The translations under genes and the position numbers were made by a program. A stretch of DNA of 64,000 nucleotides from Mycolicibacterium moriokaense. Its GTDB lineage: Bacteria > Actinomycetota > Actinomycetes > Mycobacteriales > Mycobacteriaceae. Positions 1 through 64,000 of this stretch are shown here, in pieces (the first letter of the stretch is position 1; each line of letters begins with the position of its first letter). Location of the stretch: positions 4,464,001 to 4,528,000 of the forward strand of contig NZ_AP022560.1 in the NCBI RefSeq assembly GCF_010726085.1. The letters are read 5' to 3'. Under the pieces are notes generated by a model. It was not told where the DNA came from and ran no database searches. It saw only the letters and a program-made list of their open reading frames with translations.

Positions 1-101
1 ATGCGACCGTGCAGCGGGATCCGGGTAGCGGGCAGACCCAGCTTCTCGACGAAGCGGTGGGTGTTTTCCGACACGCTGGAGAAATAGACGAGATTGCTCA
101 T
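1..101 (-). CDS. nrdI: NrdI, class Ib ribonucleotide reductase flavodoxin (partial)
   Basis: Only the N-terminus is in the window: about 33 residues starting [20 protein letters not shown], which is the typical NrdI opening with a flavodoxin-like phosphate-binding loop (SSVSENT). NrdI is the FMN flavoprotein that supplies oxidant for assembling the Mn-tyrosyl radical cofactor of the NrdF subunit. It lies 31 bp downstream of nrdH on the same strand, the usual nrdH-nrdI order; nrdE would be expected beyond the window edge. Identification is firm from the start sequence and context. Confidence 0.9.
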
Positions 102-132
102 CGTTTTCTCCTCTCTGCTGTCTGGATACCCC

Positions 133-381
133 TTAGGCCGTGACCGCGACCGCGCCGAGCGCCTTGATGCGGTCGGGACGGAAGCCGGACCAGTGTTCGT
201 TGCCTGCCACTACAACCGGAGCCTGCAGGTAGCCGAGCGCCATGACGTAGTCACGTGCCTCGGAGTCCAGGCTGATGTCGACCTTCTCGTAGGCGATGCC
301 CTGCTTGTCCAGCGCCTTGTAGGTGGCGTTGCACTGCACGCATGCCGGCTTGGTGTACACGGTGACCGGTGTGTGACTCAT
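133..381 (-). CDS. nrdH: NrdH glutaredoxin-like redoxin
   Basis: An 82-residue redoxin that reduces class Ib ribonucleotide reductase (NrdEF), itself recharged by thioredoxin reductase. The redox motif is C14-V-Q-C17 just after VTVYTKPA, and the C-terminal WSGFRPDRI segment is characteristic of NrdH. The ATG at 381 gives the family-length protein; an in-frame upstream start would add 15 unconserved residues. It is first gene of an nrdH-nrdI unit whose promoter region carries NrdR-type boxes. Confidence 0.95.
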
Positions 382-584
382 CTTCGGTACGGCTCCTCTG
401 CGACCTGAGACTGGCAACTGATTCATTTACTGCTTGTCGCTGAAATTCAGCGGCCCGGAGGCCCTCAAAATTCCTGCCGCCCGGAGCCGTCGTCCGCGGG
501 GTCGAGGGCACGACTCCGGTGGATTTCAGGACTCCGGCCGACCCTTTGAAGCTTGGAAACCGTGGGGGTCTGTCGGTGTTCGAA

Positions 585-600
585 ACACTACACCTAGTGT
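585..600. promoter_or_regulatory. NrdR box (strong)
   Basis: ACACTACACCTAGTGT is a 16-bp palindrome (ACACTA/TAGTGT) that fits the NrdR consensus acaCwAtATaTwGtgt. Read toward nrdH, it overlaps a plausible -10 (TAGTGT) placed 17 bp after a weak -35 (TTCGCA), so bound NrdR would block RNA polymerase. It lies about 200 bp upstream of the nrdH start. Confidence 0.75.
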
Positions 601-616
601 CCGACATTGCGAAGGG

Positions 617-632
617 ATACCAGATGTTCTGA
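617..632. promoter_or_regulatory. second, weaker NrdR box
   Basis: ATACCAGATGTTCTGA matches about 10 of 16 NrdR consensus positions and begins exactly 32 bp from the strong box. That equals three helical turns, the usual spacing of tandem NrdR boxes. The sequence alone would be weak; the spacing is what supports it. Confidence 0.45.
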
Positions 633-850
633 ATAACATTTTTGAAATTCCCTGGTCGTGAGTATCGGACACCTCGACTATCCGGCGTGTCGCACATCAC
701 AGGCTGTGCGTGTCGCACGTCAGGGCTAGGTCTACCACCGGCCACCGACAGGCAGCCTGGCCCCAACCGTCACAGTGACATAACAGCAAAGCCTCTCGAG
801 GGTCACGGAACCCCGGAGGCGTCGCTGTGCGGAATCTCCTCGAGCCGACC

Positions 851-1393
851 TCAGCCGACTTCGGCAGCCAGCTTGCCCACGATGTCGCGCAGCTGCCCGG
901 CGACCTCGGCGTTCTCGCGCGGGTGCTTACCGTCGAACACCGTCGTACGCACCGACAGGCTCAGGTCCTCGACCACGCGCGGTCCCGCGATGCCGAACGA
1001 CTTGCGGGTCTCGTCGTGGGCCCACACTCCGCCGTACTGACCGAGCGCGGCGCCGACCACCGCAAGCGGCTTATCCTTCAGCGCGCCGCTGCCGTAGGGC
1101 CGCGACAGCCAGTCGATCGCGTTCTTCAGCACGCCCGGGATGCTGCCGTTGTATTCGGGGGTGATCACCAGGGTCGCGTCGGCAGCGGCGGCGGCTTGCC
1201 GCAGGGCCACGACCGGTTCGCCGACGTCGTCGGTGTCGATGTCCTCGTTGTAGAACGGCAGCTCGCCCAGTCGGTCGAACCACTCGAGCCGTACCCCGTC
1301 GGGAGCGGTCTCGACGGCAAGCTCGGCGAGCTGACGGTTGATCGACGCACTACGCAGGCTGCCGACCAGCACCAGCACCTTGACGTCCGACAT
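851..1393 (-). CDS. NAD(P)H-dependent FMN reductase family protein
   Basis: A 180-residue flavodoxin-fold reductase. The N-terminal VLVLVGSLRSASINRQLAE is the FMN phosphate-binding loop (GSLRxxSxNR), and TPEYNGSIPGVLKNAIDW around residues 75-95 is the second flavin-contact segment of the NADPH-dependent FMN reductase/ArsH group. It probably transfers electrons from NAD(P)H to flavin or quinones. The ATG at 1393 is preceded by AAAGGGA, a good ribosome binding site. It corresponds to Rv3054c by position and diverges from a TetR gene, its likely regulator. Confidence 0.88.
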   Translation of the reverse strand: MSDVKVLVLVGSLRSASINRQLAELAVETAPDGVRLEWFDRLGELPFYNEDIDTDDVGEPVVALRQAAAAADATLVITPEYNGSIPGVLKNAIDWLSRPYGSGALKDKPLAVVGAALGQYGGVWAHDETRKSFGIAGPRVVEDLSLSVRTTVFDGKHPRENAEVAGQLRDIVGKLAAEVG

Positions 1394-1439
1394 CTGTGTA
1401 TCCCTTTCGTTGGTCCGATCCATCCTCGCACTGTGTAAC

Positions 1440-1453
1440 CGGACCCCGGTCCG
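1440..1453. promoter_or_regulatory. candidate TetR operator between FMN reductase and TetR
   Basis: CGGACCCCGGTCCG is a perfect palindrome (6-2-6) in the 90-bp divergent gap, with an extra GGTCCG half at 1412-1417. TetR repressors commonly bind such sites between themselves and a divergent target. Downstream, TAAAGT at 1472-1477 sits 6 nt before the TetR ATG, suggesting a leaderless TetR transcript. Confidence 0.5.
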
Positions 1454-1483
1454 AATTCATCCCGGCTGAATTAAAGTGGTGAC

Positions 1484-2080
1484 ATGCCTCCGCACGCGCT
1501 ACCGATCTCGGATGAAGCGCCACAGGAGCGGGGCGACGCGGCACGCAACCGAACATTACTGCTGGAGGCCGCGCGCCGCCTGATCGCCGAACGCGGCGCC
1601 GACTCCGTCACCACCGACGACATCGCCGCGGCCGCGGGTGTCGGCAAGGGCACGCTGTTCCGCCGGTTCGGCAGCCGGGCGGGGCTGATGATCGTGCTGC
1701 TCGACGAGGACGAGAAGGTGCAACAACAGGCCTTCCTCTTCGGCCCTCCGCCGCTGGGACCCGGCGCGCCACCACTGGACCGCCTGATCGCCTACGGCCA
1801 CGCCCGACTGGAATTCGTCAGGGCACACCGAGCGCTGCTGTCGGATGCCAACCGCGACCCGCAGATGCGGTTCAACGCGCCTGCCACCCTGCACCAGCGC
1901 CACGTCACCGTGCTGCTGGAGGAAGCGGGCACCACCGGCGATCTCGACGCCCAGGCCACCGCCTTGCTCGCGCTTCTCGATCCCGACTACGTGCATCACC
2001 AACTCACCGAACGCGGCCAGACGCTGGAATCCCTTGGCGAAGCCTGGGACACCCTGGCGCGCAAGCTCTGCGGCACTTGA
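1484..2080 (+). CDS. TetR family transcriptional regulator
   Basis: 198 residues. The N-terminal helix-turn-helix is clear at about residues 25-70 (TTDDIAAAAGVGKGTLFRRFGSRAGL), followed by a variable ligand-binding domain. By position it matches Rv3055. It reads away from the FMN reductase gene and shares the 90-bp promoter gap containing a palindrome, so autoregulation and control of the reductase are the simplest inference. The ATG lies 6 nt after a TAAAGT -10, consistent with leaderless translation. The ligand is unknown. Confidence 0.9.
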   Translation: MPPHALPISDEAPQERGDAARNRTLLLEAARRLIAERGADSVTTDDIAAAAGVGKGTLFRRFGSRAGLMIVLLDEDEKVQQQAFLFGPPPLGPGAPPLDRLIAYGHARLEFVRAHRALLSDANRDPQMRFNAPATLHQRHVTVLLEEAGTTGDLDAQATALLALLDPDYVHHQLTERGQTLESLGEAWDTLARKLCGT

Positions 2081-2085
2081 GCGCG

Positions 2086-3138
2086 ATGAACGTTCGGTGG
2101 GTGCTGCACGTCGACCTCGATCAGTTCCAGGCTGCCGTCGAGGCGCGGCGCAACCCCGATCTCGCCAGCCTGCCGATCATCGTGGGCGGCAACGGCGATC
2201 CGGCCGAGCCCCGAAAGGTCGTCACCTGTGCGTCGTATCCGGCACGGGCGTTCGGCGTGCACGCGGGGATGCCGCTGCGCGCCGCGGCGCGCAAGTGTCC
2301 CGATGCGGTGTTCCTGCCGTTGGACACCGACGCCTACGACGAGGCCTCCGAAGAGGTGATGGGCCTGTTGCGCGACTTCGGTCATCCGGTGGAGGTGTGG
2401 GGCTGGGATGAGGCGTATGTCGGTGTTCCGCAGGGCGATTCGGTCGACCCGTTCCAACTGGCCGAACAGATCCGTGAGGTGGTGGCCGCGGAGACGGGCT
2501 TGTCCTGCTCGGTCGGTATCAGCGACAACAAGCAGCGGGCCAAGGTGGCGACCGGTTTCGGTAAGCCGGCGGGCATCTTCGCCCTCACCGAGGACAACTG
2601 GATGACGGTCATGGGTGACCGCGACGTCGACGCACTGTGGGGTGTCGGCCCGAAGACGGCCAAAAAGCTTGCAGGCATGGGCATCACGACGGTGGCCGAT
2701 CTTGCCTCCACCGACGCGCAACTACTGACGTCGACGTTCGGCCCGACCACCGGTCTGTGGATCCTGCTGCTGGCCAAAGGCGGCGGCGACACGAACGTCA
2801 GCGCCGAACCGTGGGTGCCGCGCTCACGCAGCCACGTCGCCACGTTCCCCCGCGACCTGACCGACCACGCCGAAATCGACTCGGCCGTGGTCGAACTCGC
2901 TAAACAGACACTCGCCGAGATCGCCGACCAGGGCCGCGTCGCCACCCGGGTGGCGGTGACCGTCCGCACCAAGACGTTCTTCACCCGCACCAAGATCCGT
3001 AAGCTGCCGTCGCCGGGTAATGACCAGCCGGCGATCGTCGCCACCGCGCTGGATCTGCTGCACCAGTTCGAACTCGACCGCCCTGTCCGGCTGCTCGGTG
3101 TGCGGCTGGAGCTGGCACCGCCTGAAGGCGGCTACTGA
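2086..3138 (+). CDS. dinB2: Y-family DNA polymerase IV, DinB2 type
   Basis: A 350-residue translesion polymerase closely resembling mycobacterial DinB2 (Rv3056). The catalytic acidic pair is in the HVDLDQF segment (D10, D12) and the WGWDEAYVG palm motif. The fingers basic motif and the helix-hairpin-helix (WGVGPKTAKKLAGMGI) follow. The C-terminus ends at LRLELA-like residues with no visible beta-clamp peptide, as reported for DinB2. The residue after DLDQF, the steric-gate position, is Gln15, where I recall leucine in characterised mycobacterial DinB2 enzymes. The ATG at 2086 was chosen; a TTG at 2077 overlapping the TetR stop is an alternative and would mean translational coupling. Confidence 0.93.
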   Translation: MNVRWVLHVDLDQFQAAVEARRNPDLASLPIIVGGNGDPAEPRKVVTCASYPARAFGVHAGMPLRAAARKCPDAVFLPLDTDAYDEASEEVMGLLRDFGHPVEVWGWDEAYVGVPQGDSVDPFQLAEQIREVVAAETGLSCSVGISDNKQRAKVATGFGKPAGIFALTEDNWMTVMGDRDVDALWGVGPKTAKKLAGMGITTVADLASTDAQLLTSTFGPTTGLWILLLAKGGGDTNVSAEPWVPRSRSHVATFPRDLTDHAEIDSAVVELAKQTLAEIADQGRVATRVAVTVRTKTFFTRTKIRKLPSPGNDQPAIVATALDLLHQFELDRPVRLLGVRLELAPPEGGY

Positions 3139-3172
3139 GTCGCACTCACAGTTCGCGCGCAGGACAAGCGGC

Positions 3173-3194
3173 GTTCACCTACGTCCCGTTCAAT
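3173..3194 (+). promoter_or_regulatory. possible PHO-type direct repeat upstream of phoA
   Basis: GTTCACC at 3173-3179 and GTTCAAT at 3188-3194 resemble the GTTCACC repeat units of actinobacterial phosphate-response sites (PhoP/RegX3), 35-56 bp before the alkaline phosphatase start. The 15-nt periodicity is not the canonical 11 nt, so this is tentative. Confidence 0.25.
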
Positions 3195-3228
3195 GCGCAC
3201 GGCTCATCCCGTGACTGAGGAGATAAAT

Positions 3229-4746
3229 ATGTCGGTTAAGTCGGCGTACAAGGTGGTCGGCGTCGTCAGCACGGCCGCAGTACTGGTGCTCGCCGGGTGC
3301 GGCAGCGACGACAGGACCGAATCGAACGGCAGCCTGCTCGACCGTCCGACTAAGGGCGAACTGAGCACCAACGGCGGCGCCGCCCGCCTCGACGGCGATC
3401 AGACCGGCGCGGTCCGCGAAGCCATCAACGGCTCCGGCGCGCGAAACATCATCCTGCTGATCGGCGACGGCATGGGTGACTCCGAGATCACCATCGCGCG
3501 TAACTACGAGAAGGGTGCGGGCGGCTTTTTCGAGGGCATCGACGCACTCCCCCTCACCGGGTCGTACACCACCTACGCGCTCCGCAAGGATGGCAAGCCG
3601 GACTACGTGACCGACTCGGCGGCCAGCGCCACGGGCTGGTCCACCGGCACCAAGACCTACAACGGCGCGCTGGGCATCAACATCAAGGGCGAGGCGCAGA
3701 AGACGATCCTCGAACTCGCCAAGGACCAGGGCTTCGCCACCGGCGACGTCACCACCTCCGAAATCCAGGATGCGACTCCGGCGGCGTTGTTCTCCCACAT
3801 CAGCGAACGAGACTGCTACGGCCCCGAAGAAATGGCCGAGGACTGCGTTGACGAGACTCTGGAGAAGGGCGGCAAGGGTTCTGTCACCGAACAGCTGCTG
3901 GCCACCCGGCCCGACGTCACGATGGGCGGAGGAGCCGAGACGTTCGCGCAGACAGCGACCGGCGGTGAGTATGCAAGTAAGACGCTCGAGGTACAGGCCA
4001 AGGAGCGGGGCTTCCAAATCGTGCGCACCGCAGGCGAACTCGCGAGCGTGAGCAAGGCCGACCAAGATGCTCCGCTACTCGCGTTGTTCGCCGACGGCAA
4101 CATGCCGGTGACCTTGGCGGGTCCACCCGCCGTTCGCCACGGATATCTGCAGCCGACCGTCAAGTGCGGCGACAATCCGGAACACGGTTCGGACGTACCG
4201 AAACTGGCCGAGATGACGACGAAGGCGATCGAACTGCTCAAGAGCAGCAAGAGCGGTGCCGACAAGGGCTTCTTCCTTCAGGTCGAGAGCGCGTCGATCG
4301 ACAAGCGCGACCACGCCGCGGATCCGTGCGGCCAGATCGGCGAGACCCTCGCGTTCGACGAAGCAATCAAGGCAGCACTCGACTTCGCCAAGCAGGACGG
4401 CAACACGCTGGTGATCGTGACCGCCGATCACGGGCATACCAGCCAGATCGTCGAGCCGCTCAGCGAGGACGACCTCAGGGGCATCGCTGAGGACGTCAAG
4501 CAGCCCATCGAGCGGGTGCGCGACATCATGTACCCCGGTCTCACCATCAAGCTGACGACCGCTGACGACGCCGAAATGACCCTCAGCTACGGCACTTCCG
4601 CCGATGTCGGTGTCGAAGACGAGACCCACACCGGTACACAGGTGCGGATCGCGGCCTACGGTCCGCGCGCGGCCAACGTCGTCGGCCTCACCGATCAGAC
4701 GGATCTGTTCTTCACGATGACCGGTGCACTGGGCATCAAGCCGTAG
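3229..4746 (+). CDS. phoA: alkaline phosphatase, PhoA type lipoprotein
   Basis: A 505-residue phosphomonoesterase. The signal peptide ends in the lipobox LAGC (Cys24), so it is probably a lipoprotein on the outer face of the membrane. E. coli PhoA landmarks are present in order: [10 protein letters not shown] (metal Asp), [10 protein letters not shown] with the nucleophilic Ser, [20 protein letters not shown] (metal ligands), [11 protein letters not shown], and ETHTGTQV (zinc His). The start at 3229 follows GAGGAG with 6-7 nt spacing; the longer reading from 3193 lacks this. It scavenges phosphate from organic esters and is likely phosphate-controlled (see the candidate repeat upstream). Confidence 0.95.
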
Positions 4747-4749
4747 CCG

Positions 4750-5604
4750 TCAGCCGGACTTGGACGGCCGCAACGCGCGCGTGAAGATGACGTTGACCTG
4801 ACGCATCGCCACGCTGTAGGGCCACCACATGGTCCGCTTGAAGAGGTAGAGCGCTCGGATGTCGGGTGAGGTGTAGATCAGGAACCTGTTGCGACGCACG
4901 CCTTTCAAGATGCGTTCGGCGGCATGTTCGGGCGACACCGCGTGCCCGCCGAATCGGTTCGTCCACTTCTGCACCCGAGGATCCTCACGGTCCACACCCG
5001 CGATCTGCACCGTCTGCACCAGCGGCGTCTTCACCGCCCCCGGCACCACGACCGACACCCCGACGCGGTGTCGCGCCAGATCGAACCGCAACACCTCGGA
5101 AAGACCGCGCAGCCCGTACTTGCTCGCGCTGTAGGCGGCGTGCCACGGGAATGCCACGAGACCTGCGGCCGAGGACACGTTGACCAGGTGCCCGCCGTTG
5201 CGCGCAGCGACCATGGGCGGCACGAACGACTCAATGATGTGGATCGGGCCCATCAGATTGATGTCGATCATCGACTTCCAATGCTGGTGTGTGAGAGTCG
5301 AGACGGTGCCCCATGCCGAGACGCCCGCGATGTTCATCACGACGTCCATCGCCGGATACTCGGCGTGAATGTCGGTGGCGAACGCGGTGACGGCGTCGTA
5401 GTCGGAGATGTCGAAGGCGCGGTGCACGCGGACGACACCACCCAGCGCGCGGGCGTCGGCAACGGTCGTCTCCAGACCGTCGGCGTCGCGGTCGGTGAGA
5501 AACAGCTCGGCGCCTTCGGCGGCGAGCTTCAACGCGGTCGCGCGGCCGATACCGCTGGCGGCTCCGGTGAGAAGACAACGCTTGCCTGCGAAATCGCCCG
5601 CCAT
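4750..5604 (-). CDS. short-chain dehydrogenase/reductase (Rv3057c-like)
   Basis: 284 residues with a classical SDR core: cofactor loop TGAASGIG near residue 15, NIAG at about 90, catalytic Ser in VNVSSAAG and Y-S-A-S-K near 160. A 40-residue C-terminal tail (rich in aromatic and basic residues) extends beyond the core, as in the mycobacterial Rv3057c group, where it may aid membrane or lipid association. It reads convergently with phoA (3 bp gap) and follows the TetR gene at 5615-6250 by 10 bp, so it is probably co-transcribed with that regulator. The substrate is unknown. Confidence 0.9.
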   Translation of the reverse strand: MAGDFAGKRCLLTGAASGIGRATALKLAAEGAELFLTDRDADGLETTVADARALGGVVRVHRAFDISDYDAVTAFATDIHAEYPAMDVVMNIAGVSAWGTVSTLTHQHWKSMIDINLMGPIHIIESFVPPMVAARNGGHLVNVSSAAGLVAFPWHAAYSASKYGLRGLSEVLRFDLARHRVGVSVVVPGAVKTPLVQTVQIAGVDREDPRVQKWTNRFGGHAVSPEHAAERILKGVRRNRFLIYTSPDIRALYLFKRTMWWPYSVAMRQVNVIFTRALRPSKSG

Positions 5605-5614
5605 TTGGCCGAGA

Positions 5615-6250
5615 CTACCTACTCGGCTTCGGGGCTCCGCCCCACATCGCGTTGAGCCACAGCTTCTCGACGATGTCGACGGCGCGCGCGTACTCCTGGT
5701 CGCGGCCGACGAACGTACTGTCGTGCGTCAGCGTCATGGTGGTCACCGCCGCCATCGTGCGCACCAGCGCGGGCAGGTCGTCGGAGATCGGCCGCAACTC
5801 GGAATCCTGCTCGAGCAGCGTGATCAGCTTCTCGATGATGCCGTCGTAGAAGTCGTCCATCATCTCGCGGATCTGCGCGTCCGTGTTGCGCGCCACCGCA
5901 CAGGCACGCAGCACCGGATCGTCGTTCGCGTACACGGCTGCGGCGCTGCCGACCATCCGCTTGACGAACGCCTCGGGCGTCTCCCCCGGCTCCCGGGACG
6001 CGAAGTGGTGCGTCAGGCTGTCCAGAAGATCACTGGCGTCGGCGAGGATCACCGCCAGCACCGCGTACTTCGAGTCGAAGTAGAAGTAGAAGCCCGACCG
6101 GGCCACGCCGGCGCGCTCACTGATGGTGCTGACGGACAGATCGGCGAAGGAGCGCTCCTGAAGGAGTTCCCGCACCGCGGTCACGATCGCATCGCGTTGC
6201 CGGTCGCCTCTGCTGCGGCGGAGTTCGGTGGGTGCGGACTCAGCAGTCAT
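5615..6250 (-). CDS. TetR family regulator (Rv3058c-like)
   Basis: 211 residues with an N-terminal helix-turn-helix (SVSTISERAGVARSGFYFYFDSKYAVL) and an all-helical C-terminal ligand domain. The ATG at 6250 gives the family-like start MTAESAPTELRRSRG; the longer open frame to 6388 overlaps the divergent gene. It is divergent from cyp136 across a 118-bp gap that contains a perfect inverted repeat, and is followed by the SDR gene, so it most likely represses both its own operon and cyp136. Confidence 0.9.
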   Translation of the reverse strand: MTAESAPTELRRSRGDRQRDAIVTAVRELLQERSFADLSVSTISERAGVARSGFYFYFDSKYAVLAVILADASDLLDSLTHHFASREPGETPEAFVKRMVGSAAAVYANDDPVLRACAVARNTDAQIREMMDDFYDGIIEKLITLLEQDSELRPISDDLPALVRTMAAVTTMTLTHDSTFVGRDQEYARAVDIVEKLWLNAMWGGAPKPSR

Positions 6251-6287
6251 GGGAGTAGACCTTCGCACCGTGACACGTCGACACCAA

Positions 6288-6305
6288 ACTTGACATGCGT
6301 CAAGT
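6288..6305. promoter_or_regulatory. operator palindrome between TetR and cyp136
   Basis: ACTTGACATGCGTCAAGT is a perfect 7-4-7 inverted repeat in the divergent promoter gap. Position, length and symmetry fit a TetR dimer site. It overlaps the region where both promoters must lie. Confidence 0.7.
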
Positions 6306-6368
6306 CTGCCATCCAGGATGGGGATGAGAGTGACAACGGCCACAGTCTTTTCTGATTCAGGAGCGTTG

Positions 6369-7853
6369 ATGCCGACGATCAGCACCAAAGATTACGTTCT
6401 CGACCAGGCCAGGCGGCGTGTCACGACGTCGCCGCTGCTCACCCTGCCGGGGATGGGCTTGCTGGAGAAGCGGCTGCTGGCCCACGACTGGCCCCAGCGG
6501 GCATGGGCGGAGCCGCCCGCCGGGAGCGATCTCAAGCCCGTCATGGGTGACCTCGGATTGCCGATCGTCGGCCACATGGTCGAGATGTTCCGCGGCGGCC
6601 CGGACTTCTTCCTGCACCTCTATCGCAAGCACGGTCCGCTGTTTCTCATGGACTCGCCGATCATCCCTTCGGTGGCGGCGCTGGGACCCGATGCCGCACA
6701 GGCGATTTACTCGAACCGCAACAAGGACTTCTCTCAGCAGGGCTGGGTACCCGCCATCGGACCGTTCTTCAAGCGCGGCCTGATGCTCCTCGATTTCGAC
6801 GAGCACATGTTCCACCGGCGGATCATGCAGGAGGCGTTCGTCCGGACGCGTCTCGTCGGCTACACCGAGCAGGTCGACAAGGTCGTCTCGCAGGTCATCG
6901 CGAACGACTGGGTCAGCAACGACCCGCGTTTCCTGCTCTATCCCGCGATGAAGGAACTGACCCTCGACATCGCCTCGATGGTGTTCATGGGCCATGAGCC
7001 GGGCACCGACAAGGAACTGGTCACGAAGGTCAACCGGGCGTTCACCATCACCACGAGGGCGGGCAACGCCATCATCCGCACGGGCGTGCCGCCGTTCACC
7101 TGGTGGCGTGGCCTGAAGGCCCGCGAATACCTGGAGAGCTACTTCGAGGCACGGGTCAAGGAGCGCCGCGGCAAGGAAGGAAACGACCTGCTGACGGTGC
7201 TGTGCGAGACCGAGGACGAGGACGGCAACAAGTTCTCCGACGAGGACATCGTCAACCACATGATCTTCCTGATGATGGCTGCCCACGACACGTCGACGTC
7301 CACGGCGACGACGATGTCGTACTACCTCGCCGCCAATCCGGAATGGCAGGAACGCTGCCGCGACGAATCAGACCGGCTCGGTGACGGACCGGTGGACATC
7401 GACTCGCTGGAGAAGCTCGAGTCGCTCGATCTGGTGATGAACGAGTCGATCCGGCTGGTGACGCCCGTGCAGTGGGCGATGCGGCAGACGGTCCGCGACA
7501 CCGAACTGCTCGGCTACTACCTGCCCAAGGGCACCAACGTGATTGCGTACCCGGGGATGAACCACCGGCTCGAGGAGTTCTACCCCGACCCCTACAAGTT
7601 CGATCCGGGCCGCTTCACCGAGCCTCGCAACGAGCACAAGAGGCACCGCTACGCGTTCAGCCCGTTCGGCGGCGGCGCGCACAAGTGCATCGGCATGGTG
7701 TTCGGCCAGCTCGAGGTCAAGACGATCATGCACCGACTGCTGCGCCGGTACCGCCTGGAGCTGCCGCGGCCGGGTTACGAGGCCCGCTACGACTACGGCG
7801 GGATGCCGGTGCCGATGGACGGCATGCCGATCGTGCTGCGGCCGCTGCGCTGA
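6369..7853 (+). CDS. cyp136: cytochrome P450, CYP136 family
   Basis: A 494-residue P450. The I-helix oxygen-activation motif A-A-H-D-T-S-T-S is near residue 300, the ExxR pair is in NESIRLV, and the haem-ligand signature FGGGAHKCIG contains the proximal Cys near residue 440. Length and gene context (TetR and SDR upstream) match Rv3059/CYP136. The ATG at 6369 follows AGGAG at a good distance; the earlier ATG at 6318 has no such site. It presumably uses separately encoded ferredoxin and reductase. The physiological substrate is not known to me. Confidence 0.92.
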   Translation: MPTISTKDYVLDQARRRVTTSPLLTLPGMGLLEKRLLAHDWPQRAWAEPPAGSDLKPVMGDLGLPIVGHMVEMFRGGPDFFLHLYRKHGPLFLMDSPIIPSVAALGPDAAQAIYSNRNKDFSQQGWVPAIGPFFKRGLMLLDFDEHMFHRRIMQEAFVRTRLVGYTEQVDKVVSQVIANDWVSNDPRFLLYPAMKELTLDIASMVFMGHEPGTDKELVTKVNRAFTITTRAGNAIIRTGVPPFTWWRGLKAREYLESYFEARVKERRGKEGNDLLTVLCETEDEDGNKFSDEDIVNHMIFLMMAAHDTSTSTATTMSYYLAANPEWQERCRDESDRLGDGPVDIDSLEKLESLDLVMNESIRLVTPVQWAMRQTVRDTELLGYYLPKGTNVIAYPGMNHRLEEFYPDPYKFDPGRFTEPRNEHKRHRYAFSPFGGGAHKCIGMVFGQLEVKTIMHRLLRRYRLELPRPGYEARYDYGGMPVPMDGMPIVLRPLR

Positions 7854-7863
7854 GTCACCTCTT

Positions 7864-7923
7864 CGCGAAATAGCATTCCAGGTCGCCGATTGCGCCGATT
7901 GGCAGCCCGGAACGCTATTCGCG
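7864..7923. terminator. bidirectional hairpin between cyp136 and LeuA-like gene
   Basis: CGCGAAATAGCATTCC (7864-7879) pairs with GGAACGCTATTCGCG (7909-7923) with one mismatch and one bulge. It lies between the ends of two convergent genes and has no U-run, the common mycobacterial form. Confidence 0.6.
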
Positions 7924-7928
7924 GACGA

Positions 7929-8429
7929 TCAGGCCGTCACCAACAGCCGGTTGGCGCAGGCGATGACGGCGCGCAACGCCGACTGCGTCGGGTCGGCAGC
8001 CAGACCCATCGCCCATTCGGTGTGTCCGCCGTCGGAGCCGCAGATGAAGGTGGCGGTGTTCTCGCCGGCGGGCAACTGGTGAAAGGCGGTCATCTCGACC
8101 GCGATCCCCTGCTCGTAGAGCATCTCCGTCAGCGCTGCGACCGGCCCCGGCGCCTTGGCCGACGCCGTGGCGATGCGGTCACCCAGGGCCAGCGTGGCCT
8201 GGAAGGTGCGCGGCTGCGGACCCAGCCGGGTGGCCGGACGGTCAGCGTCGGTGCAGGCCCACTGGCCCAGTCGCAGGGGTCCCGTGGTGGGCGCGTACCA
8301 GTCGAGGAACGTGTCGAACGACATGGCGGCGGCCTCCTCGCGCAGACCGCGGGGCACCGGTCCATCCAGGTAGGTCGCAAGTGTCGATGGCCCCGATCTC
8401 AGGCCTGCGCTGGTTGCTTCGAAAGTCAT
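7929..8429 (-). CDS. standalone LeuA-type allosteric (regulatory) domain protein
   Basis: 166 residues with no catalytic TIM barrel. The segment from about residue 65 to the end (GDRIATASAKAPGPVAALTEML ... SALRAVIACANRLL) resembles the C-terminal leucine-binding domain of mycobacterial 2-isopropylmalate synthase, including a match to its SLRAVVSAVNRA terminus. Before it, a WY-containing stretch (SFDTFLDWY) resembles the linker subdomain. It cannot make isopropylmalate by itself; it could bind leucine or a related ligand, or associate with LeuA. It is preceded by a leader peptide and long hairpin, suggesting amino-acid-responsive control. Annotated as 2-isopropylmalate or homocitrate synthase in some genomes, I believe, but that overstates it. 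Confidence 0.75.
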   Translation of the reverse strand: MTFEATSAGLRSGPSTLATYLDGPVPRGLREEAAAMSFDTFLDWYAPTTGPLRLGQWACTDADRPATRLGPQPRTFQATLALGDRIATASAKAPGPVAALTEMLYEQGIAVEMTAFHQLPAGENTATFICGSDGGHTEWAMGLAADPTQSALRAVIACANRLLVTA

Positions 8430-8467
8430 GTGCCGGTCTTCTCAGTTCAGAGGAAATGACCGACGAA

Positions 8468-8525
8468 GTAGCGACGACCCACAGCGAGGGGTCGGTCAGG
8501 ATCAGACCCCGCTGCGGGTTGCTAC
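8468..8525 (-). promoter_or_regulatory. leader hairpin (putative attenuator) of the LeuA-like gene
   Basis: On the minus strand GTAGC-AACCC-GCAGCGGGGTC (8525-8505) can pair with GACCCC-TCGCTG-TGGGTC-GTCGCTAC (8493-8468), a long GC-rich stem with few interruptions and an 11-nt loop. The 5' arm overlaps the codons of a 13-residue leader peptide, so a ribosome stalled there would prevent the stem. No U-run follows, so the output may be translational or through an alternative fold. Confidence 0.6.
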
Positions 8526-8543
8526 TACGAGTCGCCTCGGCAC
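8502..8543 (-). CDS. 13-residue leader peptide, probably leaderless
   Basis: GTG at 8543 opens a short frame encoding (f)M-P-R-R-L-V-V-A-T-R-S-G-V with TGA at 8504-8502. TAATAT at 8556-8551 is a good -10 and places transcription start at about 8545-8543, so the GTG would be the 5' end of the RNA. The Leu-Val-Val codons lie just before and within the 5' arm of the hairpin, the arrangement expected of a branched-chain amino-acid attenuator. Confidence 0.5.
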   Translation of the reverse strand: MPRRLVVATRSGV

Positions 8544-8642
8544 GTCCGCGATATTAGACGCCGCCGGACGGGCCGCGCAAACGGCTTTTCGAGCATCTCC
8601 CGGCGCGACGCCCCGCCTTCGGCCGCGTAACGTGTGCGCCCG

Positions 8643-9407
8643 ATGACGTGGTGGGATGCGGCTTTTCTCGCCGCGGCAGGGGTGCTCGGTGGCCTCACCG
8701 GCAGCATCGCGGGCTTGGCGTCGGTGGCCACCTACCCCGCCCTGCTGATGGTCGGCCTCCCGCCGGTCACCGCCAACGTGACCAACACCGTCGCCGTGGT
8801 GTTCAACGGAATCGGCTCGGTCCTGGGCTCACGCCCCGAACTCAAGGGCCAGGGCGCCTGGCTCAAACGGATCGCCCCGGCCGCGGCGCTGGGCGGCGTG
8901 GTGGGTGCGGTCCTGTTGTTGTCGCTACCCGCCGAGGGTTTCGAGAAGGTGGTGCCGCTTCTCCTCGGATTCGCCTCGGTCGCGATAGTCATCCCCACCC
9001 GCCCTCGCAGGGAAGTGACCGTTGCCACCTATCGCAGGCACGCGGTGACGGCTTTGGTCGAATGGGTCGCGATCTTCGGAATCTGTATCTACGGAGGCTA
9101 TTTCGGTGCCGCCGCCGGAGTGCTGCTGATCGCGGTGTTGCTGCGCACAGGTGGGCCGACGCTGGCTCACGCCAACGCGGGCAAGAACGTCGTCCTCGGT
9201 ATCGCCAACGTCGTCGCTGCGGTCATCTTCATCGTGGCGGCACCGGTGCAGTGGTCGGCGGTGATCCCCCTCGGACTTGGTTGCCTGGCGGGTTCGCGGC
9301 TGGGGCCCGTCGTCGTGCGTCACGCACCTGCGAAGCCGATGCGCTTGGCGATCGGCGCGGCGGGGCTGGCGTTGGCCGTCAAGCTCGGGATCGACGCCTA
9401 CGGTTAG
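8643..9407 (+). CDS. TSUP (TauE/SafE) family permease
   Basis: 254 residues, very hydrophobic with about seven to eight membrane segments in two related halves, and the family signature GLTGSIAGLASVATYPALL near the N-terminus (gap G-x-x-G-x-(I/L)-A-G-x-(A/G)). TSUP proteins move sulfite, sulfonates or other small organic anions. The ATG at 8643 was chosen; GTG at 8634 is also in frame. TAACGT at 8628-8633 could be a -10 for a nearly leaderless message. Divergent from the LeuA-like leader. Confidence 0.85.
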   Translation: MTWWDAAFLAAAGVLGGLTGSIAGLASVATYPALLMVGLPPVTANVTNTVAVVFNGIGSVLGSRPELKGQGAWLKRIAPAAALGGVVGAVLLLSLPAEGFEKVVPLLLGFASVAIVIPTRPRREVTVATYRRHAVTALVEWVAIFGICIYGGYFGAAAGVLLIAVLLRTGGPTLAHANAGKNVVLGIANVVAAVIFIVAAPVQWSAVIPLGLGCLAGSRLGPVVVRHAPAKPMRLAIGAAGLALAVKLGIDAYG

Positions 9408-9410
9408 ACC

Positions 9411-9473
9411 CGCGAGCAGGCGCAAACTGCCCGTCTTTCGCGGCGTGTGCGGGGACTTTTGCGTATGCTCGCG
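9411..9473. terminator. bidirectional hairpin terminator
   Basis: CGCGAGCA-gg-CGCAAA (9411-9426) pairs with TTTTGCG-ta-TGCTCGCG (9457-9473). It sits exactly between two convergent gene ends. The GAGCA-CGCAAA stem core is the same theme as the hairpin at 60510-60567. Confidence 0.65.
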
Positions 9474-9479
9474 AAGAAG

Positions 9480-10547
9480 CTAGGTCAGGTCGAACGGGTT
9501 GTCGCCCTTGACAACCCGCGTGCCGACGTCGATGAGGTTCTGCGCGCTGGCGTGCAACGCCTCCCCCGCGTCACGGCTCGCCTTACCCATCAGATAGCGC
9601 GACCACGTGCCCTCGATGACGACGCCGAGCTTGAAACACGCCATCGCCATGTACCAGTCGAGGTGCGGCGTCTCCCGCCCGCCGGCGTTCAAGTAGGCCT
9701 CGAGCAGTTCCCTTCTGCTGGCCAGCCCGCCGAGCGCGGCCAGCGCGGCGCCGGCCGTGATCATGCTGGTGTTCAGCGGCCAGGTGATCAGCATCCAGCC
9801 CATGTCCAGCAGCGGGTCTCCGACGGTGCACATCTCCCAGTCCACGAACGCCGCCAACTCGGGCTTGTCCCGTCGCAGCAGGACGTTGCTCATGTGCGGG
9901 TCGCCGTGCATGATTCCGGGCTCGCCCTCCGGGGGAAGGTTGGCCTGTAGCCAGTCGGCGAGGTCGGTGACCGCCAGCGATTCGGGGTCGTAGTTGTCGT
10001 GCCGGTAGCTCCCCAGCAGCCGGAGGAACTGCGGAACCTGGCGCTCTACAAACGACCCCGGCCGCCGCAGCTCCTCGAGCGGCTTGCCCCGCCATTCGGC
10101 GTTACCCAACCGGGCCAGGCTCGCGGCGTACGACAGGCCGACGTCGTGTCGCAGCGTCTCGTCGCGGGCATATGCCTCGGACACCTCGGCGCCGGGGTTG
10201 AAGCCGTCGATCTCCTCCATCAGGTAGAACACGACGCCGAGCACGCTGGGGTCTTCGCAGCCGGCGATGAAGCCGGGATGCGGGACGTCCGTACCCGCGA
10301 GCGTGCGCAGCGCCGCGATCTCGCGCAGCATCGTCTTGTCGCTCGTCGGCCGCGGGTGAAGCGGCGGACGACGCAGCACCATCGGACGGCCGTCGATGTG
10401 CAGTCGCACCACGATGTTCTGCGTCCCGCCGGTGAGCGGTTCGACGTCGGTGACGGTGGAGCCCAGCCCCTGCTGTTGCACCCACTGCTGCAGGGTGGCT
10501 TGGTCCTCGTCGCTCAGTGTCGGTAGCTGCTGCGCGTCATCGGGCAT
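9480..10547 (-). CDS. aminoglycoside phosphotransferase-fold kinase-like protein
   Basis: 355 residues of the APH/choline kinase fold. Landmarks are the N-lobe GGTQNIVVRLHIDGRPMVLR, the catalytic loop MHGDPHMSNVLL near residue 225, and the metal-binding DWEMCTVGDPLLDMGWM. In mycobacteria this subfamily often neighbours acyl-CoA dehydrogenases and resembles the N-terminal part of eukaryotic ACAD10/11, which phosphorylates hydroxyacyl-CoAs; that role here is inference. Not expected to confer aminoglycoside resistance. Confidence 0.82.
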   Translation of the reverse strand: MPDDAQQLPTLSDEDQATLQQWVQQQGLGSTVTDVEPLTGGTQNIVVRLHIDGRPMVLRRPPLHPRPTSDKTMLREIAALRTLAGTDVPHPGFIAGCEDPSVLGVVFYLMEEIDGFNPGAEVSEAYARDETLRHDVGLSYAASLARLGNAEWRGKPLEELRRPGSFVERQVPQFLRLLGSYRHDNYDPESLAVTDLADWLQANLPPEGEPGIMHGDPHMSNVLLRRDKPELAAFVDWEMCTVGDPLLDMGWMLITWPLNTSMITAGAALAALGGLASRRELLEAYLNAGGRETPHLDWYMAMACFKLGVVIEGTWSRYLMGKASRDAGEALHASAQNLIDVGTRVVKGDNPFDLT

Positions 10548-10571
10548 GCAGACATATTGTCAGGTCACTTG

Positions 10572-11930
10572 CTACGCCTGATAGTTCAGGCACGATACGG
10601 CTCCGTCGATCACACCCTGACGGAACGCCTTGACCCTGGCCCAGCCGGCACCCTGGCGTTCGACATCGCCGTCACCGCGGAACACCAGCAGCGCCTTGAT
10701 GCCCTCGTCGAGGTCGCCAGGCGAGATGTGGAACGTGCTGGTTTCGGGACGGTTGTAGAGGATGACGCTGGCCGTATAGCCACCGGCGAGGCAGTCCCCG
10801 CGCAACGTCGACGTCTTCTCGTCGGACTCGTCACCCAACCTCGTCAACGCCGCCAATCCCCACTGCGTGGCCAGCAGCGTGGTGACCGCGTAATCGCCGC
10901 CCTGCCGGTACACCTGCGGCATGGCGTCGACGTTGTCCCATGCCACGTAATCCTCTGGCACGCAATAGAACAGCGAGTATCCCTCGGCCGACTGGTCGCC
11001 GCACATCGGCGGCTTGGCGGGATCGAACGGCTCGATGGACCGCAGCGGCGGCCACTCCTTGCCGTCGGAGAGCTCCGGGTAGACCTGCGTGAAGTAGTCC
11101 TCGATGTCATACGGCACGCCGTTGACGATCGAGTCGTAGGGCGCGTCGCCTCCGCGCGACTCGTCCTCGTCGTCGTTGAAGGGCAGTTCGAGCACCATCG
11201 GCTCGTCGTCGCGGTAGTCCTTGCACTTGTCGAGCCCGTTGTCGAAGCCGTCCTGGAATGCGCTGACGCGGTCGAACCCGCTGCCGTGGGCGTTCGGGTC
11301 GATCTTGGACGTGCCGGGGTTGTCTCGCAGGTCGAGGACACCTGCGAGGGCGGTGTCCAAGTTCGCGGCGTTGATGTCGAACACCTTGTCGTCGTGCGCA
11401 TGTCGGGACCACGCGCCGGCGAAGCAGTCGGCTTGCAGCTCGCTCGTGACGGTGCGCGCGGTGAAGTGCGACCGAGCCTGAACCGCGTGGCCCCATTCGT
11501 GCGCCATCACGACCGCGATGACGAATTCGCCGTACTTGTCCTGCAAGTCGGGAAGCAGCCCCTGGGCGTCCCACGCCACGACGTCCTCGGTCGAGCAGTA
11601 GAACGCGTTACCCGCGACCTCCGCGGCTTCGGTCGTGCACGGCGGAGCGGGGCTCTCCTCGGTGACGGCGTAGTAGCCGCCCGCGATCTGCTCGAATTCC
11701 TTGTCGTAGAGCTTGGGAAACTGTTCGCCCCAATACTTCTCGAGGTCCGCGATCGCCTTGATCGCGACCTTGTTTACCGGCGCCGACGCGTCACCGTCGA
11801 TCTTCACGGTGCTGGTGTCCGGCGCCCCATCCTTCTTCTCACCCTGAGCCGCCGACTGCGATTTGGCGCCACCGCCGCAGCCGGCCACGAGCAGGACAAC
11901 GGCCGCCACCGCGGCCACCCATGTGCGCAT
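10572..11930 (-). CDS. lipoprotein with neutral zinc metallopeptidase domain and a decayed second copy
   Basis: 452 residues. A signal peptide ends in lipobox VAGC (Cys18). Residues 95-255 form a YpfJ-like neutral zinc metallopeptidase domain with the HEWGH motif at 144-148 and a downstream ELQADCF helix supplying the third ligand. Residues 310-450 repeat the same order of blocks: FYCxxEDxVAWD, then TQWGL (355-359) where HEWGH should be, then TLRGDCLAGGY, LDxGIxALLxFR, and RVKAFRQGxxDG. The second copy therefore lacks both zinc histidines and the catalytic Glu, so it is probably structural or regulatory. Likely exported and membrane anchored; substrate unknown. Confidence 0.8.
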   Translation of the reverse strand: MRTWVAAVAAVVLLVAGCGGGAKSQSAAQGEKKDGAPDTSTVKIDGDASAPVNKVAIKAIADLEKYWGEQFPKLYDKEFEQIAGGYYAVTEESPAPPCTTEAAEVAGNAFYCSTEDVVAWDAQGLLPDLQDKYGEFVIAVVMAHEWGHAVQARSHFTARTVTSELQADCFAGAWSRHAHDDKVFDINAANLDTALAGVLDLRDNPGTSKIDPNAHGSGFDRVSAFQDGFDNGLDKCKDYRDDEPMVLELPFNDDEDESRGGDAPYDSIVNGVPYDIEDYFTQVYPELSDGKEWPPLRSIEPFDPAKPPMCGDQSAEGYSLFYCVPEDYVAWDNVDAMPQVYRQGGDYAVTTLLATQWGLAALTRLGDESDEKTSTLRGDCLAGGYTASVILYNRPETSTFHISPGDLDEGIKALLVFRGDGDVERQGAGWARVKAFRQGVIDGAVSCLNYQA

Positions 11931-11988
11931 GCGCGAACATTAGCGGCCAAGATCAGAAATTTTGCGGTAAGTGCGCAGCTGAATCGGA

Positions 11989-13725
11989 TCAGTCGAGAAT
12001 TCGTCGCGCGACATTCGTCGTCACCAGATCGAGCAGCTCATCACCGCGCCCGGCGAGGATCGTGCGGATGGCGTACAGCGAGAAGCCTTTCGCCTGCTCA
12101 ACGGTGATCGCCGGCGGAATCGACAGCTCCTGTCGGGCCGTCACCACGTCGACGAGCGCGGGCCCGTCGTGGGCGAATGCGTCCACTAGCGCCTGCTCCA
12201 GATCGGCCGGTTGCTCAACGCGGCGGCCGAAGATTCCCATTGCCTGCGCCACGGCGGCAAAGTCTGGGTTCACCAGATCGGTGCCGAAGTTGACGATGCC
12301 CGCGGCCTTCATCTCCAGTTCGACGAAGTTCAACGAGGAGTTGTTGAACACGATCAGCTTGACCGGCAGCCGGTTCTGGATCAGCGTCACGAGCTCACCG
12401 AACATCATCGTCAGCCCGCCGTCGCCGGCGAGCGCAACCACTTGGCGGTCGCGGTAGGCGGTCTGCGCGCCGATCGCCAGCGGCAGCGCGCACGCCATCG
12501 TGCCGTGGTTGAACGACCCGATGAGTCGTCGACGGCCGTTCATCGTGAGGTATCGCGCCGCCCATACCACCGGCGACCCCACGTCCGCCGTGAACACCGC
12601 ATCGTCGGCAGCCAGCCGATTAGCAAGGCCGGCAACGTATTCGGGCCGGATCGGCGTCCGGTCGCGATCGTTGACGGCCAGCTCGTCCAGGCGTTTGCGG
12701 GTCTTGGCGTAATGGCGCAGGGACCGATCGAGGTGCTCACGCTCGGCCTTCTGCCGCAACAGCGGTGCCAGCGCCGCCAGCGTGTCCTTGACGGTACCCA
12801 CGAGCCCGAGGTCGACGGGCGTGCGCCGGCCGATGTTGCGGCCGCGGATGTCGACCTGGATGACCTTCGCGTCGTCGGGATAGAACTGCTGGTACGGGAA
12901 GTCGGTGCCCAGCATCAGCAGCGCGTCGGATTCCTTGATCGCCTTGTAGCCGGAGGCGAAACCGAGCAGCCCGGTCATGCCGACGTCGTATGGGTTGTCG
13001 TATTCGATGAACTCCTTGCCGCGCAGCGCATGCACGATCGGCGCGTTCAGCGTCGCCGCCAGGCTCACCAGGGCTTCGTGCGAGCCGGCCACCCCGGCGC
13101 CGCCCAGGATCGTGACCGCCTGGGCGTCGTTGAGTATGGCGGCGGCCTGCCGCAGCGACTCGTCGTCGGGGCGCACCACCGACCGCGACGGGAGAACCGG
13201 GCGCGCGTTCCACGCGGAGGCGTCGGCGCGTTGGAGAAAGATCTCACCGGGGATGACGACGACCGCGACGCCGTTCTCCTCGACGGCCGCGCGCATCGCC
13301 ATCTCGAGGATGCGCGGTGCCATCTCGGGTGTGCTGACGAGTTCGCGGTACACACTGCACTCGCGGAACAGGTCCTGCGGGTGCGTCTCCTGGAAATACT
13401 CCGAACCGATCTCGGTGCGCGGGATGTGCGCCGCGATCGCGAGCACGGGGACGCGGCTGCGCTGCGCGTCGAACAGTCCGTTGATCAGGTGCAGGTTGCC
13501 GGGGCCGCAGCTGCCCGCGCAGACGGCGAGGCCGCCGGTGAGCGCCGCATCGGCCGCGGCGGCGAAGCCTGCGGTCTCCTCGTGACGGACATGCTCCCAG
13601 GTGATTTCGCCGCTACGGCGGATCGCGTCGGTGAAGCCGTTGAGGCTGTCGCCGGGTAGCCCGTAGACGCGGCGCACCCCGCTGACCTTCAGAGCGTCGA
13701 TGACGTGATCGGCGACGGTCGCCAC
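11989..13725 (-). CDS. poxB: thiamine-pyrophosphate pyruvate dehydrogenase/oxidase, PoxB-like
   Basis: 578 residues with three typical domains: PYR domain with catalytic Glu in WEHVRHEETAGFAAAADA (~45-60), a central FAD/nucleotide domain (VTILGGAGVAG ~200), and the PP domain with ThDP-Mg motif AGDGGLTMMFGELVTLIQNRLPVKLIVFNN (~415-445). It resembles E. coli PoxB, which decarboxylates pyruvate to acetate and passes electrons to menaquinone/ubiquinone at the membrane. The start is GTG at 13725; a strong hairpin ends only 15 nt upstream, which may affect its expression. Acetolactate synthase is less likely given the overall match. Confidence 0.85.
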   Translation of the reverse strand: MATVADHVIDALKVSGVRRVYGLPGDSLNGFTDAIRRSGEITWEHVRHEETAGFAAAADAALTGGLAVCAGSCGPGNLHLINGLFDAQRSRVPVLAIAAHIPRTEIGSEYFQETHPQDLFRECSVYRELVSTPEMAPRILEMAMRAAVEENGVAVVVIPGEIFLQRADASAWNARPVLPSRSVVRPDDESLRQAAAILNDAQAVTILGGAGVAGSHEALVSLAATLNAPIVHALRGKEFIEYDNPYDVGMTGLLGFASGYKAIKESDALLMLGTDFPYQQFYPDDAKVIQVDIRGRNIGRRTPVDLGLVGTVKDTLAALAPLLRQKAEREHLDRSLRHYAKTRKRLDELAVNDRDRTPIRPEYVAGLANRLAADDAVFTADVGSPVVWAARYLTMNGRRRLIGSFNHGTMACALPLAIGAQTAYRDRQVVALAGDGGLTMMFGELVTLIQNRLPVKLIVFNNSSLNFVELEMKAAGIVNFGTDLVNPDFAAVAQAMGIFGRRVEQPADLEQALVDAFAHDGPALVDVVTARQELSIPPAITVEQAKGFSLYAIRTILAGRGDELLDLVTTNVARRILD

Positions 13726-13740
13726 CCGGCCACCCTATGC

Positions 13741-13789
13741 GATTTCGGTGTAGTTAGTCGTGCTGAGCGCGACCAACTACACCGAAATC
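13741..13789. terminator. perfect hairpin between 3-hydroxyacyl-CoA dehydrogenase and poxB
   Basis: GATTTCGGTGTAGTT (13741-13755) and AACTACACCGAAATC (13775-13789) are perfect inverse complements, extended by GTCG/CGAC with one mismatch and a 9-nt loop. It would terminate the upstream gene, but it also lies 15 nt before the poxB start codon. Confidence 0.75.
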
Positions 13790-13795
13790 ACCGAA

Positions 13796-14563
13796 TTACT
13801 TGGGGGCGAAGCGCTGGCCCGCGTCCAGCCGCAGGCACTGCCCGTTGAGCATCGGGTTCTCGACGATCGCCGCGACCAGCTTCGCGTACTCCTCCGGCTT
13901 GCCCAGCCGCTTCGGGAACGCCGCGTCCTTCGTCAGCGCCTTGGCGAACTCGTCGGGAATGCCCTCGGTGAGACCGGTGGCGAACAGGCTCGGCGCGATC
14001 GCCAGCGCCCGGATGCCCAGGCTGCCCAGGTCGCGGGCCATGGTCAGGGACATGCCCGCGATCGCGGCCTTGGCCGCGGTGTAGGCGACCTGCCCGATCT
14101 GACCCTCGAACGCCGCGATCGAGGCGGTGTTGATGATGACGCCGCGCTCTTCCTGCTCGTCGTCGACCAGGTCCTGCTTGCTCATCTGCCAACCGGCCAG
14201 CCGGCTGATGTTGAACGTGCCGATCAGGTTCAGATCGATGCACTTGCGGAACGTGTCCAGGCTGTGCGGCCCGTCCTTCTTGACGGTGCGCTCGGCGGCG
14301 CCGCCGCCGGCAGTCGTGACGATGATGTGCAGACCGCCGAGCTTGTCGATGGCCTGCTGCAGCACCTTCTCGGTGCCCTCGAAGTCGGTGACGTCGACCT
14401 CGAAGAACGAGCCGCCGATCGCGTCGGCGACTTCCTTGCCCTTCGACTGCGGGCGGTCCAGCACCGCGACGTTCGCGCCGCGCTTGGCCAGCAGTTCCGC
14501 CGTGGCTTTGCCGAAGCCCGACGCCCCGCCCACGATGATGGCGTTCTTGCCTTCGATCTCCAT
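13796..14563 (-). CDS. 3-hydroxyacyl-CoA dehydrogenase, SDR (HSD10/type II) family
   Basis: 255 residues. The Rossmann loop is VGGASGFGKA, the catalytic Ser is in IINTASIAAFEG and the Y-T-A-A-K pair is near residue 170; the acidic D-R after VAVLD selects NAD. It resembles type II 3-hydroxyacyl-CoA dehydrogenase (17-beta-HSD10), which oxidises 3-hydroxyacyl-CoA to 3-ketoacyl-CoA in beta-oxidation. The ATG follows GGAAAGGAAG. A perfect hairpin follows its stop. Confidence 0.88.
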   Translation of the reverse strand: MEIEGKNAIIVGGASGFGKATAELLAKRGANVAVLDRPQSKGKEVADAIGGSFFEVDVTDFEGTEKVLQQAIDKLGGLHIIVTTAGGGAAERTVKKDGPHSLDTFRKCIDLNLIGTFNISRLAGWQMSKQDLVDDEQEERGVIINTASIAAFEGQIGQVAYTAAKAAIAGMSLTMARDLGSLGIRALAIAPSLFATGLTEGIPDEFAKALTKDAAFPKRLGKPEEYAKLVAAIVENPMLNGQCLRLDAGQRFAPK

Positions 14564-14662
14564 TGTGGCTTCCTTTCCAAAAAGTGCCCAAACCGTAAAG
14601 CAACCTATCCGATGTCATTTTTTGGTAAGCCTTTCGGGTCGGTGCGTGGGTAGCTTGGCGTC

Positions 14663-16195
14663 ATGACCGCGCGCGGCGCCAAGGCGATGGCAGGTATCGC
14701 GGCGGCGGCGGTGGCGCTCGGGGTGACCCAACTGCTCGCCGTCCTGTTCGGCCCGGAGGCCGACGCGCGCACCGCGGTCGGATCGACCGTCATCGACCTG
14801 ACGCCCGGCCCCGTCAAGGAATGGGCCATCCAGACCTTCGGCATGGCCGACAAGTTGGTGTTGTCGGTGCTCGTGGTGGCGGTGATCGCGGGCATTGCGG
14901 CAGTAACGGCCCAATACGAGACGCGTCGCATGCCGGTGGGCAGCGCAGCGATCGTGCTCGCAGGGGTCGCGGGCTGCGCGGCCGTGCTTTCGCGGGAGGG
15001 AGCCGGCGTTGCGGACATCCTGCCGACGGTGGTCGGCACCGTCTGCGGCGTCGCAGTGCTGCGGCTGCTCACCTCGGGCCGGTTCACCGACGCCCCGGAG
15101 AGCGACCCGGTGACCGACGCGCCGGACCGCGGTAGGCGACTGTCGCTCATCACGCTCGCGTTTCTCGGAGCGGGCGCGCTGGCGGGTGTCGGCGGCGCCG
15201 TGCTGTCGCGCCTGACGACCTCGGTCGCCGGCGATCGAAACGCCTTCGCGCTGCCGAAGATCGACGTGGCCGCACCGTCCGTCCCAGCCGCCGTCCAACC
15301 GCATGGCGTCACGCTGCCGTCCTTCGTCACACCCAACGACGAGTTCTACCGGATCGACACCGCGCTGTCGGTACCGCAGCTGAGCCGCGCCAACTGGCAG
15401 CTGAGGATCCACGGCATGGTCGACCGCGAGATCACCTACGGCTTCGAGGATCTGGAGAAATTCGAGGTCATCGAAAAGCTGGTGACCTTGACGTGCGTGT
15501 CCAATCCCGTCGGCGGCAGTCTCATCGGCAACGCGGCCTGGACGGGGTACCGTGTGCGGGACCTGTTGGCGGAGGCGGGCATTCACTCGGACGCGGACAT
15601 GGTGCTGTCGAAGTCGATCGACGGGTTCACCGCGGGCAGCCCCGTCGAGGCACTCACCGACGACCGCGACTCCCTCCTTGCGGTCGGCATGAACGGCCAG
15701 CCGCTGCCCACCGAGCACGGCTATCCCGCGCGACTGGTGGTGCCCGGCCTCTACGGCTACGTGTCGGCGACCAAGTGGGTCGTCGATCTCGAGCTCACCC
15801 GCTTCGACCGCGCACAGGGGTACTGGACGCCGCTGGGCTGGTCCGCGCACGGACCCATCAAGACGCAGTCCCGCATCGACGTGCCACGCAGCGGGCAGGA
15901 CGTGCCCCGGGGACCGGTGACGTTCGGTGGGGTGGCCTGGGCCCAGAACCGCGGGGTGCGCGCCGTCGAGGTGCGCATCGACGAGGGCGACTGGCAGCGG
16001 GCCGACCTCGGCGCCAACTACGCCGACGACACCTGGCGGCTCTGGAGCTTTCCGTGGCAGGCCACCGAGCGGGGGCTGCACACCATCTCGGTCCGCGCGA
16101 TCGACAACACCGGCGCCGTCCAGACAGGTGACATCGCGAACCCGGCTCCCGATGGCGCAACCGGCTGGCACACCGTGTCGTTCGCGGTGAAGTAA
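14663..16195 (+). CDS. membrane-anchored sulfite-oxidase-type molybdenum cofactor protein
   Basis: 510 residues. About five hydrophobic segments occupy residues 1-190 (for example LVLSVLVVAVIAGIAAV and LITLAFLGAGALAGVGGAVL). A periplasmic oxidoreductase molybdopterin-binding domain follows, with the Mo-ligand Cys in VTLTCVSNPVGG (~278) and WTGYRVRDLL, then a Mo-co dimerisation domain (~400-510). The family includes sulfite oxidases and MsrP-like reductases; the membrane architecture resembles Rv0218. Substrate could be sulfite or another oxo-acceptor. Divergent from the 3-hydroxyacyl-CoA dehydrogenase gene. Confidence 0.85.
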   Translation: MTARGAKAMAGIAAAAVALGVTQLLAVLFGPEADARTAVGSTVIDLTPGPVKEWAIQTFGMADKLVLSVLVVAVIAGIAAVTAQYETRRMPVGSAAIVLAGVAGCAAVLSREGAGVADILPTVVGTVCGVAVLRLLTSGRFTDAPESDPVTDAPDRGRRLSLITLAFLGAGALAGVGGAVLSRLTTSVAGDRNAFALPKIDVAAPSVPAAVQPHGVTLPSFVTPNDEFYRIDTALSVPQLSRANWQLRIHGMVDREITYGFEDLEKFEVIEKLVTLTCVSNPVGGSLIGNAAWTGYRVRDLLAEAGIHSDADMVLSKSIDGFTAGSPVEALTDDRDSLLAVGMNGQPLPTEHGYPARLVVPGLYGYVSATKWVVDLELTRFDRAQGYWTPLGWSAHGPIKTQSRIDVPRSGQDVPRGPVTFGGVAWAQNRGVRAVEVRIDEGDWQRADLGANYADDTWRLWSFPWQATERGLHTISVRAIDNTGAVQTGDIANPAPDGATGWHTVSFAVK

Positions 16196-16240
16196 TCGCT
16201 CCTCCTCGAACATGTCTGACACCCGTGCCAGTCTGATGGC

Positions 16241-17788
16241 GTGCAGTTGCTTGACGTCGCCACCGCCTCGGCCGAGGTCGGCGCCACCTCGGCGCGACTG
16301 AAGAAGATCGCCAGAATCGCCGAGCTCCTGCGCACGGCCGGTGCGGAGGGTGACGCCGGCCTCGTGGCGGTGGTCGTGTCCTGGCTGTCGGGCGAGCTGC
16401 CGCAACGTCAGATCGGTGTCGGCTGGGCCGCGCTTCGGTCGTTGCCCGCGGCGGCGACGGAGCCGTCGCTCACGGTCGCGGACGTCGACGCCCGGTTCAG
16501 CGAGATCGGCGCGGTCGCGGGGAAAGGGTCGCAGACTAGGCGGGCGGAGTTGGTGTCCGCACTGTTCGGCCAGGCCACGGAGGCCGAGCAGACGTTCCTG
16601 CGCCGCCTGCTCAGCGGTGAGCTACGGCAGGGCGCGCTGATCGGCGTCATGGCGGACGCGGTGGCCAAGGCGGCCGGGGTTCCCGCGCCGGCGGTGCGGC
16701 GCGCAGCGATGCTCGGCGGCGCCCTGCCTGCGGTCGCTGCTGCTGCCCTCACCGGAGGGGAAGCCGCGCTGGAGCAGTTCACGCTCGCGGTCGGTCGGCC
16801 CGTCGGTCCGATGCTGGCGCAAACCGCGACCGGTGTCACCGATGCGCTCGAACGTATCGGTGGTACAACGGTTTTCGAGGCCAAGCTCGACGGCGCGCGG
16901 GTACAGATCCACCGGTCGGGCGACTCGGTCTCGATCTACACGCGCAGCCTCGACGACGTCACCGCACGACTGCCGGAGGTGGTCGACGCGACGCTGGCGC
17001 TCCCCGTCACCGACTTGATCGCAGACGCCGAGGCGATAGCACTGCGCCCCGACGGCCGGCCACATCGATTCCAGGTCACCGCGTCCCGCTTCGGGCGCTC
17101 CGTGGACATCGACGCGGCGAGAACCGCCCAACCGCTGTCGGTGTTCGTGTTCGACCTTCTGCATCTCGACGGCACCGACCTGCTCGACTTGCCGACCAGC
17201 GAGCGCATAGCGGTCCTCGATTCCGTGGTGCCGCAGACGCATCGGGTCGACCGGCTCATCACCGATGACGCGGGCGCGGCGCAGAACTTTCTCGACATCA
17301 CGCTGGCGGCCGGTCACGAAGGTGTGATGGCGAAATCGGCCACCGCACCCTACGAGGCGGGTCGCCGCGGCGCCGGCTGGCTGAAGGTCAAGCCCGTGCA
17401 CACCCTCGACCTCGTGGTTCTGGCCGTCGAATGGGGTTCCGGACGGCGCACCGGCAAGCTGTCCAACATCCACCTCGGCGCCAGAGACCCGGCGACCGGT
17501 GAATTCATCATGCTCGGGAAGACCTTCAAGGGGATGACCGACGCCATGCTGGATTGGCAGACCGCCCGGTTCACCGAGCTGGCCGACGGTCCCACCGACG
17601 GCTACGTCGTCAAGGTACGGCCCGAACAGGTGGTCGAGATCGCGCTCGACGGTGTGCAGACCTCGACGCGCTACCCCGGCGGAATGGCGCTGCGATTCGC
17701 AAGGGTGCTGCGGTACCGCGACGACAAGAACCCGGCCGAGGCCGACACCATCGACACCGTCCGCGCCCTTTACCAACGCGGGGGCTGA
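16241..17788 (+). CDS. ligB: ATP-dependent DNA ligase LigB
   Basis: 515 residues, GTG start. An N-terminal helical DNA-binding domain (1-205) precedes the nucleotidyltransferase motif I E-A-K-L-D-G-A-R with adenylated Lys215, then motif IIIa ([10 protein letters not shown]), motif IV (EGVMAKS) and motif V (GWLKVKP), and an OB domain. It corresponds to mycobacterial LigB (Rv3062), an ATP-dependent ligase that is secondary to NAD-dependent LigA. In M. tuberculosis cstA follows directly; here about 13.6 kb, including the nitrate operon, separates them. Confidence 0.95.
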
Positions 17789-17799
17789 CCCGCTTGCGG

Positions 17800-18240
17800 C
17801 TAGCTGTCAGCGTCGCTTCCGAAGTGCGGCACACTGCGTTCGCGGAATCGGCGTCCCGTGATCTTCTCGGTCCGGATCCGCACGAAGTGATCGCGCCTGC
17901 CCTGCACCCACGGCTCCACGAAAGTTCCTGAGACCTCGACCAAGTCGTCGACATCGGTGATCGGCTGCGCATGCCCGACCACCGTGACACTCCATCCGGT
18001 ACGCAGGTCCGGATCGAGTTCATCGGCTTCGAACGCGACGACCTGGTTGTCGGTGGCCGCCTCGAGCTTGGGCCCACCGGCGACACGGATCACGATGTCG
18101 TCGTGCCACAGCCGGAAGTTGACCGGTTGCACCGCGGGGAGCGCGTCCTCGGTGAAGACGAGTCGGCCCACGCGAACCTGTTGTAACAGGTCCAGACACT
18201 GGCGACGGTTGAGGACATCGAGCTCTTTGGTGTTGGGCAT
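17800..18240 (-). CDS. pyridoxamine 5'-phosphate oxidase-like flavin/F420-binding protein
   Basis: 146 residues of the PPOX split-barrel fold: CLDLLQQVRVGRLVFTEDALPAVQPVNF at the N-terminus, WSVTVVGHAQPI in the middle and RRDHFVRIRTEKITGRRF at the end. Similar short proteins bind FMN or F420 in mycobacteria. The ATG at 18240 is used; TTG at 18249 would overlap the upstream gene. It follows the WS/DGAT gene by 5 bp on the same strand and has a paralogue upstream of that gene, so all three probably form one unit. Confidence 0.82.
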   Translation of the reverse strand: MPNTKELDVLNRRQCLDLLQQVRVGRLVFTEDALPAVQPVNFRLWHDDIVIRVAGGPKLEAATDNQVVAFEADELDPDLRTGWSVTVVGHAQPITDVDDLVEVSGTFVEPWVQGRRDHFVRIRTEKITGRRFRERSVPHFGSDADS

Positions 18241-18245
18241 GATCG

Positions 18246-19655
18246 TCAACTCCCTCGTACCAGTGCGAGCGTCCCCACGGGCGTGGAGCGCCAGTGACCA
18301 CCGCTCACAGCCGTCAAACGGGCGATTGCACGCTCTATGCCGCAGGCTAACTCATCGACGTCGGGCGCCGCGTCATAGTCGCCGATGATGCCGAACGCGA
18401 GATGGTCGGCATAGCTCATGATCGCGATACCCGTGCGTAGATTCATCGCCAGCGGGGGTATCGGCAGCAGCCGAACGACTTCTCGACCTTTGACGTAGAG
18501 GCGCTTTCGCGGACCCGGCACGTTCGTGGCCAGGGTGACGACACCGCGCTGAGGTAGCCGGGTCAACGTACGCACGGTCCACGCCGTCAACGGGAAAGGC
18601 ACCGCCTTCGCAGCAGTGACGAAGATGTTTCCGGCTTGGCGCTGTCCGCTTGCCTTCGTACGCATGAGGCGCGCGTGCACGGACTGCAACTGCTCGATGG
18701 GATCGGCCTTCTCCACCGGAAGGCACGGCAACATGACCGAGACGCGGTTATCCGTTTCGTCCGCGGCATCGGCCGAGCGCACCGAGACCGGCACCAGCGT
18801 GCGCAGTGAGTCCGGCCGGGGCAGCTCGCCCCGACTCAGCAGCATCGTGCGGTAACTGTCCGTGATCGCCGTCAGCGCAACGTCATTGACGGTCACACCG
18901 AAGCCGGCGCAGATCTTTTCGACGTCCTCGAGCGAGACCTCGACCGAGGCGTATCGTCGCATACTGGTCAGCGGTCCGGTCAGTGACGACGGCGCCGCTG
19001 GACGCAGCAGTCCGCCTGCGATCTCGGCCGCCCCCTGCAGCGCGTGCGCGGCGGCAGCCGTCACACTCAGCGATGTGCGCCATGCTCCGGCGATCCAATC
19101 GATCGGGTTGAGCGAGCGCGCCGGCAGTCGTGGTCTGCGCGTCGAGCGCTGTGCCGCACGGATTTCGGTCGCGAACGTATCGACCGCCCCGCCGTCGCAG
19201 ATCCGGGAGAGCAGGTGGCTGGCCGCGATACCGTCGGCGATGCAATGGTGGACCTTCATCAGGATCGCCCACCGGTTTTGCGACAGGCCGTCGACCACCC
19301 AGCACTCCCACAACGGGCGGTCACGGTCGAGACGGCGCTCCATGACGTCGGCAACCCAACGCGACAGGGCCGCGTCGTCTCCGGGAGCCGGCAGCGCCGC
19401 CCGCCGAATGTGATGGGAGAAATCGAGGTCCGTATCCTCCACCCAACTGGGAGCGCCGAGGTCCAGCGGCTGCGTCCGCAGTACCTGCGTGAACCTCGGC
19501 ACCGACAACACGCGGTCACCGATGGTCGCGGTCAGCGAATCGAAATCGGGCATCGGCCCGGCGAGGACGGCGACTGCACCGATCGCGAGGCTGACATGGC
19601 GGTCGGAGTCCTCCGCGTGCAAGAACCCCGCGTCGAGCGTCGTCAATTGCTCCAT
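18246..19655 (-). CDS. wax ester synthase/diacylglycerol acyltransferase (WS/DGAT)
   Basis: 469 residues. Start MEQLTTLDAGFLHAED is typical, and the catalytic H-H-C-I-A-D-G (HHxxxDG) is near residue 135. Conserved NDVALT and the C-terminal block (TNVPGPRKRLYVKGREV) are present. The enzyme makes triacylglycerol or wax ester from acyl-CoA for storage. PPOX genes on both sides and a DosR-like box 36 nt upstream recall the Tgs1 (Rv3130c)/Rv3129 neighbourhood of the M. tuberculosis dormancy regulon, so hypoxia or NO induction is likely. Confidence 0.92.
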   Translation of the reverse strand: MEQLTTLDAGFLHAEDSDRHVSLAIGAVAVLAGPMPDFDSLTATIGDRVLSVPRFTQVLRTQPLDLGAPSWVEDTDLDFSHHIRRAALPAPGDDAALSRWVADVMERRLDRDRPLWECWVVDGLSQNRWAILMKVHHCIADGIAASHLLSRICDGGAVDTFATEIRAAQRSTRRPRLPARSLNPIDWIAGAWRTSLSVTAAAAHALQGAAEIAGGLLRPAAPSSLTGPLTSMRRYASVEVSLEDVEKICAGFGVTVNDVALTAITDSYRTMLLSRGELPRPDSLRTLVPVSVRSADAADETDNRVSVMLPCLPVEKADPIEQLQSVHARLMRTKASGQRQAGNIFVTAAKAVPFPLTAWTVRTLTRLPQRGVVTLATNVPGPRKRLYVKGREVVRLLPIPPLAMNLRTGIAIMSYADHLAFGIIGDYDAAPDVDELACGIERAIARLTAVSGGHWRSTPVGTLALVRGS

Positions 19656-19690
19656 GGGACCACTGTCGACCTTTTCCGAGCTCAACGGCA

Positions 19691-19704
19691 GGGGCAAAGG
19701 TCCC
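19691..19704 (-). promoter_or_regulatory. candidate DosR (DevR) box
   Basis: Read toward the WS/DGAT gene the sequence is GGGACCTTTGCCCC, which differs at two positions from the DosR core GGGACTTTTGTCCC/GGGACTWWAGTCCC. It lies 36-49 nt before the ATG and within the 66-bp gap after the PPOX gene. Confidence 0.5.
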
Positions 19705-19721
19705 TTCGTTGGCAGCCCCGG

Positions 19722-20144
19722 TCAGTCGATATCGACCGAAGGTCCGAATCGGAAGCGCCGACCGCTGATTTCCGTCGGATCCACCCGAACGAAACGCGGC
19801 TTGCGTCCCGCTGTCCACGGCATCAGCTGGGCTCGCTGCGCTTCCTCGATTTCTTCGTTGGTGTGCAGCACACGGCCGAAGCCCTTGACGATGACGCTCC
19901 AGCCTTCCGACACGTTGTAGTCGTCGGCTTCGAACACCACCCGGGCGTTCATCACGAGGGCGAACAGCTTGCTGGCGAAGTTCGCGGTCCGGAACAGCAC
20001 GGTCCTGCGCTGCACGACGTAGTTGACCGGAAAGATCTCCGGGGAGCCCTCGACGCACATGACGAGCCGACCCACCGACCTACTCGACAGCAGGTTCCAG
20101 CTCTCGTCCGCCGATAGGACATCCACAGGTTCACCGGCCATCAA
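19722..20144 (-). CDS. pyridoxamine 5'-phosphate oxidase-like protein
   Basis: 140 residues of the PPOX fold (SRSVGRLVMCVEGSPEIFPVNYVVQRRTVLFRTA; then KLFALVMNARVVFEADDY; ending FVRVDPTEISGRRFRFG). It is paralogous to the protein at 17800-18240, sharing the GRLV...PVN and ISGRRFR/ITGRRFR landmarks. Nitroreductase-like or F420/FMN storage roles have been proposed for the family. Placed upstream of the WS/DGAT gene on the same strand. Confidence 0.8.
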   Translation of the reverse strand: MMAGEPVDVLSADESWNLLSSRSVGRLVMCVEGSPEIFPVNYVVQRRTVLFRTANFASKLFALVMNARVVFEADDYNVSEGWSVIVKGFGRVLHTNEEIEEAQRAQLMPWTAGRKPRFVRVDPTEISGRRFRFGPSVDID

Positions 20145-20201
20145 CGCAGTCTAAGGATCGGGCGCGCTAGCGCTGCGGAGTTGAACACAACCGGAGCGGA
20201 T

Positions 20202-20627
20202 TCAGCTGGACAGCAGGAGAATTCCGCCCACGATCAGCGCAACGACCTTGACGGCTTCGAACCCGACATACACATAGTGCGCACGGGATCGAGGTCCGTC
20301 CCCACCGGCCAGCACCGCATTTGAGCGGCGCGTCAAAAGCGGTCGCACTCCAACCAGTTGGGCGATAAGAGCGCCGGCGGCGACGACCAGCGCCACGATG
20401 ACGCCGGTGCGCGGCTGACTCAGCACCAAGGCGACGCCGATGACGACGGCCAGCACCACTTCGGACGCGTTGAGCGCACGAAAGACCAACCGCCCGATGC
20501 CGAGCCCGATCTGCAGCGTGACCCCGGGCGCACGGAACTTCAGCGGCGCCTCGAGGAACGAGATGGCCAGTACCATCCCGAGCCAGACGAACGTCAATGC
20601 GGTGGCGGCGGCGAGACCCGCGCTCAT
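20202..20627 (-). CDS. small integral membrane protein
   Basis: 141 residues with four likely membrane helices (ALTFVWLGMVLAISFLEAPLKF, VLAVVIGVALVLS, GVIVALVVAAGALIAQLVGV, GFEAVKVVALIVGGILLL). The E-A-P-L-K-F and R-A-H-Y-V-Y-V-G-F-E motifs suggest a defined but unnamed family. ATG at 20627 overlaps the stop of the upstream regulator gene by ATGA, so the two are translationally coupled and the membrane protein is probably under or part of the regulator's response. Function unknown. Confidence 0.75.
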   Translation of the reverse strand: MSAGLAAATALTFVWLGMVLAISFLEAPLKFRAPGVTLQIGLGIGRLVFRALNASEVVLAVVIGVALVLSQPRTGVIVALVVAAGALIAQLVGVRPLLTRRSNAVLAGGDGPRSRAHYVYVGFEAVKVVALIVGGILLLSS

Positions 20628-21298
20628 GATGACTGCCTTTCGACGGTGACGTGGGCCAAGCACAGGTCGGGCTCGACAAACGGTTCCAACCTGTCGACGG
20701 TGACGGGCGCTCGCCACGTCTTCAGTGCGCCCTGCATGAGGCCCAGGTGAATCGGGCAGACGACGGCCCGGCTGTCTTCGGCCAGTTCCAGGAACGGGCA
20801 GTGGCGTAGGCCGACGTTCGTCTCACCGTCGGCGTCCAACCGCTGCGGTGCGAACCCGAGGTCGTCGAGCAGGCCGATGAGCCGATTGACCGACGCACGT
20901 ATGCCCAGCGCCTTCGGGGCCGGACGGGTCACCCGGTCCGCCCAGGCACGTCCGGCTTCGAGCGCCTTGGCACTCGCGTTGCGTTGCCCGACCAGACCGA
21001 GGGTGAGGATTTCGGCGAGCAACCGGTATTGGCGCGCCCCGCCGGGGTCCATTCCGCGCACCGCGCGATACATCAGCGGCGGACGGCCCGGACCTTTCTG
21101 ATCGGGCTCGACACGCTCGGCCCTGCCATCGGCGATCAGGGCTTCCAGATGGAACCGGACCGTGTTCGCATGCACTCCAAGCTGTTCGGCGACATCCACG
21201 ATGGTCATGGCGCCGTCGGCACGCCTCAGCACCGCCAGGACGTCTTCGCGACGACCCGCCGGCTGTGACGCGGAGCTCATGGTCTGCGTCCTCGGCAT
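20624..21298 (-). CDS. ArsR/DeoR-like regulator with cysteine-rich C-terminus (SufR-like)
   Basis: 224 residues. An N-terminal winged helix (MTIVDVAEQLGVHANTVRFHLEALIADGRAER) is followed by a long helical region and a C-terminal cluster of cysteines: RHC at ~170, CPIH 14 residues later, and DLC 32 residues beyond. This Cys pattern and the GRPPLMYR wing recall SufR, which binds an Fe-S cluster. The gene diverges from a group III truncated haemoglobin across 46 bp containing a symmetric site, and lies next to the nitrate reductase operon. A role as an Fe-S-based NO or redox sensor is a reasonable inference, not shown. Confidence 0.8.
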   Translation of the reverse strand: MPRTQTMSSASQPAGRREDVLAVLRRADGAMTIVDVAEQLGVHANTVRFHLEALIADGRAERVEPDQKGPGRPPLMYRAVRGMDPGGARQYRLLAEILTLGLVGQRNASAKALEAGRAWADRVTRPAPKALGIRASVNRLIGLLDDLGFAPQRLDADGETNVGLRHCPFLELAEDSRAVVCPIHLGLMQGALKTWRAPVTVDRLEPFVEPDLCLAHVTVERQSS

Positions 21299-21311
21299 AC
21301 GCTAGAGTTTA

Positions 21312-21327
21312 TACAACTGCTCTTGTA
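21312..21327. promoter_or_regulatory. operator between SufR-like regulator and truncated haemoglobin
   Basis: TACAA-CTGCTC-TTGTA is a perfect 5-6-5 inverted repeat, extended by TTTA on the left and AAAA on the right to 24 bp with one imperfection. It fills most of the 46-bp gap between divergent starts, so one bound regulator dimer could silence both genes. Confidence 0.65.
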
Positions 21328-21344
21328 AAAACCAAGGGGTTGTG

Positions 21345-21761
21345 ATGAGTGAAGCGGCCCGTGACCTGAGCGATCGCGATGACGTCGACGTGCTGTTGCG
21401 ACGCTTCTACGGTCGAGTGTTCGTAGACGACGTGCTTGCCGAGCCGTTCAGCGAGTTGCGCGCACAGGGACTGGAGTCACATATCCCGGTGATGTGCGAT
21501 TTCTGGGAGACGGTCCTGTTCCGCGCCGGACGCTACCGTGGCAACGCGTTGGTGGTTCATCGGCAACTCGATAGTCGACATCCGTTGTACGCCAAGCACT
21601 TCGCGCGCTGGCTGGCGATCTGGGAGGCCACCGTCGACGAGATGTACGAGGGTCCGGCGGCGGAGCGGGCGAAGCTTCAGGCCGGCCGAATCGCCAGGGC
21701 CATGCACCGCCGTCTGAGAGGGGCCGACGCGGGCGACGTCGACGCGGTGGCCGTCGGCTGA
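21345..21761 (+). CDS. group III truncated haemoglobin
   Basis: 138 residues. Group III hallmarks include FYGRVFVDDVLAEPF at the N-terminus, M-C-D-F-W-E-T-V-L-F in the middle and K-H-F-A-R-W-L-A-I-W-E-A-T-V-D-E-M-Y with the F-helix His near residue 87. Such globins are linked to NO or peroxide chemistry. ATG at 21345 follows AAGGGG; GTG at 21342 is adjacent. It converges on narI with a 9-bp gap, and its position beside nitrate reductase suggests protection from NO produced from nitrite. Confidence 0.88.
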   Translation: MSEAARDLSDRDDVDVLLRRFYGRVFVDDVLAEPFSELRAQGLESHIPVMCDFWETVLFRAGRYRGNALVVHRQLDSRHPLYAKHFARWLAIWEATVDEMYEGPAAERAKLQAGRIARAMHRRLRGADAGDVDAVAVG

Positions 21762-21770
21762 CCGCCCGAT

Positions 21771-22505
21771 TCACCAACCGGGGCGCCGCGGATGCGAGCC
21801 CACCATCTCGGCCCCCTTGCCGGCGGACACCTCACGGCTGCGGTACACGATGTAGGGCCGGAACAGGTAGCCGATCGGCGCGCTGAACACGTGCACCAAC
21901 CGGGTGAACGGCCAGATGCAGAACAGCACGAGCGCAATCATCACGTGGATGTGGAAGTACAACGGCGCCTGCACCATCAGATCACCTCGCGGCTGCAGCA
22001 CCCAGATCGAGCGGAACCACGGTGAGACCGTCTCCCGGTAGTCGTGCTCGGCACCCTCCGGCGTCGCGCCGATCAGCGTGCAGCTGAACCCGGCGATGAT
22101 CGCCAGCACCAGAACGAGGTACATCACCTTGTCATTGACGGTGGTCGCCATGAACACCGGGCCCGTCGTCCGGCGGCGATAAATGAGCAGTGCGATTCCG
22201 GTCAGGGTCGCGATTCCCGCGATCCCGCCGAGAATCACCGCTTGCAGGTGGTACACGTGGTCGCTCATGATCGCGTTGGTCCACGACTCGGGGATCACCA
22301 ATCCGATGATGTGGCCCACGATGACGACCAGCATTCCGAAGTGGAACAGCGGGCTGCCGATCCGCAGCAGCCGCGACTCATATAGCTGGGACGACCGCGT
22401 GGTCCAGCCGAACTTGTCGTACCGGTAGCGCCACCAGGTGCCGACGATGACGATCGCGAGCGTCACGTACGGCACCACGTCCCAGAAGATCTCCCACCCG
22501 GACAT
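21771..22505 (-). CDS. narI: respiratory nitrate reductase gamma subunit (cytochrome b)
   Basis: 244 residues with five membrane helices; histidines in FHFGMLVVIVGHIIG and HIHVMIALVLFCIWPFTRLVHVFSAP are the expected haem b ligands. It takes electrons from menaquinol and passes them to NarH. ATG at 22505 gives MSGWEIFWDVVPY; the longer open frame upstream is a shadow across narJ. Last gene of narK-G-H-J-I, beginning 2 bp after the narJ stop. Confidence 0.95.
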   Translation of the reverse strand: MSGWEIFWDVVPYVTLAIVIVGTWWRYRYDKFGWTTRSSQLYESRLLRIGSPLFHFGMLVVIVGHIIGLVIPESWTNAIMSDHVYHLQAVILGGIAGIATLTGIALLIYRRRTTGPVFMATTVNDKVMYLVLVLAIIAGFSCTLIGATPEGAEHDYRETVSPWFRSIWVLQPRGDLMVQAPLYFHIHVMIALVLFCIWPFTRLVHVFSAPIGYLFRPYIVYRSREVSAGKGAEMVGSHPRRPGW

Positions 22506-22507
22506 CG

Positions 22508-23143
22508 TCAACGGCCCCCTTCCACCCGGCGGGGCGGCACAGTCAACTGAAACGGTTGCAGACCAACCGCTTCGGAGGGCGGCCCGGCGTGCAGCAGTCG
22601 TCGCGCGTCGTGTTCGCCGACGGCGGGCAACGTCGAACTCACCGCGGTGACGGTGGGCGCGTACGGCGAGCCGGCATCGACGAGCGCCTGTCGCAGCACA
22701 TCGATCGGGACGCGGTGGTCGACGAGCAGACGTCGTCCACCATGTGGGTCGACTGCCGCGGCGAACTCCAGCACGACCGGAAGGTGATCCGGCGCTTCGC
22801 CTTTCGGAGGCTGGACGCCGGCGGCACGGTAGGTCTGTGCGAAAGACAGCATCTGCGCACCGCGGTTGCGGGTATCCCCCGCGGTCCAGTAGGTCAACAG
22901 CATCGTCGAACGCCGTTTCAGGTCGAACGTCTCGACGTAATGGGTTGCCGCCCGCGTGAGCCTCCAACCACGCAACACCTCGACCGTCTCGCCCAGCAGC
23001 GTCGCCGGTCGGCCGGTGATGTGGTCCCGCAGCCGGTCGACGGTGTCGAGTCGACGGTCCTGCTGCTCGTCGGGGTAGGCCAACAACAGTGACGCCGCCT
23101 GCCACACCAGGCGGTCCTGCAGATCACGGTCGCGCCGTTTCAC
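22508..23143 (-). CDS. narJ: nitrate reductase assembly chaperone NarJ
   Basis: 211 residues, soluble TorD/NarJ family, with the typical LVWQAASLLLAYPD opening, FDLKRRSTMLLTYWTAGDTRNRG motif and YAPTVTAVSSTLP near the C-terminus. It escorts molybdenum cofactor insertion into NarG before membrane docking. Its start overlaps the narH stop by 4 bp, giving translational coupling. Confidence 0.95.
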   Translation of the reverse strand: MKRRDRDLQDRLVWQAASLLLAYPDEQQDRRLDTVDRLRDHITGRPATLLGETVEVLRGWRLTRAATHYVETFDLKRRSTMLLTYWTAGDTRNRGAQMLSFAQTYRAAGVQPPKGEAPDHLPVVLEFAAAVDPHGGRRLLVDHRVPIDVLRQALVDAGSPYAPTVTAVSSTLPAVGEHDARRLLHAGPPSEAVGLQPFQLTVPPRRVEGGR

Positions 23144-24786
23144 GACTTCCCGCCCGGAAACATTCCCGACGGCACTCCCCTACCGTCCCAGTTGAGCAGG
23201 TTCACCCGCGACGGGTTCTCGGAATTCGCCGCCATGCCCTCGTTACTCTGCCGGTGTTTCAACGCATGGAACGTCTCCACCGCCACCGGGACCGGCCCAC
23301 CGCTGGCCTCGCCGAACGGGCCGGATTCGTACATCCCGGGTCCGCCCTCGAACGACAACGAGCAGTCGGTCTCCTCCAGCCGCCTGCCCTCGGCGACATA
23401 GGCCGTCGGAATGACGTAGCGCTCCTCGTATTTCGCCAGGGCGAGCAGCCGGTACATCGCGTAGATCTGCTCTTCGGTCATCCCGACCGCCGCCGGGATG
23501 TGCGGCTGAGTCTCACGGCCGAGGTTCACGTCGCGCATGTACGAACGCATCGCCGCCAACCGCCGCAGTACGCTCTCCACGGTGCCGGTGTCCCCTGCGG
23601 TGAACAGTCCAGCCAGGTACTCCATCGGGATTCGCAGCGCATCCAGCGCACCGAACAGGTTGCCGACATCCTCCCCGTCGTGGCCGTCACGGCTGACCGC
23701 GTCGACGATCGGCGATAACGGCGGGATGTACCACACCATCGGCACCGTCCGGAATTCCGGATGCAGCGGCAGCGCAACCTGATACGTGTTGATCAGCGCA
23801 TACACCGGCGACCGTTGGGCGGCCTCGATCCATTCGTCGGAGATACCCTCGGCCCGCGCACCCGCGATGACCTGTGGATCGGTGGGGTCGAGCAGAATCC
23901 GGCGCTGCGCCTCGTACAGATCCTTCTCGTCTTCCACCGATGCCGCCTCGAGCACGCGGTCGACGTCGTAGAGCACCAGGCCCAGATAACGTAACCGGCC
24001 GACGCAGGTTTCGGAACAGACAGTGGGCAGCCCGACCTCGATGCGCGGGTAGCACAGCGTGCACTTCTCGGCCTTCCCCGTCTTGTGGTTGAAGTACACC
24101 TTCTTGTAGGGGCAGCCGGACACACACATCCGCCAGCCGCGACAGCGATCCTGGTCGACCAGCACGATGCCGTCCTCGCTGCGCTTGTACATCGCGCCGG
24201 AGGGACACGACGCCACACACGAGGGATTCAGGCAGTGCTCGCAGATCCGCGGCAGGTAGAACATGAACGTCTGCTCCAGCTGCAGCTTCACCTCTTCGCT
24301 GACCTTCGCCAAAACCGGGTCACCGGGCACGATTTCGGGTGAGCCGGCGAGATCGTCATCCCAGTTGGCCGACCAGGACACCTTCATCGGCTTGCCGCTG
24401 ATCAGGCTGCGCGGCGGCGCGACCGGCATCTGATCCCCGAGCGGCGCGGAGGTCAGGTTCTCGTAGTCATACGTCCACGGTTCGTAGTAGTCGTCGATGG
24501 ACGGCAGCTTGGGGTTGGCGAAGATCCGGAACAACTTCGACAGCCGGCCCCCGTCGCGCAATCGCAGCCGACCCCGGCCGTCCAGACGCCATCCCCCGTG
24601 CCAGCGCTCCTGATCCTCATAGGTGCGCGGATATCCCTGGCCCGGACGGGTTTCGACGTTGTTGAACCACACATACTCGGTGCCCGACCTGTTGGTCCAC
24701 GCCTGCTTGCAGGTCACCGAGCAGGTATGGCAGCCGATGCATTTGTCGAGGTTCATCACCATCGCCATCTGCGCCATGACTCTCAC
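23140..24786 (-). CDS. narH: respiratory nitrate reductase beta subunit (Fe-S)
   Basis: 548 residues. Cysteine groups for four clusters are visible: C16-IG-C19-HT-C22, then CEHCLNPSCVASC, CRGWRMCVSGC with the Trp typical of the 3Fe-4S site, and CTLC...C. It relays electrons from NarI haem to NarG. GTG at 24786 overlaps the narG stop (GTGA) and lies about 10 nt after GGAGG; ATG at 24777 is an alternative start. Confidence 0.96.
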   Translation of the reverse strand: MRVMAQMAMVMNLDKCIGCHTCSVTCKQAWTNRSGTEYVWFNNVETRPGQGYPRTYEDQERWHGGWRLDGRGRLRLRDGGRLSKLFRIFANPKLPSIDDYYEPWTYDYENLTSAPLGDQMPVAPPRSLISGKPMKVSWSANWDDDLAGSPEIVPGDPVLAKVSEEVKLQLEQTFMFYLPRICEHCLNPSCVASCPSGAMYKRSEDGIVLVDQDRCRGWRMCVSGCPYKKVYFNHKTGKAEKCTLCYPRIEVGLPTVCSETCVGRLRYLGLVLYDVDRVLEAASVEDEKDLYEAQRRILLDPTDPQVIAGARAEGISDEWIEAAQRSPVYALINTYQVALPLHPEFRTVPMVWYIPPLSPIVDAVSRDGHDGEDVGNLFGALDALRIPMEYLAGLFTAGDTGTVESVLRRLAAMRSYMRDVNLGRETQPHIPAAVGMTEEQIYAMYRLLALAKYEERYVIPTAYVAEGRRLEETDCSLSFEGGPGMYESGPFGEASGGPVPVAVETFHALKHRQSNEGMAANSENPSRVNLLNWDGRGVPSGMFPGGKS

Positions 24787-27700
24787 CGGTACTTCACCTC
24801 CTGGGAGCGACGGCGCACCACCGTCACCTCGTCACGCTGGTTACCAGTCGGACCGAGGTAGTTGAACGCGAAGGAATGCTGCGCATAGCCGCCGGCGAGA
24901 TGGCTGGGTTTGATCAGCAGCCTGGTCAGCGAATTGTGAATCCCGCCGCGGGTTCCGGTGGTCTCGGTGAGCGGCACATCGATCGTGCGCTCCATGGCGT
25001 GGTATACGAAAACCACGCCGTCGGGCATTCGGTGACTGACCGCCGCGCGGCACACCACCACACCGTTGCGGTTGACGGCCTCGACCCAATCATTGTCGTT
25101 GACCTGGATTTTCGCTGCGTCCGCCGGACTCATCCACATGACGGGCCCACCGCGGGACAACGACAGCATGAACAGGTTGTCCTGATACTCGGAGTGGATG
25201 GACCACTTCGAATGCGGGGTCAGGTAGCGCACCGTCAGTCCGATGCCGTCGGCAGTGCCGACCGCGGGTTCACCGAACAGCCGCGACATGTCCAACGGCG
25301 GCCGGTAGATCGGCAGTTGTTCGCCCAGTTCTTCCAGCCAGTCGTGGTCGACGTAGAAATGCATCCGACCGGTCAGGGTGTGGAACGGTTTGAGTTCCTC
25401 GATGTTCACCGTGAACGGGGCGTAGCGGCGGCCACCGGTCTCGCTGCCCGACCACTCCGGACTGGTGATCACCGGCACCGGCCGCGCCTGCGTGTCGGCG
25501 TAGGTGATGCGGCGTTCCTCGCTGCCCTCGGCCAGGTGCACCAGTTTGCGGCCGGTCCGTCGCTCCAACTCGCGGAACCCCTCGACGGCGAGCCTGCCGT
25601 TGGATGTACCCGACAGCGCAAGAATCACATCGGCCATCCGCTCCGCGGATGTCATGGCCGGACGACCCTGCGCCGCACCGGAGTCCATCACCCCGAACTT
25701 GGCTGCCAGTTCACTCACTTCGGCATTCGGATGGGTGGTGACACCTTTGGTGGTGACGCCCAAGCTGTCGACGAGCGGCCCCAGGGTCACCCACTTTTCG
25801 GCGATTGCCGCGTAATCGCGTTCCACCACCGCGATCGGTCCCATGGTCTTGCCCGGAATCGGGGTCTCCCCCATGACGCGCCAGTCATGCTCGGTACCGC
25901 CGGGATACGCCATCGCCCCAGGGGTGTCGTGCTGCAGCGTGCCGAGCACCACGTCGGTACGCGTGCCGAGGTGTTTGGCGGCCAGCGCGCTGAACGATCT
26001 GGCGATCGCCCCGAAAGCGTCGTAGTCCGAACGGGTTTCCCACGGCGGGTCGATGGCCGGGCTGAAGGCGTGGACGTAGGGATGCATGTCGGTGCTGGAC
26101 AGGTCCGCCTTCTCGTACCAGGTCGCGGCGGGCAGCACCACATCCGATAGCAGCGTCGTCGACGTCATCCGGAAGTCGATCGACATCAACAGGTCGAGCT
26201 TGCCTTCTGGAATCTCGTCGGTGTACGTGACGTCGCGCGCCCGCAACTCGCCGGGCTGGGCCTGCACGTTGGAGGTGGTGCCGAGCAGATGGCGCAGGAA
26301 GTACTCGTTGCCCTTGCTCGACGAGCCGAGCAGGTTGGCCCGCCAAACATTCAGCACGCGTGGCCAGTTCGCCGGATCGTCGGGATCGGTGACGGCCAGC
26401 GTCAGCGCGCCGCTGGCGAGCTGTCCGGCCACATATTCCGGGATCTGCGACTTCTCGTAACCCGCGGCCAGCGCGTCGTCGGCGACGTCGAGGCTGGACC
26501 GGTCGAATTGGGGAAAGAACGGCGACCACCCCATCGCGGCCGCCGATGCCAGCACATCCATGGTGTGCTTCCCGGCGAAGCGGCCCCGCCCGAGTGGGCT
26601 GGCGAGCGTGTCGGCGCGATACCCGTCGTACCGCCACTGGTCGGTGTGCACGTACCAGTAGGACGTGCCCGCCATCTGCCGAGGCGGGCGCGACCAGTCG
26701 GTGCCCATCGCCAGCGTCGCCCACCCGGTGATCGGCCTGCACTTCTCCTGCCCGACGTAATGTGCCCAGCCGCCGCCGTTTCTGCCCATCGATCCGGTCA
26801 GCAGCAGCAGTGCCAGCACCGCGCGGTAGGTGGCGTCGCCGTGGAACCACTGACAGATGCCTGCGCCCATGATGATCATCGACCGGCCGTTGGTGTCTTC
26901 GGCGTTGCGCGCGAACTCCTTCGCCACCCGGATGGCCTGCGAGGCGGCGACTCCGGTGATCGATTCCTGCCAGGCCGGTGTGTACGGGACCCCCGCGTCG
27001 TCGTAGCCGGTGGGCCAGTCGCCCGGCAAGCCGTCCCGGGCCACCCCGTACTGCGCGAGCATCAGGTCGAACACGGTGCACACCAGGTGTTCGCCCACCC
27101 TGCGTACGGGCACGCCGCGCTCCAGGGTTTCACCGTGTCCGTCGACGGTGTCGAAGCGCGGCAACCGGATCAGCGCGGTCTCACCAATATCGGCCGCCAC
27201 CGTCAGCGCGGGCACCAGGCCCTCGAGGTCGAGGTTCCACTGGCCGACACCGCCGTCCCCGAATCGGAAACCCAGCGAGCCCTGCGGCACGGCGACCGTT
27301 CCCGTCGCACCGTCCAGAATGGCCGGTTTGAACGCGGCATTCTCGACGTCCTGGCCGAGATCCGCGGCTGTCAGGTTCTTTCCGGGCACCAGCGCGCCAT
27401 TCCGCTCCTCCAGCTTGACCAGGAACGGCAGGTCGGTGAACTTGCGCGCATAGTCCACGAAATACGGGACACGCTGGCGCACATAGTATTCGGTGAGGAT
27501 GACGTGGCCCATCGCCATCGCCAACGCACCGTCGCTGCCCGCCGCGCAAGGCATCCACTCGTCGGCGAACTTCGTGTTGTCGGCGTAGTCGGGGCTCACG
27601 CTGACCACCTTGGTGCCGCGGTAGCGCACCTCGGCCATCCAGTGGGCATCCGGGGTGCGGGTGACGGGGACGTTGGAACCCCACATCATCAGATAGGCGG

Positions 27701-28469
27701 CGTCCCACCAGTCCCCGGACTCCGGCACGTCGGTCTGGTCGCCGAACACCTGCGGTGAGGCCACCGGCAGGTCGGCATACCAGTCGTAGAACGACGTCAT
27801 CGCTCCACCGATCAGTTCGACGAACCGCGAGCCCGCCGCGTGGCTGACCATCGACATGGCCGGTATCGGCGAGAAACCGGCGACCCGGTCGGGCCCGTAG
27901 GTCTTGATGGTGTGCACATGGGCGGCGGCGATCATCTCCGTCGCCTCCGCCCACGTCACGCGCACCAGGCCGCCCTTGCCGCGGGCGCACTGGTATTGGC
28001 GACGGCGCTCGGGGTCGGCCTGGATGTCGGCCCACGCCAGCACCGGATCGCCGACCCGGGCCTTGGCTTCGCGATACATCTCCACCAGCACGCCGCGGGC
28101 ATACGGGTAGCGCACCCGCGTCGGCGAGTAGGTGTACCAGGAGAATGCCGCGCCGCGTGGACAACCGCGGGGTTCGTACTCGGGCCGGTCGGCGCCGACC
28201 GACGGGTAGTCGGTTTCCTGGGTCTCCCAGGTGATGATGCCGTCCTTGACGTAGATCTTCCACGAGCACGATCCGGTGCAGTTGACCCCGTGGGTGGAGC
28301 GCACCACCTTGTCGTGGCTCCAGCGGTCGCGGTAGAAGACGTCGCCCTCGCGGCCACCGCGCCGTGTGACGGTGCGCAGGTCGTCGGAGAACTCGCCGGG
28401 TGTGAAGAACCGCCCGCTGCGTTCGAGTAGTTCTTCGATCGGCCCGCCGGTGCGCGGTGCCTTCGTCAT
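24783..28469 (-). CDS. narG: respiratory nitrate reductase alpha subunit (Mo-bisMGD)
   Basis: 1228 residues, full family length. Near the N-terminus HGVNCTGSCSWKIYVKDG carries the His/Cys ligands of the FS0 cluster, followed by YEPRGCPRGA and the molybdopterin domains; the C-terminal GGPVMWMSPADAAKIQVNDNDWVE belongs to the dinucleotide-binding domain. It reduces nitrate to nitrite on the cytoplasmic side. The start overlaps narK by ATGA. No twin-arginine signal of the cleaved type is seen, as expected. Confidence 0.97.
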   Translation of the reverse strand: MTKAPRTGGPIEELLERSGRFFTPGEFSDDLRTVTRRGGREGDVFYRDRWSHDKVVRSTHGVNCTGSCSWKIYVKDGIITWETQETDYPSVGADRPEYEPRGCPRGAAFSWYTYSPTRVRYPYARGVLVEMYREAKARVGDPVLAWADIQADPERRRQYQCARGKGGLVRVTWAEATEMIAAAHVHTIKTYGPDRVAGFSPIPAMSMVSHAAGSRFVELIGGAMTSFYDWYADLPVASPQVFGDQTDVPESGDWWDAAYLMMWGSNVPVTRTPDAHWMAEVRYRGTKVVSVSPDYADNTKFADEWMPCAAGSDGALAMAMGHVILTEYYVRQRVPYFVDYARKFTDLPFLVKLEERNGALVPGKNLTAADLGQDVENAAFKPAILDGATGTVAVPQGSLGFRFGDGGVGQWNLDLEGLVPALTVAADIGETALIRLPRFDTVDGHGETLERGVPVRRVGEHLVCTVFDLMLAQYGVARDGLPGDWPTGYDDAGVPYTPAWQESITGVAASQAIRVAKEFARNAEDTNGRSMIIMGAGICQWFHGDATYRAVLALLLLTGSMGRNGGGWAHYVGQEKCRPITGWATLAMGTDWSRPPRQMAGTSYWYVHTDQWRYDGYRADTLASPLGRGRFAGKHTMDVLASAAAMGWSPFFPQFDRSSLDVADDALAAGYEKSQIPEYVAGQLASGALTLAVTDPDDPANWPRVLNVWRANLLGSSSKGNEYFLRHLLGTTSNVQAQPGELRARDVTYTDEIPEGKLDLLMSIDFRMTSTTLLSDVVLPAATWYEKADLSSTDMHPYVHAFSPAIDPPWETRSDYDAFGAIARSFSALAAKHLGTRTDVVLGTLQHDTPGAMAYPGGTEHDWRVMGETPIPGKTMGPIAVVERDYAAIAEKWVTLGPLVDSLGVTTKGVTTHPNAEVSELAAKFGVMDSGAAQGRPAMTSAERMADVILALSGTSNGRLAVEGFRELERRTGRKLVHLAEGSEERRITYADTQARPVPVITSPEWSGSETGGRRYAPFTVNIEELKPFHTLTGRMHFYVDHDWLEELGEQLPIYRPPLDMSRLFGEPAVGTADGIGLTVRYLTPHSKWSIHSEYQDNLFMLSLSRGGPVMWMSPADAAKIQVNDNDWVEAVNRNGVVVCRAAVSHRMPDGVVFVYHAMERTIDVPLTETTGTRGGIHNSLTRLLIKPSHLAGGYAQHSFAFNYLGPTGNQRDEVTVVRRRSQEVKYR

Positions 28470-29692
28470 GGCGGGTCCTTACTGCGTTGGGTTTCCGGCT
28501 CGTGCGCGTGCAATCGCAATGCCGTGTAGCCGAAGGCGATCGCCGCCGTGGCAACCAGGAGAAGCAGACCGACGGTGTAGTCGTTGTCGACCGAGTCGTA
28601 GCTCGCGCCCATCACCAGCGGCGGGAAGTAGCCGCCGAGCCCGCCCGCCGCGGCCACGATTCCGGTCACCGAGCCCAGCGACTGTGCGGGTGCCCGACGC
28701 GCGACCCATGCGAAGACGCCGCCGGTACCGATGCCGAGGAAGATCGCCAGCGTGATGAACGTGGCCGCCGACCACACGTCCGGCGGCGGTTGGAACACGG
28801 CGATGAACGCCATCACCGCGGTACCTGCGAAAGATGCCAGCACCACGTACTTGGGCGCGATCCGGTCGGCCAGCGCCCCGCCGACCGGGCGGGCCAGCAC
28901 CGCGGCCAACGCGAACCCCGCCGTGCGCGCACCCGCGTCGACCGCACTGAAGCCGTAGATCGTCTTGATGTACGTGGGCAGATAGTTGCTGAACGCTACG
29001 AAACCGCCGAAAACGACCGCGTAGAGGAACGACATCTCCCACGTGACCGGAAGTTTCGCGGCGACGATCAGCTTGGGCACCACCCGGTCGGTGTTCGGGG
29101 TGAAACTCGGAGAATTGCGCATCACCAGCGCACACGCCACCGCGGTCAGCGCCAGCGCGACCGCGACGATGACATGGGTGGTGAAGAGGCCGAACCACCG
29201 CACGAACCGCGGGGTGAAGAACGCCGACAGCGCCGTACCGACCATCCCCATGCCGAAGACCCCGGTCGCGAAGCCACGGCGCGAGGCTTCATACCAGCTG
29301 TTGGCGAACGGGATGCCGACCGCGAAGATCGTCCCCGCGATGCCGAGGAAGAAGCCGCATACCAGCAGGAACGGGTACGACCCCGCCGTGCCCGCAGCCC
29401 CCACCGCCAGGACCGGCACGATGGATGCCGCGGACACCGCGATGAACATGGTCCGTCCGCCGTAGCGATCGGTGAGCGATCCGATGACGATGCGTCCCAG
29501 CGATCCGACCAGGATCGGCGTGGCCACCAGCATCGACGCCTCGGTACTGCTCAGCGACAGGTCGCCGGCGTAGGTGGTCGAAAGCGGCCCGATCATGTTC
29601 CAGGCCCAGAAGTTGATGGCCGACACCCACGTCGCCAGTACCAGATTCACGCTTCTGCTGGTGCTGGTGTCCGGCGTCGTCGCCGTGCTCAC
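28466..29692 (-). CDS. narK: nitrate/nitrite transporter, NarK family (MFS)
   Basis: 408 residues, about 12 membrane helices. NNP-family signatures are visible: N-terminal WVSAINFWAWNMIGPLSTTYAGDLSLS, GSLGRIVIGSLTDRYGGR, and the nitrate-signature-like GFFLGIAGTIFAVGIPFANSWYEASRRGFATGVFGMGMVGTA region. It supplies nitrate to, or exports nitrite from, NarGHI. GTG at 29692 follows AGGGA and is the first gene of the operon; the promoter must lie in the 135-bp gap upstream. Confidence 0.93.
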   Translation of the reverse strand: MSTATTPDTSTSRSVNLVLATWVSAINFWAWNMIGPLSTTYAGDLSLSSTEASMLVATPILVGSLGRIVIGSLTDRYGGRTMFIAVSAASIVPVLAVGAAGTAGSYPFLLVCGFFLGIAGTIFAVGIPFANSWYEASRRGFATGVFGMGMVGTALSAFFTPRFVRWFGLFTTHVIVAVALALTAVACALVMRNSPSFTPNTDRVVPKLIVAAKLPVTWEMSFLYAVVFGGFVAFSNYLPTYIKTIYGFSAVDAGARTAGFALAAVLARPVGGALADRIAPKYVVLASFAGTAVMAFIAVFQPPPDVWSAATFITLAIFLGIGTGGVFAWVARRAPAQSLGSVTGIVAAAGGLGGYFPPLVMGASYDSVDNDYTVGLLLLVATAAIAFGYTALRLHAHEPETQRSKDPP

Positions 29693-29827
29693 GTCCCTAG
29701 AAAACCACTCGGCGGCTGGCGCGGTGTGGCTTTCGCGGAAACTGTTGCCGCCGAAGCAGAACCATGATCACAACGGGTGAACGCGCACCACTCGCGACTG
29801 AGGCAACCCTGACTGCTTTGCTGACAG

Positions 29828-31216
29828 CTACGGTGTGATGACGGTATTCGGATCTGGCTCGGCCACGGAATCCAGCGAGGCGTCCTTGGTTTCATGCATG
29901 ATCAGAATCGCGATGAGGCTGAGCGTCGCCGCCACGAAGAGATACAGGCCTACCCAGCCGACACCGTAGGACGTCGCCAGCCAGGTGGCGATGAACGGCG
30001 CAACCGCGGCGCCGAGGATACTCGCGACGTTGTAGGAGATTCCGGAGCCGGTATAGCGCACATTGGTCGGAAACAGTTCAGGTAGAACCGCGCTCATCGG
30101 CCCGAAAGTGAAGCCCATCAACGTCATTCCGATGATCAAGAAGAGCAGCATGGTGCCCTTCGACGTGTCGCCGGAGCCGAGCATCGGGGCGAACAACCCG
30201 CCGTAGGCCATGATGCCGATGGTGACGACCAGCAGCGAGCGTCTGCGGCCGAAGCGGTCCGAGATCAAACCCGAAAGGGGCAGCGTCGCCGCAAAGAACA
30301 GCACCGCGATCAGCTGCAGTTGCAGGAAATCGACATAGCCGAACCCGAGTCCCCCACCATCCGGAGGCCGTTTTCCGGTGCCGAAGCTCAACGCCCAGGT
30401 GGTCACGATATAGAAGATCGTGTAAGTCGCCAGCATCACGAAGGTGCCGATGATCAGTTGACGCCAACTGGTCCGAAACACCTCGGTCAGTGGGGTTTTC
30501 ACCTTTTCGCCGCGCTCGACGGCGCGGGTGAACACGGGCGTCTCGATGAGGCGCAACCGCACGTACAGGCCGATGGCCACCATCACCGCACTCAGCAGGA
30601 AGGGTATCCGCCAGGCCCATGTCAGAAATGCGCCGTCGAGATCGGGTTTCAGATTGCTGTGCCCGTGCCATAACAGCAGACCCACGAAAAGCCCGTTGGC
30701 CAGCAGGAATCCGATCGGCGCCCCGAGTTGCGGCCACATCGCGGCCCAACCGCGCTTACCGGGCTGCGCCGTCTCCGTCGCCAGCAGTGCCGCTCCGCTC
30801 CATTCGCCGCCGAGAGCCAAGCCCTGCGAGAAGCGCATGATCGCCAGCAGTGCCGGAGCAATCACGCCGACCTGGTGGTAGGTGGGCAGCAGGCCGATCA
30901 CGAAGGTCGCGATTCCCATCACCAGCAGCGACGCGACCAAGGTCGCCTTGCGGCCGACCCGGTCGCCGAAATGCCCGAACAGGATCGACCCGACGGGGCG
31001 GGCCACGAAGGCGAGGCCGAACGTGGCCAGCGACGCCAGCAACGCCGTCGTCGAATCACCCTTGGGGAAGAACAGGTGCGGGAACACCGACACCGCGGCC
31101 GTGGCGTAGATGTAGAAGTCGTAGAACTCGATGGTGGTACCCACCATCGATGCGATCACGATGCGGCGGCGCGGAACCCCGCCGATCACATCGCCGTCCA
31201 CGGTGTCTGAACTCAT
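29828..31216 (-). CDS. MFS transporter, metabolite:H+ symporter (MHS) family
   Basis: 462 residues with 12 predicted helices. The MHS signature GTTIEFYDFYIYATAAVSVFPHLFFPKGD is at the N-terminus, with GHFGDRVGRKATL between helices 2 and 3 and RFSQGLALGGEWSGAALLATE in helix 4-5. Relatives carry shikimate, proline/betaine, citrate or other organic acids. ATG at 31216 follows GGGAGATGAG. It diverges from cstA. The next gene on the strand is narK after 135 bp; read-through is possible but not required. Confidence 0.88.
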   Translation of the reverse strand: MSSDTVDGDVIGGVPRRRIVIASMVGTTIEFYDFYIYATAAVSVFPHLFFPKGDSTTALLASLATFGLAFVARPVGSILFGHFGDRVGRKATLVASLLVMGIATFVIGLLPTYHQVGVIAPALLAIMRFSQGLALGGEWSGAALLATETAQPGKRGWAAMWPQLGAPIGFLLANGLFVGLLLWHGHSNLKPDLDGAFLTWAWRIPFLLSAVMVAIGLYVRLRLIETPVFTRAVERGEKVKTPLTEVFRTSWRQLIIGTFVMLATYTIFYIVTTWALSFGTGKRPPDGGGLGFGYVDFLQLQLIAVLFFAATLPLSGLISDRFGRRRSLLVVTIGIMAYGGLFAPMLGSGDTSKGTMLLFLIIGMTLMGFTFGPMSAVLPELFPTNVRYTGSGISYNVASILGAAVAPFIATWLATSYGVGWVGLYLFVAATLSLIAILIMHETKDASLDSVAEPDPNTVITP

Positions 31217-31436
31217 CTCCCGCCTCTCTAACGACCGTTTGGCAAACGCACATCATGCCAGCGCCCTTCGCAGTCTGCGGCTCGTCGCGCCGATATCCCC
31301 ACAGATATCGTTCGCAAGCTGCCGATTTGCGACCGACTCGGTGCTTAGAATCGTCGAAGCGGGACCCCCTCTTCCAGTCGCCTGCGCGGCCGAAGGCCCG
31401 CTTCCGGCGCACCGTCTTCAGCGACGAGGAGGGACC
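31217..31436. promoter_or_regulatory. divergent promoter region of MHS transporter and cstA
   Basis: A 220-bp gap. It holds the inverted repeat CGATAT-N8-ATATCG at 31291-31310, and a TTAGAAT -10-like element about 90 nt before cstA preceded by TGC. Nothing in it looks coding. Confidence 0.45.
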
Positions 31437-33725
<2,289 letters not shown>

Positions 33726-33865
33726 TGGGTGACAACCACTACCGCCGCTACGTCGCCCATCGCACGCAGACACATCCCGGCGAGCGTGTGCTGTCCGAAC
33801 GGGAGTACTGGCGGATGCGCCACGCGGCGACGGACTCCAATCCCAATCCGCGGTGCTGCTAGCGC

Positions 33866-34450
33866 CTACCCGGATGCGACGACGCCTGCGGAATCCCACG
33901 GCGCCAGAGTCGAACCCGACTCCGACCGGAATGCGTCGGGCACATCGTCGGTGACCTGCCATGTGGCCGCCAGCCGACCCATCCCCACCGCGTATGCGCA
34001 GTGCACGCCGAGTTCGACGAGCTCGTCCTCGCTGAAGTGCGTGCGCAGGTCGTCGTAGACGGCGTCGTCGATCGCCAGGTGATCGGTGGCGAACAAGTCC
34101 GCATAACGCAGCGCGCTGCGCTCGGCGTCGGTGAGATCGTCGGCCTCCGTCGGCTGCTGCAACGAGCACACCACATCCTCGGTGAGCCCGTCGTCGATGG
34201 CGCTCTGGTAGCGCACCGACATACAGCTGCGGCACTGGTTGTGGAAGGCGATCCGCAGTCGCACCAGTTCGACCAGCCGCGGCGAAAGCGTCCCGGTCGA
34301 CGTGAGGGCTGCTCGCAACGCTCCGAGCGCGCCCGCCACCTCCGGGCGGTGGCCGAGAATCGACGCCACACCGAGGTTGATCCGATCGCCCTGACCGAGG
34401 TCGTCCACCGGGATCGAAGCGAAGGCTGCGGAAGGTGCAATTCGGGACAT
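33866..34450 (-). CDS. carboxymuconolactone decarboxylase/AhpD-like protein
   Basis: 194 residues. The AhpD-type core is VELVRLRIAFHNQCRSCMSVRYQSA, with redox-capable C-R-S-C near residue 75, followed by ALRYADLFATDH. Proteins of this family act as alkylhydroperoxidase partners or decarboxylases; with the CxxC a peroxidase-like redox role is more likely. ATG at 34450 is the first giving the family start. It is convergent with the YbdD gene (3-bp gap) and divergent from the amidohydrolase. Confidence 0.85.
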   Translation of the reverse strand: MSRIAPSAAFASIPVDDLGQGDRINLGVASILGHRPEVAGALGALRAALTSTGTLSPRLVELVRLRIAFHNQCRSCMSVRYQSAIDDGLTEDVVCSLQQPTEADDLTDAERSALRYADLFATDHLAIDDAVYDDLRTHFSEDELVELGVHCAYAVGMGRLAATWQVTDDVPDAFRSESGSTLAPWDSAGVVASG

Positions 34451-34556
34451 CGGGACCTCACATCGCCGTAGGTTGGGGCTGAGAACCACCGTAACGCGGT
34501 TGCCGTGCGAGCTAAACTGTTGCCCATACGGTAAGCAACTACAAAAGGGGTGCGCC

Positions 34557-35852
34557 GTGAACAAGGACGACATGATCCTGATCAGCGTCGACGACCACAT
34601 CGTCGAGCCTCCCGACATGTTCCGTAACCACCTTCCGAAGAAGTATCTGGACGAGGCGCCGCGACTGGTGCACAACCCGGACGGGTCGGACACCTGGCAG
34701 TTCCGCGACGTCGTCATCCCGAACGTCGCGTTGAATGCCGTGGCGGGCAGGCCGAAGGATGAGTACGGCCTGGAGCCGCAGGGACTGGATGAGATTCGCC
34801 CAGGTTGCTGGCAGGTCGACGAGCGGGTCAAGGACATGAACGCCGGCGGCATCCTCGGGTCGATCTGCTTCCCCACCTTCCCCGGCTTCGCGGGTCGGTT
34901 GTTCGCCACGGAGGATCCCGAGTTCAGCCTGGCGCTGTTACAGGCCTACAACGATTGGCACGTCGAGGAGTGGTGCGGCGCCTACCCCGCGCGGTTCATC
35001 CCGATGACGCTGCCGGTGATCTGGGACGCCGAAGCATGCGCCAAGGAGATCCGGCGCAACGCGGCGCGCGGTGTGCATGCACTGACGTTCACCGAGAACC
35101 CCGCCGCGATGGGCTACCCGTCCTTCCACGACGACTACTGGATGCCGGTATGGGAGGCACTGGTCGACACCGACACGGTGATGAACGTGCACATCGGCTC
35201 GTCGGGGAAGCTGGCCATCACCGCCCCCGACGCGCCGATGGACGTGATGATCACGCTGCAGCCGATGAACATCGTCCAAGCGGCCGCGGATCTGTTGTGG
35301 TCCAAGCCCATCAAGAAATATCCCGACCTGAAGATCGCGCTCTCCGAGGGGGGCACCGGCTGGATCCCCTACTTCCTCGAACGCGCGGATCGTACGTATG
35401 AGATGCACTCGACGTGGACGGGCCAGGACTTCAAGGGCAAGCTGCCTTCCGAGGTGTTCCGCGAGCACTTCCTGACGTGCTTCATCTCTGACCCGGTCGG
35501 AGTGGCGATGCGCAACCAGATCGGCGTCGAGAACATCTGCTGGGAAGCCGACTACCCGCACAGCGATTCGATGTGGCCCGGCGCCCCTGAGCAACTCGAT
35601 GAGGTGCTGAAGGCCAACAACGTGCCCGACGACGAGATCAACAAGATGACCTACGAGAACGCCATGCGGTGGTACCACTGGGACCCGTTCACCCACATCA
35701 CCCGCGAGCAGGCGACCGTCGGCGCGCTACGCAAGGCGGCCGAAGGCCACGACGTCTCCATTCAGGCGCTGTCTCACCACAAGAAGGACAAGAGTCTCGG
35801 CGCGTCGACGCTGCAGGACCAGCTGAACAGGGCCACCGCGAGCCAGAAGTGA
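34557..35852 (+). CDS. amidohydrolase family protein (metal-dependent, ACMSD-like)
   Basis: 431 residues, GTG start after AAAGGGG. The N-terminal metal motif is V-D-D-H-I-V-E-P, a metal His lies in V-M-N-V-H-I-G-S (~208), and the C-terminal acidic site is in C-W-E-A-D-Y-P-H-S-D (~330). Such TIM-barrel hydrolases/decarboxylases are frequent next to P450s and LLM oxidoreductases in mycobacterial lipid or terpenoid catabolism. It converges with the P450 gene (9-bp gap). Reaction not assignable from sequence. Confidence 0.88.
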   Translation: MNKDDMILISVDDHIVEPPDMFRNHLPKKYLDEAPRLVHNPDGSDTWQFRDVVIPNVALNAVAGRPKDEYGLEPQGLDEIRPGCWQVDERVKDMNAGGILGSICFPTFPGFAGRLFATEDPEFSLALLQAYNDWHVEEWCGAYPARFIPMTLPVIWDAEACAKEIRRNAARGVHALTFTENPAAMGYPSFHDDYWMPVWEALVDTDTVMNVHIGSSGKLAITAPDAPMDVMITLQPMNIVQAAADLLWSKPIKKYPDLKIALSEGGTGWIPYFLERADRTYEMHSTWTGQDFKGKLPSEVFREHFLTCFISDPVGVAMRNQIGVENICWEADYPHSDSMWPGAPEQLDEVLKANNVPDDEINKMTYENAMRWYHWDPFTHITREQATVGALRKAAEGHDVSIQALSHHKKDKSLGASTLQDQLNRATASQK

Positions 35853-35861
35853 GCGCTCAGA

Positions 35862-37097
35862 TCACCGCAGCGAGTAGCGGATCGGCAGGTGCTTGGGCCC
35901 GCCGACGAAGACCGTCGCCATGTACTCCGCATCGCCGGTGAGTTCGATCGAGTCCAGCCGAGGTATCAGCTCGGAGAAGAAGCTGTTGACCTCCATCCGG
36001 GCCAGGGCCGCGCCCAGGCAGAAGTGCACGCCGTAGCCGAATGCGTTGTGTTTGTTGGGGTCGCGTCCCACGTTGAACTTGAACGGCTCGTCGAAGACGT
36101 CTTCGTCACGGTTCGACGATACGTACGACAGCAGCACGGACTCCCCCGCCGCGATCGGTACGCCGCGGACCTCGGTGTCCTGCTGCGCCGTACGCATGAA
36201 CTCCTTCACCGGTGTGACCCATCGGATCATCTCCTCAGTCGCCAGCGGCATGAGATCCATGTTGGCGCGCAACCGCTCCCGTTGGTCGGGGTGCTCGATG
36301 AGCGCGTGCAGACCGCCGGAGATCACGGCGCTGGTGGTGTCATGTCCGGCCGTGGCGATGATGAGGTAGTACGACACGGTGTCGATGTCGGACAGCGGTT
36401 CGCCGCCGATCGTTGCGTTGGCGATGGCGGAGGCCAGATCCTCGGTGGGCGAGGCGCGCCGCGCGGCGGTCAAATCGTTGAAATAGGCGAACATCTCGAG
36501 CAGCACGTCCATGGACTCCTCGATGGACGCACTGCGCTGCATCTCTTCGTCGTCGCTCCCGAACAGCTCCTGTGTGTACTTCAGCATCTGCGGGAAGTCG
36601 GATTCGGGGATGCCGAGCATCGACATGATCACGTACAGCGGATAGTTCACGGCGACCTCCTGAACGAAGTCGCACTCCGGTCCCGCTGTGACCATCTGAT
36701 CGACGTAACGCCTTGCGAGCTCTTCGATGCGGAGCTTGAGCGCACGCATGGCTTTCGGGCGGAACCAGTCGGCCCCAATCGCACGGATCGCACGGTGCTC
36801 CGGATCGTCGTGATGAATCAAGGTTTTGACACCGATTGCAGCCTGCTGATCATCACCCGCCAGAGTGGTCAACACCGGGCGGGGCGAGTTGGTGAAGATG
36901 TCGTTGGCGCGTTCGATCGCCATGATGTCGGCGTGTTTCGTGATCGCCCAAAAGGGGCGGTAATTGGGTACCTCGACCCAGGACACCGGCGCGTTGGCGC
37001 GCAGATGGGTCAGCGCCGCATGCAAAGCCTTCTCATCGGTGTAGGACTTGGGATCTGCGAACACCTTTGCCGCTTCGTCCATGATCCGGGTAGCCAT
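35862..37097 (-). CDS. cytochrome P450
   Basis: 411 residues. I-helix motif A-G-H-D-T-T-S-A near 245, EEMIRW with the ExxR pair near 290 and the haem motif F-G-Y-G-V-H-F-C-L-G with Cys near 358. The ATG at 37097 gives MATRIMDEAAKVFADP; the longer frame is a shadow over the LLM gene. Bacterial class I P450, probably acting on a lipid or isoprenoid; I cannot place it in a numbered family. Probably co-transcribed with the LLM gene 14 bp upstream. Confidence 0.92.
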   Translation of the reverse strand: MATRIMDEAAKVFADPKSYTDEKALHAALTHLRANAPVSWVEVPNYRPFWAITKHADIMAIERANDIFTNSPRPVLTTLAGDDQQAAIGVKTLIHHDDPEHRAIRAIGADWFRPKAMRALKLRIEELARRYVDQMVTAGPECDFVQEVAVNYPLYVIMSMLGIPESDFPQMLKYTQELFGSDDEEMQRSASIEESMDVLLEMFAYFNDLTAARRASPTEDLASAIANATIGGEPLSDIDTVSYYLIIATAGHDTTSAVISGGLHALIEHPDQRERLRANMDLMPLATEEMIRWVTPVKEFMRTAQQDTEVRGVPIAAGESVLLSYVSSNRDEDVFDEPFKFNVGRDPNKHNAFGYGVHFCLGAALARMEVNSFFSELIPRLDSIELTGDAEYMATVFVGGPKHLPIRYSLR

Positions 37098-37111
37098 TAC
37101 CGGTTCCTCCG

Positions 37112-38146
37112 CTATGTGGTCGGCTCGCGCAGCTCTTGCAATACGGCCGAGATGGTCGATTCCGAAATCGTGCTCGGGAAGCCCACCATGACGCGGTCGA
37201 TCAAGCCGTCGCACCGATCGCGAATCTTGGCCGCCAGCTTGTCGTTCGGAGCGACCACCGCGAACGTGTCGAGAATCTCGTCGTCGATGAGCGCGCCCAT
37301 ACCGTCCCAGTCGCCCTTCAGCGACAACGCGTGCAGTTCGTCGTGCAGCGCACCCCAGCCGTGCAGATCGAGCACCTTCTTGTAGGCGGGCGTCGAACCG
37401 TAGAACGCGATCTGCTTGCGGGTGCCGACGGCCGCGGCGTTCAGCTCGGATTCGTCGTTTCCCGTGACGACGAACAGCGGGCACGACACCTGAAAGTCGC
37501 TGCGCCGCCTCCCCGATCGGCTCATCCCCCGCAGCAGCGCGGGCGTGGTCACCTCTTCGAAGTAGCGCTTGGTCGTGAAGGCGTGCGCGAGGACTCCGTC
37601 GGCCACCTCGCCCGTCATCTCCGTCATCGCCTCACCCACGGCGGCGATGAACACCTTCGGGATGCCGTAGTCATGCGGCTCCGGAGTGAACATCGGCGTC
37701 ATGAGCTTGTGGGTGTAGAAGTCCCCCTCGAACCGCAGCTTCGTCCCGTCGTGCCAGCACGCCCAGATCTCCCGCAGCGCGAGCACGAACTCGCGCATCC
37801 GGTCCACCGGGCGGCTCCACGGCATGCTGAAGCGCTTCTCGATGTGCGGTCGGATCTGCGAGCCAAGCCCCAGGTTCAGCCGGCCCTTCGAGTACTCCTG
37901 CAGATCCCAGCCGACGTTGGCGACGGTCATCGGGGTTCGGGCGAAAGCCACCGCGATGCTGGTGCCCAGCTCGATGGTCTCGGTGTGTTCGGCGGCCAAT
38001 GTCAGCGGCAGGAACGGGTCGTGGCTGACCTCCGCCGTCCAGCAGCCGTCATAGCCGCGACGTTCCAGGGTCACCGCGGCGTCGACCACCGCATGGAGTT
38101 GGCTGAACACGCCGCCGTCGACCTTGAGGCCGGCGCCACTTCCCAT
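37112..38146 (-). CDS. LLM-class F420-dependent oxidoreductase
   Basis: 344 residues with a luciferase-like TIM barrel: LERRGYDGCWTAEVSHDPFLPLTLAAEHT at the N-terminus, then VANVGWDLQEYSKGRLNLGLGSQIRPHIEKRF near 85-115, which is typical of F420-using mycobacterial enzymes (TIGR03617-like). It would carry hydride between F420 and an unknown substrate. ATG at 38146. Paired with the P450 downstream. Confidence 0.87.
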   Translation of the reverse strand: MGSGAGLKVDGGVFSQLHAVVDAAVTLERRGYDGCWTAEVSHDPFLPLTLAAEHTETIELGTSIAVAFARTPMTVANVGWDLQEYSKGRLNLGLGSQIRPHIEKRFSMPWSRPVDRMREFVLALREIWACWHDGTKLRFEGDFYTHKLMTPMFTPEPHDYGIPKVFIAAVGEAMTEMTGEVADGVLAHAFTTKRYFEEVTTPALLRGMSRSGRRRSDFQVSCPLFVVTGNDESELNAAAVGTRKQIAFYGSTPAYKKVLDLHGWGALHDELHALSLKGDWDGMGALIDDEILDTFAVVAPNDKLAAKIRDRCDGLIDRVMVGFPSTISESTISAVLQELREPTT

Positions 38147-38232
38147 GCCCGCCGACGCTACAGTAAGCAATTCAGTATGGTCAACGTGAACATGCCGGTG
38201 CGACGATCGCCTTTCAACGACAGGAAGAGCGC

Positions 38233-39729
38233 ATGACGAACGAGCAGGGCTGGAAGGAGACGCTCGAAGACCTCGAGCTTCGGCGTGAGCGTTCGCGAGC
38301 CATGGGCGGCACGGAGCGGTTGGCCAAGCATCGCGGCAAGGGCAAGCTCGACGCCCGGGCGCGCCTCGACCACCTCCTCGACAAGGGCAGCTTCCGGGAG
38401 TTCGGCACCCTGGTGGGCGGTGATATCGCGGCCGACGGGATCGTCGCCGGTTCCGGGCTCATCAACGGATCGCCGGTGATGGTCGGCGCGGAGGACTTCA
38501 CCACGCTGGCGGGCAGTATCGGCCCTGGCGGAAACGCGAAGCGCTACCGGCTCGCGGAGTTGGCACTGCGAGACCGGATTCCGCTCGTGATGCTGCTCGA
38601 GGGCGCCGGCTTCCGGCCCAGCGGCGAACACTACGGGCGCACCCCCACCGATCTGCTGGCCCAGGCGCAGTGCTCCGGCAAGGTGCCGATGGTCGGCGGT
38701 CTGCTCGGCCCGTCGGCGGGCCACGGTGCGCTGGTGGCGCCGGTGTGCGACTGGACCATCATGAGCAACCAGGGCGCGATCTTCACCGCCGGACCGCCGG
38801 TCGTGAAAGAGTCGACGGGCGAAGAGATTTCGAAGGAAGACCTGGGCGGGCCGTCAGTCGCGCTCGCCAGCGGGGTGATCCACAACCTGGCCGAGGACGA
38901 CGAGGCGGTCCTCGACGATATCCGCCGCTACCTGTCGTACTTCCCGCCGAGCGCATGGTCGTATCCCGCGTCGCTGCCCGCGGACGAAGCGAGCGAGCCG
39001 CGCCTGACACCCGAGCTGCTCGACCTCGTGCCGCGCGGCAACCGGCGCGTCTACGACATGCGCGCCGTACTCGACGTGGTATTCGACGACCGGGGCTGGT
39101 TCGAGGTGCAGCCGAAGTTCGGCCGGGCGATGATCTGCGCGCTGGCCCATCTCGGCGGCCACCCCGTCGCAGTCGTCGCCAATCAGCCCAAGGTGCTGGC
39201 CGGCTCGATCGACGCCGACGCCGCCGACAAGGCAGCGCATTTCATCAATGTCGCCGACTCATTCCATCTGCCGATCGTGTTCCTCGCCGACAATCCGGGC
39301 ATGCTGCCGGGCAGCCGATCCGAGAAGACCGGGGTGCTGCGCAGCGGCGCCCGGATGTTCGCGGCGCAGACCGCGGCCACCACGATCAAGCTGCACGTGA
39401 CGCTCCGTAAGGCCTACGGTTTCGGGTCGATGGTGATGTCGCTGCTCGGCTTCGACAATCAGAGCGCGACGTTTGCGTATCCGGGCGCCACGATGGGTGC
39501 GATGAGCGCCGCCGCGCTGACGAAGGCCTCGCACGCCGGCGAGGACCTGGAGGCCAAGCTGCGCAAGGCCGAGGTCGATGCGTCGTTCCGGTCGGCAGGC
39601 CATCTCGGCTTCGACGACCTCATCAGCCCTGAGGAGACGCGCAACGCGCTGCTGTCGGCGCTGCAGCGCGCGATCTACAGCAGGCAGGCGGCCGCAGAAC
39701 CGGTGAGCCGCACCGTCATCACGCCCTAA
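38233..39729 (+). CDS. acyl-CoA carboxylase carboxyltransferase (beta) subunit
   Basis: 498 residues, both halves of the crotonase-like carboxyltransferase fold. N-terminal RERSRAMGGTERLAKHRGKGKLDARARLDHLLDKGSFREFG is typical; the acyl-CoA and biotin pockets include LEGAGFRPS, GPSAGHGALVAPVCDWTIM, LADNPGMLPGSRSEKTGVLRSGA and ATMGAMSAAAL. It transfers CO2 from carboxybiotin to an acyl-CoA. No alpha (biotin carboxylase) gene is adjacent, so it must borrow one. ATG preceded by AGGAAG. Confidence 0.9.
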   Translation: MTNEQGWKETLEDLELRRERSRAMGGTERLAKHRGKGKLDARARLDHLLDKGSFREFGTLVGGDIAADGIVAGSGLINGSPVMVGAEDFTTLAGSIGPGGNAKRYRLAELALRDRIPLVMLLEGAGFRPSGEHYGRTPTDLLAQAQCSGKVPMVGGLLGPSAGHGALVAPVCDWTIMSNQGAIFTAGPPVVKESTGEEISKEDLGGPSVALASGVIHNLAEDDEAVLDDIRRYLSYFPPSAWSYPASLPADEASEPRLTPELLDLVPRGNRRVYDMRAVLDVVFDDRGWFEVQPKFGRAMICALAHLGGHPVAVVANQPKVLAGSIDADAADKAAHFINVADSFHLPIVFLADNPGMLPGSRSEKTGVLRSGARMFAAQTAATTIKLHVTLRKAYGFGSMVMSLLGFDNQSATFAYPGATMGAMSAAALTKASHAGEDLEAKLRKAEVDASFRSAGHLGFDDLISPEETRNALLSALQRAIYSRQAAAEPVSRTVITP

Positions 39730-39736
39730 TTCCAGC

Positions 39737-39785
39737 GATTTGTGTGCGTTTAGGAGCGGTAGGCGCTCCCGAACGCACACAAATC
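39737..39785. terminator. bidirectional hairpin terminator
   Basis: GATTTGTGTGCGTT (39737-39750) pairs perfectly with AACGCACACAAATC (39772-39785), with an inner GGAGC/GCTCC stem. It separates the convergent carboxylase and LLM genes and overlaps the LLM stop codon by two bases. Confidence 0.75.
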
Positions 39786-40854
39786 ACAGCCGTGCGCGGT
39801 ACTCCACGACGATCGGTTCGAGTTCGTCGGGCGTGCAGCCGTGCATGATCACCGCATCGGCGCCATAGTCGAACTCCTTACGGATGCGGTCGACACATTG
39901 GCGGGCCGATCCGGTCGCCGACGGCTCCAGCCACTCATCGGGGATGAGCGTGGCGATGTGCTCGATCTGCTCGGCGGTGGCCTTGTGATCGATGCCCCCG
40001 CCGACGGACTGGACCACCGGGTCGTCCCGGAAGCGTTGCAGCACTGACGGATCCCAGCCGTTGGTATTGACGAGCAGGTCGCCATAGCCCTGAAGATACG
40101 TCGCCAGCCGTGCCACCGTCTTCTTCAGCCGCAGCTCCTCGGGCAGATGGTCACCGACCGTCGCGAAGCACGACCAGACCTTGACGTCGTCGGGGTTGCG
40201 CCCCGCCTTCTCGGCGGCGTCCTTCACGGTCTTGACGGCGCGCTGCAGGGTTTCGGGCGTGAAGTAGGTGTGCAGGATGACGTCGTCGAACTCGCGCCCA
40301 CCGAGCGCCAACGTCTGCGGTCCGAACGCCACGATCGCCAATCGGATGTCCTCGTTGAAGTCCGGGTCGAGGAACAGCAACTGGTATTTCCCAATTGGCC
40401 CGTCATGGTTGAAGATCAGCTCGCCGTGCCAGAGCCGTCGCATCACCTGGGCGAAGTCCTCCATCTGGGCGGTCGTCACCGCCGGAACTCCGAACGCCGC
40501 GTACATCGCGGCCACGCCGCGGCCGATTCCGAGCGTGAAGCGGCCTTTCGACAGCCGATGCATCGTGGTCGCGTACGAACCGGTGATCAGGGGGTGACGG
40601 GTGTTGTGATTCGTTGCGGCGGTGGCGATCTGCAACCGGTTGGTGACCGCCAGCGCAGCGCCGGTCAACGACGACGCCTCTTTGACGTTCCAGCGTTCGG
40701 AAATGAACCCGGTTCCGAAGCCGAGTTCCTCACCGCGGCGAGCCTCGTCCATGAGCCCAGCCGGCCCCTCACCGCCCGCGCCGGCAAGTAGGTAGAAGCC
40801 GAGTTCATCCAGCACCCGTTCAGTAGCCGCCGGCTGAGCCGGTGATTCAGTCAT
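39784..40854 (-). CDS. LLM-class F420-dependent oxidoreductase
   Basis: 356 residues. LLM barrel landmarks: LGFYLLAGAGGEGPAGLMDEARRGEELGFGTGFISERWNVKEASSLTGAALA and HRLSKGRFTLGIGRGVAAMYAAFG. This resembles the TIGR03857-type mycobacterial subfamily. ATG at 40854 overlaps the upstream SnoaL-like stop (ATGA), so the two are coupled. Third gene of the APH-like/SnoaL/LLM unit. Confidence 0.87.
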   Translation of the reverse strand: MTESPAQPAATERVLDELGFYLLAGAGGEGPAGLMDEARRGEELGFGTGFISERWNVKEASSLTGAALAVTNRLQIATAATNHNTRHPLITGSYATTMHRLSKGRFTLGIGRGVAAMYAAFGVPAVTTAQMEDFAQVMRRLWHGELIFNHDGPIGKYQLLFLDPDFNEDIRLAIVAFGPQTLALGGREFDDVILHTYFTPETLQRAVKTVKDAAEKAGRNPDDVKVWSCFATVGDHLPEELRLKKTVARLATYLQGYGDLLVNTNGWDPSVLQRFRDDPVVQSVGGGIDHKATAEQIEHIATLIPDEWLEPSATGSARQCVDRIRKEFDYGADAVIMHGCTPDELEPIVVEYRARL

Positions 40855-41225
40855 TGCCAGACTCCTTGTTTGTAGCCGCAATTCCATACTTCGACGATCC
40901 GGCCGTCGACCACTCGGAAGATCTCCATGCTGCCGACGTCGACCTTGGTGCCGTCTTTCATCACCATCGGCGACTGGTAGACGATCGCCACGTGTTCACC
41001 GTCATCGCCCGCAACCACCAGATTGAGGTCGAAGCGAATCGTCTCGAACATCTGCCAATGGTCGACGATGCGTGCCACCGCCTGCTCATGGGTCAGCGTC
41101 GTCGATTCACCGACGTCATGACGAATCACCGTGTCGCCCATCAACTCCTCGGCAAGATCGAAGTTGCGCTCGTTCCAGACGACGAGGTTGTACAGCTCCA
41201 CCACCTCGCGGGCCGAACGGGTCAT
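40851..41225 (-). CDS. SnoaL-like (NTF2-fold) protein
   Basis: 124 residues: VVELYNLVVWNERNFDLAEELMGDTVIRHDVGES, ARIVDHWQMFETIRFDLNLVVAGDDGEHVAIVYQS, and SMEIFRVVDGRIVEVWNCGYKQ, the normal NTF2-like order. Members are isomerases, cyclases, hydrolases or dehydratases of polyketide, terpenoid or steroid substrates, or have no known activity. Overlaps both neighbours by 4 bp. Confidence 0.85.
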   Translation of the reverse strand: MTRSAREVVELYNLVVWNERNFDLAEELMGDTVIRHDVGESTTLTHEQAVARIVDHWQMFETIRFDLNLVVAGDDGEHVAIVYQSPMVMKDGTKVDVGSMEIFRVVDGRIVEVWNCGYKQGVWQ

Positions 41226-42277
41226 GCGAACACCTCCAGCGCATTGATCTCGTCGATGGCGGCGAGCGCGCGATCGACGAGCGCGAGGCAGAGCCGGCGC
41301 GACCGCTCGGGCACGACTTCCCAGGTCAGCAGCGCGACGATCGGCATCAGTGTCAGGTACACCGCCGCGATCCGGTAATCGCGCCACGCGACGTCGAATT
41401 CGTAATCGACTCCGTGACCGGCCAGGTGGCCTAGATACTCACGGAGTAAGGCCTCGTCCTGGCCGGTGCGCGTCTCGATGGGTAAACCTTGCGTGACCAG
41501 ATACGCCAGATCCGCGACGCCGGACCCACGGGCCGCGAACTGGAAGTCCACCACCTTGACTGCGTCGCCGTCGAAGAACAGGTTGTCGGCCCGGATATCA
41601 CCGTGAATCAGCATGTCGTGTTCGGTCAACGCGGAAAAGGCAGCCGGTGCACGATCCGAGAAGTGCTCGAAGAACCCCGCCAGCTCTTGCGGCACCGCTT
41701 TGTCGCTCTTCTCGAGGTACATCTGCCATCCGTAGCCGAAGGCCGGCACCATGGCCTCGCGGATCATCGGATTGTCCATACTCGGAAAATGCTCCAGCGC
41801 AGCCTTGTTGGCAGACTGGCAGGACCACGCGTGCAGTCCGGCCAACGACTCGAGACACGTTCGCGCACGCTCCATCGACAGCCCCGCCAGATGGTCGGCG
41901 TTGTCCCAGCCGGCAAGATCCTCGAGCAGCAGCACGAAGTCGACGCCGTTGTCGTCGATCCGCGCGACGTGCACCTTCGGCGTCTTCATGGGCGCCCGAC
42001 CCGCAATGTCGCGGTAGAAGGCGACCTCCCTGCGATAGCCGCCCATCAGATCCATCGCACCGCGGGCCTCGGACACCGCAGGCAGTTTCGCGATCAACGT
42101 CGACGGGACACCATCACCGGTGAGATGCAGCCGGTACAGCAGCGACGAGAACCCGCTGTCCTGCGCGATCTGCTCGGCGCGCACGCCGGTCACCTCGCGC
42201 CCAAGCGCACTGGTCAGCCATTGCGGAGTCAGGCCGTCGACACCGTCGGGAACCAGCGTCGTGCCAGCACTCACCAT
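41222..42277 (-). CDS. phosphotransferase (APH/EcKinase-like) family protein
   Basis: 351 residues of protein-kinase-like fold. Catalytic loop MLIHGDIRADNLFFDG (~230) and metal motif VVDFQFAARGSGVADLAYLV follow the hinge segment FVLLLEDLAG. ATG at 42277 is preceded by GGAGG at 6 nt. First of three overlapping genes. The promoter gap upstream contains the direct repeat GACGCAACG twice at 42299-42319. Substrate could be a hydroxylated intermediate, as for ACAD10/11-like kinases; this is inference. Confidence 0.82.
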   Translation of the reverse strand: MVSAGTTLVPDGVDGLTPQWLTSALGREVTGVRAEQIAQDSGFSSLLYRLHLTGDGVPSTLIAKLPAVSEARGAMDLMGGYRREVAFYRDIAGRAPMKTPKVHVARIDDNGVDFVLLLEDLAGWDNADHLAGLSMERARTCLESLAGLHAWSCQSANKAALEHFPSMDNPMIREAMVPAFGYGWQMYLEKSDKAVPQELAGFFEHFSDRAPAAFSALTEHDMLIHGDIRADNLFFDGDAVKVVDFQFAARGSGVADLAYLVTQGLPIETRTGQDEALLREYLGHLAGHGVDYEFDVAWRDYRIAAVYLTLMPIVALLTWEVVPERSRRLCLALVDRALAAIDEINALEVFA

Positions 42278-42359
42278 TGAGTTCCTCCGCACCTCAATCG
42301 ACGCAACGTTTGACGCAACGCACCTAACATAGTTGCCTTCGCGACCGGTTCATTCGCGA

Positions 42360-43466
42360 CTACGGCTCGCTGATTCCACGCAGAAACCGCTCCGATGCAC
42401 GCTGCACGCCGCCGGCGAACAGATGCCCGACATGGCTGCCCGGATGCCAGTACAGCTCGCCGCCCCACCGTTCGTGCAGTTGCTGGGCGGGTTCACGCAT
42501 CGCCATCCTGTCGTGCCAGGCGCCCACGATGAGACGGTTCGCCGGAGGGGGCGTCGGCTCGACGTCCAGATGGTCGACGACGGACGCCACGGCTGCCACG
42601 TTGTCGGAGCGCAGCAGCTCGATGGTCTCCTGCACCGACGGTCCCCACCTGCCGAGGTGCTGGGCGATCATTCCGTTGAGCCCGAAGATCGGCGTGTAAA
42701 CCGCTACGCCGTCGACCTTTTCGAGGTGCGCCACCAGCGCCGCCACCGGACTGCCCATCGACACGCCCGACACCGCGATCGCGGTGGACTGCGGCCGCAG
42801 CCATCGGATCACCGCGCGGACCTCCGACACCACCCGCATCATGCCCGCGACGTTGTTCAGTGGATCCATGTTGGGATACGTGGGCCACGCGTTACGACGG
42901 GCACCGTGGCCGGGCTGCACCGGCAACGCGATGTTGAACCCCAGCTCCTCCTGGAGCCGACGGGCCCGCGAGAACAGCAGATCGATCGGTTGACCCTGGC
43001 CTGCGCCGTGCACCCACACCAGCCAGGGGCGCTTATCGTCGCCGACGCGGCAGACGTGCACCAGCGCCGTCGCGGGACCACCCAGACCCTCAACCGCCAG
43101 CGACTGAGGCAACTGCGGATCGTGGTCGAATCTCACCTGTTCATAGGCCAGTCGCCCGATCCGACGCCGTCGAACGGACTTGACCCGCAACGGTTCCGGC
43201 TCCGCGTTGGCCTCGGCCACGGTCAGTCCCGACAGCTCGTTCGCCGTGGCCGCACAGGCGTCAATCGTCCGTTCGAGTTTCGGCGGCGGAGCGGTCAAGG
43301 TCATGCCGGACAAGGCGAGTTCGTCGAGCACCACCTCACCGAATTGACGCGCGCCGCGCTGCGACACCGGCCTCCAGTCACCGGACCCTGCAACGGCGGC
43401 ATGCGCCCTCGGTACCACGCCGACAAAATCCCGCCCGATGATCCGGGCGCGCTCGGCTGGCCTCAT
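42360..43466 (-). CDS. alpha/beta hydrolase
   Basis: 368 residues. An N-terminal helical region of about 130 residues precedes the hydrolase core, which starts at WLVWVHGAGQGQPIDLL (oxyanion), has nucleophile elbow G-V-S-M-G near 240 and a C-terminal H-V-G-H. Its start overlaps the stop of the Baeyer-Villiger-type monooxygenase by 4 bp. Together they could convert a ketone to an ester and then hydrolyse it. The open frame extends far upstream, but that part is a shadow of the monooxygenase. Confidence 0.85.
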   Translation of the reverse strand: MRPAERARIIGRDFVGVVPRAHAAVAGSGDWRPVSQRGARQFGEVVLDELALSGMTLTAPPPKLERTIDACAATANELSGLTVAEANAEPEPLRVKSVRRRRIGRLAYEQVRFDHDPQLPQSLAVEGLGGPATALVHVCRVGDDKRPWLVWVHGAGQGQPIDLLFSRARRLQEELGFNIALPVQPGHGARRNAWPTYPNMDPLNNVAGMMRVVSEVRAVIRWLRPQSTAIAVSGVSMGSPVAALVAHLEKVDGVAVYTPIFGLNGMIAQHLGRWGPSVQETIELLRSDNVAAVASVVDHLDVEPTPPPANRLIVGAWHDRMAMREPAQQLHERWGGELYWHPGSHVGHLFAGGVQRASERFLRGISEP

Positions 43467-45088
43467 GCGAGCTTGAAACCGGTGTAGCCCGCGTCGGCGA
43501 TCTCGTTGCAACGCCGCCGGTACTCGGGAATCCCCGCCGTGTAGCCCATGTACATCCGTTTCTTCCCAGGGACGTTGCCGCCGTTGTACCAGGAGTTGCA
43601 CGACGGATCGACCAACACGGTGGGCGCCACGAGTTCGGTGGTGTGCTCGATCCATTCCCGCTGCGCGTCCGGCAGTGCCTCGATGGTGCGGTATCCCTTG
43701 TCTCGCAGGTACCCGATACAGTCGCCGATCCACTCCACATGCTGCTCGAGTGCGGCCACGAAATTCGTTGCCGCCGAAGGGCTTCCTGGCGCCTGCACGA
43801 TGAAAAGATTCGGGAAACCCGCGACCGCGATCCCCAGATAGGTGTACGGGCCTTCCGATGTCCAGAAGTCGCCCAACAACATTCCGTCCCGGCCGTGGAC
43901 ATTGATTCGGGACAGCGCGCCCGTCATCGCATCGAAGCCGGTCGCGTAGATGATCACGTCGAGGTCGTAGTGGCCCTGCTCGGTACGGATGCCCGTCGGC
44001 GTGATCTCGACGATCGGCCCCTTGCGAAGGTCGACCAACGTCACGTTGTCGCGATTGAACGTCTCGTAGTAACCCTGGTCGATGATCGGCCGCTTGCACC
44101 CGAACGGATGGCTCGGCGTCAGCGATGCCGCCGTCTCCGGATCCTTCACGATGCGGGCGACAGCCTCCCCGTACAGCTTCGCGGCCATCCGGTTGGCCTC
44201 GATATCGAAGAACACGTCGCCCCAGCTGAGCGCACCCAGCACCCCGCCCTCTTCGATCGCGCGCAGCTGGTCCTGTCGCGACGCCGACTTCAGCGGCGGC
44301 TTCGACATCATCTCGAACATCACCGAGAACGCACTCAGCCGAGCGGCCCCGACCGCGTGATCGCGCTGTGCGGCGCGGATTTCGGCGTAGTTCGCCTTCA
44401 GTTCGTCGAGCTCGCCGTCGTCGAATGCGCGCACTTCCCACGGCAACGTGTACGCCGGCGAGCGCTGGAACACGGTGAGGTGCTCGACCTGTTGCGCCAC
44501 CACCGGGATCAGCTGCACGCCGGTGGACCCGGTGCCGATGACGCCGACACGCTTACCCGACAGGTCGAACCCTTCCTTCGGCCAGCGCGCGGTGAACAAC
44601 GATGCGCCGGTGAAGCTCTCCATCCCTGGAAAGTCGGGATCGATGGGCACCGACAGGATGCCGGAGGCGGCGACGACGTACGACGCGACGAACGTCTCGC
44701 CTGATTGGGTCTGGATCGCCCACTCGGCGGCATCTTCGTCAAAGGTCATCGCGACGACCTTGGTGTTGAACCGGATGTCGCGGCGGAGGTCCAGTTTGTC
44801 CGCGACGAAGTTCAGGTACGCCTCGATCTCCGGCTGGGCCGGCATGGTCTCCGTCCACACCCACTCCTGCTGGATCTCGTCGGAGAAGCTGTAGGAGTAC
44901 TCGATGCTCTCGATGTCGCAGCGCGCGCCGGGATACCGATTGAACAGCCAGGTTCCGCCGACGCCCTCGGCCGACTCGAGCGCGACCGTGCGGACACCCC
45001 GCTCACGCAGCAGGTGCAGCGCGTACAGACCGGAGAATCCCGCTCCGATGACGATCGCATCGAATCGGGCAGGGCTGGGCGTGGTCAC
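43463..45088 (-). CDS. flavin monooxygenase, Baeyer-Villiger type
   Basis: 541 residues, GTG start. FAD-binding GAGFSG at 15-20, the GTWLFNRYPGARCD segment typical of class B enzymes, and NADPH-binding GTGSTG near 187. The Baeyer-Villiger fingerprint F-x-G-x-x-x-H-x-x-x-W-P appears at 159-170 as FTGASLFTARWP, with Phe165 in place of His. It probably inserts oxygen next to a ketone. A perfect ACTGTAA-N3-TTACAGT palindrome ends 34 nt upstream (45123-45139). Co-transcribed with the alpha/beta hydrolase. Confidence 0.88.
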   Translation of the reverse strand: MTTPSPARFDAIVIGAGFSGLYALHLLRERGVRTVALESAEGVGGTWLFNRYPGARCDIESIEYSYSFSDEIQQEWVWTETMPAQPEIEAYLNFVADKLDLRRDIRFNTKVVAMTFDEDAAEWAIQTQSGETFVASYVVAASGILSVPIDPDFPGMESFTGASLFTARWPKEGFDLSGKRVGVIGTGSTGVQLIPVVAQQVEHLTVFQRSPAYTLPWEVRAFDDGELDELKANYAEIRAAQRDHAVGAARLSAFSVMFEMMSKPPLKSASRQDQLRAIEEGGVLGALSWGDVFFDIEANRMAAKLYGEAVARIVKDPETAASLTPSHPFGCKRPIIDQGYYETFNRDNVTLVDLRKGPIVEITPTGIRTEQGHYDLDVIIYATGFDAMTGALSRINVHGRDGMLLGDFWTSEGPYTYLGIAVAGFPNLFIVQAPGSPSAATNFVAALEQHVEWIGDCIGYLRDKGYRTIEALPDAQREWIEHTTELVAPTVLVDPSCNSWYNGGNVPGKKRMYMGYTAGIPEYRRRCNEIADAGYTGFKLA

Positions 45089-45122
45089 GGGTCGGCACCT
45101 CGTCTTCGCTCCGACGGCAGAT

Positions 45123-45139
45123 ACTGTAACTATTACAGT
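45123..45139. promoter_or_regulatory. island operator 1 (upstream of monooxygenase)
   Basis: ACTGTAACTATTACAGT, arms 7+7 with a 3-bp spacer; symmetry continues outward to 10+10 bp at 45120-45142. It lies 35 nt before the monooxygenase GTG. The same site recurs at four other island promoters. Confidence 0.8.
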
Positions 45140-45210
45140 ATCAGGCGCGGGGCGACCCGTTGACACAATCGGATGTCGACCGAGTCCGAGCCGATGCCGT
45201 CAGCGCAGGG

Positions 45211-46134
45211 TCACACTGCGCCCGCGCCCGCCAGCCGTTCCTCGCGGCGCCGCTCGTAGTGGCGGGCCCTCTCCTCCACGAGGTCGAGGAACGCTGCCAG
45301 CTCTTCGCGCGCACGCGCGCCCTCGCCGTCGATGTCGTCGCGCTCGAACACCTGCCAGAACCGCAACACCGGACGCACGACATCGTCGAGATGTGAACGG
45401 AGGTCGTAGATTCCGGCTTTGGCGATCGTCACCGCATTCTCTGCGAAGCCCGGCATGGTGCTGCCGGGCATCTGGAAGTTGATGACCTCGCGCGCGACGG
45501 CTTCCATCGTTGCGTTGGGCGAGATGTCGAACGCCGCCTCGACGAGGTTCCGGTAGAAGACCATGTGCAGGTTCTCGTCGGTCGCAACCCGGGTGAGGAG
45601 TTGTTCGGCGACCGGACAACCCGACGCCCGACCGGTGTTGCGGTGGCTGATCCGGGTCGCCAGTTCCTGGAACGACACGTACGCCAGCGCCTCCAGCATC
45701 GACTTGTCACCAGAGTCGTAGCCGGCCTTCATGTGCACCATGCGAGCCTGCTCGAGCGCGACGGGATCGACGCCGCGGGTGACGATGAGGTAGTCGCGAA
45801 TCGCGATGCTGTGCCGCGCCTCTTCGGCGGTCCACTGACCGACCCATTGCCCCCACGCGCCGTCCGGTCCGAAACGCAAGGCGATTTCGCGGTGGTAGGC
45901 GGGCAGGTTGTCCTCGGTCAGAAGGTTGACGACCAGGGCCGCCTTGGCGACGTCGTCGAGGGGCGAATCCTCCGGGACCCAGTCCTCTCCGCCGAGTAGT
46001 GCGAAGTCGCGCCCGCGGCTCCACGGCACGTAGTCGTGCGGGTTCCACGCCTTGGCCTTCTCGAGGTGGCGGTTCAGGTTCGCCTCCACCACCGGTTCCA
46101 GCTCGGTGAGCAATGCAGTTTGGGTTGACGTCAT
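45211..46134 (-). CDS. acyl-[acyl-carrier-protein] desaturase, DesA type
   Basis: 307 residues of the soluble di-iron desaturase family. Iron ligands appear as E in LLTEDNLPAYH, E-E-A-R-H near 105, E in SFQELATRISH and D-E-N-L-H near 195. It would introduce a double bond in an ACP-bound acyl chain. It resembles mycobacterial DesA1/DesA2. ATG at 46134 follows GAAAGACC. A separate palindrome, not the island operator, lies 41 nt upstream. Confidence 0.88.
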   Translation of the reverse strand: MTSTQTALLTELEPVVEANLNRHLEKAKAWNPHDYVPWSRGRDFALLGGEDWVPEDSPLDDVAKAALVVNLLTEDNLPAYHREIALRFGPDGAWGQWVGQWTAEEARHSIAIRDYLIVTRGVDPVALEQARMVHMKAGYDSGDKSMLEALAYVSFQELATRISHRNTGRASGCPVAEQLLTRVATDENLHMVFYRNLVEAAFDISPNATMEAVAREVINFQMPGSTMPGFAENAVTIAKAGIYDLRSHLDDVVRPVLRFWQVFERDDIDGEGARAREELAAFLDLVEERARHYERRREERLAGAGAV

Positions 46135-46174
46135 CGAGGTCTTTCCAATACTCAGGCTTTACCTACGGCTGCGT

Positions 46175-46194
46175 AACCTACGCTACCGTAGGTT
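46175..46194. promoter_or_regulatory. palindrome upstream of the desaturase
   Basis: AACCTACGCTACCGTAGGTT is a perfect 8-4-8 inverted repeat 41 nt before the desaturase start. It differs from the island operator and suggests a different regulator. A partial half (ACCTACGG) occurs just before it at 46161-46168. Confidence 0.6.
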
Positions 46195-46301
46195 GACGGA
46201 AATGCAAGCGTGTACGCAGTTCGGTCACGCATCCGTGCGACGCCTGACAGCCAGCCTCTTTCGCAGCCCCACCCCAGCGCGGCCCAGCTGTCGAAACCTC
46301 T

Positions 46302-46318
46302 ACTGTAATATCTTCCGT
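46302..46318. promoter_or_regulatory. island operator 2 (degenerate, upstream of Rieske gene)
   Basis: ACTGTAA-TAT-CTTCCGT keeps one full arm and the same spacing, with 4 of 7 matches in the other arm. It lies 28 nt before the Rieske GTG, the same kind of position as the perfect copies. Confidence 0.5.
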
Positions 46319-46346
46319 TGACTACGCTGGCTCACTAGGAGGCGAC

Positions 46347-47345
46347 GTGAAAGTCCCGTTCACCTGGAAAGTCACCGGCTGGTTCATGGTGGGTTGGTCG
46401 GCCGAGTTTCCTCAGGGCGAGACCCGTCCGCTTCGTTACTTCGGCGAAGACCTCGTCGCCTACCGCGACGAGTCGGGCGAACTGCATGTGCTGTCGGCGC
46501 ACTGCAGGCACCTCGGCGCGCACATCGGGCACGGCGGCAAGGTCGTCGGTGACTGTGTCGAATGCCCGTTCCACGGCTGGCGCTGGGGACCCGACGGGAC
46601 CAACCGCCACATCCCGTATCAACCGGATCGGCCCAACCGCGCGCTCAAGCTCCGGGTGTTTCCCGTCAACGAACAGCACGGCTGCGTGTTCGTCTGGCAT
46701 CAACCGCAGGGCAAGGAACCGCAGTGGGAGATGCCGGACATCTTCACGTCCTTCCCGCAGTTCGAGACCGACCCGTCGGCGTATTACCGTCCGTACCCTG
46801 AGTTTTCGCGCCGCACCGAAAACGAGCCGGTCCACCCGCAGATCGTCGCGGAGAACGGGCCGGACAGCTCGCACTTTCACTACGTGCACGGCGCGACCGT
46901 CACCCCGGTGAACCTGGAGTGGAAGATCGTCGGGCCGCAATGGCAGTTCCTCACCGGTTGGCCGGATGCCCGCAGCGACGATCCGAACAAGATGGCGTTG
47001 TACATCCACAGCCACATGTTCGGCCTCGGCGGGGCGATCAGCGTGTTCGAGGGCTCGTCGAATCACCGGCTGATCTTTGCCGTATCTCCTGTCGAGGACG
47101 GACTCTCGACGATGTTCTACTCGATCTGGTGGCCCAAGCGTGAGGGCGAGACGTCCGACATACCGCCGGACGACGTCCGCGAACGCGTCGAGAAGCAGTT
47201 CCTCCGCACGGTGTGGGAGGACCTCGACATCTGGCGCTATCAGGAGTACGTCGAGAATCCCCCGCTGGCGAAGATCGACGCGAAACCCTATATGACACTG
47301 CGGAAGTGGGCGCAGCAGTTCTACGAGGTACCCGCATCGGTATGA
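46347..47345 (+). CDS. Rieske non-haem iron oxygenase, terminal oxygenase subunit
   Basis: 332 residues. Rieske [2Fe-2S] motif C53-x-H55-x17-C-x2-H (CRHLGAH ... CPFHGW) and the mononuclear iron motif NGPD-xx-H-xxxx-H near residues 173-182. It resembles KshA-type or sterol-desaturase-type oxygenases rather than classical ring dioxygenase alpha subunits; no beta subunit or reductase is adjacent, so a KshB-like reductase elsewhere is assumed. GTG start follows AGGAGG closely. First gene of Rieske, remnant, thioesterase, CoA ligase unit with ATGA/GTGA overlaps throughout. Confidence 0.9.
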   Translation: MKVPFTWKVTGWFMVGWSAEFPQGETRPLRYFGEDLVAYRDESGELHVLSAHCRHLGAHIGHGGKVVGDCVECPFHGWRWGPDGTNRHIPYQPDRPNRALKLRVFPVNEQHGCVFVWHQPQGKEPQWEMPDIFTSFPQFETDPSAYYRPYPEFSRRTENEPVHPQIVAENGPDSSHFHYVHGATVTPVNLEWKIVGPQWQFLTGWPDARSDDPNKMALYIHSHMFGLGGAISVFEGSSNHRLIFAVSPVEDGLSTMFYSIWWPKREGETSDIPPDDVRERVEKQFLRTVWEDLDIWRYQEYVENPPLAKIDAKPYMTLRKWAQQFYEVPASV

Positions 47346-47515
47346 GAATCGACCTCGTCGAGCCGTCCCATACCGCGATCGTCACCCAGGAGTGCCAGGG
47401 CGCCGTCGCCGGCATCCCCATCAATTACGCGAACACGATCATCGACACCATGCTCTCGCTGCTCGCGACCATCACGACCACCGACGGCCTACTCGAGGCA
47501 GGGAAACCAGCGTGA
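47342..47515 (+). pseudogene. cysteine hydrolase (isochorismatase family) remnant with core deleted
   Basis: A 57-codon frame joined by overlaps to both neighbours. The first 22 residues (EPSHTAIVTQECQGAV) look like the start of an isochorismatase-like cysteine hydrolase, and the last 30 (YANTIIDTMLSLLATITTTDGLL) like its C-terminus. The central ~150 residues, including catalytic Lys and Cys, are absent. An in-frame internal deletion has left an open frame that still couples translation of the Rieske gene to the thioesterase. I infer decay; a genuine small protein is less likely. Confidence 0.65.
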
Positions 47516-48138
47516 CCGAAACCGACCGTCATATCCCGGCCGAGAGCGCCCCGTTCCCCGAGATCCAACCCGTCGACACCGGTCCCGAACTGGGCAGGTT
47601 CATGACCGCCATGCGACGCCTGCAGGACATCGTCGTGTCGACCAATCCGGACAACGCGCTGTGGGCCGACGCCGCCGGCCAGGTCGAAGAGTTGTGTGCG
47701 CGCCTGGAGGCCCACCGGGCTCCGCAGGGTGTTGCGCCCGCCGGTCGCGGGCCCCACCTGCCGGGTCTCGGTCATCCATTGATGCCGCCGTGGACGATGA
47801 CGGAGGTCGGCCCCCACGGCGTCGTCATGGAGGGCCAGTTCAGCCGCTTCCACGTCGGCGGCAACAACGCCGTGCACGGCGGCGTCATACCGTTGTTCTT
47901 CGACTGGCACTTCGGGATGATCGTCACGGCCGCGGGGCGCGCCAACAGCCGCACCGCCTTCCTACACGTCGACTACCGCAAGATCACGCCGATAGACCAA
48001 CCATTGGTTTCGCGCGGTCGGATAGATTCCATCGACGGGCGGAAGGCCTTCATCACTGCGACGATGACAGACTCTGACGGCAACGTCCTGAGTGAAGCCA
48101 ACGGCCTGATGGTCCGCCTGCTTCCGCACCAGCCATGA
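47512..48138 (+). CDS. hotdog-fold thioesterase (PaaI-like)
   Basis: 208 residues, GTG start overlapping the preceding stop. The hotdog core lies in the C-terminal half: NNAVHGGVIPLFFDWHFGMIVTAAG (H-G-G-V-I plus acidic Asp) and TAFLHVDYRKITPIDQPL. It probably hydrolyses an acyl-CoA or aromatic CoA formed in the pathway. The N-terminal 90 residues are a less conserved helical extension. Next gene overlaps by ATGA. Confidence 0.85.
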   Translation: MTETDRHIPAESAPFPEIQPVDTGPELGRFMTAMRRLQDIVVSTNPDNALWADAAGQVEELCARLEAHRAPQGVAPAGRGPHLPGLGHPLMPPWTMTEVGPHGVVMEGQFSRFHVGGNNAVHGGVIPLFFDWHFGMIVTAAGRANSRTAFLHVDYRKITPIDQPLVSRGRIDSIDGRKAFITATMTDSDGNVLSEANGLMVRLLPHQP

Positions 48139-49805
48139 GAGGCACGATGTCCGACTCCGCACCACAGTTCACCGTTCCGGCCGCCTTGGACACTGTCGCC
48201 GCGGTGATCGGTGACCGGGACTACGTCGTCCAGGGCGACCGCCGCTACACCTACGCCCAGATCCTGGAACGGTCCAACCGGCTCGCCTCCTACCTGCGCT
48301 CCCGCGGATTGGGCGTCAAGAAGGAGCGCTCGGAGCTCGCCGGCCACGAGGTGGGCCAGGACCTGCTCGGCATTTACGCCTACAACGGGCCCGAGTACGT
48401 CGAGTCGATGCTCGGATCGTGGCGCGCCCGGGTCGCACCGTTCAACGTCAACTACCGCTACGTGAAGAGCGAGCTGCACTACCTGCTCAACGATTCCGGT
48501 GCGACCGCGCTGGTCTACCACGCGAGGTTCGCACCCCGCGTCGCAGAGGTGCTCCCCCACCTTCCACACCTGCGCGTGCTCATCCAGATCGCCGACGAGT
48601 CAGGTAACGACCTCGTCCACGGTGCGGTCGACTACGAGTCGATCGTCGCGTCGGGGCCGTCCGCGCCGCCGCCGGTCGAGCCGTCGCCCGACGACCTCTA
48701 CGTCCTCTACACCGGCGGCACGACGGGCATGCCCAAGGGCGTGCTGTGGCGCCAGCACGACATCTTCATGACGTCGTTCGGCGGTCGCAACATGGGCACC
48801 GGCGAACTCACCCGGTCCTATGACGACATCGCGACGCGCGTCAAGGAGAACCCTGGCACCAAGATCTTCACCTTGCCGCCACTGATGCACGGCGCCGCAC
48901 AGTGGGCCGTGATGACCGCGCTCACCACAGGGCAGACGGTCGTGTTCGCGGAGAATCCGCACACGTTCGACGCCGACGAGGTCGTGCGAACGATCGAGCG
49001 GGAGAAGGTGCTGGCCGTGCAGGTGGTCGGCGACGCGATGGCGCGCCCGCTGGCCGACGCCATCGAACGCTCGTCGGCGGATCTGTCGTCGATGGCCGTG
49101 GTGGCCAACGGCGGGGCGCTGCTGACCCCGACCGCCAAGCAGCGACTGATCGACGTCAAGCCCGGCCTGATCGTCATGGACGGCGTCGGCTCCTCCGAGA
49201 CCGGGATCCAGATGAACCACATGTCGGCCCCCGGCGCCGTGTCGACCGGCAAGTTCAACGCCGGTCCGGACACCTTCGTCGCGTCCGAGGAACTCGATGC
49301 GATTCTCGAGCCCGGCCACGACGGCATCGGCTGGCTGGCGCAACGCGGTTACGTTCCCCTGGGCTACAAGGGCGATGAAGCCAAGACGGCCAAGACATTT
49401 CCGGTCATCGACGGCGTGCGGTTTTCGATACCGGGCGACCGTGCGCGCCATCTGGCCGACGGCGGTATCGAGCTGCTCGGCCGCGAGTCGCAGACCATCA
49501 ACTCGGGCGGGGAGAAGATCTTCGTCGAGGAGGTCGAGACTGCGCTGCTGTCGCACCCCGCGGTGGCCGACGTCGTGGTCTCCGGCCGTCCGAGCGAGCG
49601 GTGGGGGCAGGAAGTCGTCGCCATCGTGGCCCTCGTGGAAGGCGCCAGCGCGGACCCTCAGGAGCTGATCGACCATGCGTCGACGTCCATCGCGCGGTAC
49701 AAGCTGCCCAAGGCGGTGGTCTTCCGCCCCGTCATCGAGCGCAGCCCGGCGGGCAAGGCCGACTACCGATGGGCGCGTGAGCAGGCGATCAGCGGAGACG
49801 CTTAG
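48135..49805 (+). CDS. acyl-CoA synthetase (FadD19-like AMP-forming ligase)
   Basis: 556 residues. P-loop Y-T-G-G-T-T-G-M-P-K-G (~195), D-G-V-G-S-S-E-T-G (~355) and the hinge/C-terminal SINSGGEKIFVEEVE-like motif (here T-I-N-S-G-G-E-K-I), plus the terminal SPAGKADYRWA, closely resembling FadD19, the steroid C26 side-chain ligase of M. tuberculosis. It activates a carboxylic acid as its CoA thioester. ATG at 48135 overlaps the preceding stop; ATG at 48147 is an alternative. Confidence 0.9.
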   Translation: MRGTMSDSAPQFTVPAALDTVAAVIGDRDYVVQGDRRYTYAQILERSNRLASYLRSRGLGVKKERSELAGHEVGQDLLGIYAYNGPEYVESMLGSWRARVAPFNVNYRYVKSELHYLLNDSGATALVYHARFAPRVAEVLPHLPHLRVLIQIADESGNDLVHGAVDYESIVASGPSAPPPVEPSPDDLYVLYTGGTTGMPKGVLWRQHDIFMTSFGGRNMGTGELTRSYDDIATRVKENPGTKIFTLPPLMHGAAQWAVMTALTTGQTVVFAENPHTFDADEVVRTIEREKVLAVQVVGDAMARPLADAIERSSADLSSMAVVANGGALLTPTAKQRLIDVKPGLIVMDGVGSSETGIQMNHMSAPGAVSTGKFNAGPDTFVASEELDAILEPGHDGIGWLAQRGYVPLGYKGDEAKTAKTFPVIDGVRFSIPGDRARHLADGGIELLGRESQTINSGGEKIFVEEVETALLSHPAVADVVVSGRPSERWGQEVVAIVALVEGASADPQELIDHASTSIARYKLPKAVVFRPVIERSPAGKADYRWAREQAISGDA

Positions 49806-50173
49806 AACGACGGATCAGTCTGCGCAGCAAGGTAATTCCGTATACGGCACCTCGAAGCAGGCGGCGATCCTAGACACGAAACGGCTCGCCGGCCCCGCGT
49901 GGGCCGAGATCGGGGTGCGGGTCAACACCGTCAGCCCGGGACCCGTCGAAACACCGATCCTCGCCGACTTCGAAGCGACAATGGGCAAGGAGGTTCTCGA
50001 CATGTGCGGTCCACCGGGGCAGGCACGCGACCGTCGACGACATCGTTCCTGTCATCGCGTTCGTCGGTTCGCCGGAGGCACGCTGGATCACCGGCCAGGA
50101 CATTCACGTCGGCGCCGGCTTCCTTACCTCGATGACCGCTGGGCACCTATCCAGCTGGTATAGTCTACTGTAA
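49806..50173 (+). pseudogene. SDR C-terminal fragment with frameshift
   Basis: After the ligase stop, one frame reads SAQQGNSVYGTSKQAAILDTKRLAGPAWAEIG and then VRVNTVSPGPVETPIL, clear SDR sequence with the Y-x-x-x-K pair. After MGKEVLDMCG the reading shifts frame and continues as ATVDDIVPVIAFVGSPEARW and ITGQDIHVGAGFL to the SDR end. The N-terminal half (Rossmann loop) is missing. The stop codon TAA at 50171-50173 lies inside the operator upstream of the P450 gene. Not functional as an SDR. Confidence 0.8.
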
Positions 50174-50183
50174 TATTTACAGT
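50167..50183. promoter_or_regulatory. island operator 3 (upstream of P450-TetR)
   Basis: ACTGTAATATTTACAGT, perfect 7-3-7 palindrome (8-3-8 with flanks), 44 nt before the P450 start. It would control the P450 and the TetR gene behind it, giving autoregulation. Confidence 0.8.
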
Positions 50184-50227
50184 ACCGTTCGCAGGACCGA
50201 GCCGGACCCGGAGATGCTGGAGCAGTC

Positions 50228-51436
50228 GTGGAGAGCTCAGTGCACAACGTGACGGTCGAAGAGTCGGCCGACCTCCTTCGCGACCCCTATCCCCTGTTCG
50301 CCAGGAGACGGCACGAGTTCGGTGTCTTCAAGGGCAGCGTCATGGACTGGTCCAAGACGCCGGAGTCCATGCTTCCCGAAAACCTCTACGCCGCGGTCTC
50401 CTGGGATGCGGTCAACAGGGTGTTCCGTGACAGCAAGGCCTTCAACTCCCACATCTACGACAGCACCATCGGCTTGTTCATCGGCCCGACGATCCTCGCC
50501 ATGGAAGGCAAGAAGCACTGGGAGCACCGCAATCTGGTGTCCGCGGCGTTCAAGTCCCGGTCGCTGGCGCGATGGGAACCCGAGATCGTCCGCCCGGTCG
50601 TCAACGGGCTGATCGACGAGTTCATCGATGCCGGCCACGCCGATCTGGTCAAGCAGTTCACCCTCGAGTTCCCAACCCGGGTCATCTCGAAGCTGTTGGG
50701 TCTGCCCGAGGAAGACCTGCCGTGGTTCCGCAAGCGTGCGGTCGAGTTGATCAGCTACCACGTCAAATGGAAGCGCGCCTTCGAGGCGTCCGCGGCGCTG
50801 AAAGACTATTTCCTGCAACAGATCGAGCTGCGCCGCAGCAAGCCGACCGAGGACATCATCGGCGATCTGGTGACCGCCGAGATCGACGGCGAGAAGCTCT
50901 CCGACGAAGCCATCTACTCTTTCCTGCGTCTCTTGCTGCCCGCCGGGCTGGAAACCACCTTCCGTTCATCGGGAAACCTGATCTTCCTGCTGCTCACCCA
51001 TCCCGAGCAGTTCCGGGCGGTGCAGGCCGACCGCAGCCTCATCGCACCCGCGATCGAGGAAGGACTGCGGTACGAGACACCACTGACGACGGTGCAGCGC
51101 TACGCCACCGAGGAGACCGAAGTCGAGGGCGTCACCATTCCGCAGGGTGCGGTCATCGACGTGTGCATCGGATCGGCCAACCGTGACGAACGTCGGTGGG
51201 AACGCTCCGAGGAGTTCGACATCCACCGGAAACGCCTGCCGCACATCTCCTTTGCCGCGGGTGAGCACACCTGTATGGGGCTGCACCTCGCTCGCATGGA
51301 GACACGCGTCGCGCTCGAGTGCCTGTTGGACCGGCTGACCGATATCGAACTCGTCACCGACGACAACCCGCACATCCACGGGCAACCCTTCCGCTCCCCC
51401 ACCGCCATTCCCGTCACGTTCGCCCCCGCCGGTTGA
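50228..51436 (+). CDS. cytochrome P450
   Basis: 402 residues, GTG start. I-helix A-G-L-E-T-T-F near 240 (Glu in place of the usual Asp), ExxR in EEGLRYE, and haem motif F-A-A-G-E-H-T-C-M-G near 350. The first 60 residues are less typical. Class I P450 of the catabolic island, controlled by operator 3 and followed after 3 bp by the TetR gene. Substrate unknown; hydroxylation of an alicyclic intermediate fits the context. Confidence 0.9.
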   Translation: MESSVHNVTVEESADLLRDPYPLFARRRHEFGVFKGSVMDWSKTPESMLPENLYAAVSWDAVNRVFRDSKAFNSHIYDSTIGLFIGPTILAMEGKKHWEHRNLVSAAFKSRSLARWEPEIVRPVVNGLIDEFIDAGHADLVKQFTLEFPTRVISKLLGLPEEDLPWFRKRAVELISYHVKWKRAFEASAALKDYFLQQIELRRSKPTEDIIGDLVTAEIDGEKLSDEAIYSFLRLLLPAGLETTFRSSGNLIFLLLTHPEQFRAVQADRSLIAPAIEEGLRYETPLTTVQRYATEETEVEGVTIPQGAVIDVCIGSANRDERRWERSEEFDIHRKRLPHISFAAGEHTCMGLHLARMETRVALECLLDRLTDIELVTDDNPHIHGQPFRSPTAIPVTFAPAG

Positions 51437-51439
51437 GTT

Positions 51440-52081
51440 GTGGCCGCCAACACGAAGGCCGAGGTCCGCAAGCGACGGGACCGCGGATCGATCAGTGTCG
51501 ACGAAATCATCTCCGGCGCTTTCGAGGTCGCTGATCAGGTATCGATCGACAACCTGAGCATGCCGGTGCTCGCGAAACATCTCGACATCGGAGTCACGAG
51601 CATCTACTGGTACTTCCGGCGCAAGGACGACCTGCTCGACGCAATGGCCGATCGAGCGCTGGAGCAGTTCGAGTTCACGGTGCCGACCATCGACGCGACC
51701 AACTGGCGTACGTCGCTTCGTGACCACGCACGGACCATGCGCGCACACTTCCGGGACAATCCGACCCTCTGCGATCTCGTGCTCATCCGCGGCCAGTTCA
51801 GCGGGCGCGCGGTACGCGGGGCACTCCACAAGATCGAACAACCCATTACGGCGCTCATCGAGGCCGGTCTAGACGCCGAACCGGCCGCCGCCACCTACGG
51901 AGCGATCTCGGTACACACCCGCGGTTCCGCCGTGCTGGAGCGCATTCAGGCCAAGACCGAGGGATTTCCCGCGCAGCGCTCGAACGGTAAGCGCTACATC
52001 GGTTTTGCCGACAACATCGACTACGACTACATCCTCGAAAGCATTCTCGACCACGCGCAGACGCTCATCGACGCGTCGTGA
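51440..52081 (+). CDS. TetR family regulator, likely controller of the catabolic island
   Basis: 213 residues, GTG start. Helix-turn-helix SIDNLSMPVLAKHLDIGVTSIYWYFRRKDDLLDAM at about 35-70; the rest is the helical ligand domain. It lies directly behind the P450 gene, and the ACTGTAA-N3-TTACAGT site before that gene recurs at four other island promoters. It is the only regulator gene in the island, so it is the best candidate to bind this site. Its stop abuts the stop of the convergent aldehyde dehydrogenase with no gap. A CoA thioester or hydroxylated substrate is a likely ligand, by analogy with KstR-type regulators. Confidence 0.88.
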   Translation: MAANTKAEVRKRRDRGSISVDEIISGAFEVADQVSIDNLSMPVLAKHLDIGVTSIYWYFRRKDDLLDAMADRALEQFEFTVPTIDATNWRTSLRDHARTMRAHFRDNPTLCDLVLIRGQFSGRAVRGALHKIEQPITALIEAGLDAEPAAATYGAISVHTRGSAVLERIQAKTEGFPAQRSNGKRYIGFADNIDYDYILESILDHAQTLIDAS

Positions 52082-53629
52082 TCATCTCTGGCGAGGCACC
52101 CGGCAAGCGATCGTCTTCGTCTCGAGGTACTGCTGAAAACCCTCGATGCCACATTGACGCCCCACGCCGCTGTTCTTGTACCCGCCGAACGGCGCATCCG
52201 CGCCGTAGAACATCCCGCCGTTGACGCCGAAGGATCCGGTGCGGATGCGGCGGGCGATGTCCATACCGCGCTCCATCGATCGCGAGATCACAGCTCCCGC
52301 AAGGCCGTACGCGCTGTCGTTCGCGATGCGCACCGCGTGATCGTCGTCGTCGAACGGCATCACGATCAGCACCGGGCCGAAGACTTCCTCCTGGGCGATC
52401 GCCGCGCTGTTGTCGACCCCGACGATCACCGTCGGCTCCACGTAGTGCCCGCCGGCAAGGTGTTCGGGCAGGTTGTCGACGGTGCCTCCGCCCGTGGTGA
52501 TCTCGGCCCCTTCTGCGCGCGCCCGCTCCACAGCCATGAGCACGCGGTCCTTCTGCGCGGCGCTGATCACCGGCCCGACAAGGGTTTCCGGCAGCACCGG
52601 ATCTCCGACCGGCACATTCTGGTATGCGGCGGTGACGGTGGCGACGGCCTCGTCGTACAGCGACCGATGCACGAGCATCCGGGTGGTGGCCGCGCACGCC
52701 TGACCGGCGTGCACGCACACTCCGATCGCGGCGCCCAGGACCGCAGCGGGGTTGGCATCGTCGAGCACGATGGCCACGGATTTGCCGCCGAGTTCGAGGA
52801 ACATCCGCTTCATGGTGTCGGCGCCCTGCCGCATCAACAGCTTGCCGACGGCCGTCGAGCCGGTGAACGAAATCATGTCGACACGCGGATCGGTGCCGAC
52901 GAGTCCGGCGACGTCGTTGGACGGGGTCGTCACCACGTTCAGCACGCCCGCCGGAATGTCGGTGCGCTCGGCGACGAGCCTGCCGAGCCGCGTCGCGTTC
53001 CACGGCGTGTTCGGATCCGGTTTGAGGACAACGGTATTGCCCGCCGCCAGGGCAGGCCCCAGCTTGTTGAGGATGACTTCGATCGGGAAGTTGGACGGGG
53101 TGATCGCCGCGACGACGCCGACTGGTTCCTTGACCACGGTGCGCACGTTGCGTTCGCCGAACAACCCGCCGCCATCGAGCGTGCGCTCCCACTCGAAGTC
53201 GTCGATCAAGCCGGCGGGATAGCGCAGCGATTCGGCGACCGGCCATTCCAGTTGTGCGGTCTGCGTCGTCATCGCCGGAGCGCCCGCCTCGGCGATCAGT
53301 TCCTCGCGCAGGTCTTGCTTCTCGGACTCGATGGCCACCTGCAATTGAGTCAGGCACCGCTTACGCAACGCGCGGTTGGTCGACCAGTCGGTTTCGTCGA
53401 ACGCGCGGCGGGCCGCCGCGATGGCAAGACTTATGTCGTCAGCGCCTGCGGCGGCCGTCGCACCCAGCAGCAACCCCGTCGCCGGGCTGAAGTTGTCGAA
53501 GGTGGCCCCGGAGGACGCTGCAACGAGCTCGCCGTCGATCAGCATGCGCGACTCGGCGCGTGCCGCCGCCCGCACGCCCACGTCGACGCTGGTTTCGGTC
53601 CGGTCTACTTGGTCCTCGGTGAGGCTCAC
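52082..53629 (-). CDS. aldehyde dehydrogenase (NAD(P)+)
   Basis: 515 residues, GTG start. Cofactor site T-P-S-N-F-P near 180 and F-T-G-S-T-A-V-G near 256, catalytic Glu279 in F-L-E-L-G-G-K-S, catalytic Cys312 in H-A-G-Q-A-C-A, and EEVFGPV near the C-terminus. It oxidises an aldehyde to an acid. Divergent from the CoA-transferase gene and sharing operator 4 with it. Confidence 0.92.
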   Translation of the reverse strand: MSLTEDQVDRTETSVDVGVRAAARAESRMLIDGELVAASSGATFDNFSPATGLLLGATAAAGADDISLAIAAARRAFDETDWSTNRALRKRCLTQLQVAIESEKQDLREELIAEAGAPAMTTQTAQLEWPVAESLRYPAGLIDDFEWERTLDGGGLFGERNVRTVVKEPVGVVAAITPSNFPIEVILNKLGPALAAGNTVVLKPDPNTPWNATRLGRLVAERTDIPAGVLNVVTTPSNDVAGLVGTDPRVDMISFTGSTAVGKLLMRQGADTMKRMFLELGGKSVAIVLDDANPAAVLGAAIGVCVHAGQACAATTRMLVHRSLYDEAVATVTAAYQNVPVGDPVLPETLVGPVISAAQKDRVLMAVERARAEGAEITTGGGTVDNLPEHLAGGHYVEPTVIVGVDNSAAIAQEEVFGPVLIVMPFDDDDHAVRIANDSAYGLAGAVISRSMERGMDIARRIRTGSFGVNGGMFYGADAPFGGYKNSGVGRQCGIEGFQQYLETKTIACRVPRQR

Positions 53630-53672
53630 CAGTTACCTCGTACAATTCAGAACAAACAATGCTGGACGCTCA

Positions 53673-53689
53673 ACTGTAACGATTACAGT
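53673..53689. promoter_or_regulatory. island operator 4 (ALDH/CoA-transferase divergent gap)
   Basis: ACTGTAACGATTACAGT, perfect 7-3-7 palindrome, 43 nt upstream of the ALDH GTG and 39 nt upstream of the CoA-transferase start, so one site can serve both. An extra GATTACA half follows at 53694-53700. Confidence 0.8.
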
Positions 53690-53728
53690 AGGCGATTACA
53701 ACGACGAGACGGGCTGGAGAGAGTCGAC

Positions 53729-54955
53729 TTGATCAAGGTGATGGACGGCGTTCGCGTCCTCGAGGTTGCGCAGTTCACGTTCGTTCCGGCCGCGGGGGCG
53801 ATCCTCGCCGATTGGGGCGCGGACGTCATCAAGGTCGAGCACCCGGTGCGCGGTGACACGCAGCGCGGCTTCGTCAACATGGGCGGTTTCCAGCTGGATC
53901 CGAACCGGCACCCGCTGATCGAGCACCCCAATCGGGGTAAGCGCAGCGTCGGTATCGACGTGTCCACCCCCGGCGGTCAGGAAGTGCTCTACGAGATCGC
54001 CAAGACCGCCGATGTGTTCCTCACCAACTACATGCCCGCGCAGCGGCAGAAGAACAAGTTCGACGTCGAACACATCCGTGCGGTCAACCCGAACATCGTC
54101 TACGCGCGTGGCAGCGCCTACGGGGACAAGGGCGCCGAACGCGACACCGGCGGATTCGACGGCACCGCGTTCTGGACGCGCAGCGGTGTGGGCCATGCGC
54201 TGACCCCCGAAGAGCTCGGCGGCGCGTTGTCGCAGGGCATCCCGGCGTTCGGCGACTCCATCGGCGGGATGAACATCGCGGGCGGCATCTCGGCGGCGCT
54301 GTTTCATCGCGAACGCACCGGCGAGGCAGTCGAACTCGACGTCTCGCTGCTGAGCACCGCATGGTGGGCGGCGGGCGCCAGCGTCACGCAGGGCATGGAG
54401 ACCGGCGAGACCATGCGCTCGCAGATGCCCGACACGATCGGCCCGACCGTGAACCCGTTCCTCGGCAACTACCTCACCTCCGACGGGGGCACCATCAACC
54501 TGTGCATAGTCAGCCCCACGGGGTATATCCGTGATGCGTTCGAACATCTCGACCTGCCCGAGCTGGCCGACGACCCTCGGTTCAACGACGTCATGCCGCT
54601 AATCGAAAACGCCGCAGCGGCAGCGGAACTGATCGCTGAATCCATCCGGAGCAAGCCCTTCGACTACTGGCGCAAGCGGCTGAAGACCATGAAAGGTCAG
54701 TGGGCGCCGTTCCAGAGCCTCGTCGATCTCGCGTCCGACGAGCAGGCGATCGCCAACGACATGATCGTCGAGGTGGAGGCCGCCGACGGCGGAGCCCCGT
54801 TCAAGGTCGTGCGCGGCCCCGTCCAGTTCAACCACGAACCGCTCGAGACGACGCGTGCCCCGCAGGCGTCCGAGCACACCGAGATCGTGCTCATGGAACT
54901 CGGAATGGACTGGGATCGCATCGAGGAGCTCAAGAACGCCGGCGCCATCGCCTAG
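53729..54955 (+). CDS. CaiB/BaiF-type (class III) CoA-transferase
   Basis: 408 residues. Opening V-L-E-V-A-Q-F-T-F-V-P-A-A-G-A-I-L-A-D-W-G-A-D-V-I-K-V-E and N-R-G-K-R-S-V are class III signatures; the catalytic Asp is expected in the GGFDG segment near 150. It moves CoA between a donor thioester and an acid, or may act as a racemase-like relative. TTG at 53729 follows GGAGAG at a good distance; ATG at 53741 is the alternative. Under operator 4. Confidence 0.9.
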   Translation: MIKVMDGVRVLEVAQFTFVPAAGAILADWGADVIKVEHPVRGDTQRGFVNMGGFQLDPNRHPLIEHPNRGKRSVGIDVSTPGGQEVLYEIAKTADVFLTNYMPAQRQKNKFDVEHIRAVNPNIVYARGSAYGDKGAERDTGGFDGTAFWTRSGVGHALTPEELGGALSQGIPAFGDSIGGMNIAGGISAALFHRERTGEAVELDVSLLSTAWWAAGASVTQGMETGETMRSQMPDTIGPTVNPFLGNYLTSDGGTINLCIVSPTGYIRDAFEHLDLPELADDPRFNDVMPLIENAAAAAELIAESIRSKPFDYWRKRLKTMKGQWAPFQSLVDLASDEQAIANDMIVEVEAADGGAPFKVVRGPVQFNHEPLETTRAPQASEHTEIVLMELGMDWDRIEELKNAGAIA

Positions 54956-55072
54956 CCCTCGTTGAATGTTGAGGCAGATGCCCCACGTGTCACGCTGGTT
55001 CGTCGGCGCACTGTGTCCCCATGAGAATTCTCCGCCCGCGGACAAGCGGACAGAAACATCTGGGAGGCAATC

Positions 55073-56719
55073 ATGTTCACCATCGACGAGCTGGCCGCGC
55101 TTCCGCTCTTCTCGAATCTCGAGGAGAAGGCGCTGGAGTACCTTGTCGGCGAAGTTGAGGACATACATCTAGCGGCAGGCGAGTACGTCGCGCACGAGGG
55201 TGACATCCGTGCCCTGGCCGTTGTGGTCGAGGGCAAGACGGAGCTGACGAAGCAGGTCAACGGTGTCGAGCAGGTGATCGGCGTCCGGCTACCCGGCGAA
55301 CTCGGAGGCGAGATCCCGATGACGCTCGGCACGCCCTTGCCCGCGAGCATGCGGGCCATCGCGCCGTCACGTGTGCTGAAGGTGACCGTCGAGGTCTACC
55401 ACACGCTGTCGGCGATGGCGCCGGAAATCTCCGAAGCAGTCGGGGCGGCCGCGCTGGAGCGCATCCAAATGCTCAGCAGCGCCACGGCGCAGCCAAACGA
55501 CGCCGCGATATCCGTCATCGGTCCCCGCCTCGACCCGAAGGTGCATAGCTGCGACAGCTTCCTCTACCGCAACCAGATTCCGTACGAACGCCTCGACCAG
55601 GACGATTCGCGCGCCATCGCGCGCACCGGCGGTCAATCGACCGTCGCGGCGCCCTATCCGGTGGTAGTGCTCCGCGACGGCACTCAGCTCACTGCCCCAA
55701 CGATGCGTGCCGTCGCCACGCTCTCGGGCCTGACTGTCAAACCGGCCTTGTCGCATTACGACGTGGTGATCGTCGGAGGCGGTCCGGCAGGATTGACGGC
55801 AGCGGTCAACGCCGCATCCGAGGGTCTGAAGACCGCGCTGATCGAGTCGTTCGCCCCGGGTGGTCAGGCGGGCACCTCGACGCGGATCGAGAACTACACG
55901 GGGTTCCCGTACGGGGTTTCCGGCGACGAGCTCGCCAGGCGGGCACTTCAACAGGCCAAGCGACTCGGCGCTGAGATCGTCGTGACCCGTAGGGTCGAAG
56001 ACATCGATCCCGCTGAGATGACCATCGGGCTCGACGGCGGCGACATGCTGCGGACCAGGGCGATCGTTCTCGCGACCGGGGTGGAGTGGCGGCGCCTCGG
56101 ACTCGATTCCATCGATCGATTCATCGGATCCGGCGTGTACTACGGTGCGGCGCCCAGCGATGCAGGTCTTGCGCAGGGCAACGACCTCTATCTGATCGGC
56201 GCAGGCAACTCCGCCGGGCAGGCCGCGATCTTCTTCTCCAACCACGCCCGCTCCGTGACGCTGATCGTTCGCGGCGAATCGCTTTCAGAAAGCATGTCGC
56301 ACTATCTCATTGAGCAGATCGGAGCCAAGGCGAACATCCGGGTGGAAACTCAGTCGGAGGTCGTCACGGCGTACGGCGACGACCAACTCGACTCGATCGA
56401 CGTGATCGATCGCAAGACCGGCATGACATCACGACGGGAGGCGAAGGTGCTCTTCGTCCTGATCGGCGCCGAAGCGGCGACCGGATGGTTGCCTCCGGAG
56501 ATCTCGCGCGACAGCCACGGATTCGTCTTGACGGGAACCGATGCGATGAACTCAGGACTGTGGAGTACCGAACGCGAACCCTTCCCTCTCGAGACGAGCG
56601 CGCCCGGCATTTTCGCCATCGGCGACGTCCGCTCCGGATCGGTGAAGCGCGTGGCGGCATCCGTCGGTGAGGGCGGGGTGGCGATCGCGCACGTGCATCG
56701 TTACCTCGCGGGGTCCTGA
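55073..56719 (+). CDS. three-domain FAD oxidoreductase: cNMP-binding, glutaredoxin-like, TrxR-like
   Basis: 548 residues. Residues 1-130 form a cyclic-nucleotide-binding-type beta barrel (LPLFSNLEEKALEYL ... GELGGE). Residues 145-215 look glutaredoxin/thioredoxin-like (VIGPRLDPKVHSCDSFLYRNQIPYERLD, then YPVVVLRDG). Residues 228-548 are a thioredoxin-reductase-like FAD/NAD module with GGGPAG at 235-240, GAGNSAG and FAIGDVR. Where TrxR has its CxxC, this protein reads YYGAAPSDA (356-364), so it has no redox disulfide. ATG follows GGGAGG. Function unknown; cAMP-gated electron transfer is a guess. Confidence 0.82.
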   Translation: MFTIDELAALPLFSNLEEKALEYLVGEVEDIHLAAGEYVAHEGDIRALAVVVEGKTELTKQVNGVEQVIGVRLPGELGGEIPMTLGTPLPASMRAIAPSRVLKVTVEVYHTLSAMAPEISEAVGAAALERIQMLSSATAQPNDAAISVIGPRLDPKVHSCDSFLYRNQIPYERLDQDDSRAIARTGGQSTVAAPYPVVVLRDGTQLTAPTMRAVATLSGLTVKPALSHYDVVIVGGGPAGLTAAVNAASEGLKTALIESFAPGGQAGTSTRIENYTGFPYGVSGDELARRALQQAKRLGAEIVVTRRVEDIDPAEMTIGLDGGDMLRTRAIVLATGVEWRRLGLDSIDRFIGSGVYYGAAPSDAGLAQGNDLYLIGAGNSAGQAAIFFSNHARSVTLIVRGESLSESMSHYLIEQIGAKANIRVETQSEVVTAYGDDQLDSIDVIDRKTGMTSRREAKVLFVLIGAEAATGWLPPEISRDSHGFVLTGTDAMNSGLWSTEREPFPLETSAPGIFAIGDVRSGSVKRVAASVGEGGVAIAHVHRYLAGS

Positions 56720-56720
56720 C

Positions 56721-57032
56721 ATGAACCCGACAGTCTCCGACGCCACCGACCGCAGACGTATTGAAATCGCCGCCGGCGAAACGGTTCTGGGTTACGTCGA
56801 GTACCGCCGCCGGCCCGGCGTCATCTCATTGCTGCACACCGAGATCGACCCGGCGCGCAAAGGCGAAGGTCTCGGGACTCGGCTGATCAAGGGCGCGCTC
56901 GACATCGCCCGCGCTGAGGGCTTGGCGGTACAGCCCTACTGCCCGTTCGTGCAGCGCTTCATCGCCCGTCACCGCGAGTATCTCGACCTGGTACCCGCGG
57001 CGCGACGCGCAGACTTCGGATTAGCCCGCTGA
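56721..57032 (+). CDS. GNAT-like N-acetyltransferase (YidJ/Gtn1 group)
   Basis: 103 residues. The single-domain short GNAT pattern is visible: GYVEYRRRPGVISLLHTEIDPARKGEGLGTRLIKGALDIARAEGLAVQPYCPFVQRFIARH, including the acetyl-CoA loop R-K-G-E-G-L-G-T. ATG follows directly after the oxidoreductase stop, so it is probably co-transcribed. Confidence 0.88.
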   Translation: MNPTVSDATDRRRIEIAAGETVLGYVEYRRRPGVISLLHTEIDPARKGEGLGTRLIKGALDIARAEGLAVQPYCPFVQRFIARHREYLDLVPAARRADFGLAR

Positions 57033-57042
57033 CCCGCCCACG

Positions 57043-57101
57043 TTGACTCTGCGCTCAGGGCGTCGGTTGCTCGACTTCTTGCGCCGTAGACGCAGAGTCA
57101 A
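57043..57101. terminator. inverted repeat at a convergent junction
   Basis: TTGACTCTGCG (57043-57053) pairs with CGCAGAGTCAA (57091-57101). One arm is downstream of the oxidoreductase stop (57055) and the other lies within its last codons. The 37-nt loop makes it less certain than the other hairpins. Confidence 0.5.
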
Positions 57102-59280
57102 TCCGCTCGACGCGCACAGGTACCCCTGTCAGCCACGCCATTCCAGACACCGACTCGACGTCGTCGGGCTCGCTGGACGTCAGCCGATTGACGTTCGCCC
57201 CGCCGGCGCGGTTGGCCAACTGCCATCCGCCGGTGCCCTTGTGGCCCCAACCGTGTGGAATGGCGACGACGCCGGCGACGAGGTCCTTCGTCGAGGTGAC
57301 CGGCACAGTGATCTGGCCGTACGGCGAACTGATCTGCACGATGTCGCCGTCAGCGATCTGCAGCTCCGCCGCATCGTCGACGTGCATGAGCGCGTAGTGA
57401 CGACGCTCGCCGCGCATCAGCAACGGCGAGTTGTGCATCCATGAGTTCTCCGAGCGTGGCTCTCGCATCCCGATCATCTTCAGCGGGTAGCCCTCCGGAT
57501 AGTCGTTGCGGGTCAGCTTGGCGACCTCGTCGGCGATCTCCGAATGCACCAGCTGGACGCGACGCGACAGATAGCCCACCGCGTCACGCAGCACGCCGGT
57601 ACGGATATGCGGCGCCACCACCACCCCGTGCGGATGCTGTTCGGTCAGACGACGCAGCGACAGTCCTCCGCGGCGCAGTCCGAAAAGGTCGCCACCCTGC
57701 GACATCCGGACGAGCCCATCCATCATGATGCGCGGTGTCAGCGTAGCTCCGAAGGCGCTCAACGCCTTTCGTGCGGCGGCGAAGGCCGCGAACATCGGGA
57801 CCCGCCGTCCAAGTCGAGATGCGAGGTCTGCGACGATGTCCCATTCCGTGCGCGCCTCCCCTGCCGGGGCGACGACGGCCTCGGTGGCTTGACGAAATGG
57901 CGTGGCCTGAAAACCCTGGAACGTGTAGGGGAAGTCGTCGCGCTCGTACATCGTGGTGACGGGCAGGATGTAGTCACACCGCGCGGTGGTTTCCGTGACG
58001 TAGAAATCGAGCGCCACCGACAGTTCCAGGGTCTCGAAGGCGGCCTCGAGTTCGTCGCCGTTGGGCACCGAGAGCACCGGGTTGCCCGCCGACACGAACA
58101 TCGCCTTGATCTGACGGTCGCCGGGTGTCGTGATCTCCTTGGCCATCAGTGCGGCCGGCTCGGAACCGATTGCACTGGGAATACCGTTGATACGCGAGCG
58201 CCTGCGCCGGCGTGAGCGCCGCATCACGACGCCCATCATGGTGTTCTGCCATTTCTGGCCGACGGTCTGCATCGTGCTGAACACCGAACCGCCCGGCACG
58301 TCGAGGTTTCGCGCGACAAGGTTGACGGCGTCGATCAGGTACGTCGTCAGCGTGCCGTACCGACCCACGCAGGTACCGAGTCTTCCGTAGATGGCCGCGC
58401 GCGGCGTGCGGACGAGGTCACGCGCCAGCGCCCTGACGCTCGCGGGGTCGATGCCCGTGTGCGAGGCCGTCGCCTCCGGTGTGAACGGTTCACTCAGCGA
58501 GCGCAGCCACTCCACACCGTCCGCGTCCCCACTCACCCTGGCGATGTCGACGAGCTGCTCGGCGAACATGACCTGCAGCAGCGACAGCAGCAGAAAAGAA
58601 TCGGAGTCGGGCACGATACCGAGCCACTCGAATGCAACGGCGGTTTCGGTTCGGCGGGGATCGACAACCACCACACGCCCTCCCCGCTTGACGATGTCGT
58701 GCATGCGGTCCTTGATCCGGGGCGCCGTCAGGAAGCTGCCGTGCGAGACGACGGGGTTGGCGCCCATCAGCACCAACAGTTCGGTCCGCGTGAGGTCGGG
58801 GATCGGCACCGACATCGGCACGCCGTACAGCAGCTGGCTGGCGATCAGCCGGCTGTTCGTGTCCTGCGACGACGCGGTGAAGTAGTGCCCATGGGGGCCA
58901 AGGCCCTTGATGAACAACAGCGCCGCAAAGGTGTGGGCGTAACTGAACGCACCCGGGTTACCCATATACCAGCCGACACCACCGGAACCATGCCGGCGCA
59001 GCACTGCCGACAACCGCGCCGCGATATCGGACATCGCGTCGTCCCACGTGACCGGTTCGAAGCCGTTCGGTCCACGGCGCAGCGGCGTCGTCACACGATC
59101 CGGGTCGTTCTGGACCTCGGTGAAGGCGATGCCCTTCTGGCACGCGAACCCCGCCGACAGCGGATGTTCCTTGTCGGGGCGCAACGCGACGAGACGGCCG
59201 TCCTCGACGGTCGCGATCATGCCGCAGAGCGGCTCACATATCCGGCAGAACGTGGGCTTGTGTTCAATCACCGGGGCCAC
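57055..59280 (-). CDS. molybdopterin oxidoreductase, DMSO reductase family
   Basis: 741 residues. N-terminal 4Fe-4S cysteines F-C-R-I-C-E-P-L-C with the fourth in GFACQKG, then the bis-MGD domains (VLMGANPVVSH, VVVDPRRTETA, FVSAGNPVLS) and the C-terminal MopB-binding domain (ISSPYGQITVPV). No Tat signal, so cytoplasmic. The closest M. tuberculosis type I recall is Rv0197. The redox substrate is unknown; Mo-dependent hydroxylases of steroid side chains exist in this superfamily in anaerobes, but no evidence links them here. GTG at 59280; GTG at 59271 is possible. Confidence 0.85.
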   Translation of the reverse strand: MAPVIEHKPTFCRICEPLCGMIATVEDGRLVALRPDKEHPLSAGFACQKGIAFTEVQNDPDRVTTPLRRGPNGFEPVTWDDAMSDIAARLSAVLRRHGSGGVGWYMGNPGAFSYAHTFAALLFIKGLGPHGHYFTASSQDTNSRLIASQLLYGVPMSVPIPDLTRTELLVLMGANPVVSHGSFLTAPRIKDRMHDIVKRGGRVVVVDPRRTETAVAFEWLGIVPDSDSFLLLSLLQVMFAEQLVDIARVSGDADGVEWLRSLSEPFTPEATASHTGIDPASVRALARDLVRTPRAAIYGRLGTCVGRYGTLTTYLIDAVNLVARNLDVPGGSVFSTMQTVGQKWQNTMMGVVMRRSRRRRRSRINGIPSAIGSEPAALMAKEITTPGDRQIKAMFVSAGNPVLSVPNGDELEAAFETLELSVALDFYVTETTARCDYILPVTTMYERDDFPYTFQGFQATPFRQATEAVVAPAGEARTEWDIVADLASRLGRRVPMFAAFAAARKALSAFGATLTPRIMMDGLVRMSQGGDLFGLRRGGLSLRRLTEQHPHGVVVAPHIRTGVLRDAVGYLSRRVQLVHSEIADEVAKLTRNDYPEGYPLKMIGMREPRSENSWMHNSPLLMRGERRHYALMHVDDAAELQIADGDIVQISSPYGQITVPVTSTKDLVAGVVAIPHGWGHKGTGGWQLANRAGGANVNRLTSSEPDDVESVSGMAWLTGVPVRVERIDSASTAQEVEQPTP

Positions 59281-59292
59281 GTCGACTACGAT

Positions 59293-59309
59293 ACTGTAAT
59301 CATTACAGT
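59293..59309. promoter_or_regulatory. island operator 5 (Mo-oxidoreductase/thiolase-like divergent gap)
   Basis: ACTGTAATCATTACAGT, perfect 7-3-7 palindrome in the 72-bp gap: 12 nt before the Mo-oxidoreductase start and 43 nt before the thiolase-like ATG. Confidence 0.8.
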
Positions 59310-59352
59310 TGGGATAGCCTGATGGCCCGACTAGGGAGGAAAGGCCTCGCAC

Positions 59353-60501
59353 ATGACCAACGACGTCGCCATCATCGGTGTCGGGCTGCACCCGTTCGGT
59401 CGCTTCGAGGGCAAGTCGGCGATGGAGATGGGCGTCGACGCCATCTTCGCCGCAGTCGCCGACGCCGGGGTGGAGTGGAAGGACATCCAGGCGGCCACCG
59501 GAGGCAGCTGGACGGTCGCCAATCCCGACGCGATCGTCGGCATGGTCGGGCTGTCGGGTATCCCGTTCACCAATGTGTTCAACGCATGCGCCACCGCGGC
59601 GAGTGCCACCAAGGCCTGTGCCGACGGCATCCGGCTCGGCGACTACGACATCGGCATCGCGGTCGGATTGGACAAGCACCCACGCGGCGCTTTCACCGAA
59701 GACCCGGCGCTGGTCGGCATGCCGAGGTGGTACGCCGAGAACGGCCAGTACCTCACCACGCAGTTCTTCGGAATGAAGGCGAACAAATACCTGCACGACC
59801 ACGGCATCTCGCAGGAGACACTGGCCAAGGTCGCCGCTAAGAACTTCCGCAACGGCGCGCTGAACCCGAATGCGTTCCGCCGCAAGCCCATCCCCGAGGA
59901 AGACATCCTCAACTCGCCGATCCTCAACTACCCCCTGACCCAGTACATGTTCTGTGCACCCGACGAGGGCGCGGCGGCCGTGGTCATGTGTCGCGCCGAC
60001 ATCGCGCACCGGTACACCGGTAAGCCCGTATACCTGCGCGCCGTCGAGGTCCGCACCCGCACCTATGGGGCCTACGAGGTCAACACGACCTTCGCGCCCG
60101 TCGACGAGGTGCCGGCCCCGACCGTCTTCGCCGCCAGGTCAGCATTCGAAAAGGCCGGTGTGGCACCGGAAGACGTCGACGTGATCCAGCTGCAGGACAC
60201 CGACGCCGGAGCGGAGATCATCCACATGGCCGAATGCGGCTTCTGCGCGGACGGCGACCAGGAGAAGCTGCTGGCCGACGGCGCCACCGAGATCCATGGC
60301 GCGTTGCCCATCAACACCGACGGCGGGCTGATCGCAAACGGCGAACCCATCGGTGCGTCGGGTCTGCGTCAGATTCACGAGTTGGTCCGCCAATTGCGTG
60401 GCGAGGCGGGCGACCGGCAGGTACCCGGTGAGCCGAAGGTCGGCTTCGCCCAGCTCTACGGTGCCCCCGGCACCGCGGCGGCGACGATCCTCACGACCTA
60501 G
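59353..60501 (+). CDS. thiolase-fold lipid-transfer protein (Ltp2-like), non-canonical active site
   Basis: 382 residues. The thiolase fold is clear, and the first Cys is kept (N-A-C79-A-T-A-A-S). The usual G-H-P is N-G-E-P (Glu331 in place of His), and the C-terminal C-x-G is replaced by L-Y-G-A-P-G. Proteins like this include Ltp2-type retro-aldolases that work with a DUF35 partner; none is adjacent. It may cleave a side chain from a CoA thioester rather than act as a thiolase. Under operator 5. Confidence 0.85.
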   Translation: MTNDVAIIGVGLHPFGRFEGKSAMEMGVDAIFAAVADAGVEWKDIQAATGGSWTVANPDAIVGMVGLSGIPFTNVFNACATAASATKACADGIRLGDYDIGIAVGLDKHPRGAFTEDPALVGMPRWYAENGQYLTTQFFGMKANKYLHDHGISQETLAKVAAKNFRNGALNPNAFRRKPIPEEDILNSPILNYPLTQYMFCAPDEGAAAVVMCRADIAHRYTGKPVYLRAVEVRTRTYGAYEVNTTFAPVDEVPAPTVFAARSAFEKAGVAPEDVDVIQLQDTDAGAEIIHMAECGFCADGDQEKLLADGATEIHGALPINTDGGLIANGEPIGASGLRQIHELVRQLRGEAGDRQVPGEPKVGFAQLYGAPGTAAATILTT

Positions 60502-60509
60502 CAGATTGC

Positions 60510-60567
60510 CGAGCAGACGCGGACTCCCCCAAAATCGGCTCATTTGAGGGGTTTTCACGTCTGCTCG
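60510..60567. terminator. bidirectional hairpin terminator
   Basis: CGAGCAGACG (60510-60519) pairs with CGTCTGCTCG (60558-60567), with an inner CCCC/GGGG-rich stem. It lies between convergent genes. The stem core matches the hairpin at 9411-9473. Confidence 0.7.
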
Positions 60568-60618
60568 CCGGCGACCCAGGCCGACCTGCTGGAGTTCATC
60601 CGCTCCTAGCAGTCGGCA

Positions 60619-61647
60619 TCAGCGCAGGATTCGGGCCGAGACCTGACCGTCGGTCTGTTCGACATAGAACTGGGCGGCCTTGCGTATCGACTCGGCGGCC
60701 GGACGGGGCCGCCATCCGAGTTCGCGCCTGGCTTTTCCGTTGTCGGCCTCCGACATGATGTGCAGCAGCCGCACCCCGGTCACGTTCATCGGCAGGTCGC
60801 GTCGCAGCAGTCGGCTCGCCACCGACAACACTCCGCCGAAGGCATACGCGGCAGCGAGCGGCACACCGAACCGCGGCGGCTTGGCCCCGACTGCGGTTGC
60901 CGCCGTCTCCAGCATCTCCCGCATCGACATGTAGGTCTCGGAGATGATGTAGCGCTCCCCGATGCGCCCGCGTTCACCGGCCAGCAGAAACGCGTCGGCC
61001 ACATCCTCGACGCCGACCACCTCGGTGAACACCCCCTTGATGTAGACGGGCATCTTCCCCAGCGCCGCGTACTGCACCATCAGGCCCTGGGTCGGTTGCC
61101 AGTCGCGCGGACCGTAGGGGTTGGACACGCACATCGCGACGGAAGGCAGCGCCCGTTCGCGGGCATACCGCAACACCAGATCCTCTGCCGCACGGCGTGA
61201 CTCGATGTACGGTCCGCCCTTGCCCGCCCAGTCGAACGGCATGTCCTCGGTCACCGGTGTACGTCCATCGCCAAGCGCGATCGTCCCGATGGTGCTGCAG
61301 AACACGAATCGATGGAGGTCAGCATCGACGGCGACGTCGAGCACACGCCGCAGGCTCTCGACATTCGTTTCGAACAGTGGCGCTGGATCACGTAGGTAGA
61401 AGCGCGTGTCGACGATGCAGTAGAACACCACGTCGCAGCCGGACATCGCCGCGCGCAGTGCCGCTTCGTCGTACAGGTCGCCGTAGTGACGTTCGACGTC
61501 GAGGTCGTCGATCGCCACCGTCCGACTGGACTTGCGCAGATACACCCGGACGTCGTCGCCGCGTTCGACGAGCTTTCGAACCACATGGGATCCGACGAAC
61601 CCGCTGGCGCCCATCACCAACGACGTGCGCCGCTTCTGCGATCCCAA
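60619..61647 (-). CDS. NAD(P)-dependent SDR, epimerase/3-beta-HSD-like
   Basis: 342 residues of the extended SDR type. Rossmann loop M-G-A-S-G-F-V-G-S-H at 12-21 and acidic/basic cofactor segment VYLRKSSR; S-T-I-G-T at 118-122. The active-site pair reads Y147-I-E-S-R151, so the usual Lys is Arg. The substrate region resembles 3-beta-hydroxysteroid dehydrogenases and dihydroflavonol reductases. The start is probably TTG at 61647, immediately after the upstream stop; TTG at 61620 and GTG at 61617 are possible. Confidence 0.82.
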   Translation of the reverse strand: MGSQKRRTSLVMGASGFVGSHVVRKLVERGDDVRVYLRKSSRTVAIDDLDVERHYGDLYDEAALRAAMSGCDVVFYCIVDTRFYLRDPAPLFETNVESLRRVLDVAVDADLHRFVFCSTIGTIALGDGRTPVTEDMPFDWAGKGGPYIESRRAAEDLVLRYARERALPSVAMCVSNPYGPRDWQPTQGLMVQYAALGKMPVYIKGVFTEVVGVEDVADAFLLAGERGRIGERYIISETYMSMREMLETAATAVGAKPPRFGVPLAAAYAFGGVLSVASRLLRRDLPMNVTGVRLLHIMSEADNGKARRELGWRPRPAAESIRKAAQFYVEQTDGQVSARILR

Positions 61648-62841
61648 CTACGACGCCTTCTTGGCGACAGGCGCGTACGCCGGCTTGCCCAGGCCAAGTA
61701 CGTACTGCGCGATCATGTTCCGGAACACCTCGAGGGTGCCGCCGTAGATGCCGACCAACGGCGCGAACCGGTACACATATTCGGCGGCACCGTCGTCGGC
61801 GGCGCCGTCGGTGCCGATGGGCAGTGACGCGGCCGTCCCCAGGATGTCCATCAGGTCCGGCGAGATGTCGCGCATGGTCTGGGCGAGCGCGACGCGGCCG
61901 AAGATGCTCGTCGCGCTGAACGCCGCCTCCATCCGGGCGACGCTTCGCCCGAGGCGGTATGCGACGGAGCCGTCGTCGATCAAGCGGCGACCGTCGGGAC
62001 GCACCTCGGCGACCTTGGCGGCCGCCTTGTCCACAGCGGCGGCCATGAAACTGGCCTGGTGCATCATGATCGAGACGTCCTGAAGACCGTCCTTCGCGGC
62101 TTCCACCGCACCGTGCTCAACGTTGAGGGGTTCGCGCACCACGGTCCAGCCGTCGTTCACCTCGCCCAGCCGGTACTTGTCGTCGACGCGCACGTCGCTG
62201 TAGTACACGATGTTGGTGCGGTCACCGTCGACGGTTCGGATGCCCTGGATCTCGATGCCCGGCGAGTCGAGCGGGACGAGAAACATGGTGAGGCTCTTGT
62301 GTTTCGGGGCGGTGGGGTCGGTGTTGGTGATCAGGAAGACGTACTGGCAGTTGTGCGCGCCGGTGGTGAACATCTTCGAACCGTTGATAACCCAGCCGTC
62401 ACCGTCGCGCACCGCGCGGGTCTTGCACGTGGCGACGTCGGAACCGCCCTCCGGTTCCGTATAGCCCAGGCAGAGCCGGATATGGCCGCTGTAAACCCCA
62501 GGCATCACTTCGGCTTTCAGTTCGGGCGAGCCGAACTTCTCGACCGAGCGGGCGATCATCGCCGTCGTGCCCGACGTGACCCACGGAACGTGCGCCCGTC
62601 GCTTCTCCAGCTGCCAGATGCGATTGTGGAGGCGGTTGAAGCCGCCCTCGGACTCCGGCTTCCACTCCTTTTTCAGGTAGCCCGCCGCTCCGAGCGCCAA
62701 ATGCACACCTTCGTCGAAGTTGTCGCCCGTCTCGCGGTCCCGACGGATGACCTCCTCGGTGACGTGGGTGCGCAGGAACGTGCGCACCTCCTCGAGGAAG
62801 GCCTGATCGTCGTCGGACAGCTCGACCCGTGAGAAATCCAT
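61648..62841 (-). CDS. acyl-CoA dehydrogenase (FadE)
   Basis: 397 residues. Full ACAD fold: LCLGYTEPEGGSD near 125 (FAD/substrate), GDGWVINGSKMFTTGAHNCQYVFLI near 150, and the C-terminal GIYGGTLEVFRNMIAQYVLGL. In mycobacterial steroid-type pathways such proteins pair with a second FadE to make a heterotetramer; the adjacent gene is a suitable partner. Confidence 0.92.
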   Translation of the reverse strand: MDFSRVELSDDDQAFLEEVRTFLRTHVTEEVIRRDRETGDNFDEGVHLALGAAGYLKKEWKPESEGGFNRLHNRIWQLEKRRAHVPWVTSGTTAMIARSVEKFGSPELKAEVMPGVYSGHIRLCLGYTEPEGGSDVATCKTRAVRDGDGWVINGSKMFTTGAHNCQYVFLITNTDPTAPKHKSLTMFLVPLDSPGIEIQGIRTVDGDRTNIVYYSDVRVDDKYRLGEVNDGWTVVREPLNVEHGAVEAAKDGLQDVSIMMHQASFMAAAVDKAAAKVAEVRPDGRRLIDDGSVAYRLGRSVARMEAAFSATSIFGRVALAQTMRDISPDLMDILGTAASLPIGTDGAADDGAAEYVYRFAPLVGIYGGTLEVFRNMIAQYVLGLGKPAYAPVAKKAS

Positions 62842-62849
62842 TGCGCCCC

Positions 62850-63893
62850 TTACCTGCTTTCCCGAGCGGAGACGATCTCAGCGATGTACTTGGCGGTGAC
62901 TCCCGGATCACCGCCGGCCAGCGCCCATCCACGGGCGCGCACGAGGTAGGCGGTGGCGGCGGCCTCCGCGGACACTCCCAGTCCGCCCTGGACGTGCACT
63001 GCCATCGTCGCCGCCTTCGACGCTTCTTCCGCCATGAACACGAACGCCGACGGCGCCAGTTCCGGGCGTTCGTCGGGTTCGTTGTCGAGGAACCACGCCG
63101 CCCGACGCGCGAGGTTCCGTCCGCTCTGCACGGTGATGGCGATGTTGGCCAGCGGATGTGAGATGCCCTGCAACGTCGAGATCGGGACGCCCAGGGTGTA
63201 ACGGGTCTTGGAGAACTCCGCGGCGATGGTCATCGTCTCCTCGACGAGACCGACCAAGGCCGCGGCCGTCAGCACCCGCCATTCGTCCAGTGCCCGTTGG
63301 TATTCGGTCAACGCCTGCGGGCCGCTTCCCAGCACCGTGCGTTCATCGGCCGCGGCCGGATCGACCCACGCCATCGGCAGCTTGCCGATGTTGTCGACCT
63401 TGACCGGCCTGGTTCCGAATGTCAGACGAACGACGTCTTGACCGTCGCGCACGATGATGTGGTCGGCGATCGAGCCGGTCGGGATCAGGCGGACGCCGGA
63501 TACGCTCTCGTGTTGGGGATCGATCGCGACCAGCTGCTTGCCGTTGACGACGTCCGGCTCGACGGCGCAGAGGCGACCCAGCAGCCGCGCCGCGCACACG
63601 TGGTCGATCCACGGGACCGGGCCGAGCGCTCGGCCCAGTTCCTCGGCGACCAACGTCAGATCGACGAGGGTGGCGCCGTCACCTCCGCTGGACTCGGGCA
63701 GCGCCATGCTGGTTGCGCCCATGGCGCACAGGCGTTCCCACAGGCTCTTATCGAAGCCCGATTCCTCGGCAGCACGCACGGTCTCGATCGGGCAGTGCGT
63801 CTTGAAGAACTCCCGGTAGGCGGACTGCACCGCCTCGTGGTCCTCGGAGAGGCTGTAGTCCAGCCTCCGCAGTTCGTAACGGTCCATCGTCAC
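62850..63893 (-). CDS. acyl-CoA dehydrogenase (FadE), partner type
   Basis: 347 residues, shorter and more divergent than its neighbour. MGATSMALPESSGGDGATLVDLTLVAEELGRALGPVPWIDH and VHVQGGLGVSAEAAATAYL mark the ACAD fold, but the FAD-binding loops of the neighbour are poorly kept, as in the alpha-beta heteromeric FadE pairs (for example FadE28-29). GTG at 63893 overlaps the stop of the previous gene; ATG at 63887 is possible. Confidence 0.88.
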   Translation of the reverse strand: MTMDRYELRRLDYSLSEDHEAVQSAYREFFKTHCPIETVRAAEESGFDKSLWERLCAMGATSMALPESSGGDGATLVDLTLVAEELGRALGPVPWIDHVCAARLLGRLCAVEPDVVNGKQLVAIDPQHESVSGVRLIPTGSIADHIIVRDGQDVVRLTFGTRPVKVDNIGKLPMAWVDPAAADERTVLGSGPQALTEYQRALDEWRVLTAAALVGLVEETMTIAAEFSKTRYTLGVPISTLQGISHPLANIAITVQSGRNLARRAAWFLDNEPDERPELAPSAFVFMAEEASKAATMAVHVQGGLGVSAEAAATAYLVRARGWALAGGDPGVTAKYIAEIVSARESR

Positions 63894-64000
63894 AGCTCCT
63901 CTCGAGGGCCGAAGAAGAAGTCATTCGCATTGTTGTAGAGGTAGTTGTCGAGCACGTCAGCAGGCAGATCCAGCGCCAAAGCCTCTGGCACCACGCGGTG
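63890..64000 (-). CDS. C-terminus of a probable amidohydrolase (partial)
   Basis: Only the last 36 residues are present: a run containing LPADVLDNYLYNNANDFFFGP and ending REEL. It looks like the C-terminal helix of TIM-barrel amidohydrolases similar to that at 34557-35852. The rest is beyond the window. It overlaps the next gene by GTGA, so it belongs to the same operon. Confidence 0.45.
   Translation of the reverse strand, partial: HRVVPEALALDLPADVLDNYLYNNANDFFFGPREEL

Follow-up and report, generated by a model that had tools for sequence, protein, structure and literature searches.

The window, that is, the whole 64-kb stretch of DNA analysed, holds an island of oxygenase and CoA-thioester catabolic genes whose promoters carry copies of a palindrome, ACTGTAAN3TTACAGT (Table 1). 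TetR1 had been called the only regulator gene of this island in the first-pass annotation, which is true of the stretch named there but not of the whole cluster, since the latter continues beyond the window end, where a second TetR gene (TetR2) is found. The last genes in the window are the end of a minus-strand run starting at the divergent promoter of TetR2, and this run, down to 60619, is presumably one operon. The listed open reading frame of the Baeyer-Villiger-type monooxygenase (BVMO) extends to 45166, across operator 1, while membership of the desaturase-like gene in the regulon is uncertain. Comparison of the island enzymes with NCBIfam and the PDB gave mostly general or below-cut-off matches, and consequently no substrate is named for the island.

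Table 1. Predicted operators and genes of the island, in window coordinates except for TetR2
Feature	Position	Strand	Remarks
BVMO	43463..45088	-	Start taken as GTG 45088
Operator 1, perfect	45123..45139		34 nt upstream of BVMO start
Fatty-acid desaturase-like (FA_desaturase_2)	45211..46134	-	Divergent from Rieske gene
Operator 2, weak	46302..46318		3 mismatches, left arm intact; 28 nt upstream of Rieske start
Rieske oxygenase	46347..47345	+	KshA-type C-terminal domain
Thioesterase-superfamily protein	47392..48138	+	
Acyl-CoA synthetase	48135..49805	+	PRK07798 subfamily, above cut-off
Operator 3, perfect	50167..50183		44 nt upstream of P450-TetR1 gene pair
Cytochrome P450	50228..51436	+	Tracks operator across genus sample
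TetR1, TetR-type regulator	51440..52081	+	Directly 3' of P450 gene
Aldehyde dehydrogenase (ALDH)	52082..53629	-	Rv0768-like paralogue, below Rv0768 family cut-off
Operator 4, perfect	53673..53689		Divergent intergenic; 43 nt to ALDH, 39 nt to CoA-transferase start
Family III CoA-transferase	53729..54955	+	
Molybdopterin oxidoreductase	57055..59280	-	
Operator 5, perfect	59293..59309		Divergent intergenic; 12 nt to molybdopterin enzyme, 43 nt to thiolase start
Thiolase-like protein	59353..60501	+	Nearest lipid-transfer-protein models, below their cut-offs
Epimerase/3beta-HSD-like and two acyl-CoA dehydrogenases	60619..63893	-	Last genes in window
TetR2	genome 4534531-4535217		19 kb downstream of TetR1, outside window; TetR1 paralogue, 55% identical

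Rescanning the window returned the four perfect 17-mers at the positions already reported, and the degraded copy before the Rieske gene (ACTGTAATATCTTCCGT). The four perfect copies are also the only ones in the entire genome of 6,225,779 bases, where 0.0016 would be expected from base composition or 0.0001 from a second-order Markov model of the window, bearing out the earlier judgement that chance does not explain them. Allowing up to three mismatches, the window contains seven matches against 0.20 expected, a number reached in none of 100 shuffles. The remaining two three-mismatch matches, at 22546 and 38160, are taken as noise. Five sites serve seven gene starts, two of them (operators 4 and 5) being common to divergent genes as previously noted, and the recomputed distances of the perfect sites from start codons again span 12-44 nt.

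Looser scans are less informative. At two mismatches the genome yields five matches per strand for the operator pattern and three for the reversed control, so that the one extra copy, at genome position 4534392 (70392 on the window scale, beyond its end), carries no weight by count alone. In eight genomes such scans gave 0-6 matches per strand and 2-7 for the control, and were not used by themselves because several lie at noise level. Outside the genus, the motif occurs in one of 186 genomes of other genera, as does the reversed control, giving no sign of the operator there.

The operator is kept at orthologous promoters in relatives while spacer and flanks vary. The comparison of spacer and flanks was restricted to rows with at most one mismatch, and arm conservation in it arises partly by construction. 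The promoter test itself used unselected regions, each set against a single mononucleotide shuffle of its own sequence. Conservation is tightest before the P450, where the site is perfect in 23 of 24 fetched relatives and has at most one mismatch in all 24 (shuffled minimum, 4 mismatches). The same limit of one mismatch holds for 18/18 ALDH promoters (shuffled minimum 5) and 13/18 CoA-transferase promoters at operator 4, and for 15/16 molybdopterin-enzyme promoters (shuffled minimum 5) and 11/22 thiolase promoters at operator 5. BVMO promoter regions, counted from codon 27 of the BVMO reference, contain a perfect site in 10 of 15 relatives and one with at most two mismatches in 13 (shuffled minimum 5). 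Rieske promoters have a separate site with two or three mismatches in 12 of 19 relatives, the BVMO-side site instead in six and none in one (shuffled minimum 4). At the epimerase promoter, a site with at most two mismatches was seen in three of 13 relatives and is not counted as support.

Conservation beside TetR orthologues had been put forward as a check on the first-pass annotation; the promoters conform, but the co-occurrence is with TetR2 rather than TetR1. In a sample of 148 genomes of the genus, counted without correction for shared ancestry, 89 bear a perfect site and 92 the P450 at the chosen cut-off of E 1e-160 (109 at 1e-100). All 89 site-bearing genomes encode both the P450 at this cut-off and a TetR1/TetR2 homologue, and 88 encode TetR2 at no less than 67% identity; the exception, G147, is a 700-contig assembly whose best TetR2 match reaches only 59%, and in G132 the match is split into two pieces. 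Among the 92 genomes with the P450, no more than 29 have a TetR1 candidate: 15 clear cases and 14 provisional ones called by a second hit, of which G089, G059, G030 and G147 are doubtful.

That TetR1 alone reads the operators, as first proposed, draws on gene order, TetR1 following the P450 with its perfect site, and on site numbers: the 15 genomes whose TetR1 is of the closest type carry three or four perfect sites each (one has a single site) against one or two in most genomes without a candidate. However, among the 63 P450-bearing genomes that lack a TetR1 candidate, the perfect site persists in 60, four of which (G004, G013, G018 and G135) have four sites each, and it precedes the P450 in all eight TetR1-lacking genomes with a fetched P450 region (G004, G007, G016, G022, G037, G060, G081 and G096). 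It follows that TetR1 is not what reads the operator in general; TetR2 is the better fit, and sole action of TetR1 is quite improbable. A TetR-type protein is still the best candidate; it is the argument from a single regulator that falls away.

The perfect site tracks the P450 (89/92) more closely than it tracks the TetR homologues (89/118) and is found in none of 21 genomes that have TetR2 without the P450, so the link to TetR2 could be secondary. Some other regulator might read the sites, for instance the GntR/FCD protein encoded close to TetR2, or an unlinked one. Against this, the perfect site is absent from all 30 genomes that lack a TetR1/TetR2 homologue, and the GntR upstream regions have no site (0/10, all with at least six mismatches), whereas 28 of 34 TetR2 upstream regions contain a site with two or three mismatches. 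Such a regulator is very improbable.

A homologue search of the genome returned no further close relative of TetR1 and TetR2. Both proteins contain PF00440, the N-terminal TetR HTH domain, TetR2 also contains TetR_C_1, and both predicted models show an all-helical TetR fold (mean pLDDT 83.1 for TetR1 and 76.2 for TetR2). The recognition stretch VGVTSIYWYFR[RK]K is invariant in 80 of 80 rows, some genomes appearing twice; the rows come from two overlapping locus sets (of 35 named loci, 9 recur in L101-L160) and omit the failed rows L092, L114, L155 and L157 as well as L099, which has the same stretch. Over the 60 residues of the HTH segment TetR1 and TetR2 average 74% identity, over the remainder 46%, and within-clade identity outside the HTH averages 62% for TetR1 versus 78% for TetR2 (16 and 30 rows, respectively, from L101-L160 minus L092, L114, L155, L157 and the intermediate L139). 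The two proteins have a common recognition helix and diverged ligand domains.

Both regulator genes have a predicted palindromic operator at their own or a neighbouring promoter. For TetR1 this is operator 3; the divergent promoter of TetR2 has an element like ACTATAGGN2TTACAGT, a conserved, half-degenerate copy that is asymmetric, mostly with two or three mismatches, and whose TTACAGT arm matches exactly in 27 of 33 genomes. TetR2, the constant partner, whose own promoter has a conserved site, might read the operators alone, TetR1 having drifted to another job or acting only on its own operon, which would suit the greater variability of TetR1 outside the HTH. Yet TetR1 retains the identical recognition stretch and remains behind the operator-controlled P450 wherever mapped, and exclusive reading by TetR2 is unlikely, though to be reckoned with.

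The KshA-, FadD- and IpdE2-like genes of the island might point to one of the described mycobacterial sterol regulators, KstR, KstR2 or Rv0767c, as reader of the sites. The window contains no exact match to the consensus of KstR (TnnAACnnGTTnnA) or KstR2 (AnCAAGnnCTTGnT), in line with the earlier impression, and both were dropped as readers. The half-site ACTGTAAC is, as it happens, part of one of the published KstR probes (Rv3525c/Rv3526). Rv0767c was appealing through motif X, a palindrome that the available part of one report places at P450, dehydrogenase and SDR genes (PMC6593523). Rv0767c resembles the present case in being a mycobacterial TetR whose palindromic motif precedes genes for a P450, an aldehyde dehydrogenase and an SDR (PMC6593523, PMC4482099, as excerpted). 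It was dropped since the Rv0768-type locus of this genome, with an above-cut-off Rv0768 homologue at genome position 1340005, carries a palindrome that differs from the operator, GGACACTTGTCC, twice; motif X was itself compared by its description in words. The TetR beside this locus, which its neighbourhood marks as the probable Rv0767c orthologue, is not among the 11 genome matches to TetR1 at E 0.001. Moreover, Rv0767c sites are, in the excerpt available, enriched for GAC/GTC and depleted for TAA/TTA (PMC10312376). A described sterol regulator as reader is barely credible.

Computational evidence stands behind the operator itself, its retention at corresponding promoters, its joint occurrence with the P450 and TetR2, and the identical recognition helix. 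Judging from sequence, ACTGTAAN3TTACAGT probably serves as operator for a local regulon under TetR-type repression. In mycobacteria this regulon would control the island of oxygenase and CoA-thioester catabolic genes, with TetR2, encoded downstream, as the conserved reader and TetR1, through the same DNA-reading head, very probably reading the same sites in this genome. TetR dimers would occupy the core promoters, 12-44 nt short of the start codons, and keep the genes silent until they bind a compound of the pathway, perhaps a CoA thioester. We infer that the proteins bind DNA, that they dimerise and that they repress and do not activate, and likewise what the ligand may be and what TetR1 does. 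More tentatively, and with less than even odds, the two paralogues, alike in DNA-reading head and diverged in ligand pocket, may jointly hold one operator set as a two-input switch. The asymmetric sites, at the TetR2 and Rieske promoters, could tune such a switch or promote heterodimers.

The result is a sharply defined operator with two candidate readers for a catabolic island common in the genus, and identification of the ligand would point to the island substrate. The TetR1/TetR2 pair would offer a natural case of duplicated repressors that share an operator and change what they sense. The literature matches listed included no relevant description of the motif or of such a TetR pair, consistent with the regulon having been called unlabelled.

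The tetracycline repressor TetR and its engineered forms provide the best-ranked PDB matches of both models, and TetR2 has TetR_C_1; identity is only 18-29%, however, no efflux gene is among the annotated island neighbours, and tetO differs from the ACTGTAAN3TTACAGT operator. The KstR regulon, as the available part of its description presents it, likewise combines a TetR-type regulator with a palindromic operator at lipid-gene promoters, and the operator there overlaps a putative -10, that of the regulator's own promoter (PMC1995591). It differs in operator sequence and is reported as large (PMC1995591), whereas the present regulon is local. KstR2, in the excerpt available, likewise has a small, local TetR-type regulon of CoA-thioester catabolic genes, with a palindromic operator at a handful of divergent promoters close to the gene for the regulator (PMC3068626), but the operator and the genes are others, and one regulator stands in place of the paralogue pair found here.

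The palindrome ACTGTAAN3TTACAGT, first reported as four perfect 17-mers and one degraded copy, was recovered by a motif scan at every claimed position (see the table). The sites lie 12-44 nt from the gene starts taken, and because those at 53673 and 59293 each sit between two divergent genes, as claimed, the five sites serve seven gene starts. Across the whole genome (6,225,779 bases), the only perfect copies are the four in the window; base composition predicts 0.0016 such copies per genome, and a second-order Markov model built from the window predicts 0.0001. The operator observation is confirmed, and its first interpretation is partly supported.

The oxygenases of the island are a flavin monooxygenase of Baeyer-Villiger type, a Rieske oxygenase with a KshA-type C-terminal domain, and a P450. 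Its other genes encode a thioesterase-like protein, an acyl-CoA synthetase (FadD), the TetR-type protein TetR1, an aldehyde dehydrogenase, a family III CoA-transferase, a molybdopterin oxidoreductase, and a thiolase-like protein. The cluster extends beyond the window end with minus-strand genes, followed by a second TetR gene (TetR2) on the plus strand. The island pathway looks like one degrading an alicyclic or steroid-like compound via CoA thioesters. DNA resembling a dehydrogenase remnant located between FadD and the P450 operator precedes the P450 in six of 11 compared relatives.

Features of the island, its surroundings and related loci (L, loci fetched from genomes; L101, own locus past the window end)
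Feature	Location	Strand	Remark
Operator	45123		perfect
Operator	50167		perfect
Operator	53673		perfect
Operator	59293		perfect
Operator	46302		degraded
Inverted repeat CCTACGG...CCGTAGG	46162-46192		upstream of desaturase gene; differs from operator
Short-chain dehydrogenase remnant	49806-50166		C-terminal part, decayed, two frames
TetR1	51440-52081	+	directly behind P450 gene
Thioredoxin-reductase-like flavoprotein	55073-56719		fused to cyclic-nucleotide-binding domain
Acyl-CoA dehydrogenases, two amidohydrolase-family proteins, acyl-CoA synthetase	L101	-	
Enoyl-CoA hydratase, DHDPS-family protein, SDR	L101	-	
TetR2	genome 4534531-4535217	+	55% identity to TetR1
Out-of-cluster operators	L123 8398, L126 7978, L129 8243, L134 3692, L136 18371, L157 6829		perfect
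GGACACTTGTCC palindromes	L161 1299 and 1445		

TetR1 had been named as the binder as the sole regulator gene in the island, sitting behind one of the sites. A TetR-type reader fits, but TetR1 is not the sole candidate, as the paralogue TetR2 is encoded 19 kb downstream, outside the window; the nine other genomic matches to TetR1 all have E-values of 4e-9 or weaker. The genome has a single two-mismatch operator copy, and it is found upstream of TetR2, in the gap separating this gene from the minus-strand genes. In 33 genomes, this one included, the TetR2-promoter element reads ACTATAGGN2TTACAGT, ACGATAGGN2TTACAGT or variants, with the TTACAGT half exact in 27. The best site has two or three mismatches in 28 of 34 TetR2 upstream regions, and always at least four in shuffles (one per region). 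In one relative (G132, locus L120) the TetR2 match is split in two pieces, so TetR2 may be damaged there; the promoter element is weaker (four mismatches), and TetR1 and the P450 operator are retained.

Among 148 genomes of the genus, a perfect site occurs in 89, a TetR1/TetR2 homologue (E 1e-20) in 118, and the P450 (E 1e-160) in 92. Both proteins accompany the site in 89/89 genomes, and no perfect site was found in the 30 genomes without a homologue or the 26 with a homologue but without the P450. In the three genomes that have the P450 but lack a perfect site, sites with one or two mismatches are located close to the P450. TetR1 candidates are present in no more than 29 of the 92 genomes with the P450 (15 clear, 14 provisional). 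A required role for TetR1 is contradicted by the remainder, 60 of 63 of which keep a perfect site, and the site is upstream of the P450 in all eight of these genomes whose P450 region was fetched; TetR1 is thus dispensable for site retention. A query with TetR2 itself gave matches of at least 67% identity in 88 of the 89 genomes that carry the site and in 91 of the 92 that have the P450; the one that falls short, G147, is a fragmented assembly with a 59% match. Since sites are kept without TetR1, TetR2 is their simplest constant partner. This is an association, not proof, because the perfect site follows the P450 more closely than the TetR homologues and the counts ignore shared ancestry.

TetR1 and TetR2 form separate clades (support 100/98), and tetracycline-repressor structures are the best matches to both predicted models. 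Their mean identity to each other reaches 74% over the 60-residue DNA-binding part versus 46% in the remainder, and the stretch VGVTSIYWYFR[RK]K is identical in 80/80 rows counted. Among 28 positions fixed differently between 22 TetR1 and 12 TetR2 sequences, 23 fall in the ligand part and five in the first 75 residues, none within that stretch. A conserved DNA-binding part with a diverged ligand part fits paralogues that would read the same operator yet sense different things. One TetR (L139, genome G059), encoded away from the island, is intermediate in the tree.

Conservation was followed in 60 stretches from 34 of the 148 genomes; these were chosen around TetR homologues or sites, a choice that favours the cluster in the promoter counts. 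Allowing one mismatch at most, an upstream site is present at 24/24 P450, 18/18 aldehyde dehydrogenase, 15/16 molybdopterin-enzyme, 13/18 CoA-transferase, 11/22 thiolase, and 12/15 Baeyer-Villiger-type monooxygenase promoters. In the same stretches, FadD, thioesterase, FadEa, thiolase 2, and GntR upstream regions have no site with fewer than four mismatches. Spacer and flanks vary among relatives. Of 68 perfect sites, 62 are at island-orthologue starts; the other six lie shortly upstream of other P450 or CoA-transferase homologues, possible extra regulon members in some relatives. A two-mismatch copy, ACTGTCGTSCTTACAGT, recurs ~400-900 nt upstream of the P450 operator in L071-L074, L076-L078, and L080, preceded in seven of these eight loci by a second aldehyde dehydrogenase-like match that is not in the window.

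Within a 201-genome family sample the operator is a genus feature, with a perfect site in 13/15 genomes of the genus and 1/186 of other genera, where a reversed-pattern control likewise gave one. Its distinctness from the KstR and KstR2 motifs was borne out, neither TnnAACnnGTTnnA (KstR) nor AnCAAGnnCTTGnT (KstR2) having an exact match in the window; the half ACTGTAAC seen in one KstR probe in PMC1995591 is taken as chance. At the Rv0767c-type locus of the genome, the palindrome GGACACTTGTCC is present twice, around the gap between an Rv0768-type dehydrogenase and the neighbouring TetR, and is perhaps the Rv0767c operator. It agrees with the enrichment for GAC/GTC and depletion for TAA/TTA that PMC10312376 describes for Rv0767c sites. 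The matches listed in text searches included no published description of ACTGTAAN3TTACAGT, and as far as searched the operator belongs to no described regulon. The system is probably a local TetR regulon, a known kind, with an interesting paralogue pair.
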